Positions 1-64,000 of a stretch of 64,000 bases of DNA are shown piece by piece. Origin of the DNA: Apostichopus japonicus (taxonomy: Eukaryota > Echinodermata > Holothuroidea > Aspidochirotida > Stichopodidae); NCBI RefSeq assembly GCF_037975245.1, contig NC_092577.1, positions 4,393,501 through 4,457,500 of the forward strand, written 5' to 3'. The notes beneath the pieces are model-generated. The model was given only the letters and a program-made list of their open reading frames with translations. It did not search any database and was not told the origin of the DNA. Each line of letters begins with the position of its first letter. Within the stretch, counting starts at the first letter, position 1. The translations under genes and the position numbers were made by a program.

Positions 1-1764
1 GATATGTGTTACCAAGGACCATAGATAGTGTTCCGTAAATACTGTGCTAATGTTGCAATATAAATGGCTAATTTACATTACATTTACAGAGTGCGGCTAG
101 CACAAATGTTACATACTTAACCAAATGTCTTTAGGCCTTTGTTACTTTGCCAAAACTGTATGTCAAAAGTGAAAAAGGAAGGATATTTTTTTGTGTAATG
201 CAAAGAGATAGTTCACTTGAGTATTCATCATTGATTTATAGAAAAACTGTGGTGAGTCATAAACCAAACTTATGACAAATAATTTCTCAGCAGAAATTGT
301 AACATATACGTACACATAATACTGCACACCGGTTATATTAAATAATGTACACCGGTCATACTACTAGTATGCTATATATATTGCATGCCTAAGCCCCACA
401 TAAGTGTAGTGTATAAGATCATTGTTTGTGTACTTGCGCACACCTTGGGGATCAAGCAAAGTTCAGATTATCAGCAAATGATGTTCGATATATCGGGCAA
501 GTCTTTAACATGGACTTCAGTGTACTTGGCAAAAATTACAATCATTACATTAAATGAGGTTAGTGTGATTGAATGTGGGGTTCTCATTTAAAATGTACCC
601 CAAAAATTGACCTAAAAGGTAAGTTTCTACCATTCAAGACATAGCTTATAGTTTGTGAAAACTACTTCTAGAAATATTTTAACTACTTTGTTTTCTGTTC
701 CACCCTAATGTTGCTTCAAGGATAATAACATATTCAACTTACATGTTCTGCATTAATATTGAACCATCACATCCATGGTCAGAAACTCATAATAATATCA
801 CTCCCAACTTCCTAATTCGAGATGATGATTATAAGGATATTTTCGGGCCCTTTTTAACAGCTAAGGTCATAAAGAGCTACTCAAGGCCTTTTTATACCAT
901 TTGATTTGACATGGGGTATTATTTTTATAAATAAATTTATAAATATGATATATTATTTTGTGTATATTAAATATATGTTATGTATATTTATATTTAAATA
1001 TTAATTAAGATAATTTATTTAGCTAAACTTCTATTTTTGTATTTGAGCTGTGTACTTGCATTTTTTTCCCTTTTTCTGTCTTTCCACATCTCTTCCATGC
1101 TGCTATTTTGATGAAACTGATGGAGCCCATAATGATGCATGGTCAGTGGACAATGAGGGTCTTTAAGAAATTGTATAGGTATAGGTCATCAGGGGTTCTA
1201 ATTGTTTGAAAACTGTTGAACACTTCCAACTTAATGGCTTAGGAGCATTTCAAAGTAATACCATAAGTATTCTCAAGATGTTTTGTCAGAAAAGATTTTG
1301 ACAATTTTGTAAAAATAAGTTTTCTCAATTGTCCCATAAACATTTATTTTAGTTTTAACTGTTCTTTAACCTTTAGTGTTTGTTATTGTTCTTTATGAAA
1401 TGACTTTTAAATGAAATGCTTATTTGTCACATTTTGCATTAATACTGAATGTTAATAAAAATTACCATGAAACTTACAATGTGTGTCACTATCTCATTTC
1501 TTAACTAAAAAGTACTTAATCTTAAACTAGTCTTGTGACTTAAATAAGTAGTCACAGTTGCAATGACTAATATTTTTGGTCACTGGACTAAGCTTTGGTC
1601 GATAGAGGCATCGTAGAAGGACTAATTTTAATTAGTCAGAAAACTCGATTTAATTAGTCACAAAACTAAGGTTATATAGTCAAATGACTAGAAGAAACTG
1701 GTCGATAGAGACATCGTTGTGACTAATTTTTTTTAGTCCTATTGACTAACTATTGTTTACAGTG
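1..1764. mobile_element. Partial TIR DNA element D' (right end)
   Basis: The stretch ends at 1764 in GTTTACAGTG and is homologous, in inverted orientation, to the left part of element D (3664 to about 4794). Shared landmarks are the repeated GTGACTA/TAGTCAC words near the terminus and the AT-rich block around 950-1010 (compare 4400-4500). Homology with D stops near 610, so the two copies are different deletion derivatives. The left end lies outside the window, so the target duplication cannot be read. The sequence after 1764 (CAGTGCTTC) matches 53411 onward, which marks the insertion boundary. No coding region is recognised in it. Confidence 0.75.
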
Positions 1765-3663
1765 CAGTGCTTCAAAATGGATAGGACAATTTACATGGCG
1801 AAATACACGCTAAACTATATAGGCCTATAGTCTTATATTTTAAACTATACAAACTGTGTTGACATAGTTCCAAGGACACAGGTTCACCAGAACCAGTCGA
1901 GTCATTTTCTATAGCTTTGTTGTCTACGCAGTGAACTAAATACTGAATGACTAACACATTTGGGCTGCGTAAGTACGTTCCCATAGCAACTCATCAAAAT
2001 GGAAGACCTAATATATTAGGCTTATATTGTCAACGGGCCGCTATGTGTAAAGCATACCGCAAAGATACGTGTCAAGAAGTAATACATATATTATAAGATC
2101 GATGGGGCATAGGGGGCATAAATTGCAACCGGCGTATAGTGATCCAACTGGCGACAGTGGGTCTTTTGTAAGGCAGTGCGACTGTTTTGAATAGTGAAAA
2201 CTTGGGTGACTGGGCTTGACAAGGTAACCATCAGTCAAGTTTTGTTCAACTACCTTATACCACTACTGTCCTTACGAACAGCTCCTATATATACCACCTT
2301 CTCCGATCATAGAAAAATGATATTCATACTGCTCGTACTGTCAGTACAAGTTGTTCGAAGCATGATATGAAAGTACAGTTTTAATCACAAGATTGTCACC
2401 CGAACTTGATGACAAAGCACATATTCAACGCATCGAGTCAAACGTTTTAAATGTTTTTTATATTTTTTTATGACATATCTATATTTACATGATATAGTTT
2501 TCTTTTTCTTTGAGAAAGAACCATAAAAAACAAGAGTCCCTGGAAAATTGACCTTATCATATAGTAATGAGATTGTATGATATACCTGATTTAGCAATAA
2601 AAAGGGATGAGTTCGGCAGACAGCGTATTTACTTGTTAGTTTATGTATGTATGTATTTTAGATCCTCCTACAAACAGGAACTCGCAAAGAAGCCATCATT
2701 GGCTTATCAAGCCCGCAAGCTGACTGAAGTCAATCTCTTACTTTCATATTTAACGTCCATGATTATGAATTGTCAACAACTGATCTTTAACTGGACGACA
2801 TACATTAATCTTGCAGTGACTCGAACCGGGCCCTTATGATTGGAAGGCACCGGCGTTAACCACTGAGGTAACACTCCACAATGTTCATAATAAACGTGTG
2901 TTCATCATAAACGTGTTAACGTGTAAACGTATTATCATAAACGTGTTAAGTTGTAATCCATAAGCCCTTGCGGGTGTCTTCCACATGTAAGGTCGCTTAA
3001 GCGTCGTTAAAATAGCTGCTGATTATTATTTTTATTATCATTATTAGCTGTAGAATTTATCATGAATTGCAGAAAGAAGGCCACTTCTCATTTACGTATT
3101 ATTACTTTCAATACACCGGTTACGTGTTTACATGTATTATACGCCTTTACAGTCTTAAGTTCATATTGATAAATTACTCCCCGATTGTTATAAAAATCAA
3201 ATGTGTAAATACCATATTTTTACAAGTCAAAGTAAAATCAAGACTAATGGAGTATAGTAAAATGAAGGGGGGAGTTATTGACCGTGTGCCTATTGATCTG
3301 AGTGGTACGTCGATAGCACAACCTGACAAGTTTATAAAACAAAGTTTCCTGTATAACATGTCAGGAGAGTTAGCTCCTGTATGTAATTTCACCCGAACCG
3401 AATTGTACAGTTGCTTATAATAGCGTTTTCGACTTGAATATATTGCGCATTTATATGCATCTGTGTTATAACATGATAACACGTGTGATGCTAGAGGCAC
3501 ATTTTATTGCGGCCTGTGTTAAAAAATATATAAAAATATAAAAAAATAATAAGAAATAAAAAAATATTTTATATTATATAAAAATAAAAATAAAAAAAAA
3601 TAAAAAAAATAAAAAAAATATACATATATATATAAAAAAATATACATATATATAATACCACTA
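1765..3663. repeat. Segmental duplication, copy 1 (first part)
   Basis: This segment matches 53411-54830 plus 63602-63777 in direct orientation with scattered substitutions and indels. It contains a SINE (2646-2880) that copy 2 lacks, and the uninterrupted site (TTA at 3451-3453) for the Harbinger insertion of copy 2. A reading frame at about 3229-3417 is open in both copies and differs by two conservative changes in the part compared, but it resembles no family I know. A second SINE-type tail (ending CTGCTGATTATTATT) lies at about 2963-3045. The A/T-rich tail at 3520-3660 is simple sequence. It is probably host intergenic DNA beside the LDLa gene. Confidence 0.8.
2646..2880 (-). mobile_element. 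tRNA-derived SINE
   Basis: On the minus strand the 5' end (2880 downward) reads as a tRNA-like head with an A-box region (TACCTCAGTGGTTAACG) and a B-box (GGTTCGAGTC at about 2816-2826). A non-tRNA body follows and ends in ATACATACATACATA. The duplicated copy near 54268 lacks the whole block, which supports a SINE insertion after the segmental duplication. The short flanking repeat is ambiguous because the target itself contains ATG repeats. The parent tRNA is not assigned. Confidence 0.7.
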
Positions 3664-6600
3664 CACTGTAAACAATAGTTAGTCAATATGACTAAAAAAA
3701 ATTAGTCACAACGATGTCTCTATCGACCAGTTTTTTCTAGTCATTTGACTATATAACATTAGTTTTGTGACTAATTAAATTGAGTTTTCTGACTAATTAA
3801 AATTAGTCCTACTACGATGCCTCTATCGACCAAAGCTTAGTCCAGTGACTAAAAATATTAGTCATTGCAACTGTGACTACTTATTTAGGTCACAAGACTA
3901 GTTTAAGATTAAGTACTGATTAGTTAAGAAATGAGATAGTGACACACATTGTAAGTTTCATGGTAATTTTTATTAACATTCAGTACTAATGCAAAATGTG
4001 ACAAATAAACATTCCATTTAAAAGTCATCTCATAAAGAACAGTAACAAACACTAAAGGTTAAAGAACATTTAAAACTAAAATAAATATTTATGGGAAAAT
4101 TGGGAAAACTTATTTTTACAAAATTGTCAAAATCTTTTCCCACAAAACATCTTGAGAATACTTATGGGATTACTTTGAAATGCTCCTAAGCCATTAAGTT
4201 GGCAGTGTTCAACAGTTTTCAAACAATTAGACCCCCTGATGACCTATACCTACAATTTCTTAAAGACCCTCATTGTCCACTGACCATGCATCATTATGGG
4301 CTCCATCAGTTTCATCAAAATAGCAGCATGGAAGAGATGTGGGCAGACAAAGGGAAAAATTGCGAGTACGCAGCTCAAATATAAAAATAGAAGTTTAGCC
4401 AAATAAATTATCTTAATTAATATTTAAATATACATAACATATATTTAATATACATAAAATAATATATCATATTTATAAATTTATTTATAAAAATAATACC
4501 CCATGTCAAATCAAATGGTATAAAAAGGCCTTGAGTAGCTCTATATGACCTTAGCTGTTAAAAAGGGCCAGAAAATATCCTTTTAATCTTCATCTCGAAT
4601 TATGAACTTGGAAGTGATATTATTATCAGTTTCTGACCATGGATGTGATGGTACAATATTAATGCAGAACATGTAAGTTGAATATGTTATTATCCTTGAC
4701 GCAACATTAGGGTGGAACAGAAAACAAAGTAGTTAAAACATTTCTAGAAGTACTTTATCACAAACTATAAGTTATGTCTTGAATGGTAGAAACAATGCTG
4801 AGCTACAGCTACATGTTCCCCAGGGGACATCCCATATCATTGCAGCCATGAAGCGGTGCAAATGCTATATTTTTGAATTACCTCACAGGGTACCCTATAC
4901 ACCTGAGTAAAGAGTGGCAATTGAGATTAAGTGTCTTCATTAAAGATACATACGTATCGACCAGGTTGGTACATGAACCTACGATCATGGAATCATGTGT
5001 TCAGTGCCCCAACCATTCCGCCACAACTTCTCTATGTCTTTATGTACTGTGGTTATTTCAGTGATTGCATAATGCGCACTATATATCACAGATTGTTCCT
5101 TATATGTAACTTAAGGTAGCATAAGCCCATTTATAGCCCCATTGACTTACACACTAAATCACAAAAGTAATGTGGTCTCTAAGTCTAGATAAAAGTTTTC
5201 ACTAGCTAAATGCTACCTATCACTGGATAGCTGACAAGTTGGCCTTTCATGGCACTAACAATTTTCTGTATCATGACCATGTAGATTTTTTTGCTATTCG
5301 AGCCGGAAGTTTTCGTCACTTGTAAACAAACCTCTTCACTCAGAGGTAAACAATTTTCCTACGCTGCTCCTGGGAAGCCTAAAGGGGTCTAAAACTGCCT
5401 CAATTGACCCAATTTTCTCACCACATGTACATTCATGCTCTTCAACATGCAAGCCACAAAAAACTATATTATGATTGATAACAGGTCAAAAAAGATGTTC
5501 CCCGCTGCTTTTTGGCACTTTTCCTGAAGGAGAACAATCGAAGGGATGGATATAGACTCTAATAGGAGTATGCCAACTTAAGTGAGAGATTCATTTTTTT
5601 TCATACCAAAATGATACTTTTTATAGTCGTCACAATATAAATCACAACATATTTCAATGCAATTATCATTTTTGGTCCATAAAGATGTCTTTTCAGAGAT
5701 TTCAGTATGCACTGTGCAGTGTGTAAATACACATATGAGCAATACTGTGTAAGCAGTAACCAGGTCTACGTCTGCAACAACATTTCCAGTCACCAATTTT
5801 GATAAACTTGACCAAGTTGGGTGCATTTATGATTCTTGCAGGTTTTATTGGTATCCGGATCACAGTCCACTTGGTCTGGCTTGCCATACCTGCAGCAACA
5901 TCATACAGAGAAGGGTCAGCGGGGAGGGCTTTTTCGTCTCTGGCTCTGAAATGTGATGAAATTGAAAACTACTTTTGTTTAGCTCAGTTGATTCCTCCCA
6001 AACTGACCTACAGGACATACCCCAATGTATTCCTGAACTGTTTGGAACATGTTAAACTGATATTGCCTGTCACTTCAGTGCAACTGTTAAGTTACTTAGA
6101 ATAAGAGAATTGAAGGTGTTCTTTGCCAAAACTGGATCATTGGGATTTGTAAACCACAGCCTAACTGTAACAGTATGTACAGTAGTCTAAAGGAAAGCTT
6201 ACTGAAATGCTATCTAAATACACAGTTCACCTCAATAACATATCCAGTCCATTTAAAGGTTTATCCATAGGTTGTTACAATGTATTAAAGACAGGTGTAG
6301 GGGACAAGAGGTAGATAGGGGGCATAATTTGTGATAAAACATTCAAATTTGTTGCTCGTCAAAGAACAAGAACATCAAATTACCTTATTCTCCATGGGTG
6401 GCAAGCACTGGTTCCTATAGTTACTACAGTAGATCTCCCATGGAAGTATCAGGATATCTATTTCTGCTGTCAGAGTTGTTTGGAATTTGTTGTTACCTCA
6501 TCTAACCAGTTGAGTCCATTGATACCACAACCATTCAAAGTATATAGCTGTGAATGCTCAGGACTTGGCACATCAACTTTCTCTGAAAATTGACAAACAA

Positions 6601-7893
6601 CAGAAAATTAATGATAGGCTGAGTAGGCTCAAAACCCCTTGATGCACATATGCAGGAGCAGAAAATGCATACCTTTGTGGATTATTTGCTAAATAAGACT
6701 CAAAACATTCTCTGTCCAGGGTATTAGCACTCAGCAGCCACTCCACTTAGGATACAGAACCCTACAACATTGGGCTACAGCTGGTGTAGACTTGGTCTAG
6801 GAAGTAGGATACTAACATAGCGCCACTATGAACCTGAGGCCTAGGCCTAAGCTAACAACATTATGGGTATTTCATGCATTGAAACTGAGTTTTTGTTCTT
6901 AGTTAAACACCAGGTACTTCCAACTTTATCAAAAATATCCTAAAATATGAGTACCATGTACTTTGTACCATGTACTAGAGCAGAAGGTAAGTACCACTCC
7001 GAAGATCTTCAGTTCAGAGTGCACGAAATGCAGACCGGGTTGGTGGTCGACGAAGTGTCTAGAAACTTGACGTATGCTAGCCTACACCACAGGCGCTCGT
7101 AACATTATAGAAGATAGGCCTAGTATACTAGCTAATAATACACATTTATGTAAAATATGTCATATAAGTGTGTATTACTGCTTCTATAGTACTATACATC
7201 TACGAGCGCATGTGGGCTACACTAGGTAGACTAAACTCCTAGCCTAGCTTCGTTCTAGCGTTAGCCACAGTTTTGCTTGCTATGGCCTAACGTTATAATT
7301 TTACCCATACTTTCCAGCCAAACATATCGCGGATATTCAAACCTTCTTTGAACATTATCTCAATTGTGTCAATTATTATTTATTAGAATTTCAGTTGTGA
7401 TTGAACTTACCTAACTGACCACATTTTGAAACTGCTTCTGACAATTTGTTAAATGATTAAGAATCTTCTTATTTTGTTGATGGCCCTGTTCTATCTGCAG
7501 TTAGGTAATGGCCGCAATGTACGACGTACGACGTACCACGTACGTGCATACAGTATACATGTAATCGCCGGCCGTCGTCTGAATTTTTTATCTCTGATCA
7601 GCTGAGCACACGGTATTCTACGGTACGATGATTGGATAAAAATAATGACGTCATTGGTCAAAGCTGAAGGTTATAGAAAGTAAACAAACAGAAGACTAGA
7701 ACATTCTCGTCACGCTTACATACATGACATGCATAGTGAGTGTCAACAAAGTTCGTACAAATTTATGTGACTAATTTATGTTAGTCGAACGACCATGCCA
7801 ATTGGTCTGCAACTAACGAATTGGTAATGACCAGCTAACTCTAGTCACTGTGACTAGATTTTTGCCATTCGTGACTAACTAATGTTTACAGTG
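3664..7893. mobile_element. 4.2 kb TIR DNA transposon D
   Basis: The ends are inverted repeats (left CACTGTAAACAATAGTTAGT; right, read inward, CACTGTAAACATTAGTTAGT) flanked by TA (3662-3663 and 7894-7895). The unfilled site is seen in duplication copy 2 at 63771-63785, where TT replaces TA between CCAC and CGATTT. Subterminal GTGACTA/TAGTCAC words recur near both ends and may be transposase sites. The ends could suit a CACTA-like (CMC) or a Tc1/mariner-like element; the 2-bp target repeat does not decide. The interior has no recognisable transposase. The longest frame (5799-6104, plus) resembles nothing known to me. It is likely non-autonomous. Confidence 0.85.
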
Positions 7894-7895
7894 TA

Positions 7896-8153
7896 CGATT
7901 TACTGTATTGTATCTTTAAATATATATCTAGCTCTCGCATGCTCCCAAAACATAACACGTGTTAGTGTGTTATAACACCCTGGCATATAAATGCAACATC
8001 AGCTACACGTTAAGAACAAATATAAGCTCACACCTTTTCGGCTTGGGTGGTAATTCTGTCTTCATAAAGAGATTAGACTGTATAAATATCCTGGCACTGC
8101 GATGAATGGGCAGCATTTTACGGCGGAAATGTTAAAGTACCTTCGACACGCGT
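7896..8153. repeat. Segmental duplication, copy 1 (continuation)
   Basis: The stretch resumes the duplicated segment after element D and matches 63780-64000 in direct orientation up to about 8117, where copy 2 leaves the window. It includes a partial palindrome around the CACGTGTTA words at 7957-7972. Element B starts at 8154. Confidence 0.75.
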
Positions 8154-9845
8154 CACGGGAAAAAGACACGCATTTAAGTTATCGTAAGCACAGTCCTTGG
8201 ATGTTTACGTCTTGCTTACGGTCACCTTAAACATCGGAAACCCGTACATTTTGGAACAACGCGTTTACGATGTGATTACGCATCCGTAAACATTGTAAAC
8301 ACGGAACAACAGATTTCCGTTACGTTTATGACAACTTACATATCGGAAGTTAATAATAACTTTCGTATTTATTAAAACTTATTTCTTCTCCACGTTTACG
8401 TTGACCTTAATCTCGCCACGAAGAAATTTACGACAGGATTACGATTATCTTACACATCGGAAACTCGTAGCATAGATACAACGCGTTTACAACAAACTTA
8501 CGCCAAACTTAAGCATGACGTTAACGTTGATTGTTCCATGAAATAAAACACTGGACACAATTCTCATGTCAATCTTTCCGATAATGATATTACCCTGTGA
8601 CTGCATCTCATGAACAAAATTTCAACATTTACGTTGGCTGAAACGAGTGCAGTTAAAAATTTACTGTATATTTACAATTAACTTACAAATACCCAAATAC
8701 GTTCATTTCAGCGTTTACGTATTGATTACGAAATCCTTAAACGTCAAGTTTTCATGGACTTGTCATGCTTAATACTATTTATACGAAGATGACATTATAC
8801 TGTGTTTGTTCGTATTAAACATATATGAATATTTTCGTTCACCTGAAACAGGAACAGTACGGCATGCTTAGGATATACACGTCGGAAATTCCGAAGCATG
8901 CACACCACGGGATTACAGCATGATTACACCAACTTACTCATTGCGTTTACGTTGAATGTATTCTCCACTGAATTCGGAATTTACGGGAAGATTACGATTC
9001 ACTTACGCGTCGGAAATCCCAGAGCATACACATACCACGAGTGTCAGTACAGCATGATTACATCAACTTGCACACTTCGCTTACGTTGACTCAATAAAGA
9101 TTCGGAATTTAAGAGATGATCAATATTAACTTAAACGTCGGAAATTTCAAAAAAATACACAGAACGTGATTACGGTATGATTACAACGCCCATATACGTC
9201 ACATTTAAGTTGTACCCACGGGTATTTTTTACCGAGACAATCATCTGCCTATTCGGTTTATTATATATGTTCGTCTGTAATTATAGCATGCTAAAGTACT
9301 TGCTAGAAGTTTTCAAAAAGAGAGGCTTTAACTCTTCCAAAGTGTTCTCTTGAAATTCTAGTAAATGGACACACAAGATGACTGAATGTCCAGTGAGGTA
9401 AATTTCCTTCAGGGTGCACGTGGTAATAGAAAAAAGTTAAAGGATTTGACCAAAGGTGACCATTTTGAATATCTGACAATTTTCTAATACAGCATATATC
9501 TTTCAACGTGAATGTGCATGGCCTGCACAAACATACTACCATAATGTACCTCACAATGTATTTCTCATACTTTGTTCAGTTATAACATATATATACATAT
9601 ATATATATATATATGCAGCTGTCAAACCAACAAAACTCCTCAAGCTAATTCTATGAGAGTATCAGCAAATATCCTCGTGGTTGCTCATTTTGGTAAGTTA
9701 CGTAATTCACGTTGCGGGCCCTCGATCATAATACCTCAACAAACAGCTCGCCCTCACAAAGAATTAAGTTTGGCGCTCTGGCATGGCTGATCGATATTCT
9801 TATCACTACCGCTGGAATCATGAGAAAACAGATGAGAAGACACAT
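8154..9845 (-). mobile_element. Element B, outer fragment (CACGGGAAAAA family)
   Basis: The fragment starts with CACGGGAAAAAGACACGC and is the inverted counterpart of element A 26055-27702. The first ~1.1 kb is dense in ACGTAAACG/CGTTTACGT words. A ~250 bp internal module follows at 9300-9545, then a short TA repeat (9589-9614). The fragment stops at CACAT (9841-9845), where composite C is inserted. The rest of B resumes after the second CACAT at 31630. No transposase is recognised. No clear target duplication flanks B (left ACGCGT, right TGAGTA). Confidence 0.85.
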
Positions 9846-10560
9846 CAGGGGCGTATCCAGGATTTTCTAACCCGGGGGGCGCAAATTACTATCTAAGCGG
9901 AGCGCCACCTTCGGTTGGCGCGCAGCGTACAAGAAAGTTTCTGGTTTTGATAACCCCCCCCCCCCCCCAGATCACCGGAAATGCCACTTCTCGAGGATGA
10001 AATGACCAACCAGATGCACACTTTTGCCTGAGAACCAAGAATTTGTTTTCCATTTATAACCTTTTGAAGATTGTCACCAATCACACATCATGTTGACCTC
10101 ATCACAACTCATGTGGATCATTGCTTTTTGTAGGTGATTTTACGTCGCGGCCTACAATAACCCGTAAACCCCACTTTTCAAGGTTTTAAGCCAATTATTT
10201 GTTCAGAATTTGAAAATTCACAATTCTCGTGAATAAATTCACTTCAAAACATACCCATAATGTTGCACAAAATTTCATCTATGGACAACCAATACAGAAA
10301 AACCTTCTTCACCCCCTAACAGACCGGTCAAAATTGCACGAGTAGAGGGAAGTATGATGAAGAATGGTGGTCAGGGAATTTTCGAAAATTCAGACACAGT
10401 TAATATATTGGTGTACAAATATTCAAACCTCTTATTAACGGCTACTATAAAACTTCGTTGAAGGAAATGAAAAATATCATATATTTCCGAAACCGAACAC
10501 TACAAACATCTACAGTTTTGAGGCTGTTCATCCCGGAACGCCATTTTCATGCTCACTAAT

Positions 10561-12399
10561 ACGATGTGATATCTGCTGTTCGCTTTAAAAATAATAAATA
10601 ATAAATAATAATTGAAATGAGACTGGAATAAATAACTATATCTGTTTATTATGCAAAGCTCCACCAGTGGCGTAACGATGAACCCGGGGGCTCCTGGCCC
10701 AACGGGGATCCCCTATCAGGAGGTCCAAGCAAGGGCGTCCGCAAAATTATTTACAAGTAGGTCAAAAAGGTGTAACACACTACTTTCTACTATCTAAGCG
10801 CAGCGCCACCTTCGGTTGGCGCGGAGCGTACGACGATTTTTTTGGCCAGAAAATACTCCTAGATCGTCGGAAAAGACACTTCCCGTTTAAGTTGCATTTA
10901 CACATCGGTTGTTTTGAGATCTCATGTCTTAGGATTTTGACTTTCAATAATTTCAGTAATGCATTATGGGTCCGTATGCAATGAACATAACTAGAGAACT
11001 GTTGGTTGAGGGAAATCATTGAAATGTCAAATGCTTAACTTTTTCTTTTAATTTTTGATTTTCCAGGGGGGAGTGGGCAAGTGCCCCCCTCCCCTACTGT
11101 ATGGAGTATAATGGGGACTACTGTACAAATACAGTAATCAAACCTTAGCATAGGCCTAATTTCGGCTGAAACTTTGTCTCCATGTAAGCCTAATTTTTAC
11201 TTAATTACCAGATACAACGAAGGCATCTTTATTCTTACCTTTTATTATTATATTTCTATGAAAGCCCTGACTTCATTTTCAAATGAACGCAGTTTCAAGT
11301 CTGTTGGGTGTTGGGTTATTGTTTTAGAATTTTTCAAAAAATCATATGTCCCGATGTTGTACTCAGTATAACATTGGCTGGAATTGGGTTTTAAATTATA
11401 TACTTCGTTTTCGATTATAATAATAAATAACACAACTAGCTCGATAAATACATTAATACCCAATGAACCCATGATCATGGTGTCCGTATTCCGTATCACG
11501 TGAAAATATGTATATTGTCTTGTTCAGTCTTTGTATGAGTTTTTCTTTCCCAGTAAAACGGGCCCTCCCTATCCAAAGAGGTATACCCCTTTTCTGTTCA
11601 TCAGTATAGCGGGGCCCACTTTTGGTCGGGGCCACCTGCTCAGCACGGTCCGAGCCCACAGGAGTTACGCTACTTTGCCCCACATTCTTTCAAGTTCATT
11701 TCGAAAGACGCACAGTTTCAAGTTCATTACACACTGAAGGCTTCGATTCTCTATCTGCCTTCAGTTAGGGAAGATCTTGGGATTTTCATCCTAGATGTCG
11801 CTAGATATTGCTAGATATCAATACAGTACAGTGCCCTTGGGATTTCATTGATTTTTCGGGGCCTGATCTTGGGAAATTGCAAAGACGGAAGCGGCCACAC
11901 TCCATGTAGGTGAGTGCACGACCTCTAGCGGTCACTAATATCGTCCCCGTTTTCGCGTAGTGGCGAACGTGCACTTTTGGCGAAATTGAGTTAAATATTG
12001 TTCTTACCTATTGCGAGGGTGAAGAATCGGTGGTTGAGCCGGGTTAGAAGTTTTAAAACTGTCTATTTTTTTCGTTTTTTCTGACTCATTTTTGACGAAT
12101 GTCCACTTAAGACCGACTCTCGTTTTTACATACTGACGAATACTTTAGTCATCATTACAACCACTCAGTAACACTATTTGTCTAAGGTCCATGCATTTTC
12201 GCATATCGACGAATATTACCCTTTGGAACAAGCCGAACATAACAACCATGTCATACTGACTTGAGAACCAACTAACTGCCATTTGAAAACACCCAGGATT
12301 ATGGGAAGGTAATATCTTTATTAGTTCACCTCGTCATTTAATTGATTTATACAGTATTCATATACTACGGAAGCGTAGAAGAGACATGGTGATGAAAGA
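10561..12399. other. Unassigned interior of composite C
   Basis: No coding region or RNA gene is recognised. Around 10665 there is a CAGTGGCGTAACGATG end-like word. At 10790-10830 there is a second copy of the hairpin region also seen at 9893-9925. At about 11930-11965 a ~35 bp stretch (ATATCGTCCCCGTTTTCGCG) is repeated, inverted and diverged, at about 30900-30940, so it may be a subterminal feature of C. GACGAAT words recur at 12090-12215 and again at 30590-30910. Confidence 0.5.
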
Positions 12400-12654
12400 G
12401 AAACAAACTCGTCAAAATGACAAAATTCGGAAAAAGACGTTTTGCCGAGTTTAACAACTCGTCAAAACGACAAAATTATTAAATTTGCCGAGATGCAACA
12501 AGTCGCCAAAATGACAAAATTCTGAAAATTGACGTTTTGCCGAAATACAATAATTCATCAAAATGACAAAAATCTGAAACTTGACGTTTTGCCGAGATAC
12601 AAAAAGTCGTCAAAATGACAAAATTTTGAAAATTGACATTTTGCCGAGATACAA
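12400..12654. repeat. 52-bp satellite array, left part
   Basis: About five units of a 52-bp tandem repeat are marked by GTCGTCAAAATGAC and GACGTTTTGCCGAGATA. Successive GTCGTC-like words lie near 12502, 12554 and 12606. The array continues with the same period at 27703. Element A therefore interrupted one array of about 11 units. CAA at 12652-12654 and 27703-27705 is the apparent target duplication. Confidence 0.9.
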
Positions 12655-14959
12655 CACGGGAAAAAAACACGCGTTTAAATCGCCGTTTTCGGTCTGTAAT
12701 TGCGACGTAAATTCCGAGTTCCAGCCTGTTTCCGTTACGTTTCCACTCCTGAAACTAGTGATTAAGGTAGGCTTACGACCCAACTTAAACGCGTGAGTTT
12801 TCCGCGTTCGCGATGACTTATTTACCGAGTACGCGGTGACCGTAAACGCCAAGTGTCATCCAAATACGGTGAAGCTCGCTTAATCGTGCGGTTTCAGGGA
12901 AGGGTAATCTTTACGTTTCCGGTCACAATTACAACAGATTCGCTACCTTAAACATGACCGTTAATCTGGAGTTTACGTTTGAATCCAGCAGTAAACTTCT
13001 CGCATTGATCATCGTAAACGCCATGATTACACCAATATATACGGAGAAACGTGGTCATCGTAAACACATTACTTACGACCAATACAGGGGCTGGGCTTAT
13101 TCGCCACGTTTAGGGAGTCTTAATCGGGTTGATTAGGCTGAGAAATACACGGACCACCTCTATCAAATATTACATTTGATTTAAAGAAAATTGAAAATAA
13201 TAAACATAAAATCACACTCGCTTGATTTTCCACTTTTTTATTTATATATTTGCACCTCATATCGCATCGTAAACGTTTATTTGTTATTTTTACACTTATA
13301 CAAAAAAAAAGTAAATGAACGAAATACCATTTCTAATGTGTAACATATAAATGCAACTCAATATTGCTTTACATCATAGTGTTGAATATTCAGCTTTTTG
13401 AATACAAAGTTTAAACCTCGAGAAGCCAGTTTCCTTTTCAAATTTCAAAACATGCATTATTGTCCGGAGAATGTTTTTTGATACCCAAATATTACTCTAC
13501 TTACATTGTGGCAATTATATACACATGCAACGATTTTAATGCCAGGTGAAAGAAGGAAAAAACAAGTAAATATGGAATGTTTCTATTTTTAGTTACTAGT
13601 TTGCAAATCAAAACCTCTGAAAACCAGCTTCTCACTTGAAGTAACTTAACATATCAGCAGTTTAAATTGAACCAAACAAATTTATGTTTAAAATTCCGTG
13701 TGTTTATCCTTATATGATATAAACGCCTAGAGGCACTTCTTCCATGATGGTTGTCGGCCCCTCGACCCCCCCCCCTCCACGCAGGCCCGGAAACGGTACC
13801 AGCCTCTTTTATGTGGAACGAACTTGACACAGAACACCACTTCCTGCCTCATTTCGTAGCACGCTTAATATTTTGTTGCTGCTTTAAATTTTATTGTAAT
13901 TAACATATATTTTGATATAAAATGCAATGATAGCCCAAACAAGATCTCTAAATTTTTTACCCTGAAAGTCTGGAATTAACCATGCATGAATAATGAAAGA
14001 CAAACGTACAAGTACAACAACATTTCGACGACAAGTTATTAGGCCTATGCTCTAAAGCTATGTCTTATTTTAAAATATGATTTACTAAATGATTCATTAA
14101 CAATTAATACAATCATGCTTTTTTCTTGGCTTTTGTTTCCTGAAAATATTTTAAGGATAACTTAATCCTTAACAATTAATCCCTTGATGGAATATATTAG
14201 CTGTGAAGGGAAAAAAGGCTTCCATTAAAGCAAAAGACTAACAAGAAAATAATAATTAATTCTGACATCTATTATTATGGGCATATTCTTTCTTCCTTGT
14301 TGCATTTAACTCAGGCAGGATTTCGTTTTAAAGGTATCATGTAATTACACCAAATGTTAAATTAGAGAAAACTCTTCTTTATTATACAAAATCGTCCACT
14401 GCAACTTGTTTGTATCCAAAACAACGGCGTTTGCTGTTTGTTCCTGGTGCCTCATTAATCAACAAATGCTCAGGACAGGATTATCCACGTGCAACTGGGG
14501 CACGAGTTTAAACGTTGGGTAAAAAATTCAAAGAAATATTGTGATAACGTTACATTATTCTACGTTGTATATGGTACAAAAAGTTCAAAGAAGTCAAACG
14601 AAATGGACTTCGATATGCAGTCTTTACACTGTTGATCAATGACTGTTTTTATGTGATGTTTTAATGTCCGTATCATAACCACCGTGGGCAAATAGATGTC
14701 TTTTGTGAGCTATACATCCGGCGTTATCCGGTACCAATGTATCTCTATGGGAGATCCAATAAACTGTTTGCCACGGGCCTCCCACAAGCTTAATCCGGCA
14801 CATCAAACAATGACCATTTTCACCATTTGGAGGGGGGTCATACCTTCATTGTTATTGTTCAGCCTAATTAACAGCCCAAGTTGGGGCGTCAGTCGGTACG
14901 CATTTTAAAGAAACGTCTCCTTTCCTAACAGTGGGTATCCTTTTTTCTGGACTTTTCGC

Positions 14960-15173
14960 TAAGGAGAACGTCCTTATAGAATGAGTCCAGCCTCATTTTG
15001 TTCAGTCTTTCCGACTCCCAAGTGAACTCCTGCACTACGGTACCCTAGCTCGTTCGCTCTCCATGTCAGATTCTTCGGATGACATATACTCAGTTGACAT
15101 CACTGTACAGTCTGTCTTTTCTCTCCTCTGACCAGTCTATGTTCTTCATTGCGCTCAATCTACACTGAAGTTT
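14960..15173 (-). pseudogene. Decayed transposon gene, second exon (element A)
   Basis: On the minus strand an acceptor (TTTGTTTACAG) precedes the exon at 15173. The reading runs KLRCRLSAVKNIDWSEERK, then after a frame change an acidic-serine stretch (DYMSSEESD in copy B; EYMSSEESD here), then after another break FTWESERLNK and a lysine-rich tail. This looks like the N-terminal part of a transposon protein. The breaks (a TGA after GATGTCAAC and a TAG after GTACCG) are shared with the copy in element B, so the gene was already dead when A and B separated. The function is unknown to me. Confidence 0.5.
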
Positions 15174-15917
15174 CTGTAAACAAAGACACAAGAATAAGTA
15201 TGAATTAGACATATATAAAGATCAGTTGGCATATAGTTTACTTTTGTCGAAAAATATACTAGCTCCAACTGTCAATATCTCCAGCCCCCCCCCCCAGTGA
15301 AAAATGTGGAGGCGCGGAAGTATCATTCCGCCCCCCCCCCCCCCGCTTCGCAAGTCAGAAAAACCCCTTTTTCATTTCCAAATGAGAAAAAAAATCTCAT
15401 TTGGAGCACCAAATTGCATCTAAGGCCAGGTGAAAATACAAAATTAAGTTTACAAAATGGGGTGGGTGTTGAAGTGTGCTTTATTGCACCAAATTGCATC
15501 TGAGGCCACCTGGAAATGCAAAAACTCCCCTTAGACCCCTCCCCCGGGCCGGCCATCAGTCTTCAACCCCCCTACTCAAATGTACCTTCCTACGCCACTG
15601 TATATTTCAACGGTTTACAAAGCAGATTTGTTTATGGGTTGGGGGGAGGTAGGGGGTACGTGGTCGGGTGAGGTTCACCATCACAAGGTTAGAACGTGAA
15701 TGTATCAATAACAGTATACCCTGGCAAATTGTGCATGAAACATTTTACAGATATCTGAAAGGAGATTATTATATTATTTCTCTCACTGTCATATTTTAAC
15801 TCTTTTAATTTATCGTTTTTAAAGGAGCGAATGCCTGTACAGGTCTAGGGTTTATATAACGGTGACTTTTAGTGATTGAAAAATTACATTAATAAGTCTT
15901 GGCCTAGTGTTACGTAC

Positions 15918-16256
15918 CGAACAATCCAGTAGCACAGAGAACTTCGTTTTCGTTTTTTTTTTCGAAAGAAGTTGTTCCTTCTCAGCCAGTAGTGCTCGGA
16001 GTGCCTTTAATTCTTCCTTCAAATGTTTGCACCGAGCTTTCTGTCACAACATGTGCATACTGCCGCGGTAGTTCCAATTGTCGCTGCTTCTAAATGTTTT
16101 TTTCTTTTTCCAATACACGTATGACATTTTCCTGCGGAACATCATTAAAAACCAGCGACGGATCGAATTGAAAGTGTACTTTTATAAACTGGCAACCTTG
16201 CTTCCACGGAGCTTTCTGTTACTTCTGCAATAAACCACGAAGCCGGAATCGTCCAT
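15918..16256 (-). pseudogene. Decayed transposon gene, first exon (element A)
   Basis: A start codon at 16256 opens MDDSGFVVYCRSNRKLRGSK. Later frames give a charged helical stretch (LKEELKALRALLAEKEQLL) and the exon ends before a strong donor (GTACGTAAC) just below 15918. Frameshifts and stops separate the pieces. The copy in element B (41106-41452) differs by small indels, and frames that are broken there read better here. A coiled-coil N-terminal region of a transposon protein is inferred. No domain name is justified. Confidence 0.45.
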
Positions 16257-16583
16257 GTTGAATGCTCTTTGCAATGTAGAACTCGATTGAGGATCAAGTG
16301 CGGTGTGAATCAAACCAACGTGTTGCTACTTGTGATACCGCCTTTTACTGATTTCAAATTGCCCGCTTTCTAGTAAGCCCAGGCTGTGACGTAATTAACT
16401 ATACTGAATACGTTATTGTTACTAACCAACTGGATTAGCCAACCAGTGAACTGCAAAGTGACAGACAGTAAACTTTATCATTGTGATGTGACCGGAAATT
16501 TCACTTGCTTATCTGGAAATGGTATTTATAGTAAGTGAGCAGTATACTTTTCTGTTTCGTACATATATTGCGGTGGGTATTTG

Positions 16584-16609
16584 CAGGGAGTTGTTATAAC
16601 AACTCCCTG
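16584..16609. mobile_element. Micro-palindrome insertion P1 (26 bp)
   Basis: A perfect palindrome with arms CAGGGAGTTGTTA and TAACAACTCCCTG, flanked by GTATTTG on both sides (16577-16583, 16610-16616). The corresponding site in element B (40779-40785, reverse strand) has a single GTATTTG and no insert. Confidence 0.85.
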
Positions 16610-17755
16610 GTATTTGTGCGTTTCATCGCTTTAGTTCTTCGAATATCATGCACTTGAGGGCATATTGAGAGAAACCGGCAGAGCAAAAAACGGACTGTTG
16701 AAATCTATCTCGACTAATCTATGAAAAAGAATATGGACAATGGGAATCGTAAGAGGAGCATTTAAAAACGGGGGGAGGGGAGGGGGAGGGGCGGGGCAGG
16801 GGGCATGTGGTAGGAGGTTGGAGGTTGGAAAAAGTTTCGCACAAAATTTAAGCAAAAATTACTTAAATCTCAAATATGGATTTGCGCCGCTATGACCGAC
16901 AAAGTTTAGCCGAGGTTTTTGAAGCCTGACACTGAGTACCGATTGTTCGATATCCCAGTTCCGAGGCTTGTGCCCCCCCCCCACCCACCCACCCTGTCCC
17001 CGTTTTTAAATAAATGCCCTAAATAGCTATTCTGGACCCGACCATTTCTAAAGCCGCAAAAACGGCATCACCAAAGAACCGGCTAATTATATTTGAATTT
17101 CTATCTCAGGACTAAACTCGGAGGGGGTACATATAGTTGGATAGAAGGAGACATCCACAAATATCCAAAATATGACTCATTTGTAATATAAGATGAATTC
17201 TATGACCATTCTGGATCAGTTTAGGGGCAAATGTTGTATCCATGAGATGTCAATGTGTTCCTCGATCACCTAACTTTCCAATTAAAATCAACGGATTACA
17301 TTCTATAACAAATGCATATGTAATTAAACAGGTTCATAATACAATTAAGAACGATTCTTTGCATTAACAGTTAAGTTTACCACACATTGGGGAACCTGAC
17401 GAGGGGTGGGGGAGTGGGTGGGGTGCACCACATGGTTGCATTGGGTCCCCAACATATAGCGTTAAAGGAGGTCTAATTAAAGTACCCTAATTATTGTTTA
17501 TGCTCATTTAAACGTCGCGGGTTCTCGGAAGCTAACTTGGCGAAAACAGCAAAGGGAAAACTCGATTGGATTTCAAGTGACAAAAATTGTGCGATGCTAT
17601 GTACTCAGTGTGAATCCTCCAAGCCATAGTTTTTTTTTTTCTTGTCTTCGAAAAGTCTTCAACGCAAAGCGATTCTTTTCACATATCAGTTGATGGAAAC
17701 TGCAATTATTATATTATCATTATGTTCTACTAGTCCATAAATTTGTTAGTACAAT

Positions 17756-17777
17756 CATGGAGGTAAAAACCTCCATC
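17756..17777. mobile_element. Micro-palindrome insertion P5 (element A copy)
   Basis: A 22-bp palindrome, CATGGAGGT-AAAA-ACCTCCATC, flanked by GTACAAT (17749-17755) and ATACAAT (17778-17784). It is shared with element B (39646-39667), where both flanks are identical. It therefore predates the separation of A and B. Confidence 0.7.
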
Positions 17778-18790
17778 ATACAATGGTACAATGTCCTTTC
17801 TACGCTTCTGTAGCTCCGTAGTTAGCGTCCAACATTGATATTTCCGAATTCTACGGTCCAGCAACAATAGGCAGCTAAATTCAAATCTGTATGGAAGCCG
17901 TGAACTGCCGCTTCTAAAACTTGTTGACGATCTCGTGAACTTATGTTAAAGTCGGAGGAAACTGAATATAGCAGTTTGTCGATCATTTAACCATGCTTTG
18001 ACTCAGTGATCATATAGAAGCTGGAATCTTACAATAAACAATTAAACAATGTGAAGCGTGTCACAGTGACAATAGCATTTGATATTTACATGTTATTCAG
18101 TATATCACGCCTTTTTGACAGTAATCACAAACACATTCTTGCTATATTTTTCAGAGACCCACGAGTTATCATTTTAAAAGGTTTGAAATTCTGACACTCT
18201 TCAAAATGCGGCAGTATTTAATTTTTAATTTTATTCAGTTCCTTATCAACAGCGTAATGATATAGCTACATTCCATTTTTGACATTCAACATATTAAACA
18301 TCACTTGTGCATTTAACGTTACTTGATCGAGACGTAGCTTGCAATAATTTTCAGGAAAATTCGTTTCATATATATAACTATTGGAGAATAAAACCATTAC
18401 CTTGATCCGGCACATGCATATGGATTTCGCTGAGTGTAGGCGCTCTACTTTTGCCTTTGTATGGCACTTATGTACGGTATGTTCTTCAAAATGCGGCAGT
18501 ATTTAATTTTTAATTTTATTCAGTTCCATATCAACAGCGTAATGATATTGCTACATTCCATTTTTGACATTCAACATATTAAATATAAACTATCACTTGT
18601 GTATTTAACGTTACTTGAACCAGATGTAGTTTACAATTATTTTCAGGAAATTCGTTTCATATATAACTATTGGAGAATAAAACCATTACCTTGATCCGGC
18701 ACATGCATATGGATTTCGCTGTGTATACTACGCATTGTAATGTAGGCGCTCTATTTTTGCCTTTATACGGCACTTATGTATGTTTATTTA

Positions 18791-18795
<5 letters not shown>

Positions 18796-18848
<53 letters not shown>
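18796..18848. repeat. TA microsatellite
   Basis: About 26 TA units directly follow the 3' end of the tRNA-derived SINE on the minus strand. The element B copy has an interrupted version (38836-38907). Confidence 0.9.
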
Positions 18849-18852
<4 letters not shown>

Positions 18853-18895
18853 ATCGTAATGAGTTTGTAAATCAAGAACAGTGAAACAAACTTTC

Positions 18896-18972
18896 AGCCT
18901 CCACCAGGATTCGAGCCATGGGCCTCCCGCTCTGTACGCGGACACCCTAACCACTAGGCTATATGGACGCTG
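18896..18972 (-). mobile_element. tRNA-like SINE head (element A)
   Basis: On the minus strand the head reads with an A-box (TAGCCTAGTGGTTAGG), an anticodon-arm-like hairpin and a degenerate B-box (GGCTCGAATCC; GGTTCGAATCC in the B copy). The acceptor arms nearly pair, but the T stem has mismatches, so this is a SINE rather than a working tRNA. A short body and the TA repeat follow. The element B copy is at 38712-38787. Confidence 0.65.
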
Positions 18973-19799
18973 ATTGTATGTCCAGAGGTTCGAAACCGGT
19001 AAGGAAGGTCTATATGTTTGGGACTTGCTATTCTGTTTATTTAAGACTTGCATGTGTCTCAAGCATGAATGTATTACGGTACCCTCACATGATAATACTT
19101 CCGTGTCTCAGGTATGCATTTCTTTAATGGAATTATGTAACGGACACAGGATAATCTTAGCTATTATATATTTGCATATAGGTGCGTGATTTTTACAAAC
19201 ACCACACGTGAATATGCCAATTTTTTGGCATAATGCTTATTTTCTCAAGCGATATAACTTATTTTCGACATTTCCGTAAAAACTAAACAGTAATGAACGT
19301 CGTTTACGTATTATACACAGGGACGTAGCTAAGGCCTAATGATTGAGAGTGGGTAGGGGGGGGGGAGAGATGTAGTTGCTGAAATTCCAACTGGATGGGA
19401 TTTGGAGCCAGAAAATTCCGACTGCTGCCTTGTAACCCGCAGCCCCCCCCCCCCCACACCCTACTCGTCAACGATACAGTCAGTGTCAGTCAGTCAGTCA
19501 GACACTCCATCTTTCGCGACTGCACTTTTGTTTTTTCGGTACATTTGTACCACTGGCCCTCACTTCACAAATTTATTAATCACTCTGGTTAGCGAGAAAG
19601 CAATGAGTATAAGTTATCTGCTTGATAGGCAACATAGACTACCAACTAAAAAAGCTATGTTAATGTAACAAAGGGGAAAACTTTTCTTTTTCAACAAATT
19701 ATATTCGACGACATAGTGAACTACCCCAAAATACAGTGCTTTTTCCTAGCGCGCTTAATATTATTTTCTTGGGGGGGGGGGGGGGCTATTTATCACTCA

Positions 19800-20165
19800 C
19801 ATGAAAAAATTAAATTGTTCACTTCATTCCAACTGAGCATTGGGAATGAAGTGAACAGTTAAACATTTTGCAGAAAAATGTTGAGTTGACGAGATGCGAT
19901 AAGTTGCCAATTAAACATTTCGCAGAAAATTTTACAATTGCTCAATTGGGATGAAGTGAACAATTGAACATTTTGCCAAAAACATGTCCAATTAACGAGA
20001 TAAGATAAGTTGTCAATTGAACATTTTGCAGAAAATTTTTCAATTGCTCAGATGGAATGAAGTGAACAAGTGAACAATTTGCAGCAAAATGTCTAATACA
20101 CGAGATATGATAAGTAGTCAATTAAACACTTTTCAAAAATTGTTCAATTGCTCAGTTTAAGCAAC
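19800..20165. repeat. AT-rich tandem repeat (element A)
   Basis: Degenerate units of about 110-130 bp contain GAAGTGAACAATTGAACATTTTGC and GACGAGATAAGATAAGTTG-type words. The array is mirrored in element B at 37065-37335. Confidence 0.75.
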
Positions 20166-20819
20166 TAAGCAATCCAACAGTTTTCTGCTTTTTTTTTTTG
20201 ATAAGATTTTATCTTGTTATTTTAACAATTTACTGAAAAATTTCACTTTATGGGCAAAGTTTTTCTTATGTTGATGGCCATTTTAAGCTTCCGTAGAATA
20301 GCATTGAGCGTTTTTATTGTATACGTTGTACAGTAGTTTATTAGGCATTTTTTTTAGAGTATTCAAAATCACACGAAGTTTTGTATGGTGGAGTATAAGA
20401 ACCGCGAGATACAATTTCTTAATATGACAAGGAAAACGTGGTAAATATGACTGATTAAAGGTCAAGTTTGACCGAAAATTGTAGGTCACCCACAAATAGC
20501 AAGAATTTATGAAAAATAGAGTGCGACAGTCGAAAAAATTAGAGTGCCACAGTCGGAAATTCCGTACTCATAAGCGTACGTATACAATTTTAATCGAAGG
20601 CTGGTGGGTACAGTTTCTTCCTCGTTATGATCCCTCACTATAATTTTCAGTTGATATATGTCATCAACATATTATGTTAAATTAAAAGTAAGTATAGGTA
20701 TCATCAACCTATATATGAAATTGATCGCAGAGTCAATCAGGCGTAATAGATTTAGGGAGGGGAAAATTGATTGTGGGGTGAGGGGCTTCGAGTTCAAATA
20801 CGTATACTCATCAAAAGTA

Positions 20820-21060
20820 GTCTGTAATGGCCCCAAATTACGGCATGCTGTAATTGCTGGAAGTTTTCAAAAAAGTCCTTTCCTGAAGGTGTTCTCTCTC
20901 CATGTTGTTCGCTGACATTATAAACACACACAACAAGATGACTAAATTTCCCAGTTAGGTAAATTTCCTCCAAGGTGGTTAATAAAACAGTTTAAGAATT
21001 TTAACATAAGGTGACCATATTTTAATATGTAGCATATATGGGACCAATAAATCATACTTA
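20820..21060 (-). repeat. Internal ~250 bp module of element A
   Basis: One of four related blocks in A. It has the landmarks GGTCACC, CTGGACATTCAGTCAT and GAAAACTTCTAGCAATTA in the same order (reverse strand here). The other copies are at 23740-23960 (reverse), 24860-25060 and 26450-26680 (forward). Element B has counterparts at 9300-9545, 32495-32700, 35280-35510 and 36185-36420. No coding potential is seen. Confidence 0.65.
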
Positions 21061-21179
21061 GTATGATAGTAATATTTAGTAGTGTAGGGTCTACTCGTTT
21101 GTATTGGGCTTTAACCTAGTGAAGTTGCATATAACAAGGTTTGAACCTAACTGGAGACCAAAACTTCCCGGTACGTAAC

Positions 21180-23645
21180 ACCTTACCCTAACACCAAAAA
21201 TAAATGAAGAGGCGCGGGAGGGGGGGGGGGGGGGGGTCGGGGGTCGGACAGAGGATTCAAGAAATTATGTAATATATAGGCTTCTTTAATAGTGCAGTTC
21301 CTAAAGGGTCTACTCGTTTGTATTGGATTTTAATGCCTTCTAAATCGCTTAATTTTCAAACATGTTCTGTGAAGACTTCTATATTTCAGTCATACTTTCC
21401 CAAGCGTTGGCACAATTCCCCTAAGCGTGGGCACAATAAAGTTACTGTCACACATGCATGTTAACCAATATGTATATGGGTATATATGTATATGTGTCAG
21501 GGGGGGGGGTCGGGTGTCGGAAAGAGGATTCTAACATAAAGGCTTCTTTAATAGTGCAAAGCGTGGGCACAATAAAGTTACTGTCACACATGCATGTTAA
21601 CCAATATGTATATGTGTATATATGTATATGTGTCGGGGGGGGGGTGGTCGGGTGTCGGAAAGAGGATTCAAGAAAGTATGAAATATATAGGCTTCTTTAA
21701 TAGTGCAGTTCCTAAAGGGTCTACTCGTTTGTATTGGGTTTTAATTCCTTCTAAATTGCTTAATGTTCAAACGGTTTCTGTGAAGACTACTATATTTCAG
21801 TAATACTTTCCCAAGCGTGGGCACAATTCCCCTAAGCGTGGGCACAATAAAGTTACTGTCACACATGCATGTTAACAATATGTATATGTGTATATATATA
21901 TATGTGTCGGGGGGGGGGGGGGTCGGGGGTCGGAAAGAGGATTCAAGAAAGTATGTAAGATATATACTATATGTACTATATTTCAGTCATACTTTCCCAA
22001 GCGTGGGCACAATTCTCCTAAGCGTGGGCACAATAAAGTTACTGTCACAAATGCATGTTAACCAATATGTATATGTGTATATATGTATATGTGTCGGGGG
22101 GGGGGTCGGGTGTCGGAAAGAGGATTCAAGAAAGTATGTAATATATTGGCTTCTTTAATAGTGCAGTTCCTAAAGGGTCTACTCGTTTGTATTGGGTTTT
22201 AATTCCTTCTAAATTGCTTAATTTTCAAACGGTTTTTGTGAAGACTTCTATATTTCAGTCATACTTTCCCAAGCGTGGGCACAATTCCCCTAAGCGTGGG
22301 CACAATAAAGTTACTGTCACACATGCATGTTAACCAATATGTATATGGGTATATATGTATATGTGTCAGGGGGGGGGGGGTCGGGTGTCGGAAAGAGGAT
22401 TCTAACATAAAGGCTTCTTTAATAGTGCAAAGCGTGGGCACAATAAAGTTACTGTCACACATGCATGTTAACCAATATGTATATGTGTATATATGTATAT
22501 GTGTCGGGGGGGGGGGTCGGGTGTCGGAAAGAGGATTCAAGAAAGTATGTAATATATAGGCTTCTTTAATAGTGCAGTTCCTAAAGGGTCTACTCGTTTG
22601 TATTGGGTTTTAATTCCTTCTAAATTGCTTAATTTTCAAACGGTTTCTGTGAAGACTACTATATTTCAGTAATACTTTCCCAAGCGTGGGCACAATTCCC
22701 CTAAGCGTGGGCACAATAAAGTTACTGTCACACATGCATGTTAACAATATGTATATGTGTATATATGTATATGTGTCGGGGGGGGGGGTCGGGGGTCGGA
22801 AAGAGGATTCAAGAAAGTATGTAATATATATACTATATGTACTATATTTCAGTCATACTTTCCCAAGCGTGGGCACAATTCTCCTAAGCGTGGGCACAAT
22901 AAAGTTACTGTCACACATGCATGTTAACCAATATGTATATGTGTATATATGTATATGTGTCGGGGGGGGGGGTCGGGTGTCGGAAAGAGGATTCAAGAAA
23001 GTATATAATATATAGGCTTCTTTAATAGTGCAGTTCCTAAAGGGTCTACTCGTTTGTATTGGGGTTTTAATTCCTTCTAAATTGCTTAATTTTCAAACGG
23101 TTTCTGTGAAGACTACTATATTTCAGTCATACTTTCCCAAGCGTGGGCACAATTCCCCTAAGCGTGGGCACAATAAAGTTACTGTCACACATGCATGTTA
23201 ACAATATGTATATGGGTATATATGTATATGTGTCGGGTGGGGGGGGGGGGGTTCGGGGGTCGGAAAGAGGATTCAAGAAAGTATGTAATATATAGGCTTC
23301 TTTAATAGTGCAGTTCCTAAAGGGTCTACTCGTTTGTATTGGGTTTTAATGCTTTCTAAATCGCTTAATTGTCGAACGGTTTCTGTGAAGACTACTATAT
23401 TTCAGTCATACTTTCCCAAGCGTGGGCACAATTCTCCTAAGCGTGGGCACAATAAAGTTACTGTCACACATGCATGTTAACCAATATGTATATGGGTATA
23501 TATGTATATGTGTCAGGGGGGGTCGGGTGTCGGAAAGAGGATTCTAATATAAAGGCTTCTTTAATAGTGCAAAGCGTGGGCACAATAAAGTTACTGTCAC
23601 ACATGCATGTTAACCAATATGTATATGTGTAGTGTATGCGGCTGC
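21180..23645. repeat. Higher-order minisatellite array
   Basis: The unit contains GCGTGGGCACAATAAAG, ATGCATGTTAACCAATATG, a TATATGTATATGTGTC stretch and a poly-G run followed by TCGGGTGTCGGAAAGAGG. The GCGTGGGCACAATAAAG word starts near 21426, 21560, 21837, 22025, 22296, 22434, 22706, 22893, 23163, 23444 and 23575. The repeating spacing of about 134, 277, 188 and 271 gives a higher-order period near 868 bp. Long frames with repeated peptides here are by-products of the repeat. In element B the equivalent region (about 35600-36050) holds only one to two units. Confidence 0.9.
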
Positions 23646-25295
23646 GTACATTATACATATGTTGTCTATGTATATATGTTAATCGTACATATGTCTGTAT
23701 CTGAGACTGTATCTGTGGACTGTATTGGCCGCAAATTAAGCAACTTGCCATAATTGCTAGGAATGTTCAAAAAAATACTTTCCTTGGAGGTCTTCGCTCT
23801 CCAAATTGTTCTCAAACATTCTTTATGAACACAAAATATGACTGAATGTCTAGTGAGGTAATTTTTCTTCCAAGGAGGTAATATAACCGTTTAAGAATAT
23901 TGACCAGGGGTGAGGTGACCATTTTTGAATATATGGCATATATTGGCCAATACAGCATACTTTAATCCTTCTACATAATCTATACTAGTTGCATATAACA
24001 AGTTTGAACCTAACTGGACACCTAAACTTCTCCCGTAGCAACGTAAACACCTTCGAAAATTAAACGGGTGAGGGGGGGGGGGGGGTCGGAGTGTTTGAAA
24101 GAGAATATAAGAAAGTATATGATGTATAGGCTTTTGTCTCACTTGCATTTTTTTCATGGGGCCTTCTCGTTTGTACATGGTGTAATGCCTTCCAAATTGT
24201 TAAATTTATGAACAGGTTTTATGACAACTAGCCTAATATATTTCAATCATACTCTCCCAAGCGTGGGCACAATTCCCTAAGCGTGGCACAATACGGATCA
24301 TATGTATATATGTGTGTGTATAGTGTACGCGGCTGCGTGCAGTACCCGTTGTAATATGTTCATTTTAATTGTTACGTCTGTATCTAGCCGGTAAGCAATA
24401 GGCCCTACCTACAAGTTGTTTTTCATTCTATATATTAATCTTCGTGGCATTGTTCCACTAATTTTGAGGTGAATGTTTGTAAAACGTTTCCATGTTTGAA
24501 TTCAGAGTTCAATAACATTATCTACAATAGAAAATTTTCAATAGAAATGAACGTGGAACACATTTCTGGCGTCAACATGTGTCATTTATTTACACTTGCT
24601 TTCTATCGCTGCAACAGAAACATTTGCAGCAATGAATAAGAGAGGAAAGGGAGAGCAAAATCGTTATTAAGTTGTCGCATTCCTGCAGTAAAGAGTGCAC
24701 CGTCTTAACTACAAATTTATAAATATATACTTTGTACCTCGTAAAACGTGTTTGGTAAAGTATGTTCTTTACTTTGAATCTTTTACTTGCAATTGTTTAG
24801 ATTTTACACCCCCAATACAAAACCAGTATATCCCTCTCCAAAGGTTTGCTGTTTTGGCCCCTAATATGCCAGGTATTCAAATATGGTCACCTTTGATACA
24901 AAAAAAAAATTGTATTTGTATTACCACCCTTGAGGAAATTAACATTCAGTCATTTTATGTCTTTAATTTAGAAAGTATGAGAACAATTTGGAAAGTAAAG
25001 ACCTCCTGGAAGGTAATTTTTGTTAACTTCTGGCAGTTATATATAGCGTGCTATAATTTGTGGCATATGCAGACTACCTTTCATCCATTTAGCCACCGAC
25101 AAATTGCTCAACGGGCAAGTATTAGCTTTGAAGTTATGTTTTCAGGATCACCGCCCTATAAGTGTGTTATACATGTGCACATAATGGTAGCAGTGTTATA
25201 CATATGAGCTGTAAATGTTACCCTAAAACTGTGGATTTCTAGGCATTAACCCATCATTTCATGCTCACGACCCGACCTATAGCCAGATTGTTTAA

Positions 25296-25316
25296 CAGGT
25301 GAGTTACAACTCCCTG
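25296..25316. mobile_element. Possible micro-palindrome P8 (21 bp)
   Basis: CAGGTGAGTT-A-CAACTCCCTG is palindromic except for one mismatch. GTTTAAC (25290-25296, overlapping by one base) and ATTTAAC (25317-25323) are possible flanking repeats. It lies in a stretch absent from element B. This is a weaker example than the others. Confidence 0.4.
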
Positions 25317-25560
25317 ATTTAACTAGTAATTAGCTAGGAAGCACATTAACGCAGGAGGATCGCCATCCTTTTGGAAATTTTCCAGTTCATATACTCCCTT
25401 AATGGGGTATAAGAGAATGTATAGCAAACGCTGATACGTGTGCGAAAATTATCAAAGGAGAAAACAACCTCCCCGTGTGAAAAGAAAACAAAGAACAATA
25501 AGAAAGCAGACGTTAATTCAGTAAGAGTATACTATTACTTTCAAACGTATATAGTATCTG

Positions 25561-25585
25561 CGGGGAGTTGTTATGCAACTCCCTG
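25561..25585. mobile_element. Micro-palindrome insertion P6 (25 bp)
   Basis: CGGGGAGTTG and CAACTCCCTG arms surround a short loop, flanked by GTATCTG (25554-25560) and GTATTAG (25586-25592). Element B has the uninterrupted site (GCATTAG on the reverse strand, 32080-32086). Confidence 0.7.
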
Positions 25586-25737
25586 GTATTAGTCAGCCAT
25601 ACATTTCGTGTGGTTTTCGCGGTCACATTATTAACCCTACTGTTGTCATGTTAGCAGCTTTGACCGCGTTTGAAAACAAGCGCGTTTTTTCATGCTGGTT
25701 TTGCTGTCGTTTGATTGGAGGATGAACAGCGACTGAT

Positions 25738-25765
25738 CAGGGAGGTCTAAAATATCACCTCCCTG
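25738..25765. mobile_element. Micro-palindrome P7 (28 bp), shared by A and B
   Basis: Arms CAGGGAGGT and ACCTCCCTG surround a 10-bp loop. The B copy is at 31906-31933 with one arm changed to CATG. No 7-bp duplication is evident, so it is either older or a different structure. It is included because the ends match the others. Confidence 0.45.
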
Positions 25766-26272
25766 ATCAACAGATGAGGGTTGTTCATTGCGGTTTCACA
25801 AATTCTCTACAATAAACCAATTGGATGCACTGTTCTGTTTGATACAGTATAAGGCAGGCCGTATCGTGTATTTTCATTGTTGTATCTGCATATGCATCAA
25901 GAAGCAGATAAACCAAACACGTACCATACTAATCGGACATAAATAATAATAATAATAAATAGTAAAAAACGTCAGGCCAACTTACTTTAACACATAAATA
26001 ATTATACATAAAAAAGTTAGACAGACAGATGAGGAGACCCGTGTATGTGTCTCTTCATCTGTTTTCTCATGATTCCAGCGCTAGTGATTAGAATATCGAT
26101 CAGCCATGCCATAGCGCCAAACTTAATTCTTTGTGAGGGCGAGCTGTTTGTTGAGGTATTATGATCGAGGGCCCGCAACGTGAATTACGTAACTTACCAA
26201 AATGAGCAACCACGAGGAAATTTGCTGATACTCTCATAGAATTAGCTTGAGGAGTTTTGTTGGTTTGACGGC

Positions 26273-26274
<2 letters not shown>

Positions 26275-26353
<79 letters not shown>
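26275..26353. repeat. Long TA microsatellite
   Basis: About 39 TA units. The matching place in element B (9589-9614) has a much shorter run. Confidence 0.95.
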
Positions 26354-26358
<5 letters not shown>

Positions 26359-27702
26359 CTGAACAAAGTATGAGAAATACATTGTGAGGTACATATGGTT
26401 GTATGTATGTGCAAGCCATGCACATTACCGTTGAAAGATATATGCTGTATTAGAACAATGTCAGATATTCAAATATGGTCATCTTTGGTCAAATCCTTTA
26501 ACTTTTTTATATTACCACGTGCACGTGCACCCTGAAGGAAATTTACCTCACTGGACATTCAGTCATCTTGTATGTCCATTTACTAGAATTTCAAGAGAAC
26601 ACTTTGGAAGAGTTAAAACCTCTCTTTTTGAAAACTTCTAGCAAGTACTTTAGCATGCTATAATTACAGACGAACATATAATGAACCGAATAGGCAGATG
26701 ATTGTCTCGGTAAAAATTACCCGTGGGTATAAATTAAATGTGACGTATATGGGCGTTGTAATCATACCGTAATCACGTTCTGTGTATTTTTTGAAATTTC
26801 CGACGCTTAGGTTAATATTAATCATCTCTTAAATTCCGAATTTTTATTGAGTCAACGTAAGCGAAGTTGATGTAATCATGCTGTACTGACACTCGTGGTA
26901 TGTGTATGCTCTGCGCTCGACGCGTAAGTGAATCGTAATCTTCCCGTAAATTCCAAATTCAGTGGAGGATACATTCAACGTAAACGCAATGCGTAAGTTG
27001 GTGTAATCATGCTGTAATCCCGTGGTGTGCATGCTTCGGAATTTCCGACGTGTATATCCTAAACATGCCGTACTGTGCCTGTTTCAGGTGAACGAAAATA
27101 ACTTAAACTTGACGTTTAAGGATTTCGTAATCAATACGTAAACGCTGAAATGGACGTATTTGGGTATTTGTAAGTTAATTGTAAATATACAGTAAATTTT
27201 TAACTGCACTCGTTTTAGCCAACGTAAATGTTGAAATTTTGTTCATGAGATGCAGTCACAGGGTAATATCATTATCGGAAAGATTGACATGAGAATTGTG
27301 TCCAGTGTTTTATTTCATGGAACAATCAACGTTAACGTCATGCTTAAGTTTGGCGTAAGTTTGTTGTAAACGCGTTGTGTCTATGCTCCGAGTTTCCGAT
27401 GTGTAAGATAATCGTAATCCTGTCATAAATTTCTTCGTGGCGAGATTAAGGTCAACGTAAACGTGGAGAAGAAATAAGTTTTAATAAATACGAAAGTGAT
27501 TATTAACTTCCGATATGTAAGTTGTCATAAACGTAACGGAAATCTGTTGTTCCGTGTTTACAATGTTTACGGATGCGTAATCACATCGTAAACGCGTTGT
27601 TCCAAAATGTACGGGTTTCCGATGTTTAAGGTGACCGTAAGCAAGACGTAAACATCCAAGGACTGTGCTTACGATAACTTAAATGCGTGTCTTTTTCCCG
27701 TG

Positions 27703-28035
27703 CAACAAGTCGTCAAAATGACAAAAATTTGAATCTCAACGTTTTGCCGAGATACAACAAGTCGTCAAACTGACAAAAATCTGAAAATTGACGTTTTGCC
27801 GAGATACAGCATGTCGTCAAAATGACAAAATATTGAAAATTGACGTTTTGCTGAGATACAACAAGTCGTCAAAATGAAAAAAATCTGAATTTTAACGTTT
27901 AGCCGAAATATAACAAGTCGTCAAAATGAAAAAAAAAATCTGAAAATTGACGTTTTGTTGAGATACGACAACTCGTCAAAATGAGAACAATCTGAAAATT
28001 GACGTTTTGCCGAGATACAAATCGTCAAATCGTTA
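27703..28035. repeat. 52-bp satellite array, right part
   Basis: GTCGTC words at 27709, 27761, 27813, 27865 and 27917 show an exact 52-bp period. The last units (to about 28035) drift slightly. It continues the array ending at 12654, with element A between the halves. Confidence 0.9.
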
Positions 28036-28316
28036 CAAATGTAACATCTCCCTAAAGAAGTATGGTTTCTCTTAGCTGTTGGCGGCTTTGCTCATCACGA
28101 GCATTACTCTAGCCTAACTTAAAACTACCTTTTTCTAGCTAAGTAATACCTAGTTACATAATTGAAGGTCACATACTTTTACATGAAACTTTGGAAGGTA
28201 CTAGCATAGTTTATACTTAAGTAGTTACTTTGCTACAAAGGACGAGGGGGGGGGGGGGGCGTTTAGACCGAATTACTAGAAAATCTGTATAGCAACCTTT
28301 AATACTGTCTTGCCAA

Positions 28317-29350
28317 ATGCTTCAATTAATGAAGGATCTTTTACGATTTATCAAAGAAACATGGCTTATTCATTGGCTGACACAATTTCTTCAAGGATGG
28401 CCCAGACAAGTAAGGTTGGATAAAGGGTTATCGGAAATATTGGAAATAAAGGTTGGTGTGCCTTGGGGTGGGAGGGGGGGGGTCCATTATATGCTATATT
28501 ATTTACTATATATACTGATGAAATTAGGTCAAACTCACACATTTCTATAACAAAATATGCCGATGATACTGCTGTATCATGTACAATTCATAAGAGCTCT
28601 GTTGAAACTGACCAATGAAATTTTCAGTGTTCTGTAAATGACATAGTTCCAACATGTGACCGCAAGACTTTATTGCGTAACTCCCCCCCCCCCCCAAAAA
28701 AAAAAAATAAGGGAAATTTGTTTTTGAAAATAAACCATAAAACATGAAGGTCTCATTCTATCAAGGTCGCAACGTATTATTATTATTATTATTGAGGGAT
28801 CTGATGTGGCTAGAACCTCCAAAACTGAGTACTGGGAGTATACAGTGACGACAGTTTGACCTTTTCTTGCAAAGCACTAAGGTATTAAAAAAGTATATTA
28901 TATAGTATCTAGTGTGGCTTACGTTGTGTCTTTCTTTAACCAAAATGCTAAGGAAAATGTTTTCAATACTACCCTGGCACATGTGATCTGTACAGTGCCT
29001 GTCTGGTACCATTTTAAATTGCAAAAAAAAAGCAAAGAAAAGAAGAATGAAGTTTCTTAAATACACATCATCAATATTAATTTAGAATACAATATACTTT
29101 TAGAAAAAGTAAATGCTGCTGCAAGACCTGAGTTTACAAGAATGGCTAATAAGATTTACAGTGATCAGAATAACCCTTTGTATACTGTACTGAAAACTCT
29201 CCTGCACAAATCGAGCAGAAATCTAAGAAATCCACACAAAATACCGAACGTAAGTTTACAGAAACTCATTTATTTACCGTGCTGCTTTATACATTCCATT
29301 CGAGCACTTAGAATGTTTGTTATAGTCTGTTTGTTAAATCGTTTTATGTA
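28317..29350 (+). pseudogene. LINE reverse transcriptase remnant (YADD)
   Basis: The first frame ends in SEILEIKVGVPWG, which resembles the reverse transcriptase segment before the palm. After a poly-G run and a frame change the sequence gives ITKYADDTAVSC, with the catalytic YADD box at 28556-28567. Farther on (about 29110-29230) PEFTRMANKIYSDQNNPLY resembles the C-terminal region of CR1/Rex-type non-LTR elements. Frameshifts and stops make it non-functional. It is probably a passenger inside composite C. Confidence 0.7.
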
Positions 29351-29499
29351 ATAACTTTGTATTAGTAGATGTATTTTATATGATATCCTATCATCTTGAC
29401 ATTGTCTCCCTTTTTATATTAGTTATTCTTGGACTGTTTGGTATCCTATCATCTTAAAAAAAAAAACTTTTATATGAGTTATTCTTCTTGTTGAGGTGT

Positions 29500-29810
29500 T
29501 ATATGACTCCTCTCTATAATTTTTATATGTATACTGGAATGAAATAAAAAGAAGGAACAACATACTACAGTACATCTTGGAAACACTTGAACAAAGGCAC
29601 AGTTATTTCCTTCTTTAAATATGAGGATTCACACGAGGTTGGGTTGGATATTATGAATGTGCCTGTGAGCGTAAGAAATATTTTATATGTATACAGGAAG
29701 GAAATAAAAAGAAGGAACAACATACTATAGTACAACTTGGAAACACTTGAACAATGGCACAGTTGTTGGGTTGGTTATTATGAATTTGCCTGTGAGCGTA
29801 ATAATGTTTC
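29500..29810. repeat. Two-copy tandem duplication (~165 bp)
   Basis: The block with ATGAAATAAAAAGAAGGAAC, TTGGAAACACTTGAACAA and GTGCCTGTGAGCGTAA occurs twice in succession, with a short deletion in the second copy. Confidence 0.85.
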
Positions 29811-30029
29811 ACATTCCGTTTAAGGGGATAGTATAGTGAAAAGCTTCCCAAAGCGTTTGAAGGATACTTAGAAACTATCGTCAGAGACATTTCACGTAAT
29901 ACACTAACTTGAAAATGAAGAATTGCACACAATTTTCCGTAGTCGGTGTGCTTTATAAGAGTTCCGACTTAACAGATTACGCCACTGGAACTATTATTCG
30001 GCAACTGCATGTGTTCACATTTCATCATA

Positions 30030-30445
30030 TACCTTGTCTATTTTATACATTATAGAAAATGGTGGGGGTTCTTTAAAATAAATAGGACCAATATATAACC
30101 CTTTCAGCAGCCGGCTCTCCTTGCCCTCCCTACCTCAACATCTCTCTATCCGACACGCTACATTTCACCCAAGAAACACATACTAAAACACTTACATCCG
30201 CCCATAACCCATACAAATTCCTTGTCTATTTTATACATTGCAACAAAACGTGGGCGTTCTTTTTAAATTAATAAGACCAATATACCACCATTTCAACAGC
30301 CGGCTCTCCTTGCCCTATATACCACCTCCCCTCGTCAAATCCGACTCCATCCATGTCACTCAAGAAAAACATACTAAAACACGTATGTTGATACCTGCGT
30401 ATAACCCATTCCTTGTCTATTTTATACATTAAAGTAAACCGTGGA
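30030..30445. repeat. Three-copy tandem repeat (~187 bp)
   Basis: The word CCTTGTCTATTTTATACATT starts near 30036, 30220 and 30412, each followed by a CCGGCTCTCCTTGCCCT-containing unit. No gene is seen around it. The neighbouring 29810-30030 and 30445-30960 hold no recognisable feature apart from GACGAAT words. Confidence 0.85.
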
Positions 30446-32713
30446 CATTCTTTTTAAAATTAATAAGACCAATGTACCACCCCTTCGATTATTTTCTTCT
30501 ATCGTAAGATTATTCCACCTAACCCCCCCCCCCTTCCTCTCCCCATGTGACAGTGAACATTCACGGTGTACCCTATGGCTACTACACACAAGAGTGACGA
30601 ATACAAGTCTGTGGCAGGACGAAACTTCAAAATTTAGTTCTAGCACAGTGACGAATGTGTGGCGAATGTCTAAAATTAACTGAAAATGACATGACATAAC
30701 GACGAAAATGTTTACACTAAAATTACTACCATGATGCATGTAAGAAATTTCAGCAACAAACATGAGAACTCAAAGTTCTATTTGTTATATTTAAAATATT
30801 GACAACTTTCGGTAAAAAAGATTCTCTTTTAGTTACGCTATACTAAAGTCAAAATATGAAAATCTTTAGAGCGCGTTTTCTCAAAACTCACATTTTGAAC
30901 ATTCGTCACTACGCCAGAACGGGGACGATATACCCGATCACTTGTTATCGATGAAGTGGTGTGTTGCCGGATTTTGTCAAGGTCTTGGTACTACGAGCGA
31001 AGGCCATTGATTAAGTTTCGTAACTTATCGGGAAGCGATTAGAGGGATGGGGCGTAGGGTTGTAGGCGCGCGTTTTCATGCAGATGGGAACAATCTCAAG
31101 AAGTGATGGGTGCGTCATGTTCCCCGACGACTCGGTCGAGTCCGAGACCAGCCGCAGTTGGTTTCATAGCACAATTGTACAATTGTTTAAGGCGTCCATA
31201 CACACACACGCGTTATGATAGACCATAGATGGTATATATACATATATATATATATATATATCTACATTAGTGAGAGATGAAAATGGAAACGTCAAAAATG
31301 GAGTTGTCGGTGTAAGGGGTAGGGTGAGACGCACCCCCCCCCCCCGTAATCCTCGATTCGTCACTGGCTACCATGTGTATATAATAGTGATCAGCGCTTT
31401 AATTATGAATGTTCCTCTTCTCTTCCCGGTGTCTTGGCGTTTATCTTCTACTCCCTCCTTTTCTCCTTTTTCTCTTTTTTTTTTTTTTTTCTTTTACCTT
31501 CCTTCCTCTCCTTCCTCCTCTTTTTTCCCCCTCTTTTTCCCTTTTTTCTTCTCTTTTTTTTTCTCTCCTCTTTTTCTTACCCGGGGGGCGCGCGCCCCCA
31601 ACGCCCCCCCTGGATACGCGCCTGCACATACACGGGTCTCTTCATCTGCCTGTCTAACTTTTTTATGTATACTTATTTATGTGTTAAAGTAAGTTGGCCT
31701 GACGTTTTTTATTATTTATTATTATTATTTATGTCCGATTAGTATGGTACGTGTTTGGTTTATCTGCTTCTTGATGCATATGCAGATACAACAATGAAAA
31801 TACACGATACGGCCTGCCTTATACTGTATCAAACAGAACAATGCATCCAATTGATTTATTGTAGAGAATTTGTGAAACCGCAATGAACAACCCTCATCTG
31901 TTGATCAGGGAGGTGATATTTTAGACCTCCATGATCAGTCGCTGTTCATCCCCCAATCAAACGACAGCAAAACCAGCATGAAAAAAACGCGCTTGTTTTC
32001 AAACGCGGTCAAAGCTGCTAACATGACAACAGGATGGTTAATAATGTGACCGCGAATAGCGTACGAAATGTATGACTGACTAATGCTATATACGTTTGAA
32101 AGTAATAGTAACTCTTACTGAATTAGCGTCTGCTTTCTTATTGTTCTTTGTTTTCTCCTTTGATAATTTTCGCACACGTATCAGTGTTTGCTATACATTC
32201 TCTTATACCCCATTATGGGAGTATATGAACTGGAAAATTTCCAAAAGGATGGAGATCCTCCTGCATGTGCATGTGCTTGCGGGTCGTGAGCATGAAATGA
32301 TGGGTTAATGCCTAGAAAGCCACAGTTTTAGGGTAACATTAACAGCTCATATGTATAACACTGCTACCATTATGTGCACATGTAACACACTTATAGGGCG
32401 GTGATCCTGAAAACATAACTTCAAAGCTAATACTTGCCCGTTGAGCAATTTGTCTGTGGCTAAATGGATGAAAGGTAGTCTGCATATGCCACAAATTATA
32501 GCACGCTATATATAACTGCCAGAAGTTTACAAACAAACTACCTTTCCGGAGGTCTTTACTCTTTTTTCTCATAATTTCTAAATTAACCACATAAAATGAC
32601 TGAATGTTAATTTCCTCAAGGGTGGTAATACAAATACAATATTTGTTTTTATATCAAAGGTGACCATATTTGAATACCTGGCATATTAGGGGCCAAAACA
32701 GCAAACCTTTGGA

Positions 32714-34415
32714 CAGTGGCGTCGCCAAGGGGGGCCAGGGGGCACATGCCCCCCCCCCCTGGAAAACCCAGTGCCCCCCGAGTGCCCCCCCCCCATCTGA
32801 GATTTGGGTTGGTAAAAAAATATATATATATTTTGTTATATTCAACTCCCATCATCTGAGTTGGTTTTTCATAAGGACAAAGAAGCACAGTAATTCGTAT
32901 TTTCTTCAAATGAGCTGCGAAAAAATGAAAAAGTTTATCCTTGAACGTCGGGTATCGAAGTCGTGACCTGCGCCATCACAACAGGTGTCGATATTTACAT
33001 TGAATGTGTCAGTGCTCACGCCATACCAGCGGATATACACGTCCGCTTCGCGAGCTACATGACTATGAGAAGGGAGGGTACTGCAATATGTTGCCTTGGT
33101 CTGAGGTTGACAGGTTAGGAGCTGACGAAATGTGAGAATGTGAGGGTCCGCAGGCACCATACTTGCCTATATTTGTGGACCCATATATTAACCCTGTTGT
33201 GTAGGGGGTGCAGAGGTCATTTGAGGTTAGATGCTTGTAGGAACAAATGGCGAATGTTCACACCTGCATACTGAGCCATACTCGATGTGTGATCAAACTT
33301 TGGATTGCATGGTGAGATCCCTGATAGGAGCCAATGACGATGCTGGAACCTGTTACATCTTAATAGATTATGGGCGAAAACGAGAAGGACAAGAAAGGAG
33401 TCGGGGGTCATGCACACACTAATTCAACAAATGTAGGTTCTATTGATATAGGGTTAGGCATAATATCGACAGCATGTGGTTCATATCCTCTGCAAAATTC
33501 TGCCCCTTGTTAAAATCGTTACCTCAAAAATAGCAATTTCTGGAGATATCTTCAGATCGAATTTAGCATCAAATGTGGCAGCATTTTGCATCTAGCCCAT
33601 CCTCCGTATGCGAAAAATTTCCAAAGGGGAGGGGGCAGTGCCCCAATGAAAAAGTTGAGGGGGCAAATGCATGATAAGCCCCCCCCCCCCCCCCCCATAT
33701 TTACCAAGGCTCCGAAACGTGCATCTGCCCATTTTTCAATGCATACTTGTCGATCTGTCCGATGCACACGTATACTATATAGGTGTAATAATTTTAGTAA
33801 ATGCTGGGGGGACCCTCGACCCGTCCCCTGGCTATAGACCACATTGTCACCCCAACCGCGTCTTCACGCCCCTTGAAAAGTGGAAGCAGTGAGTGTGAGT
33901 ACCGGTAAGCGCAACACAACTTCGTCTTAGGCCAATGACTTGCTTCATTTCAGCCAGTTCTCCAACATCCCCTTACTACACTAAAAAACGTCTTTGCGAG
34001 TACACTACGAGTAATAGCTACTCTCTTAAAACACCATCGAATATACAAATTACAATGTTTTTACAGACTTTTACGTGCAATCTGAGAAATTGCAGGCTTG
34101 AGACCCATATTTAAGGGCTAGGTATTCGCAGCATAAAACACTCGGGAAGTGCCGTTTCCGGCCATCTGGGGGTTTGAAAAACCCAAAAATTTCTTGTACG
34201 CTCCGCGCCGACCGATGGTGGCGCTCCGCTTACATAGTCTCTACACATTTGCCCCCCCAATAATTTTCCCGTTCTGCCGCGCCTGGAGGGGCACCCCCTC
34301 CCCTTAGACCCATCCCCCAGGACGGCGATCCGTATCCACCTAAGTGCCCCCCATCAAATGCTGGTGCCCCCCTGTGCCCCCCCCCCCCAGACTGAAAAGT
34401 CTGGTGACGCCACAG
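32714..34415. mobile_element. 1.7 kb hAT-like non-autonomous element
   Basis: The ends are CAGTGGCGTCGCCA and, read inward from the right, CTGTGGCGTCACCA. They are flanked by an exact 8-bp duplication CCTTTGGA (32706-32713, 34416-34423). Element A has the single site on the reverse strand at 24837-24844. An 8-bp duplication with CAGTGG ends is typical of hAT elements. No transposase frame is seen. The interior contains poly-C runs and, at about 34018-34276, a module also present inside the SLC5A remnant (46788-47058). Confidence 0.88.
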
Positions 34416-37064
34416 CCTTTGGAGCGGGATATACTGGTTTTGTATTGGGGTGTAAAATCTAAACAATTGCAAGTAAAAGATTCAAAGTAAAGAACATACT
34501 TTACCAAACACGTTTTACGAGGTACAAAGTATATATTTATAAATTTGTAGTTAAGACGGTGCACTCTTTACTGCAGGAATGCGACAACTTAATAACGATT
34601 TGGCTCTCCCTTTCCTCTCTTATTCATTGCTGCAAATGTTTCTGTTGCAGCGATAGAAAGCAAGTGTAAAATAAATGACACATGTTGACGCCAGTTTTCC
34701 AAGTTCATTTCTATTGTAAATTTTCTATTGTAAATAATGTTATTGAACTCTGAATTCAAACATGGAAACGTTTTACAAACATTCACCTCAAAATTAGTGG
34801 AACAATGCCACGAAGATTAATATATAGAATGAAAAACAACTTGTAGGTAGGGCCTATTGCTTACCGGCTAAAATTAACAAAAACATAATAACATTAAAAT
34901 TAAAATAAACATATACAACGTATACTGCACGCAGCCGCGTACACTATACACACACATATATACATATTATCCGTATTGTGCCCACGCTTGGGAAAGTATG
35001 ATTGAAATATATTAGGCTAGTTGTCATAAAAAACTGTTCTAAAATTTAACAATTTGGAAGGCATTACACCATGTACAAACGAGAAGGCCCTATGAGAAAA
35101 ATGCAAGTGAGACAAAAGCCTATACATCATATACTTCCTTATATTCTCTTTCAAACACTCCGACCCCCCCCCCCCCCCCTCACCCGTTTAACTTTCGAAG
35201 GTAATTACATTGCTACGGGAGAAGTTTGGGTGTCCAGTTAGGTTCAAACTTGATATATGCAACTAATATAGGTATAGAAGGATTAAAGTATGCTGTATTG
35301 GCCCATATATGCCATATATTCAAAAATGGTCACCCCTGGTCAATATTCTTAAACGGTTTATATTACCTCGTTGGAAAAAAAAATACCTCACTGGACATTC
35401 AGTCATCTTTTGTGTTCATTAAGATTGTCTGAGAACAATTTGGAGAGCGAAGACCTCCAAGGGAGTATTTTTTTGAACACTCCTAGCAATTATTGCTTGC
35501 TTAATTTGCGGCCAATACAGTCCACAGATACAGTCACAGATACAGACATATGTACGATTAACATATAAACATAGACAACATATGTATACTGTACGCAGCC
35601 GCATACACTACACATATACATATTGGTTGACATGCATGAGTGACAGTAACTTTATCATTGTTCCCACGCTTTGCACTATTAAAGAAGCCTTTATATTACA
35701 TACTTTCTTGAATCCTCTTTCCTACCCCCGACCCCCCCCCCCCGACACATATACATATATACACATATACATATTGGTTAACATGCATGTGTGACAGCAA
35801 CTTTATGGTGCCCACGCTTAGGAGAATTGTGCCCACGCTTGGGAAAGTATGACTGAAATATAGTAGTCTTCACAGAAACTGTTCGAAAATTAAGCGATTT
35901 AGAAGGCATTTAAACCCAATACAAACGAGTAGACCCTTTAGGAACTGCACTATTTAAGAAGCCTATATATTACATACTTTCTTGAATCCTCTTTCCGACC
36001 CCCGCCCCCCCCCCCCCCCGCGCCTCTTCATTTATTTTTCGAAGGTGTTGCATACGGGGAAGTTTTGGTCTCCAGTTAGGTTCAAACCTTGTTATATGCA
36101 ACTACACGTTAAAACACGATACAAACGAGTAGACCCTTTAGGTACAATTCTACACTAGGATATATTACTATCATACTAAGTATGATTTATTGGTCCCATA
36201 TATGCTACATATTAAAATATGGTCTCCTTATGTTAATATTCTTAAACTGTTTTATTACCACCTTGGAGGAAATTTACCTAACTGGGAAATTCAGTCATCT
36301 TGTTGTGTGTGTTTATAATGTCAGCGAACAATATGTTGAGTGAACACCTTCAGAAAAGGACTTTTTTGAAAACTTCCAGCAATTACAGCATGCCGTAATT
36401 TGGGGCCATTACATACTATTTTTGAGGAGTACACGTATTTGAACTCGAAGCCCCTCACCCCACAATCAATTTCCCCCTCCCTAAATCTATTACACCTGAT
36501 TGACTCTGCGATCAATTTCATATATAGTTTGATGATACCTATACTTATTTTTAATTTAACATAATATGTTGATTACATATATCAACTGAAAATTATGGGG
36601 GATCATAACGAGGAAGAAACTGTACCCATCAGCTTTAGATTAAAATTGTATATGTACGCTTATGAGTACGGAATTTCCGACTGTCGCACTCTAATTTTTC
36701 CGACAGTCGCACTCTAATTTTCATAGATTCTTGTTATTTGTGAGTGGCCTACAATTTTCGGTCAAACTTGACCTTTAATCAGTCATATTTACCACGTTTT
36801 CCTTGTCATATTAAGAAATTGTATCTCGCGATTCTTATACTCCACCACACAAAACTTCGTATGATTTTGAATACTCTAAAAAAAAAATCCCTAATAAAAC
36901 TACTGTACAACGTATACAATTAAAACGCTCAATGCTATTCTACGGAAGCTTAAAAGTGCCATCAACATAAGAAAAACTTTGCCCATAAGGTGAAATTTTT
37001 CAGTAAATTGTTAAAATAACAAGATAAAATCTTATCCCCCCCCCAAAAAAAAAAACAGAAAAAT

Positions 37065-37335
37065 ATTGGATCGCTTAGTTGCTTAAACTGAGCAATTGAA
37101 CAATTTTTGAAAAATGTTTAATTGACAACTTATCATATCTCGTGTATTGGACATTTTGCTGCAAATTGTTCAATTGTTCACTTCATTCCATCTGAGCAAT
37201 TGAACAATTTTCTGCAAAATGTTTAATTGGCAACTTATCGTATCTCGTCAACTCAACATTTTTCTGCAAAATGTTTAACTGTTCACTTCATTCCAAATGC
37301 TCACTTGGAATGAAGTGAACAATTTAATGTTTTTT
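37065..37335. repeat. AT-rich tandem repeat (element B)
   Basis: The inverted counterpart of 19800-20165, with words such as GAACAATTTTCTGCAAAATG and CACTTCATTCCA. Confidence 0.75.
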
Positions 37336-37886
37336 TCATGTGAGTGATAAATAGCCCCCCCCCCCCAAGAAAATAATATTAAGCGCGCTAGGAAAAAGCA
37401 CTGTATTTTGGGGTAGTTCACTATGTCGTCGAATATAATTTGTTGAAAAAGAAAAGTTTTCCCCTTTGTTACATTAACATAGCTTTTTTAGCTGGTAGTC
37501 TATGTAGCCTATAAAGCAGATAACTTATACTCATTGCTTACTCGCTAACCAGAGTGATTAATAAATTTGTGAAGTGAGGGCCAGTGGTACAAATGTACCG
37601 AAAAAAGTTCGGAACAAAAGTGCAGTCGCGAAAGATGGGGTGTCTGACTGACACTGACCGTATCGTTGACGAGTAGGGTGTGGGGGGGGGGGGGCGGGTT
37701 ACAAGGCAGCAGTCGGAATTTTCTGGCTCCAAAACCCATCCAGTTGGAATTTCAGCCACTACAACTCCCTCCCCCCACCCCCCTCTCAATCATCAGGCCT
37801 TAGCTACGTCCCTGTGTACGTAAACGACGTTCATTACTGTTAAGTTTTTACGGGACTTTATAGTACTAATTAATACTACGTGCGAC

Positions 37887-37912
37887 CGTGGAGCTCTGTT
37901 TATAGCTCCATG
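37887..37912. mobile_element. Micro-palindrome insertion P2 (26 bp)
   Basis: Arms CGTGGAGCT and AGCTCCATG, flanked by GTGCGAC (37880-37886, 37913-37919). The same middle sequence (GAGCTCTGTTTATAGCTC) is close to the insertion in the SLC5A remnant (50697-50721). Confidence 0.85.
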
Positions 37913-37919
37913 GTGCGAC

Positions 37920-37947
37920 CAGGGAGTTGTTCCATAACAACTCCCTG
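37920..37947. mobile_element. Micro-palindrome insertion P3 (28 bp)
   Basis: Arms CAGGGAGTTGTT and AACAACTCCCTG, flanked by GTGCGAC (37913-37919, 37948-37954). It sits immediately next to P2 and shares one target repeat with it, so the same 7-bp site was used twice. Confidence 0.85.
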
Positions 37948-38040
37948 GTGCGACGAAGAATTGTACCCACGCTTATATAGAAATTCTACCTAAGCTTGGC
38001 AAAGTATGACAAGTAAATCGCAAATCCAACACATATATAC

Positions 38041-38155
38041 CGGTGCTATGGCAGAGTGGCGGATAAAGGCGGTGGCGTTTGGAAGCAATGCGGGTTTCTC
38101 CCACATTTGTGGTCGCTTAAGCGTCGTGAAAATAACTGCTGATTATTATTACTAT
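38041..38155 (+). mobile_element. tRNA-derived SINE with ATT-rich tail
   Basis: A leucine/serine-tRNA-like head (GGCAGAGTGGCGGATAAAGG) is followed by a body (GGTCGCTTAAGCGTCG) and the tail CTGCTGATTATTATT. The same body and tail occur at 2963-3045 and 54340-54420. Confidence 0.65.
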
Positions 38156-38711
38156 TATAACATTTAAAAAATGTAGTAGTTTGAAAGATTATTGAACATT
38201 CAAGGTTTATATATATAGGTTTACTTGAGTATTCACAAATTCCAATCTCCAGTCCACAATCACGAGTATTCTTCCAATGCTCGCCCCACTCCTTCTTTTT
38301 TACGTCCTCTTCACTCATTATCGATTCATGGACAGAACTTGATAGTAATTTCTGATAAAATCTTCCTCAGTTGCATCCTATATGTAAACTGAATGTTCCG
38401 TTGTTTGCACATATGTCGAAAATGATTTATATCGCTTGAGAAAATAAGCATTATGCAAAAAATTGGCATATTCACGTGTGGTGTTTGTAGAAATCACGCA
38501 CCTATATGCAAATATATCATAGCTAAGATTGTCCTGTGTCCGTTATATAATTCCATTAAAGAAATGCATACCTGAGACACGGAAGTATTATCCTGTGAGG
38601 GTACCGTAATACATTCATGCTTGAAACACATGCAAGTCTTAAATAAACAGAATAGCAAGTCCCAATCATATAGACCTTCCTTACCGGTTTCGAACCTCTG
38701 GACATACAATC

Positions 38712-38787
38712 AGCGTCCATAGCCTATAGTGGTTAGGGTGTCCGCGTACAGAGCGGGAGGCCCGTGGTTCGAATCCCGGTGGAGGCT
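38712..38787 (+). mobile_element. tRNA-like SINE head (element B)
   Basis: The counterpart of 18896-18972, with a better preserved B-box (GGTTCGAATCC). It is followed by a short body and an interrupted TA repeat to 38907. Confidence 0.65.
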
Positions 38788-38829
38788 GAAAGTTTTTTCA
38801 CTGTTCTTGATTTTCCAACTCATTACGAT

Positions 38830-38869
<40 letters not shown>

Positions 38870-38875
38870 GATGTT

Positions 38876-38911
<36 letters not shown>

Positions 38912-39645
38912 AATAAACATACATAAGTGCCGTAATAAAGGCGAAAATAGAGCGCCCACATTACAATACGTGGTACACACAGCGAAATCCATGTGCATGT
39001 TCCGGATCAAGGTAATGGTTTTATTCTCCAATAGTTATATATATGAAACGAATTTTCTGAAAATTATTGCAAACTACATCTAGATCAAGTAACGTTAAAT
39101 ACACAAGTGATGTTTAATATGTTGAATGTCAAAAATGGAATGTAGCTATATCATTACGCTGTTGACATGGAACTGAATCAAATTAAAAATTAAATACTGC
39201 CGCATTTTGAAGAGTGTCAGACTTTCAAACCTTTTAAAATGATAACTCGTATTAAATTTGTAGTTGATGTGGGTCTCTGAAAAATATAGCAAAAATGTGT
39301 TAGTGATTACTGTCAAAAAGGCGTGATATACTGAATAACATGTAAATATCAAATGCTATTGTCACTGTGACACACTTCACATTGTTTAATTGTTTATTGT
39401 AAGATTCCAGCTACTATATGATCACTGAGTCAAAGCATGGTTAAATGATCGACAAACTGCTATATTCAGTTTCCTCCGACTTTAACATAAGTTCACGAGA
39501 TCGTCAACAAGTTTTAGCAGCGGCAGTTCACGGCTTCCATACATATTTGAATTTAACTGCCTATTGTTGCTGGACCGTAGAATTCGGAAATATCAATGTT
39601 GGATGCTAACTACGGAGCTACAGAAGCGTAGAAAGGACATTGTAC

Positions 39646-39667
39646 CGTGGAGGTTTTTACCTCCATG
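39646..39667. mobile_element. Micro-palindrome insertion P5 (element B copy)
   Basis: CGTGGAGGT-TTTT-ACCTCCATG with identical ATTGTAC flanks (39639-39645, 39668-39674). It is the same event as 17756-17777 in A, with flanks better preserved. Confidence 0.8.
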
Positions 39668-41105
39668 ATTGTACTAACAAATTTATGAACTAGTAGAACG
39701 TAATGATAATATAATAATTGCAGTTTCCATGAACTGATATGTGAAAAGAATCGCTTTGCCTTGAAGACTTTTCGAAGACAAGACAAACAAAAAAACAAAA
39801 AAACTATGGCTTGGAGGATTCACACTGAGTACATAGCATCGTACAATTTTTTTCACTTGAAATCAAATCGAGTTTTCCCTTTGCTGTTTGCGCCAAGTTA
39901 GCTTCCGAGAACCCGCGACGTTTAAATGAGCATTTACAATAATTAGGGTACTTTAATTAGACCTCCTTTAACACTATATTGGGGACCCGATGCAACCATG
40001 TGGTGCACCCCACCCACTCGCCCCCCCCCCCCTCGTCAGGTTCCCCATTGTGTGGTAAACTTAACTGTTAATGCAAAGAATCGTTATCCGTTAATTTTAA
40101 TTGGAAAGTTAGGTGATCGTATAACACATTGACATCTCATGGATACAACATTTGCCCCTAAACTGATCCAGAATGGTCGTAGAATTCATCTAATATTACA
40201 GATGAGTCATATTTTTGATATTTGTGGATGTCTCCTTCTATCCAACTATATGTACCCCCTCCGAGTTTAGTCCTGAAATAGAAATTAAAATATAATTAGC
40301 CGGTTCCTTTGTAATGCCGTTTTTGCTGCTTTAGAAATGGTCGGGTCCAGAATAGCTATTTAGAGGATTTATTTAAAAACGGGGATAGTGGTCGGTGGGG
40401 GGGGGGGGCACAAGCCTCGGAACTGGGATATCGAACAATCGGTGCTCAATGTCAGGCTTCAAAAACCTCGGCTTAACTTTGTCGGTCATAGCGGCGCAAA
40501 TCCATATTTGAGATTTAAGTAATTTTTGCTTAAATTTTGTGCGAAACTTTTTCCAACCTCCAACCTCCTACCCCATGCCCCCCTGCCCCCTTCCCCCTCC
40601 CCCCGTTTCAAATGCTCCTCTTACGATTCCCATTGTCCATATCCTTTTTCATAGATTAGTCGAGATAGATTTCAACAGTCCGTTTTTTGCTCTGCCGATT
40701 TCTCTCAATATGCCGTCAAGTGATATTCGAAGAAGTATACTCAAGGCCTATATCATGCACGTAAAGCGATGAAACGCACAAATACCCACCGCAATATATG
40801 TACGAAACAGAGAAGTATACTGCTTACTTACTATAAATATCATTTCCAGATAAGCAAGTGAAATTTCCGGTCACATCACAATGATAAAGTTTACTGTCTG
40901 TCACTTTGCAGTTCACTGGTTGGCTACGCCAGTTGGTTAGTAACAATAACGTATTCAGTATAGTTAATTACGTCACAGCCTGGGCTTACTAGAAAGCGGG
41001 GAATTTGAAATCAGTAAAAGGCGGTATCACAAGTAGCAACACGTTGGTTTGATTCACACCGCACTTGATCCTCAATCGAGTTCTACATTGCAAAGAGCAT
41101 TCAAA

Positions 41106-41452
41106 ATGGACGATTCCGGCTTCCGTGGCTTATTGCAGAAGTAACAGAAAGCTCCGTGGAAGCAAGGTTGCCAGTTTATACAAGTACACTTTCAATTCGA
41201 TCCGTCGCTAGTTTTTAATGATGTTCCGCAGGAAAATGTCATACGTGTATTGGAAAAAGACTTGAAAAAAAAAAACATTAGAAGCAGCGACAGTTGGAAC
41301 TACCGCGGCAGTATGCACATGTTGTGACAGAAAGCTCGGTGCAAACATTTGAAGGAAGAATTAAAGGCACTCCGAGCACTACATGATCTGAGAAGGAACA
41401 ACTTCTTTCGAAAAAAACGAAAACGAAGTTCTCTGTGCCACTGGATTGTTCG
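41106..41452 (+). pseudogene. Decayed transposon gene, first exon (element B)
   Basis: The counterpart of 15918-16256. It starts MDDSGF and then shifts frame because of a small indel. It carries the lysine-rich helical stretch (KEELKALRAL) and ends at a donor GTACGTAA (41453). The damage is greater than in A. Confidence 0.45.
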
Positions 41453-42163
41453 GTACGTAACACTAGGCCAAGACTTATCAATGTTATTTTCAATCACTAA
41501 AAGTCACCGTTATATAAACCCTAGACCTGTACAGGCATTCGTTCCTTTAAAAACGATAAATTAAAAGAGTTAAAATATGACAGTGAGAGAAATAATACAA
41601 TAACCTCCTTTTAGATATCTGTAAAAAGTTTCATGCACAATTTGCCAGGGTATAGCCTACTGTTATTGATACATTCACGTTCTAACCTTGTGATGGTGAA
41701 CGTCACCTGACCACGTACCCCCTACCTCCCCCCAACCCTTAAACAAATGTGCTTTGTAAACCGTTGAAACATACAGTGGCGTAGGAAGGTACATTTGAGT
41801 GGGGGGGGGGGGCTGAAGACTGATGGCCGGCCCGGGGGAGGGGTCTAAGGGAAGTTTTTGCATTTCCAGGTGGCCTCAGATGCAATTTGGTGCAATAAAT
41901 CACACTTCAACACCCACTCCATTTTGTAAACTTAATTTTGTATTTTCACCTGGCCTTAGATGCAATTTGGTGCTCCAAATGAGATTTTTTTTTCTCATTT
42001 GGAAAGGAAAAAGGGGTTTTCTGACTTGCGAAGCGGGGGGGGGGGGGTGAATGATACTTCCGCCCCTCCACATTTTTCACTGGGGGGCTGGAGATATTGA
42101 CAGTTGGAGCTAGTATATTTTTCAACAAAAGTAAACTATGCCAACTGATCTTTATATATGTCT

Positions 42164-42733
42164 TGTAAGTGTGCCTCATGATTATTCAGTATGTGAGGTC
42201 ATGCCCTCTGTTTGGATATTCCTGCATGTGGCATTGAGAGTTCCAGGGACCTCACTTGCATTCCAGATCTGAGTAGAGTCAGTTGTGACTAGATAGCTTA
42301 TACCTTATACCTGTATATACACCTACTGTAATACTATACCTGTAACTTGTGCCAGGGTGTGGCAGCCTGTGCAATATATCCACACTGTGTGACTTTGTCA
42401 CTGATTTGCGTTTGAATAAGAGTAGAGGATACCAAAGAGGTACGTTTTAATTATTGCGGTTTATAGAGAATTTATATATATTTTGTAGAATCTATTTGAG
42501 TTGCGTCTTTGAGGTTTGCGTTGTATTTTCTCGTATTTATGTGTTACTTGTATGTTTGTGACGATTGCGATTTACTGATTACTTTGTGATAAATTTGTAC
42601 GTTTATAGACAATTTATATATATATTTTTTGTAGTTTTCACGTAGTTTTTTAAAATAGACGAGTGCGTAATCCAGTAGAAGCCTCAGTGTCCTCCTTACT
42701 CTATACATCTACCTCTACACCACCACGGCTACA
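42164..42733. mobile_element. Solo LTR (570 bp)
   Basis: It starts TGTAAGTG and ends GGCTACA (5'-TG...CA-3'). It is flanked by an exact 5-bp duplication TGTCT (42159-42163, 42734-42738). Element A has a single TGTCT here (reverse strand, near 15204-15208). The length and 5-bp duplication suit a Gypsy-type LTR retrotransposon that lost its body by LTR-LTR recombination. No internal LTR retrotransposon sequence was recognised in the window. Confidence 0.88.
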
Positions 42734-42770
42734 TGTCTAATTCATATATTATTCTTGTGTCTTTGTTTAC

Positions 42771-44035
42771 AGAAACTTCGGTGTAGATTGAGCGCAGTTA
42801 AGAACATAGACTGGTCAGAGGAGAGAAAAGACAGACTGTGACGTGGGAAATTCAAATAATAAATTCCCACTCGGGTTCTTTTAACACTTATGAAAAAAAA
42901 GATGAAATGTAACAGTATGCTTATAAATAACGAAAATTTATTATTGTACACTACAATTCACATAAGCTGCTTTGCTAGATTAACTGTCTTTTACATAACA
43001 AAATCTTAACGTTTACTGGTGCCCTTCTTTTACTCAACAGAAAATGTTTCTTTTAACTAACGAAGTCGGGTTTTTTCTCCATGACAATTCTCTTATTAAC
43101 TAATCTGTCGTTAGTCGATATCTCTTTTAAATAATGCTTTCTTGCGTATAACCATATATGATGTTATCGCCCAATATACAGACGGAGGGAGGGCCTCAAC
43201 GTTGGCTGCTATACGCACGGATCTTCCGTCTCGTGGCTCCTCTCTAAATTAAACAGGCTCTGACTTAACGTTCCCAGTATCCTAACAACAAAACGGAGCA
43301 CTGAGTTTCGTCTCCCAGGAAATGGTACAGTGAAATGATTTAGACAGCCTCTGAGTCACGGCATGGGGCAGGTGTCTCCATTTGGTCGGTGAAGGGTACT
43401 CTCAAACAAATATCAATACACAAGTATACGGTCTACCCAGACAAAATTATAGCCTCTCCCGGTAATATATACCCTAGGCCTGTCTCCACGACATATATAC
43501 TATACTGTGATCGACGCCCTATTTGCTAACGCCTAAAACCGCCGTCTGCTCTACCTAGATGCTCAGAGTGAAGTGAAGTTTCTAAACCTCGTGTTCCATT
43601 TCATTTGCTCATTCCACCTGGAAGCAATGCTTGCAATTAGGGGCATGTGTTTCAAATATTCCTCCTTTGTAAGAGACCTTTTGTTTTATTTAGCGCGCCT
43701 CGCTCCCTAACAATACGTTTTGGCATTTACTCTTGAATACGCTACAAACACCTTGCATATTATGCTAATTAGTCTATGACCAGTGGAAATAACCCTATAC
43801 GTGTCATTTTAACCGTCACACAGACTGTACAGTGATGTCAACTGATTATATGTCATCCGAGGAATCTGACATGGAGAGCGAACGAGCTAGGGTACCGTAG
43901 TGCAGGAGTTCACTTGGGAGTCGGAAAGACTGAACAAAATTAGGCTGGACTCATTCTATAAGGACGTTCTCCTTAGCGAAAAGTCCAGAAAAAAAGGACA
44001 CCCGCCTTTAGGAAAGGAGACGTATCTTAAAAATG
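42771..44035 (+). pseudogene. Decayed transposon gene, second exon (element B), interrupted
   Basis: After the acceptor TTGTTTACAG the exon gives KLRCRLSAVKNIDWSEERK. It is cut by a 0.98 kb insertion (42840-43819) and continues with TDYMSSEESDMESER and FTWESERLNKIRLDSFYKD, ending in a lysine-rich tail near 44030. It shares the TGA and TAG with the A copy. The solo LTR sits in the preceding intron. The product is unknown, probably a transposon-encoded protein. Confidence 0.5.
42840..43819. mobile_element. 0.98 kb DNA element of unknown type
   Basis: The sequence is absent from element A (uninterrupted site near 15105-15120). ACAGACTGT occurs on both sides (42831-42839, 43820-43828). If the ends are taken as GTGACG...CGTCAC, the duplication is 7 bp; if not, 9 bp. 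A short inverted repeat (GTGGGAAATT, AATTCCCAC) lies at the left end. No coding region is seen. Confidence 0.7.
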
Positions 44036-45806
44036 CGTACCGACTGACGCCTCAACTTGGGCTGTTAATTAGGCTGAACAATAATAATGAAGGTATGACC
44101 CCCCCCCCTCCAAATGGTGAAATGGTCATTGTTTGATGTGCCGGATTAAGCTTGTGGGAGGCCCGTGGCAAACAGTTTATTGGAGCCCCCATAGAGATAC
44201 ATTGGCACCGGATAACGCCGGATGTATAGCTCACAAAAGACATCTATTTGCCCACGATGGTTATGATACGTACATTAAAACATCACATAAAAACAGTCAT
44301 TGATCAACAGTGTAAAGACTGCATATCGAAGTCCATTTCGTTTGACTTCTTTGAACTTTTTGTACCATATACAACATAGAATAATAAAACGTTATAACAA
44401 TATTTCTTTGAATTTTTTACCCAACGTTTAAACTCGTGCCCCTGTTGCACGTGGATAATCCTGTCCTGAGCGTTTGTTGATTAATGAGGCACCAGGAACA
44501 AACAGCAAACGCCGTTGTTTCGGATACAAACAAGTTGCAGTTGACGATTTTGTATAATATAGAAGAGTTTTCTCTAATTTAACATTTGGTGTAATATAAT
44601 TACATGATACCTTTAAAACGAAATCCTGTCAGAGATAAATGCAACAAGGAAGAAAGAATATGCCCATAATAATAGATGTCAGATTAATTATTATTTTCTT
44701 GTAAGTCTTTTGCTTTAATGGAAGCCTTTTTTTATAAATTTCCCTTCACAGCTAATATATTCCATCAAGGGATTAAATGTTAAGGATTAAGTTATCCTTA
44801 AAATATTTTCAGGAAACAAAAGCCAAGAAAAAAGCATGATTCTATTAATTGTTAATGAATCATTAAGTAAATCATATTTTAAAATAAGACATAGAGCATA
44901 GGCCTAATAACTTGTCCTCGAAATGTTGTTGTACTTGTACGTTTGTCTTTCATTATTCATGCATGGTAAATTCCAGACTTTCAGGGTAAAGAATTTAGAG
45001 ATCTTGTTTGGGCTATCATTGAATTTTATATCAAAATATATGTTAATTACAATAAAACTTAAAGCAGCAACAAAATATTAAGCGTGCTACGAAATGAGGC
45101 AGGAAGTGGTGTTCTGTGTCAAGTTCGTTCCACATAAAAGAGGCTGGTACCGTTTCCGGGCCTGGGTGGGGGGGGGGTCGAGGGGCCGATAACCATCATG
45201 GAAGAAGTGCCTAGGCGTTTATATCATCTGAGGATAAACACACCGAATTTTAAACATAAATTTGTGTGGTTCAATTTAACTGCTGATATGTTAAGTTACT
45301 TCAAGTGGGTAGCTGGTTTTCAGAGGTTTTTATTTGCAAACTAGTAACTAAAAATAGAAACATTCCATATTTACTTGTTTTTTCCTTCTTTCACCTGGCA
45401 TTAAAATCGTTGCATGTGTATATAATTGCCACAATGTAAGTAAAGTCATATTTGGGCATCAAATTACATTCTCCGGACAATAATGCATGTTTTGAAAATT
45501 GATAAGGAAAATGGCTTCTCGAGGTTCAAACTTTGTATTCAAAAAGCTAAATATTCAACACCATAATGTAAAGCAATATTGAGTTGCATTTAGATGTATT
45601 TACACATCAGAAGTGGTCTTTCGTTCATTTACATAGTTTTTGTATAAGTGTAAAAATAACAAATAAACGTTTACGATGCGATGTGAAGTGCAAATATATA
45701 AATAAAAAGGTGGAAAATCAAACGAGTGTGATTTTATGTTTATTATTTTTAATTTTCTTTAAATCAAATGTAATATTTGATAGAGGTGGTCCGTGTATTT
45801 CTCAGC
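44036..45806. other. Element B interior without recognised gene
   Basis: The region matches 13140-14950 of element A throughout, including a poly-G run near 45168. No coding region or RNA gene is recognised. The remaining 45807-46289 is the CGTAAACG-rich subterminal region. Confidence 0.6.
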
Positions 45807-46289
45807 CTAATCAACCCGATTAAGACTCCCTAAACGTGGCGAATAAGCCCAGCCCCTGTATTGGTCGTAAGGAATGTGTTTACGATGAGCACGTTTCTCC
45901 GTATATATTGGTGTAATCATGGCGTTTACGATGATCAATGCGAGAAGTTTACTGCTAGATTCAAACGTAAACTCCAGATTAACGGTCATGTTTAAGGTAG
46001 CGAATCTGTTGTAATTGTGACCGGAAACGTAAAGATTACCATTCCCTGAAACCGCACGATTAAGTAAGCTTCACCGTATTTGGATGACACTTGGCGTTTA
46101 CGGTCAACGCGTATTCGGTAAATAAGTCATCGCGAACGCGGAAAACTCACGCGTTTAAGTTGGGTCGTAAGCTAACCTTAATCACTAGTTTCAGGAATGG
46201 AAACGTAACGGAAACAGGCATGGAACTCGGAATTTACGTCGAAATTACAGACCGAAAACGGCGATTTAAACGCGTGTTTTTTTCCCGTG

Positions 46290-46608
46290 TGAGTAGTGCG
46301 TTCGATGAGGAATATTTAACCAAAATAACCCAAAAGATCTTAATTCGATTAAAAGACCTAACGAATAAACTAAAAGAGCAATCGACACAGCAACGTATTC
46401 TATTTAAAGTCAACCAGACATGGCTCATTATTATCATTGCAAAGAAAAAATGCCGGTACTATAGGGCTTCCGTGGTTTTCATATGGGAGTGTGTATCCCA
46501 GTGCGTTGCTTCTGGTTTTAATCCCATTGCTGTTTTGTATACAATTATTGTAACCAGTGTACCAATAATAACATACAACTGCGACGCCGTGTCTTTTAAA
46601 TGTTAACT
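46290..46608. other. Spacer between element B and the SLC5A remnant
   Basis: No recognisable feature. A frame runs through from element B (46091-46606) but its first half is transposon subterminal sequence, so it is not a gene. Confidence 0.5.
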
Positions 46609-47090
46609 ATGGCGTACCTTGAACCATTGGATTACATTGTTTTAATCATATTCCTGATGTTTTCTGCCGGGGTCGGTGTCTACCACGCCGTACGGGGAGA
46701 CCGCCAGCGCTCTGCAAATCAATACCTACTCGCGAACCGTTACATGCACCCGATACCAGTGGCTATTTCTGTCATCGTGAGCGTCCTATACTCTCTTAAA
46801 ACACCATCGAATATACAAATTACAATGTTTTTACAGATTTTTACGTGCAATCTGAGAAATTGCAGGCTTGAGACCCATATTTTAAGGCTAGGTATTCGCA
46901 GCATAAAACACTCGGGAAGTGCCGTTTCCGGCCATCTGGGGGGTTTGAAAAACCCAAAATTTTCTTGTACGCTCCGCGCCAACTGATGGTGGCGCTCCGC
47001 TTAGATAGTCTCCACACATTAGCCCCCCCCCCCAATAATTTTCCCGTTCCGCCGCGCCTGACTGCAGTCGTTTGGACAGATGTCTTTCAG
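46609..47090 (+). pseudogene. SLC5A-family transporter, broken first coding exon
   Basis: The start codon at 46609 (context AACTATGG) opens MAYLEPLDYIVL, continues through the first transmembrane helix of the sodium:solute symporter fold and reaches MHPIPVAISVIVSVL near 46787. A repeat module (46788-47058) then replaces the ~90 residues expected in SLC5A8/SLC5A12-type proteins. The sequence resumes out of frame with TAVVWTDVFQ (47061-47090), the conserved end of the region after TM3-4, followed by a good splice donor (GTGAGA). In life such proteins carry sodium-coupled monocarboxylates or related anions across the plasma membrane. This copy cannot encode one. No later exon is recognised downstream. 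Confidence 0.85.
46788..47058 (-). mobile_element. Repeat module M inserted in SLC5A remnant
   Basis: The module is the same as about 34018-34276 inside the hAT-like element, with matching boundaries (TACTCTCTTAAAACACC to CCGCGCCTG). Read on the minus strand it starts CAGGCGCGGCGGAACGGG, like the CAGG ends of family C, and includes the hairpin region (46975-47005). Its arrival is associated with loss of the SLC5A sequence between SVL and TAVVW. No target duplication is seen. Confidence 0.7.
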
Positions 47091-48075
47091 GTGAGAATAA
47101 ATTTCCTATTACACAAGTGAGACACGGACCCATGACTATCATGTTTAGCTACTTCGACAGATACAATTGTTGTTGTTGTGAAGAACAATTCATCCAAGCA
47201 GCTATGCAAAGTCTTGCTCCTCTTTGGAGAAATCCTTCCCATCCCATCTGAAATCTTTGATTTGCTCTTGGTTTTTCTTGTCATATTTTCAAGGTAAAAT
47301 GTTAACATGTGGATAGAGACTGACACCAATGTCATCATCGTGCCAAGAGCTTCAATATGTGTTTGTAAAACCCACCTCTAGTGTCGAAAATAAACAGGAC
47401 GGTGTCGTGTGGGTCGAACAACAGCCAAGTCACATACCAAGTCACATGATCACTATAGGTGGCTTCTTTAAGGTTTTTCCCCCTTACAACGGATATACCT
47501 TTGTGACAGATGTCCATAAAATCTTTACTCAATGTTGATAACTACTGCTAAGTAAAATCTCCATGTTTTGCTCCAGGGTGTATCGCTTTATTTGGCTCCT
47601 GTGGGTTTTAGTTTCACTGTTATTGAATTTGGGAACTTGTGGAAAGACGATTCCAAAGGTTACCGTACTACAGGTAGTGTTTGCGTGAGAACATAATGTC
47701 AAACTGTGAATTGTTTGACTTCTAAGATTAAAGTAGCTGTATATATTAATCAAGGTGAAACAATTACATTAGGTTGCTATTTCCTGGAAAACATTTGGCA
47801 AAAGTAAAATGAATGAGTACATCGTAAAAAATCAGCAGAATTTCTGATATGAACATTAAAAAATCATTTTATCGACTAGAGCAAAACCATATTTTAAGAT
47901 ACAAGTTGCATTTTGGATAGACAATGACGTTATCAATTCATATATAGGTAACACATTTTGATGATACATCAAATCGAAGTTTGTAATGACAAGCTATATC
48001 GCCATCATGACAACACAGAAAATTTTCTGTGGTGCACTAAGGGAGGGCTTATAGACCGAAACTTAAATATTTATA

Positions 48076-48143
<68 letters not shown>

Positions 48144-49438
48144 TATATATATATATATATATACATTCAATCAACCACATAATATGTCTTGTTACGGGAC
48201 ACACAGGTTTTGAGATGGAGTTTCAACTAACAAGATGGAATATTTGTCTATTCTAAGTGACTGTAATATCGTCTGCCCAGGGAATATCCCATTAAACACG
48301 TATCGTACTATGCTAACACAGGTAAAGGTAAATGCAGCCTCCATATAAAAACTCAAGCCAACAGTGCAATTGACCGGTGTGATACCCAACACACTTAACA
48401 GAGAGAATTGTAAAAATTTATTAGGCCTTAACAACCAATCTATCAGTCCTGCGCTTAACCTGTAGGAATAAAGATTGTTCATTTTAGATAGATAAAAGTC
48501 CGCGTCCCCTGTACAATAGTACTAACATTCAGAGGCTATATACATAAACCCATCAAGATGAAGCTACATTCATCCGGGAGTAACGTGTTGACTACCTCGC
48601 CCCCCCCCCACCCCGAGGTACCTCAAACCCACGAGATCTTATATCAAAGTTCCAAAAATGTCTCCTCACTAGTCTTTCTCTCATTTTTCCACTGGTGATT
48701 TTATGTAAGTATTAATTTCTTGACATGTTCAAGTTTATCTGTAAATTCGACGTCACCCCTGTTGTATTTGTCCGGGTCGGGAGGGTGGATGTGAGGGGTG
48801 GGGATAAGGGGCAAAGGGGACGATCGAAATAAACACAACGGAAATGTGATTGAATTGAACAATGTTTAAGAAGCATTCAAAGATGATAAGAGGTTAGTCA
48901 CACGCTCTGTGTTTATGGAACAGAAAATGTGTTTGCTCATCGCCTGTTGAAAAACTACGGAGGCTTTAAAGTGACTTTGAGATATTGAGGTAAGCAGATA
49001 AATATCTCAATAACAAAACTCAAATGGGGATTTATGGCCTGAAATGACATATTTAAAATGTGTTACAAAATTGTCAAAGACAAATGTTGTTGAACGTTAT
49101 TCAAGGGTGCTCCATTGTTTATACAAAGTTAAAAGAAAATATCTTTGGGATTTATAAAACGAAATATTAACATAAAGGGATACACCGATAAGTACACGTG
49201 ATCATGAATTTAACCTTTAAAGCAGCATTCAGTTGATTAACTCCTTATGTCCCAATTTCCATGTCATATCATTGTTCCTTGGGGAAAATATTTACACATT
49301 GTAATTACTTAACGGGCAGTGGACGCCCCTCCCCCATTGGAAAACTTTTTTTGTGTTAGAGCTAGGGCATTGGGCGAAAGCTTTCTATTCTTTAGCTGGT
49401 GGTATTAAATGCTCGTAATTCTCTGAATTTGAGTGTTG
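47091..49438. other. Region with no recognised exon
   Basis: It follows the SLC5A donor and could be former intron. Several short frames exist but none matches a transporter exon or other family known to me. A TA microsatellite with a GAGAGAG interruption lies at about 48073-48167. Confidence 0.5.
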
Positions 49439-49588
49439 GAGGGGAACCCCCCCCAGGGGGGGGTTCCCCTCCAAAAGGGGAGGGGGTGTAAGGGGAGGGG
49501 TACACCCCTCCCCTTACACCCCTCCCCCAGGCCGGCCATCAGTTTTCAGCCCCCCCCCCCACTCAAAAGTACCTTCCTACGCCACTGA
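49439..49588. repeat. GC-rich double-hairpin repeat fragment
   Basis: Two adjacent near-perfect hairpins (GGAGGGGAACCCC arm at 49440-49474; GGTGTAAGGGGAGGGG arm at 49486-49521) are followed by sequence shared with elements A and B (15530-15598, 41777-41850), ending CTACGCCACTG. It is probably one end of a CAGTGGCGTAG-type non-autonomous DNA element. Confidence 0.65.
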
Positions 49589-49594
49589 AAACAC

Positions 49595-49990
49595 TTGTTG
49601 AAAAAAGATAACATTTGAGCAGTTTCTTGAAAATATGAATAGTCTGAGCATCCTTGATGTGATTTGGAAGAGTGGTCCATTCTTTTGGTCTATAGCAGGA
49701 GAGTGAGCAATCTGGCAAATGACACAGCACGTGTTCTGGGCACGATCAAATGAGGAGAAGATGTATATGATCTAATTAGCATGTATGCGTGGTGCACGGT
49801 TGCAGCTGTAGTAGGTCAGATATGTAAGCTGGCGACTGTTTATGGTGAGCTTTGTACGCAAGAAGAAGAACTTTGAATTTAATGCGCTGTTGTATGGGGA
49901 GCCAGTGCAGAGCAACGAGTTCTAATGTTATAGAGTCATACTTCGTACGCTTGACAATGAAGCGAGCAGAGGTGCGTTGGACATTCATTG
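49595..49990 (-). pseudogene. LINE (L2/CR1-like) 3' coding remnant
   Basis: The minus strand reads SITLELVALHWLPIQQRIKF and AYISDLLQL, the well-known C-terminal stretch of L2/CR1-type reverse transcriptases. After frame breaks it continues with LPNHIKDAQTIHIFKKLLK near 49600-49680. It is a 5'-truncated dead copy. Confidence 0.8.
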
Positions 49991-50405
49991 AAATAATAAA
50001 AACCCTTACATTTATGCCTCGTCACGAAGTAGAAGTCACCCTCTATAAAAAAAAAATAAAATAAAGAGAGACAAAAAGAAAAAGAAAAAAAAGACAATTA
50101 CAAACGTTTTGAATGCTTTTCGATGAACTTCATTAAAGGTATTTTAAAGCTACCGAACATCAAGTGATAATTAGAGTAAATAACTACACAAGTTTAACAT
50201 AAATGGAAATGTGCACAGCAAATCAAATAAATCGATGGAACTTTAATGATCCCACCACAATAAACCGCTTATAAACGCAATAAACACCACAGTATAACTT
50301 AACACTACACTAATCAGCAAAACGAACGAAGAAAAAAATAACTTAAGAGAACTGACTGTCGTACGCTAACTGGCTTCAAAATGGCGGCTTTACATATCTC
50401 CTTTA
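49991..50405. other. Spacer without recognised feature
   Basis: A short A-rich stretch lies at 50047-50095. Nothing else is recognised. Confidence 0.5.
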
Positions 50406-50792
50406 GATTACATAGTTCTTGTGTTGTTTTCTTGTTTTCTGCTCTCTACGGAGTTGATCATGAACTTCGAGGAATCAGCCAGCGAACTGCGGACGAATAT
50501 CTCTTATAGCGAATCGTAGTATGCATCCTATACCGGTCGCCATATCCGTGGTCGTTAGCGTGTTATCAGCTGTAACTTACCTATAGGCACGCCGGCCGAG
50601 GTCTATACAGTCATTGACCGCAGTTTTGGGTGATAGGTATAAACAAAATCATGGTACTCTACATTGTAGCCTTCGCTCTTTTGTCCCTTGTTCTATCATG
50701 GAGCTCTGTTATAGCTCCATGGTTCCATCGACTTCAAGTGACCAGTATCTACGAATATCTGGACATGAGATTCGGTAAGGCTGTCTGTCATG
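50406..50792 (+). pseudogene. Second SLC5A-family remnant
   Basis: Fragments in shifting frames match the same exon as 46609-47090: DYIVLVLF (about 50406), HELRGISQRTADEYLL, MHPIPVAISVVVSVLSAVTY (50521-50580), GTPAEVYTVIDRSFG after a frameshift, and TSIYEYLDMRFGKAV (about 50739-50784). It therefore covers the part missing from the first remnant. Stops and indels are present. A 25-bp palindrome with a 7-bp duplication (50690-50728) interrupts it. Removing the insert and one repeat gives PLFYRLQVTS in one frame, which fits the SLC5A8 pattern PVFYKLGITS. The match ends at 50792, where a mobile-element end begins. Confidence 0.85.
50697..50721. mobile_element. Micro-palindrome insertion P4 (25 bp) in SLC5A remnant
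   Basis: Arms CATGGAGCT and AGCTCCATG around a 7-bp loop, flanked by GTTCTAT (50690-50696) and GTTCCAT (50722-50728), one mismatch. It lies in former coding sequence, so the pre-insertion state can be inferred from the protein family. Confidence 0.8.
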
Positions 50793-50836
50793 TATGGAAC
50801 GCGAAAAGGACCACAATATATGATGATGTTAATGAT
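50793..50836. mobile_element. Solo end of element F family
   Basis: TATGGAACGCGAAAAGGACC and the following ATGATGATGTTAATGAT match both ends of element F (55209 and 62722). It joins the SLC5A remnant to a minus-strand LINE 3' region, so it could be either a truncated F end or part of the LINE 3' tail. Confidence 0.55.
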
Positions 50837-50844
50837 AGTTTAGT

Positions 50845-51215
50845 TTAGTAGAAAAAAGGATCAGGAGGGACACTTAAGTCCCCATCAAGGACCCTATAGA
50901 GAGAGGGGGAAAAAATTGAAGACACAAACACTCAGACCCGATTACAATGCTTAAAGTGCTTGTCCAAAGCATTCTTAAACCCATTGACACTACTTGCAAG
51001 TACAACTTTCTCAGGCAAACCATTCCACTCATTCGCAGCCCTATTAGAAAAAAAGTTATGCCGAATATTAATCCTACTATGCGACTTTTGGAGTTTAAGA
51101 CAATGACCTCTAGTACGACTACTGTTAGCAAACAAGAAAAAGTCGGTAAAGGATAAATTGTCAAAACCATACACAATCTTGAAAACCTGGATCAAGTCCC
51201 CACGTAACCGATTGC
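50845..51215 (-). pseudogene. LINE reverse transcriptase C-terminal remnant
   Basis: The minus strand gives RGDLIQVFKIVYGFDNLSF, an RTRGH motif, and NFFSNRAANEWNGLPEKVV (about 50932-51213), the standard C-terminal end of CR1/Jockey-type non-LTR elements. An untranslated tail follows to about 50845. It is 5'-truncated and within the truncation mostly open, so relatively young. Confidence 0.85.
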
Positions 51216-51338
51216 TAGGTCATCCAGGTGAAACGTGTATTAAGCAGTACCCTGGTAACATGAGATTCTCAGCTGTTCGAGGGAACATGTACGTGTGTAG
51301 GCCTGCTCAGAATACTATGAGGGTGCATATATATATGT

Positions 51339-52122
51339 CAGGGTTCTGCCCAGGGTGGAATGAGTGCCGGCAGGCTATCTAAGCGGAGCGCCACCATCAG
51401 TTGGCGCGGAGCGTACAAGAAAATTTTGGGTTTTGGAAACCCTCCAGATGGCCGGAAACGGCCCTTCCCGAGTATTCTGAGCCACATGAAGATAGCTTTA
51501 AAATGAGATCTCATGTCTGGAATTTTTCATAATTAATGAAAAAAGTTAGGACAAATATCTGGAGCACCAGAGTACAGACCAGCCGGTGGTGCCTATTAAG
51601 TATACTAGAAAGCAATAGCAATGCACCGTGCACGTGGCTGACTAGTTCGTGTAGCCGTCACGTATAGTCACTACGAGGCGGAGTGCGCTGGTCGTGCCTA
51701 ATGCAATATGATGTAAATTCACCCGCTACGAAGGTTAACGGCCGTATGTGTACTAGCTAGCTGGATAGTGCCTGTGTCTCGCGCGATAAAAATAGATATA
51801 AATGAAACTATCAAAAGTACGATCGGGAGTTGGAAACGGAAAACAGTCATTGGTCTGGAATGCGGAACTCTGGTAATTTTTACTAAGTATGACACTGTGA
51901 TGTGTTGGATATTTTGAAATTTGAACAGTTATGAACTGGATTTCCCCTAGTCTCAAACAGATTGTTTCTGTACGTTCGACCCTCCGGCTATGGAGCTGTT
52001 TCTTGGAGTTCCTATCGAAAATAAGTGCCGGTCGGAAAAGTCACTCAGGCAGATTGTGGCGGTCGGTAATTCAGCGTGCTGGTCGGGCCCGACCGGCGCC
52101 GACCGGCAGCGGCAGAACCCTG
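51339..52122. mobile_element. 784 bp non-autonomous DNA element
   Basis: Inverted ends CAGGGTTCTGCC, flanked by ATATGT on both sides (51333-51338, 52123-52128). The interior includes the family-C hairpin region at 51376-51412 and a GACCGGC-rich right end (52080-52112). No coding capacity. Confidence 0.75.
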
Positions 52123-52128
52123 ATATGT

Positions 52129-52449
52129 ACTATATCAATACCGTGATAAAGATAAAGACGGTTTATTTGAAAAGACCGCACTGCGTTTATGGTAGGCGAG
52201 AATTGAAGCTAAAAAAGAGCCGTACATTCACGATGATGCATAAATGTAGGCATGAAAATATTCTTATCCCTGGCATTTGGTGGGGGGGGGGGGATATGGT
52301 GTATTACATCCCCTCCACCCATTTTCATGGGGGGATATATCCCACTCCCCCCCCCCCCCAGGATCGCCGCCCATGGCGTCTTCACCAAGCAAGAACGATT
52401 TGAAAAGCAACAATTATATATATTATGTTATGTTAATGTGTGTACTTAC
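52129..52449. other. Intron-side sequence with poly-G/poly-C inverted tracts
   Basis: Facing G and C runs at 52278-52290 and 52345-52362, with GATATGGTGTATTACATCCC between. No exon is recognised. It lies in the intron downstream of the LDLa exon on the minus strand. Confidence 0.45.
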
Positions 52450-52554
52450 GACAATCACTTTCGTCTCCTCCCGAGGGACAGTCCCACTTGTAATCGCATA
52501 CGTCATCAGTTGCAATAATTACGTCATCAAAACATGAGAATTGCGCATGTGCAA
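52450..52554 (-). CDS. LDL-receptor class A domain exon (exon 2)
   Basis: A 105-bp exon on the minus strand. It is preceded by a pyrimidine-rich tract and acceptor (TTTATACAG) and followed by the consensus donor GTAAGT (52444-52449). Joined to exon 1 it reads in frame: after VAHAQFSC it has IIATDDVCDYKWDC and ends GGDESDC. This is the LDLa pattern F-x-C ... VCD ... DC ... G-x-DE-x-x-C with the calcium-binding acidic residues. The first and third cysteines of the classic six, which pair with each other, are both absent. Both flanking introns are phase 1, usual for LDLa modules. The protein would be secreted or cell-surface. Later exons are not identified. Confidence 0.85.
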
Positions 52555-53326
52555 CTGTATAAAAAAAAGCGAAAGGACAATTCATAGATGAAACTAAATA
52601 TTTTTTTACATTGAAGTTGAATGGAACTTCATTACACACGTCATCCGTGGGTTGGGAAATACTGGTATGTAGTTATACCTGACTACATCAAATAAACCAC
52701 TGCTGACTAAAACTGTGATAATTTCAATAAAGACCTGCTCGCAACCGGTATCAGCTTGTTTCATGCGGTTCGTGTAGTAAGTTTCGAAAATTCGGGCAAG
52801 GTTTCAAAATTCTTTTCTGTCCCCCTCCCCCCCCCCCCCCATTGGGACGGTCCTGTAGTATGGCTGTAGTATGCCTATATGGTAAACCCGCTGTACTAAT
52901 CGGCCAAATAAATAGGCAAGATGTTCATTACATAGCTTGTTCGATCTGGCCGATTATTTAGGCAGGCAAATTGGCCAGTAATACTTGGTGAATCTGGTCA
53001 TCAAACATTACACATTGACGTATTTTACCGATAATTTACATATGTCACGGTCGCGGAGTTTCGAATCTTTCCTGTTGTGGCCAACGTTGGGAGCCCCTGT
53101 GCGTTAGATGATATCTTATGATGCCCTTAACAATATTTGCCACTTACCCGTCTACTTTATTGAGACCCATTTGTGATTAATATAGACCTAAAATTAATAT
53201 AACAGTGGGGTTTCCCTATATAACAATAATGTAGGTGTTAACAGCCTAACGTGGAATTGTATACCAGGAAGTGGGGTCTACCAATTACCTTATTGAAGCA
53301 AACAAACAAAATACGTAAGTACTTAC
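52555..53326 (-). other. Intron 1 of the LDLa gene
   Basis: A 772-bp intron inferred from the donor at 53321-53326 and acceptor at 52555-52557. It contains a poly-C run near 52826-52840. No repeat family is recognised in it. Confidence 0.8.
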
Positions 53327-53387
53327 CGATGTAGCAGAAACATGCCCAAGTTATCAACACCAGTAGAGAGTAAGTGCAGCATACCAT
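53327..53387 (-). CDS. Signal-peptide exon of the LDLa protein (exon 1)
   Basis: The start codon at 53387 has a purine at -3 and G at +4 (CAGGAATGG). It encodes 20 residues, MVCCTYSLLVLITWACFCYI, a hydrophobic secretion signal, plus one base of the next codon. The exon is followed directly by the consensus donor GTAAGT (53321-53326). It is phase 1, matching exon 2, which then supplies a plausible cleavage region (VAHAQ) before the LDLa domain. A TATA-like ATTTATAAT lies only about 10 bp upstream, inside the 24 bp before the segmental duplication begins, so the promoter would lie largely in the duplicated DNA. Confidence 0.8.
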
Positions 53388-53410
53388 TCCTGCAGGCAAT
53401 TATAAATACA

Positions 53411-54830
53411 CAGTGCTTCAAAATGGATAGGACAATTTACATGGCGTAACACAAGCTTAACTATATAGGCCTTTAGTCTTATATTTTAAACTATACAAAC
53501 TGTGTTGACATAGTTCCAAGGACACAGGTTCACCAGAACCAGTCGAGTCATTTTCGCAGTGAACTAAATACTGAATGACTAACACATTTGGGCTGCGTAA
53601 GTTCCCATAGCAACGCACCAAAACGGAGGACCTAAGCTTATATTGTCAACGGGCCGCTATGTGTAAAGCATACCGCAAAGATACGTGTATAGAAGTAATA
53701 CATATATTATAAGATCGATGGGGCATAGGGGGCATAAATTGCAACCGGCCTATAGTAATCCAACTGGCGACAGTGGGTCTTTTGTAAGGCAGTGCGACTG
53801 TTTGAATAGTGAAAATTTGGGTGAGTGGGCTTGACAAGGTAACCATCAGTCAAGTTTTGTTCAACTACCCTATACCACTACTGTCCGAACGAACAGCTCC
53901 TATGCCACCTTCTCCGATCATAGAAAAAATGATATTCATACTGCTCGTACTGTCAGTACAAGTGGTTCGAAGCATGATATGAAAGTACAGTTTTAATCAT
54001 AAGATTGTCACCCGAACTTGATGACAAAGCACATATTCAACGCATCGAGTCAAACGTTTTCAATCTCCCGGATGTTTTTTTATATATTTTTTTATGACAT
54101 ATCTATATTTACATGATATAGTTTTCTTTTTCTTTGAGAAAGAACCATAAAAAAAACTAGGGTCCATGGGAAATTGACCTTATCACATAGTAATGAGATT
54201 GTATGATATACCTGATTTAGCAATAAAAAGGGATGTGTTCGGCAGACAGCGTATTTACTTGTTAGTTTATGTTCATCATAAACGTGTTAACGTGTAAACG
54301 TATTATCATAAACGTGTTAAGTTGTAATCCATAAGCCCTTGCGGGTGTCTTCCACATATAAGGTCGCTTAAGCGTCGTTAAAATAGCTGCTGATTATTAT
54401 TTTTATTATCATTATTAGCTGTAGAATTTATCATGAATTGCAAAATGAAGGCCACTTCTCATTTACGTATTATTACTTTCAATACACCGGTTACGTGTTA
54501 ACATATATTATATGTCTTTACAGTCTGAAGTTCATATTGATAAATTACCACCCGACTGTTATAAAAATCAAATGTGTATGAATACCATATTTTTATTTTA
54601 CAAGTCAAAGTAAAATCAAGACTAATGGAGTATAGTAAATTGAAGGGGGGAGTTATTGACCGTGTGCCTATTGATCTGAGTGGTACGTCGATAGCACAAC
54701 CTGACAGGTTTATAAAACAAAGTTTCCTATATAACATGTCAGGAGAGTTAGCTCCTGTATGTAATTTCACCCGAACCGATTGTACAGTTGCCTATAATTG
54801 CGTTTTCGACTTGAATATATTGCGCATTAA
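53411..54830. repeat. Segmental duplication, copy 2 (first part)
   Basis: Matches 1765-3453 in direct orientation, lacking the SINE at 2646-2880. It includes the frame that is also open in copy 1 (about 54600-54800). It ends at TAA (54828-54830), where the Harbinger element is inserted. Confidence 0.8.
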
Positions 54831-55464
54831 TGCAGCATTTACACTAGGCCACGTTGTCCACGATTCCCACAATTTGAGAGAATCGTGAGGAGCGTGGGAG
54901 GTCGTGTGACAGAATCGTGGTGGTCTTGAGGGAACTTGGTTGAATCGTGATGATCGTCATGAACGTGACAAAATTTTTGACAGTCAAAAATTTCCCCACG
55001 ATTGTCCCGATCTGAGACCAAACCGTGAAAGCGCGTGAAAGAACGTGGGAATCGTAGTACAGCTGAACTGAGCGTAACAGAGCGAAACAGACCTTGGTGC
55101 ACTATCGCAGGGGATCTTGCTGGATTTTGAAACACGATATCCTCAAATTTCACTACGATCCACTACGTGAGGAACACGCTCTACTACGATTCGTCAAGAT
55201 GCTTTGAGATATGGAACGCGAAAAGGACCACAACATATGATGATGTTTATGATGATCTAATTTTATACGTTCATGTACTAAAAACTTACGATCATGTACT
55301 GAACATATACGATGATGTACTAAATAACTAAGATGTACATCAAAACATATACGATGATGTACTAAAAAACTAAGATCTACATCAAAACATCCGATGACGT
55401 ACTAAAAACGTAAGATGTACATCAAAACATATACGATCATGTACTGAAAACTTGTGATGATGAT

Positions 55465-56608
55465 GAAAAAGCGGAAGTTACAGAAAAGTGGCGTATGAAT
55501 ATCCAGTTTTGTCGTTTGAATACGCGTATTAATATTCATATATGGGGCGGTGCTTATATTGGATGAATACACGGGGTCGCTATTATTTTGCTCCTTGGTA
55601 CGAAGGTTAGTCGCAACGTACGTAGTCATATACTTTCGTCGAAATAATAATACATGTTATGTTAGGGATAGCCTAGATTAAGTATGTGTACAGGCCTGCC
55701 TTACTTAGCCTACGCGAGATTTTTAAAATAAAACAATATACTACTAGTACTACTAGCTATAAGAAATGGATTCCCAAGATGCTACAGAAAAACGTTACAT
55801 TTTTTATTTACATGATTTAACGTTACTTCTCATTATCGATGAGAGAAACTGAGAACGATCCTCTGCCTCCACTATTATTACTACAGTGTCTAGTTTAGCC
55901 TAGGCCAGTAGTAGGGCCTATACTAAGTATGTAGTACTAAAATAGGGTACTGAGCCTACTATTTACTAGCACTACCAAGGCCAGTAAGGCTAAACGCTCT
56001 AACTTTTCTTACTCTTTCTTCAGTCATAGTCTTATCAAATTGCAACAAGTCTATGTTCTTGATACAGTGCTAACTAACGTTCACGCATAGATACTTTACA
56101 CTAGACTTTACAAGGCATGGGCTATGAATGATGGCAGTGATTTCGTATGCTGTAGCCTAAATCATGAGGCCTATGTTCCGGCGGTTCCCGTTAGTTTTCT
56201 GCCCTAAATAACGTTAGTTTCCTCCCCGAAAAACGTTTCTTACCTCCTAAATCATGGGGAGGAAATTATCATTTTTCCAGGGAGGAAGTTGATGAAAGCA
56301 TATTGGCTAGGCTATGTGGAAAGAATAAATTTACTAGGCCTAGGTCCTAAGTGCAATAACTGTAGAAATTTTTTTTCTTTCTACCTTTACCACAAATATC
56401 TCTTCCCATACAGCCTAGCCAATTTGCCTCCCTTGAAAAGTGTTTCTTTCATTGAAATCGTTATTTTCTCTCCTAAATCTAAAATTACAGTTACTTCAGT
56501 ACCTAACTCTTTCTACGTAGCCTAGCCAAATGTCTTCTTGCTTGAGTTCCTCCCCTGAGAAACATTACTTTCCTCCCTGATAGTTTATTTTTGTGATTCT
56601 ACTTTCAG
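55465..56608. other. Left interior of element F
   Basis: No gene is recognised up to the exon at 56609. The stretch contains several TAGCCTAGGCC-like words and a cluster of AACGTTA-TTTCCTCCCC words at 56180-56280 and 56555-56585, repeated at 61130-61505. Confidence 0.5.
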
Positions 56609-56833
56609 GTTTACAAGAAATTCTCAAAGTCTGCAGGCAGATGGACCTGTGTTCCTGTTATGGAAAAGAATAGTAACAAGCACATTCCGCAACTGATGAA
56701 GGACATATTTAGACGGAGGCTTGATGATGTCAATTCTCAACTAGGAGGTGTTGTTCTTGCCGAGGATGACCCAAGGCACATCTCTGGTACAATTCGCCCG
56801 AGCCAACCTCCATCAGCTTCTTTTATAGCATCT
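56609..56833 (+). CDS. Putative exon of an unrecognised protein in element F
   Basis: An acceptor (TTCTACTTTCAG) ends at 56608. The open frame gives VYKKFSKSAGRWTCVPVMEK, then HIPQLMKDIFRRRLDD and AEDDPRHISGTIRPSQPP. It continues to about 56833, or to 56871 before a possible donor (GTAATGAGT). Residue composition is protein-like, unlike other frames here. Part of the 3' region (56835-56920) is duplicated at 56965-57055. I recall similar stretches in transposon-associated proteins but cannot name the family. It could be an exon of F or a captured host exon. Confidence 0.5.
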
Positions 56834-57639
56834 TGCAAGTCATCAGAGCAGGATGGGACCAAGCTCTACTTTGTAATGAGTCTAATCTATTAGTCTTCCT
56901 TGCATCAGCAAGTGATATCATTTTTTTTTTGGTGGGGGGGGGGGGATGGAAATGTTGCACAGCTTGTTGCAAGCCATCAGAGCAGGATGGGGCCTAGTTC
57001 TACTTTGTAATAAGTCAAATCTATGAATCTTCCTCGCTTCAGCAAGTAACATTATTTGGGGGTGGGGGGGGGGTAGGTTGGAGTGATTGAAACCTGCATG
57101 TCTCCTACAACTTTGCAGTAATTTAAAAAGAAGAAGGGTGGGGGGGGGTCTTCTTTTCTCAAAGTCATCAGTCATGCCAATTGATATAAAACATAATGCA
57201 TGTACTAGTTTGGAATCAGATTTGGACTCGAAGAATTATTCCTTGTTTTAAATTTTTCTTGTTGTAAAGATCAGCAGACTTAATCTAAGCACATTCATCA
57301 ATAAAAAAGGAGCAGTAAATTTAACTTGTTATGTGTATTGAAGCTTATTAATGTCCATGTTTCAGAATAAATTAGTACATTAAATTGGCAGATTTTGCAG
57401 ATTGAAGCAAGAACAGCAGTGAAAGAAACTGTGTGTTTATTCAAAGCTCTGAACGGTTAAGTCAAAGAACACAGACAAATAGAGAAAACCATGATTACGT
57501 CTTTCACAAAAAGAAAATGTAATATTAATAACATGTCTAAAATCTTACTTATCTTAGATCATAGTGGAAACAACTGATCAAGAAATACAGAACTGAATTA
57601 CAAGTGAATGATAAAGTCAAGGAAATAGAGGCTATCTTT

Positions 57640-58230
57640 GACCCAAGATAACTTTGACCTATGGAAAACAATAGCAATCAAATACTCTCCAAGTTCTACT
57701 TATTAAAATGTAACACAGTAAACCAACTTCTCTTCTTGAGATATGGCATTAGCACTAATGGCCGTAAGCATAACAATGGGATTATCTACCCACTGAGTGT
57801 TATCAACATTTGCCATGAAACCAACTTTCACTTCTTGGGATATAAACAATTGTCCTCAAAATGACCTTCATGATTAACCTACTCACCAAGGGCCACCTAT
57901 ATAGCAAGTTTGAAGTTCAACCAACTTTCACTTCTTGATATTGTTTATAAGGTTTCAAGAGTTGAACATTTGTTGACCTAAAATGACCTTTTACCTCCAT
58001 GAAAAACAATAGGGTTCATCTACTTACCAAGTGCTATCTACATAACAAGTTGGATGTCCAACCAACTAACACTTTTTGAGATACTGTTTTTACACAGATT
58101 TCAAATGTTGACCTCAAATAACCTTTGAACTCGATGAAAAACAATAAGGATCAATTAGGAACAATTAAGACTACATATACCAAGTTTGAATTCAAGCAAC
58201 TTTTACTTCTTGAGATGTTGTGTGTACATA
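57640..58230. repeat. ~140 bp tandem repeat (TGACCT / AACAATAGG type)
   Basis: Four degenerate units each contain TGACCT, GAAAAACAATAGG, CTACTTACCAAG, AAGTTTGAAGTCCA-like and CACTTCTTGAGAT words. The style is that of intronic minisatellites common in marine invertebrates. A short protein-like frame follows at about 58245-58350 (GFQAVALPVVEAVEHLHYQ) and may be another exon; its splice sites are weak. Confidence 0.75.
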
Positions 58231-58671
58231 TATCAAAAAAGAGTGCCGGATGGGTTTCAAGCAGTTGCATTACCAGTTGTCGAGGCTGTTGAACATCTAC
58301 ATTACCAACCATTGCCTAAGAAGAAAATTGAAGAAAAGAGAGTATCATTTATTTTGTTTAAGTTACAATATCATTGCTTTTGATGATAGACAGCACTGAT
58401 TGATTGTGTCGCTTTGGGTGTTTAATATACATGTGATATAAGAAGATAGACTTAAAATATATTGTTTGAAAACTACACCAAGTACTACGAAGTGCTCTGT
58501 TTTTCAAAACTTGCTTTCAGGCAAACTGTGTTTTCCTTCCAAAAAGGATTAGCAAATATAACCCTTTGATAATTGATGTCACTGTAAAATAACTATTTTC
58601 AGTATCACAATCAAGCCAGCTACATATGTTGCTAGTATTCTATGATTGAGCAGGCCATTCTGTTATTACAC

Positions 58672-59934
58672 CAGGCGCGTATCCAGGGGGCGTTGGGGGG
58701 GCGCCCCCCCCCCCTGGTAAAAAAAATGGAGAGAAAAAAAAGAGAAGAAGAAGGGAAAAGGAGGGGAAAAAAGAGGAGGAAGAAGAGGAAGGAAGGGAAA
58801 AGAAAAATAAGAAAGAGAAAAAGGAGGGAACAGAAGAGAACTCATAAAAGTGTGCTATGAAAGCAACTGTGGCTGGTCTTGAACTCGACCGAGTCGTCGG
58901 GAAACATAACGCATTTTGGTATTAGCCCAGGATCTATATGCAAACTGCGCACTAGACATAATTTATGTCCTTCGATGCAACACTGTCATGCAGAGATAAA
59001 ATGTTGTACAACGCGAACTGAATGCTAATCGTTACCCCACCCCTAGAACCGTAACTCATACGATGAATCTAAAAATAAAAAATAAAAATTTCGCATGCGA
59101 TTTGAGAATTGAGCACATTTCCTATGAATATCGTGTAGCGGATCCAAAGGTGTATCATCGCCGGCGGGGGGGGGGGGGGGGGTGGCGGACGCACACATCA
59201 CTTCTTGAGATTGTTCCCACCTGCATGAAAACACGCGCCCCACAACCGTACGCCCACCCCTCTAATCGCTTCCCGATGAGTTACGAAACCAGACCCATCG
59301 TATACAAAAGTATACTTGGAGTATTTGTCCCCTGATATATTATCCAAGTCTGATATGTGCCCATGCACCAAAAAATTAACTGTGTCTGATATTTCGAAAT
59401 TTCCCTGACCAACATTCCTAACACATTCTTCCCTCTTCTCGTGCAATTTTGACCGGTCTGTAGGGGTTAAAGGAGGTTTTTCTGTATTGGCTGTCCATAG
59501 GTGAAATTTTGTGCAACATTGGTATGTTTTGAAGTGAATTTATTTCACAAGAAGTGTGAATTTTCAAATTCTGAACGAATAATGGGCTTAAAACCTTGAA
59601 AAGTAGGGCTGACGAGTATTGTGGGCAGCGACGTAGAATCACCTACAAAAGCAATGATCCACAGGAGATGCAATGAGGTCGAACATGATGTGTGACTGGT
59701 GAAAATCTTCAAGAAGGTTATGGATGGATAAATAATATTGGGAAAATACTTGGTTTACTCAGGCAAAAGTGAACATCTAGTTGGTCATGTTCAAGCCCGA
59801 TATGTGCCATTTCCGGTGATCTGGGGGGTGTCAAAACCAGAAATTTTCTTGTACGCTGCTCGCCAACCGATGGTGGCGCTCCGCTTAGATAGTCATTCGC
59901 GCCCCCGGGTTATAAAATCCTGGATACGCTCCTG
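58672..59934. mobile_element. 1.26 kb deletion derivative of family C
   Basis: The ends are CAGGCGCGTATCCAGG and, read inward from the right, CAGGAGCGTATCCAGG. The 5-bp duplication is TACAC (58667-58671, 59935-59939). The left ~600 bp match the right end of composite C (30960-31624), including the purine tract. The right ~560 bp match its left end (9846-10560), including the hairpin region (59855-59890). It shows what the ends of a small family member look like and supports reading 9846-31624 as one insertion. Confidence 0.85.
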
Positions 59935-59939
59935 TACAC

Positions 59940-60242
59940 TGAGTTTATTGTTTAAAGAATTACCAGCTGTTACGTACTTTGCACCAAATCCCACAATTAT
60001 GCATATTGAAACGTACCCTCATATTTCCCATTCGCTCCTGTTGGTGTTCTTCTACCTGCCTCCTAGCTGCAGCTGCTGTTAGCCGGGTTGTCCGGGTTTG
60101 TCTGGTGTTACCTGAGCTAACCTCTCCGTCCTCTACTTTTGCCAGCCCTCCATGGTGTTTCCTCACCAGATGGTTGCTAAGAAGGTAGCAAAAGGTTACA
60201 AATTATAAACGTGTCTTTGGATCAGCTGTTAAAATTTATTGC
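59940..60242. other. Unassigned stretch in element F
   Basis: Frames are open on both strands at 59960-60188 without resemblance to a known family. No other feature is recognised. Confidence 0.4.
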
Positions 60243-60930
60243 TGTGTAAAAGAAAGTTGGCCTGACGTTTCGATCCTAGCAGGATCTTCTTCAGAGGCTA
60301 AATGACAAGTTACAGTAACAGAGGGGACAAAAACACGCACAGAATATAGACAGGTTAATGAGCACGGTGAACACAATGGGATGGATGAAAGGGGATTATA
60401 AGTAGAAAGCAACAGGAGAAGAGGAGAGGAAGGAGATAAACTGTGGAGGGACAAAGAGAGGATTAAAGGCACAGGGTAAGGAATAAACTGGAGAGGGACA
60501 AAGACAGAAAGGTGTGAAGAAAAATGGAGGGGAAGAGAGCTGTGAGAAGAAGAGTGAAAGGGGGGGGGAGGGAGGTTCCCTACTCCTTCTCCCCTTTCTC
60601 CCTCCCCCCCCCCTTTCACTCTTCTTCTCACAGCTCTCTTCCCCTCCATTTTTCTTCACACCTTTCTGTCTTTGTCCCTCTCCAGTTTATTCCTTACCCT
60701 GTGCCTTTAATCCTCTCTTTGTCCCTCCACAGTTTATCTCCTTCCTCTCCTCTTCTCCTGTTGCTTTCTACTTATAATCCCCTTTCATCCATCCCATTGT
60801 GTTCACCGTGCTCATTAACCTGTCTATATTCTGTGCGTGTTTTTGTCCCCTCTGTTACTGTAACTTGTCATTTAGCCTCTGAAGAAGATCCTGCTAGGAT
60901 CGAAACGTCAGGCCAACTTTCTTTTACACA
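60243..60930. repeat. 688 bp palindrome of Penelope-like terminal repeats
   Basis: Two inverted arms of about 330 bp, nearly identical where compared, meet at 60586/60587. A GC-rich, partly asymmetric centre (about 60558-60610) lies between them. The outer ends carry CCTCTGAAGAAGATCCTGCT then AGGATCGAAACGTCAGG, a motif typical of Penelope-like element terminal repeats. The near identity of the arms suggests a young inverted pair. Confidence 0.75.
60879..60909 (+). ncRNA. Hammerhead-like ribozyme core
   Basis: CTGAAGA, a GATCC/GGATC hairpin and GAAAC-GTC follow the hammerhead order (CUGANGA, stem II, GAAA, then UH). Stem III would be minimal, as reported for Penelope-like elements. A mirror copy lies on the minus strand at 60264-60294. 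Activity is inferred from motif order only. Confidence 0.5.
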
Positions 60931-62524
60931 TTCTATTACACAGGCTCTCTAGTGGATAAGCAGTTTGCTAACAGTTTCATTTTATTTTAAAATTTATTGC
61001 TCTCATTTACTGGTGACATATGACTACATATGCTATATATCACTTTCATGGAATGGTTGTACACTTTACTATAACATTTATAGAACAGCAGACATTGCAT
61101 GTTGCCCTAGGTTTCAGTTTCCCGACCTGTTAGATCCTCCCCTGAAAATGTTAGTTTCCTCTCCTAAAAACGTTACTTTCCTCCCCAACATCAAGGTAGT
61201 AAAGTATGGCATTCAGGTTAGGAAACTAATATGCTTGTTGAATGAAACTTTAAAAAAAAGGTTACTTACTACACTCACACATAATCATAAAAATCGCCTA
61301 AATCATCAATTGCAATTACTACAGTTTTGCAAAGCACTTGCTACAAAGCACTACCTAAATCTCCACATGTCCTAGCCAGTATGCCTTATTGCATTCCCTT
61401 ATGGGAAACGTTACTTTGCTCTCCTGAAAAACGTTATTTTCTCCCATGTTGTTAGAGGAGGAAGCTAACGTTTTTCAAGGGAGGAAACTAACGGATCCGG
61501 GAACTAACGGCCTCCATTGCGCTACACTCATAGCTACATTGCTTTTAGTGCACAATTCACAGCGTGTTCACAACGTTATTCAGGCCTAACCAGTGTAAGT
61601 CACTCACTAACAGGTTTGATTGTACTACAGTAACTATCCTATGTAACACCGAGTAGAGTGATACAATATCGTCCTAGAGAATGTTACGTACCGATCGAGT
61701 TCTTGCTGGTTCAATGACTTTCTCTCTTATGTATCCTTGCTACAAAGCAGGTTTTATTTTCACGGAGCGACGAATTTTCTTGGGTTTTTAGGGCATCTTA
61801 TGCAATGAGATTTGCCGTAACTGTCCCTTCGCGCAATACGTACATCTCCTCAGCTGATTTTTGTTCACTGTTTACCTTGCTATTCAAAGTACCTTTTCCG
61901 TTATACATATCCACAAGGTTCCTTGATTGGGAGGAGTCTATCGAAGTCAAAGTTTCAAAATACGAAAACCAGTAAATGTCATATTTTTGCACTTTTCGGG
62001 AATAGTTTGAGTTGAAACTTTACCGTAAGCTTAGTTTACGTCATTGGTATAGTATCCTAGTATTTGTGGGAAAAAGAATATGTGTGAGAGCATGAGAGGG
62101 GGTGAAAGAGCTAGCAGGGGATCAAATTTGCTGTAGGGAAATGGACAATATTCAAATGTTAACGGTGTCAGGAACAATTCAACTATATGTATAAATGTGC
62201 AAGATTCTTCAATTTAATTTGTTTTATGATGGAAGGGGGGGGGGTAGAGGAAGGAAGGGAGAAAGACTAAAAGTTCATGAAACAATTCCAGAGTATCATA
62301 GATCTGTGCCAGAGAAGGAATGAAGGAAGGAGTACAATGTGTCACAGAATTATTGCATTCCACATCAATTGGACTAAACCCAAAGAATTGTGCGTTCTTG
62401 AGGGTGAGGGAAGGACAGTATGTGTGCTTAGTAAACAGGTGGCTCATCACATAGAAAACTGTACAAAGATGATTACACATATGACAACACACATATGACA
62501 ACACACATAGGACAACACCCACAG
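60931..62524. other. Right interior of element F
   Basis: It holds the second cluster of AACGTTA-TTTCCTCCCC words (61130-61505) and a poly-G run (62236-62245). No gene is recognised. Confidence 0.5.
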
Positions 62525-62920
62525 TTCACATTGAACCATTGAGGGATGTACTCTGAACCGTTGAGAGATGTAACACTCAACAGTTGAGAGATGTAAGACT
62601 CAACAGTTGAGAGATGCAACACTCAACAGTTGAGGGATGTAAAACTGAACCGTTACATGATCGTATAAAATTAGATCATCATTAACATCATCATATGTTG
62701 TGGTCCTTTTCGCGTTCCATATTGAGAAGCGTGAGTAATTTATTCACGCTCTGTTACGATCTGCTGCGGTCGCCGCGTTTGGCTCCCACGATCTGACACG
62801 TTAGGTTAGGTCCCCGCACGGTTCCGATTTTGCATATGAAAGGACCCCCACGCTCTCCAAGATTCATTGCCATTTGAGCGCTTCACACGAAAACATCTGA
62901 CCTTTGAGACCAGCTATAGC

Positions 62921-63187
62921 CTAGTTTCTTTTATTTGTCTTGTGTTTTAGGACCCAGGTTGTGTTAAGAAGTTGAGAATGGTGCCCCAACTGGTTCCTTC
63001 TTTCTGCACTTAACCACCGTCTCACCCACCACCTTCTAGGTCTTCTCCTTGGCCTCCTCAGCCTTCCACTCTTTTCCACCCTGCTCCGTTCTGCCTCTTC
63101 TTCTTGCCGCTGCCTTCTTTTTTTAGCGACAATATAAGCATAAACCAGAATTGCCAATTCAATATCTTCTTCATCTCTTGGAAGCAT
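62921..63187 (-). pseudogene. PIF/Harbinger transposase, N-terminal remnant
   Basis: The frame starts at 63187 and reads 88 residues. After an acidic and lysine/arginine-rich leader it has RRPRRRPRRWWVRRWLSAER followed by GHHSQLL. The block R-R-x-W-V-R-x-W-L is the characteristic start of invertebrate Harbinger (HARBI1-like) transposases, which cut and paste the element. The catalytic DDE domain is absent; the frame ends at 62921 and subterminal repeat DNA follows. It supports the classification of element E drawn from its TAA duplication. Confidence 0.75.
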
Positions 63188-63601
63188 GCTTCCTCATTGT
63201 TTCTCTGGAACGAATGAGAGAGTGGCCCCGGCCTCCTCTTTATACCCCAATCGGGATTCAAGCGTGGTAATTTTAGTCAAATCGTGTGCATAAATCTTAG
63301 GAGATCTTAACAGAACTTGATGAACCTGAGGGACCTCAACAGAACTTAGCAGAACGTGGCAGAACGCGAGAGCTTATCGTGGTGATCGTAAGATAACTTG
63401 AGGGAACGTAATGAAAATCGTCGCAGGCCTTGACCGGAAGGCACTGGTTTCCTAGCAAAGCGTTATAAATCGTAACAAAACGTTTGAAAGCGTCAGAAAG
63501 CGTGGAAAAAGAAAAAAAACATTAATATATCGTGGAGCTCCACGCTTTTTGAAAAATCGTGGCGATCGTGGGAATCGTGGTCTAGTGTAAATGCAGCATA
63601 A

Positions 63602-64000
63602 TATGCATCTGTGTTATAACATGATAACACGTGTTATGCTAGAGGCACATTTTATTGCGGCCTGTGTTAAAAAATATATAAAAATATAAAAAAAAATAAA
63701 AAATAAAAATTGTATTTTATATAAAAAAAATATATATATATACATATATATAAAAAAAAATATATATATAATACCACTTCGATTTACTGTATTGTATCTT
63801 TAACATATCTAGCTCTCGCATGCTCCCAAAACATAACACGTGTTAGTGTGTTATAGCACCCTGGCATATAAATGCATAATATGCTACACGTTAAGAACAA
63901 ATATAAGCTCACACCTTTTCGGCTTGGGTGGTAATTTTGTCTTCATATAGAGATTAGACTGTATAAATATCATGGCACTGCAATGAATGTGCAGCATTTT
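63602..64000. repeat. Segmental duplication, copy 2 (continuation)
   Basis: Resumes after the Harbinger element and matches 3454-3661 and then 7896-8117. The site for element D is unoccupied here (CCACTTCGATTT at 63774-63785). It continues beyond the window. Confidence 0.8.

Follow-up and report, generated by a model that had tools for sequence, protein, structure and literature searches.

The window, i.e. the whole 64,000-nucleotide stretch of Apostichopus japonicus DNA analysed here, contains eight near-palindromes, 22-28 bp long and with ends resembling CA(G/T)GGAG, termed scars below in line with the interpretation we favour. It also contains a large inverted duplication (12654-26049 and 31625-46290), most blocks of which are 88-95% identical, so that one arm could be used as a control for the other. 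Further inverted pairs lie at 8154-9845/26045-27702, and a 100% identical palindrome was found at 60243-60568/60605-60930. Between 21195 and 23657 there is a tandem repeat whose units are spaced about 411 or about 457 bp apart; several of them match a single stretch in the other arm (35609-36035). A 24-bp insertion with an 8-9-bp duplication at 25468-25491 is missing in the other arm and is not of the scar type. The open reading frame at 46600-46986 gave no Pfam match; it may resemble an exon of a sodium-coupled solute carrier. The pattern CAGGGAGN{4,24}CTCCCTG matched three times in the window and never in 100 shuffles. A loose motif match at 57985-58001 was rejected as part of an unrelated repeat.

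The palindrome at 16584-16609 (scars are given without strand) is perfect, 26 bp long and of terminal-repeat type 1 (CAGGGAGTTGTTAT...). It is flanked by GTATTTG on its left (16577-16583) and right (16610-16616), and the opposite arm is empty, the matching pre-insertion site on the minus strand (40775-40792) holding a single GTATTTG. Likewise, the 25-bp type-1 scar at 25561-25585, which together with its diverged duplications GTATCTG and GTATTAG (two mismatches) covers 25554-25592, has an empty counterpart with a single GCATTAG at 32080-32086 on the minus strand. A scar-free counterpart was thus seen for two of the eight palindromes (16584, 25561), each time with one target copy, as the sequence-only reading had stated. 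Three of the eight were present in both arms (25738, 31906, 39646). The old scar-like palindrome at 25738-25765 has no 7-bp duplication, and its opposite-arm copy at 31906-31933 carries one altered end base and again no 7-bp repeat. The GGTAAA-type scar at 39646-39667, with ATTGTAC duplications (39639-39674), has its other-arm counterpart at 17756-17776, adjoining an 8-bp extra piece. For the other three (37887, 37920, 50697) no opposite-arm counterpart was found by alignment. Two of them form a tandem pair at 37880-37954, with 37887-37912 being of the CGTGGAG/CTCCATG type and 37920-37947 of type 1; the third, of the CATGGAGCTCTG type, lies at 50697-50721 between GTTCTAT and GTTCCAT (50690-50728). 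The 7-bp flanks claimed in the sequence-only reading hold, as they are exact at 16584, 37887, 37920 and 39646 and differ by one mismatch at 50697.

Flanks were analysed in 25 distinct palindromes: the eight of the window, 14 from loci L001-L015 and three from 200 kb of sampled sequence (L016-L035), L007, L009 and L011 having added no further distinct rows. The 7-bp flanks were identical in 12/25, had at most one mismatch in 15/25 and at most two in 18/25. Randomly re-paired flanks gave 0.16, 0.64 and 2.6, respectively, so that the proposed excess of flanking repeats over a control was indeed found. At 6, 8 or 9 bp, exact flank matches were seen in none of the 25. Seven of the 25 flank pairs had at least three differing positions, which counts against the scar reading. 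In the 12 exact duplications (GTGCGAC counted twice), G occupied position 1 in 8, T position 2 in all 12, A position 6 in 9 and C position 7 in 6; positions 3 and 5 were not conserved in this small sample. With the same restriction to 12 sequences, the duplication resembles the GTANTAC preference of Galileo. When 264 kb were searched for palindromes with CA/TG ends and flanking repeats, four cases were obtained at 7 bp and none at 5, 6, 8 or 9 bp (shuffles 0 to 0.5). With the CA/TG condition dropped, the counts, which are without shuffle control, were 29, 40, 12, 32 and 1 at 5 to 9 bp, and the 6- and 8-bp cases shown were mostly AT-rich simple repeats. Target duplications of 7 or 8 bp are a feature of P-superfamily footprints, as are single-target pre-insertion sites, and both were found here, the latter for two of the eight window palindromes.

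The conserved-end near-palindromes noted in the window proved to be real and abundant throughout the 671.6-Mb host genome. CAGGGAG-N8-18-CTCCCTG occurs in 2,506 places vs 41 in the reversed control, and CATGGAG-N6-36-CTCCATG in 1,751 places vs 55. Because some scars lie inside host repeats, these numbers are counts of places and not of independent events; for instance, flanks are common to L014, L040 and L041, and L006 and L007 are near-copies. With a 16-nt arm fixed, CAGGGAGTTGTTATGG-N1-31-CTCCCTG gave 1,322 matches on both strands and none in the control.

The commonest scar sequences can be built from a pair of 18-nt tails, CAGGGAGTTGTTATGGAA. Among the 50 CAGGGAG scars listed, eight consist of 18+9 nt and seven of 18+12 nt, all with an AA overlap; the remaining ones show an overlap of one, none, or 1-9 unexplained bases, with point changes among these. 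Type 1 accounts for 43 of the 50, and two tails fully explain 29 of these 43, in agreement with the earlier suggestion that each palindrome is an end-to-end join of two terminal repeats. The other 14 of the 43 contain fillers or later mutations and count against the scar reading. A 2-bp overlap was found in 15/29 two-tail scars vs 12.5% for uniformly random end points (P ~4e-7); five of the 29 (TTATGCAAC type) are possibly one mutated lineage in a host repeat, and without these P is ~1e-8. The junctions are varied, with 29 orientation-merged forms among the 50 listed scars. Microhomology or filler at the join, a feature of P-superfamily footprints, was thus present.

The lengths are restricted as well. 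In 98 of the 99 fixed-arm places listed, all from C1-C2, the palindrome measured 25-34 bp with 24-54 bp allowed, and the exception (50 bp) encloses another listed scar of 28 bp; lengths of 25 and 28 bp made up 62 of the 99. For the CATGGAG type, 49 of 50 places listed, all from C1, were at most 36 bp long and one was 38 bp, with up to 50 bp allowed. For the CAGGGAG type, the two ranges counted gave ~228 places per length at 22-32 bp vs ~6 at 39-69 bp. Palindromes of 39-69 bp were found in 185 places vs 12 in the control, which counts against the scar reading; they are partly tandem scars and satellites, and others may be scars that contain long fillers. Altogether, the scars show a sharp ceiling near 2 x 18, vs 17-nt tails in Drosophila. 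A tail of 18 nt is preferred to 17 nt because the two 34-bp forms with letters shown read as 16+18 nt without overlap, each with about one changed base. The length of 18 nt is a predicted one, derived from the scars.

We consider it likely that the palindromes are excision scars of a P-superfamily-like transposon (P/Galileo/THAP9), and they are probably not mobile units themselves. The cut geometry, the tail polarity, the repair pathway and a P-type enzyme as the maker are inferred. For each palindrome, one transposon would have inserted, with a 7-bp duplication of its target, and left the site again at a later time. The transposase, most probably of the P superfamily (P/Galileo/THAP9), would cut exactly at the 3' ends of the element and ~18 nt inside its 5' ends, so that each chromosome end would keep an 18-nt 3' tail of the terminal repeat. 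As both tails would have the same sequence, simple annealing would be impossible. The ends would instead be joined after trimming, mostly by microhomology between the terminal AA of one tail and an internal TT of the other, and a few filler bases would be added at some joins. What is expected to remain is two repeat remnants side by side, with a copy of the duplication on either side. The sequence-only reading had also offered hairpins inserted during break repair, which came close.

At least some of the scars are inherited. Both arms carry the 25738 palindrome, its flanks having diverged, and one scar site is common to the host-repeat copies L014, L040 and L041; these scars, at least, were therefore made in the germline and passed on. 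A somatic programmed excision was rejected on the same two observations.

The tandem pair of the window (37887, 37920), whose members belong to different families and have three GTGCGAC copies in common, points to reuse of one target. Genome-wide, CTCCCTG-N1-31-CAGGGAG showed no overall excess (118 places vs 159 in the reversed control), which counts against the scar reading. The spacer, however, was exactly 7 bp in 10/33 places listed on C1-C6 (P ~6e-8 for equally likely spacers) and in 14/17 places listed on C7, L022 among these. Thus, the 7-bp register shows up again in a count that makes no use of flanks. At L022:4347-4885 on C7 there is a 36-bp minisatellite of ~15 diverged units, with a unit that may be viewed as 29 bp of palindrome-like sequence and a spacer of 7 bp. 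An apparent 275-bp element at L022 was rejected as part of this 36-bp tandem array. At C6:18231751-18232489 eight 39-bp CAGGGAG...CTCCCTG units, known as places only, form an array spaced by ~100 bp.

A search for longer elements with the same ends had been proposed, and no intact element with scar ends was found at the sites examined. On C1 below 11.18 Mb there are 32 type-1 18-mer matches, and 150 bp were examined at all nine of them outside the exact-scar list. The 32 ends comprised 23 exact scars, five decayed scars (L039, L040, L041, L044, L045) and four loci with one recognisable arm only (L037, L038, L042, L043). When 40 of 99 candidates were scored, self-matches were the only ones for L037 and L043, L038 was repeated sequence from 25 bases in with other copies lacking the scar end, and a repeated body carrying a scar end was found at none of the four one-armed loci. 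L042 lies inside a host repeat common to L044, for which reason a 38-bp reading of it with a CTACAAA duplication was rejected. Elements with scar ends thus amounted to 0/32 sampled ends, with an upper 95% limit of ~9%; they appear to be rare or absent.

P-type transposase genes are present in the host genome. Sixteen PF21789 matches were obtained; one of them has an open frame of 764 aa, which matched P transposase 6p5a (3e-26) and contained four P/THAP9 Pfam domains. Scar ends in a suitable place were not found in the 5 kb of the P-type locus L036, nor were scar ends found in the part of the P-type locus L046 that was examined. L046:1-1490 (C22) holds the downstream part of a P-type transposase gene, with subterminal repeats near 880-988. 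Among 23 candidates scored, 18 other places have up to the last 500 bp in common, and each of them stops at base 1490. We assume that this shared repeat, which ends ...AGGCCTGTTG, is the 3' end of the P-type element; it mostly begins at base 992 and may instead be a repeat in its own right. Scars of the corresponding form, CAACAGGCCT-N1-31-AGGCCTGTTG, numbered zero. When the sequence analysed was searched for elements of 46 bp to 6 kb with a 7-bp duplication, CA ends and near-identical terminal repeats, only L026:1163-1735 was obtained, with other ends than the scars. This 573-bp element has 14-bp identical terminal repeats, CAAGGGCGGCGGAA, and the 7-bp duplication TGAGGTA. It has 2,720 candidate copies (40 scored) and only three scar-like palindromes. 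With zero scars for the L046 end and three for L026, it is clear that not every such family leaves scars behind, and a 7-bp duplication or a nearby P-type transposase alone does not predict them. Scars without bodies could arise in two ways: either the element excised efficiently, with end joining of the breaks, and was lost afterwards, or the source element had few copies.

Several other explanations have to be weighed against P-type excision. The scars might have been left by a transposase of another or an undescribed superfamily with an internal cut of ~18 nt and 7-bp duplications, a reading for which it speaks that no element body ties the scar ends to a P-type gene, that the single repeat tested beside such a gene has no scars and that the stagger would be 18 nt, not 17. 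We hold it to be rather unlikely, given that a long 5' stagger is described as an unusual, distinguishing trait of P elements in the pertinent parts of PMC7776569 and PMC10983969, that the GTANTAC-like 7-bp duplications fit Galileo and that P-type genes are present in the genome. It is quite improbable that the palindromes are extreme internal deletions, in which excision was followed by aborted gap repair from the sister copy, with nothing but the terminal repeats being resynthesised before joining. Products of repair synthesis plus end joining do appear in the relevant section of PMC2895639, and the joins use microhomology. Such deletions should, however, cover a broad size range, against the drop described above from ~228 to ~6 places per length, and the longer arm does not go beyond 18 nt, the 19th base in the four one-armed loci being inconsistent (C, A, A, C).

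The sequence-only reading took the palindromes for an undescribed class of mobile unit, and 25-36-bp minimal MITEs moved in trans could indeed explain thousands of places with 7-bp duplications and the predominance of 25 and 28 bp (62 of the 99 places listed). This we regard as very improbable. The junction varies (29 forms among the 50 listed), the dominant forms being explained by pairing of terminal AA with internal TT; the arms stop at ~18 nt; four loci have one recognisable arm; tandem scars of different families share one target (37887/37920); and 25-36 bp is too short for known transposase binding regions. An origin by hAT-type excision, also suggested at the outset, is hardly credible, the closest precedent found being P-element excision. 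The ends of hAT elements may likewise begin with CAGGG, with T/A near the duplication edges, which speaks for them. Their duplications are typically 8 bp, against exact flanks in 0/25 at 8 bp and 12/25 at 7 bp here, and in hAT excision it is the flanks that form hairpins, no long stretch of terminal repeat being left behind. The part of PMC1978519 dealing with Ds is consistent with flank hairpins and no long remnant.

P-superfamily-like excision, our preferred explanation, allows a wider reading that we put forward tentatively, as a possibility somewhat short of an even chance. A scar-only P-like lineage with an 18-nt stagger and 7-bp duplications might have undergone thousands of germline excisions repaired by end joining, not from a template. 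The element itself would be gone or nearly gone and would survive as inherited scars, with some 7-mers re-targeted and some scars turned into minisatellites. The excision reaction itself is already known. New are thousands of scars, some of them inherited, that apparently outlast their element, together with the inferred 18-nt stagger, the reuse of one target and a minisatellite unit readable as scar plus duplication. Our searches of the open-access literature revealed no earlier account of inherited P-type scars numbering thousands in one genome. Repeat annotation seeks element bodies, and scars of 25-36 bp would probably be missed. If they can be read, thousands of scars record past P-like activity and reveal the former presence of a transposon after its disappearance. 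They also constitute a natural library of germline end-joining events, whose junction spectrum can be compared between species. The question raised is why one family has scars without bodies and others in the same genome have bodies without scars.

Among known systems, MITEs are likewise short, repeated and flanked by target duplications; unlike MITEs, the scars have a variable junction and, on the scar reading, are not mobile. To our knowledge, they are also shorter than any MITE. In the sections of PMC10983969 on zebrafish Pdre2/THAP9, a P-type transposase outside Drosophila acts on element ends that start with CA, as here, whereas the duplication is 8 bp and the terminal repeats are 13 bp long. 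Galileo, a member of the P superfamily, makes 7-bp duplications with the consensus GTANTAC according to the parts of PMC2775673 and PMC4168063 concerned, and both the length and the GTNNNAC-form preference are shared by the scars. Galileo is known from element copies with long repeats, whereas scars only are seen here, and the likeness concerns the duplications; the word "footprint" is absent from PMC2775673. For the Drosophila P transposase, the pertinent text of PMC7776569 gives cuts at the 3' ends and 17 bp inside the 5' ends, which produce 17-nt 3' extensions. Table 1 of PMC2895639 lists P-excision junctions from Rad51-deficient flies that consist of the 8-bp duplication, pieces of the 17-nt tails with overlaps or fillers, and the duplication again. 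As far as that part of the source goes, the P{wa} junctions and the scars are alike in having a palindromic tail join between duplications, microhomology or filler, and one tail that is often near full length. They are unlike in the duplication (8 bp vs 7 bp) and the tails (17 nt vs an inferred 18 nt), and the P{wa} junctions of PMC2895639 come from a fly experiment, whereas the scars, of which at least some are inherited, are spread over thousands of sites of a natural genome.
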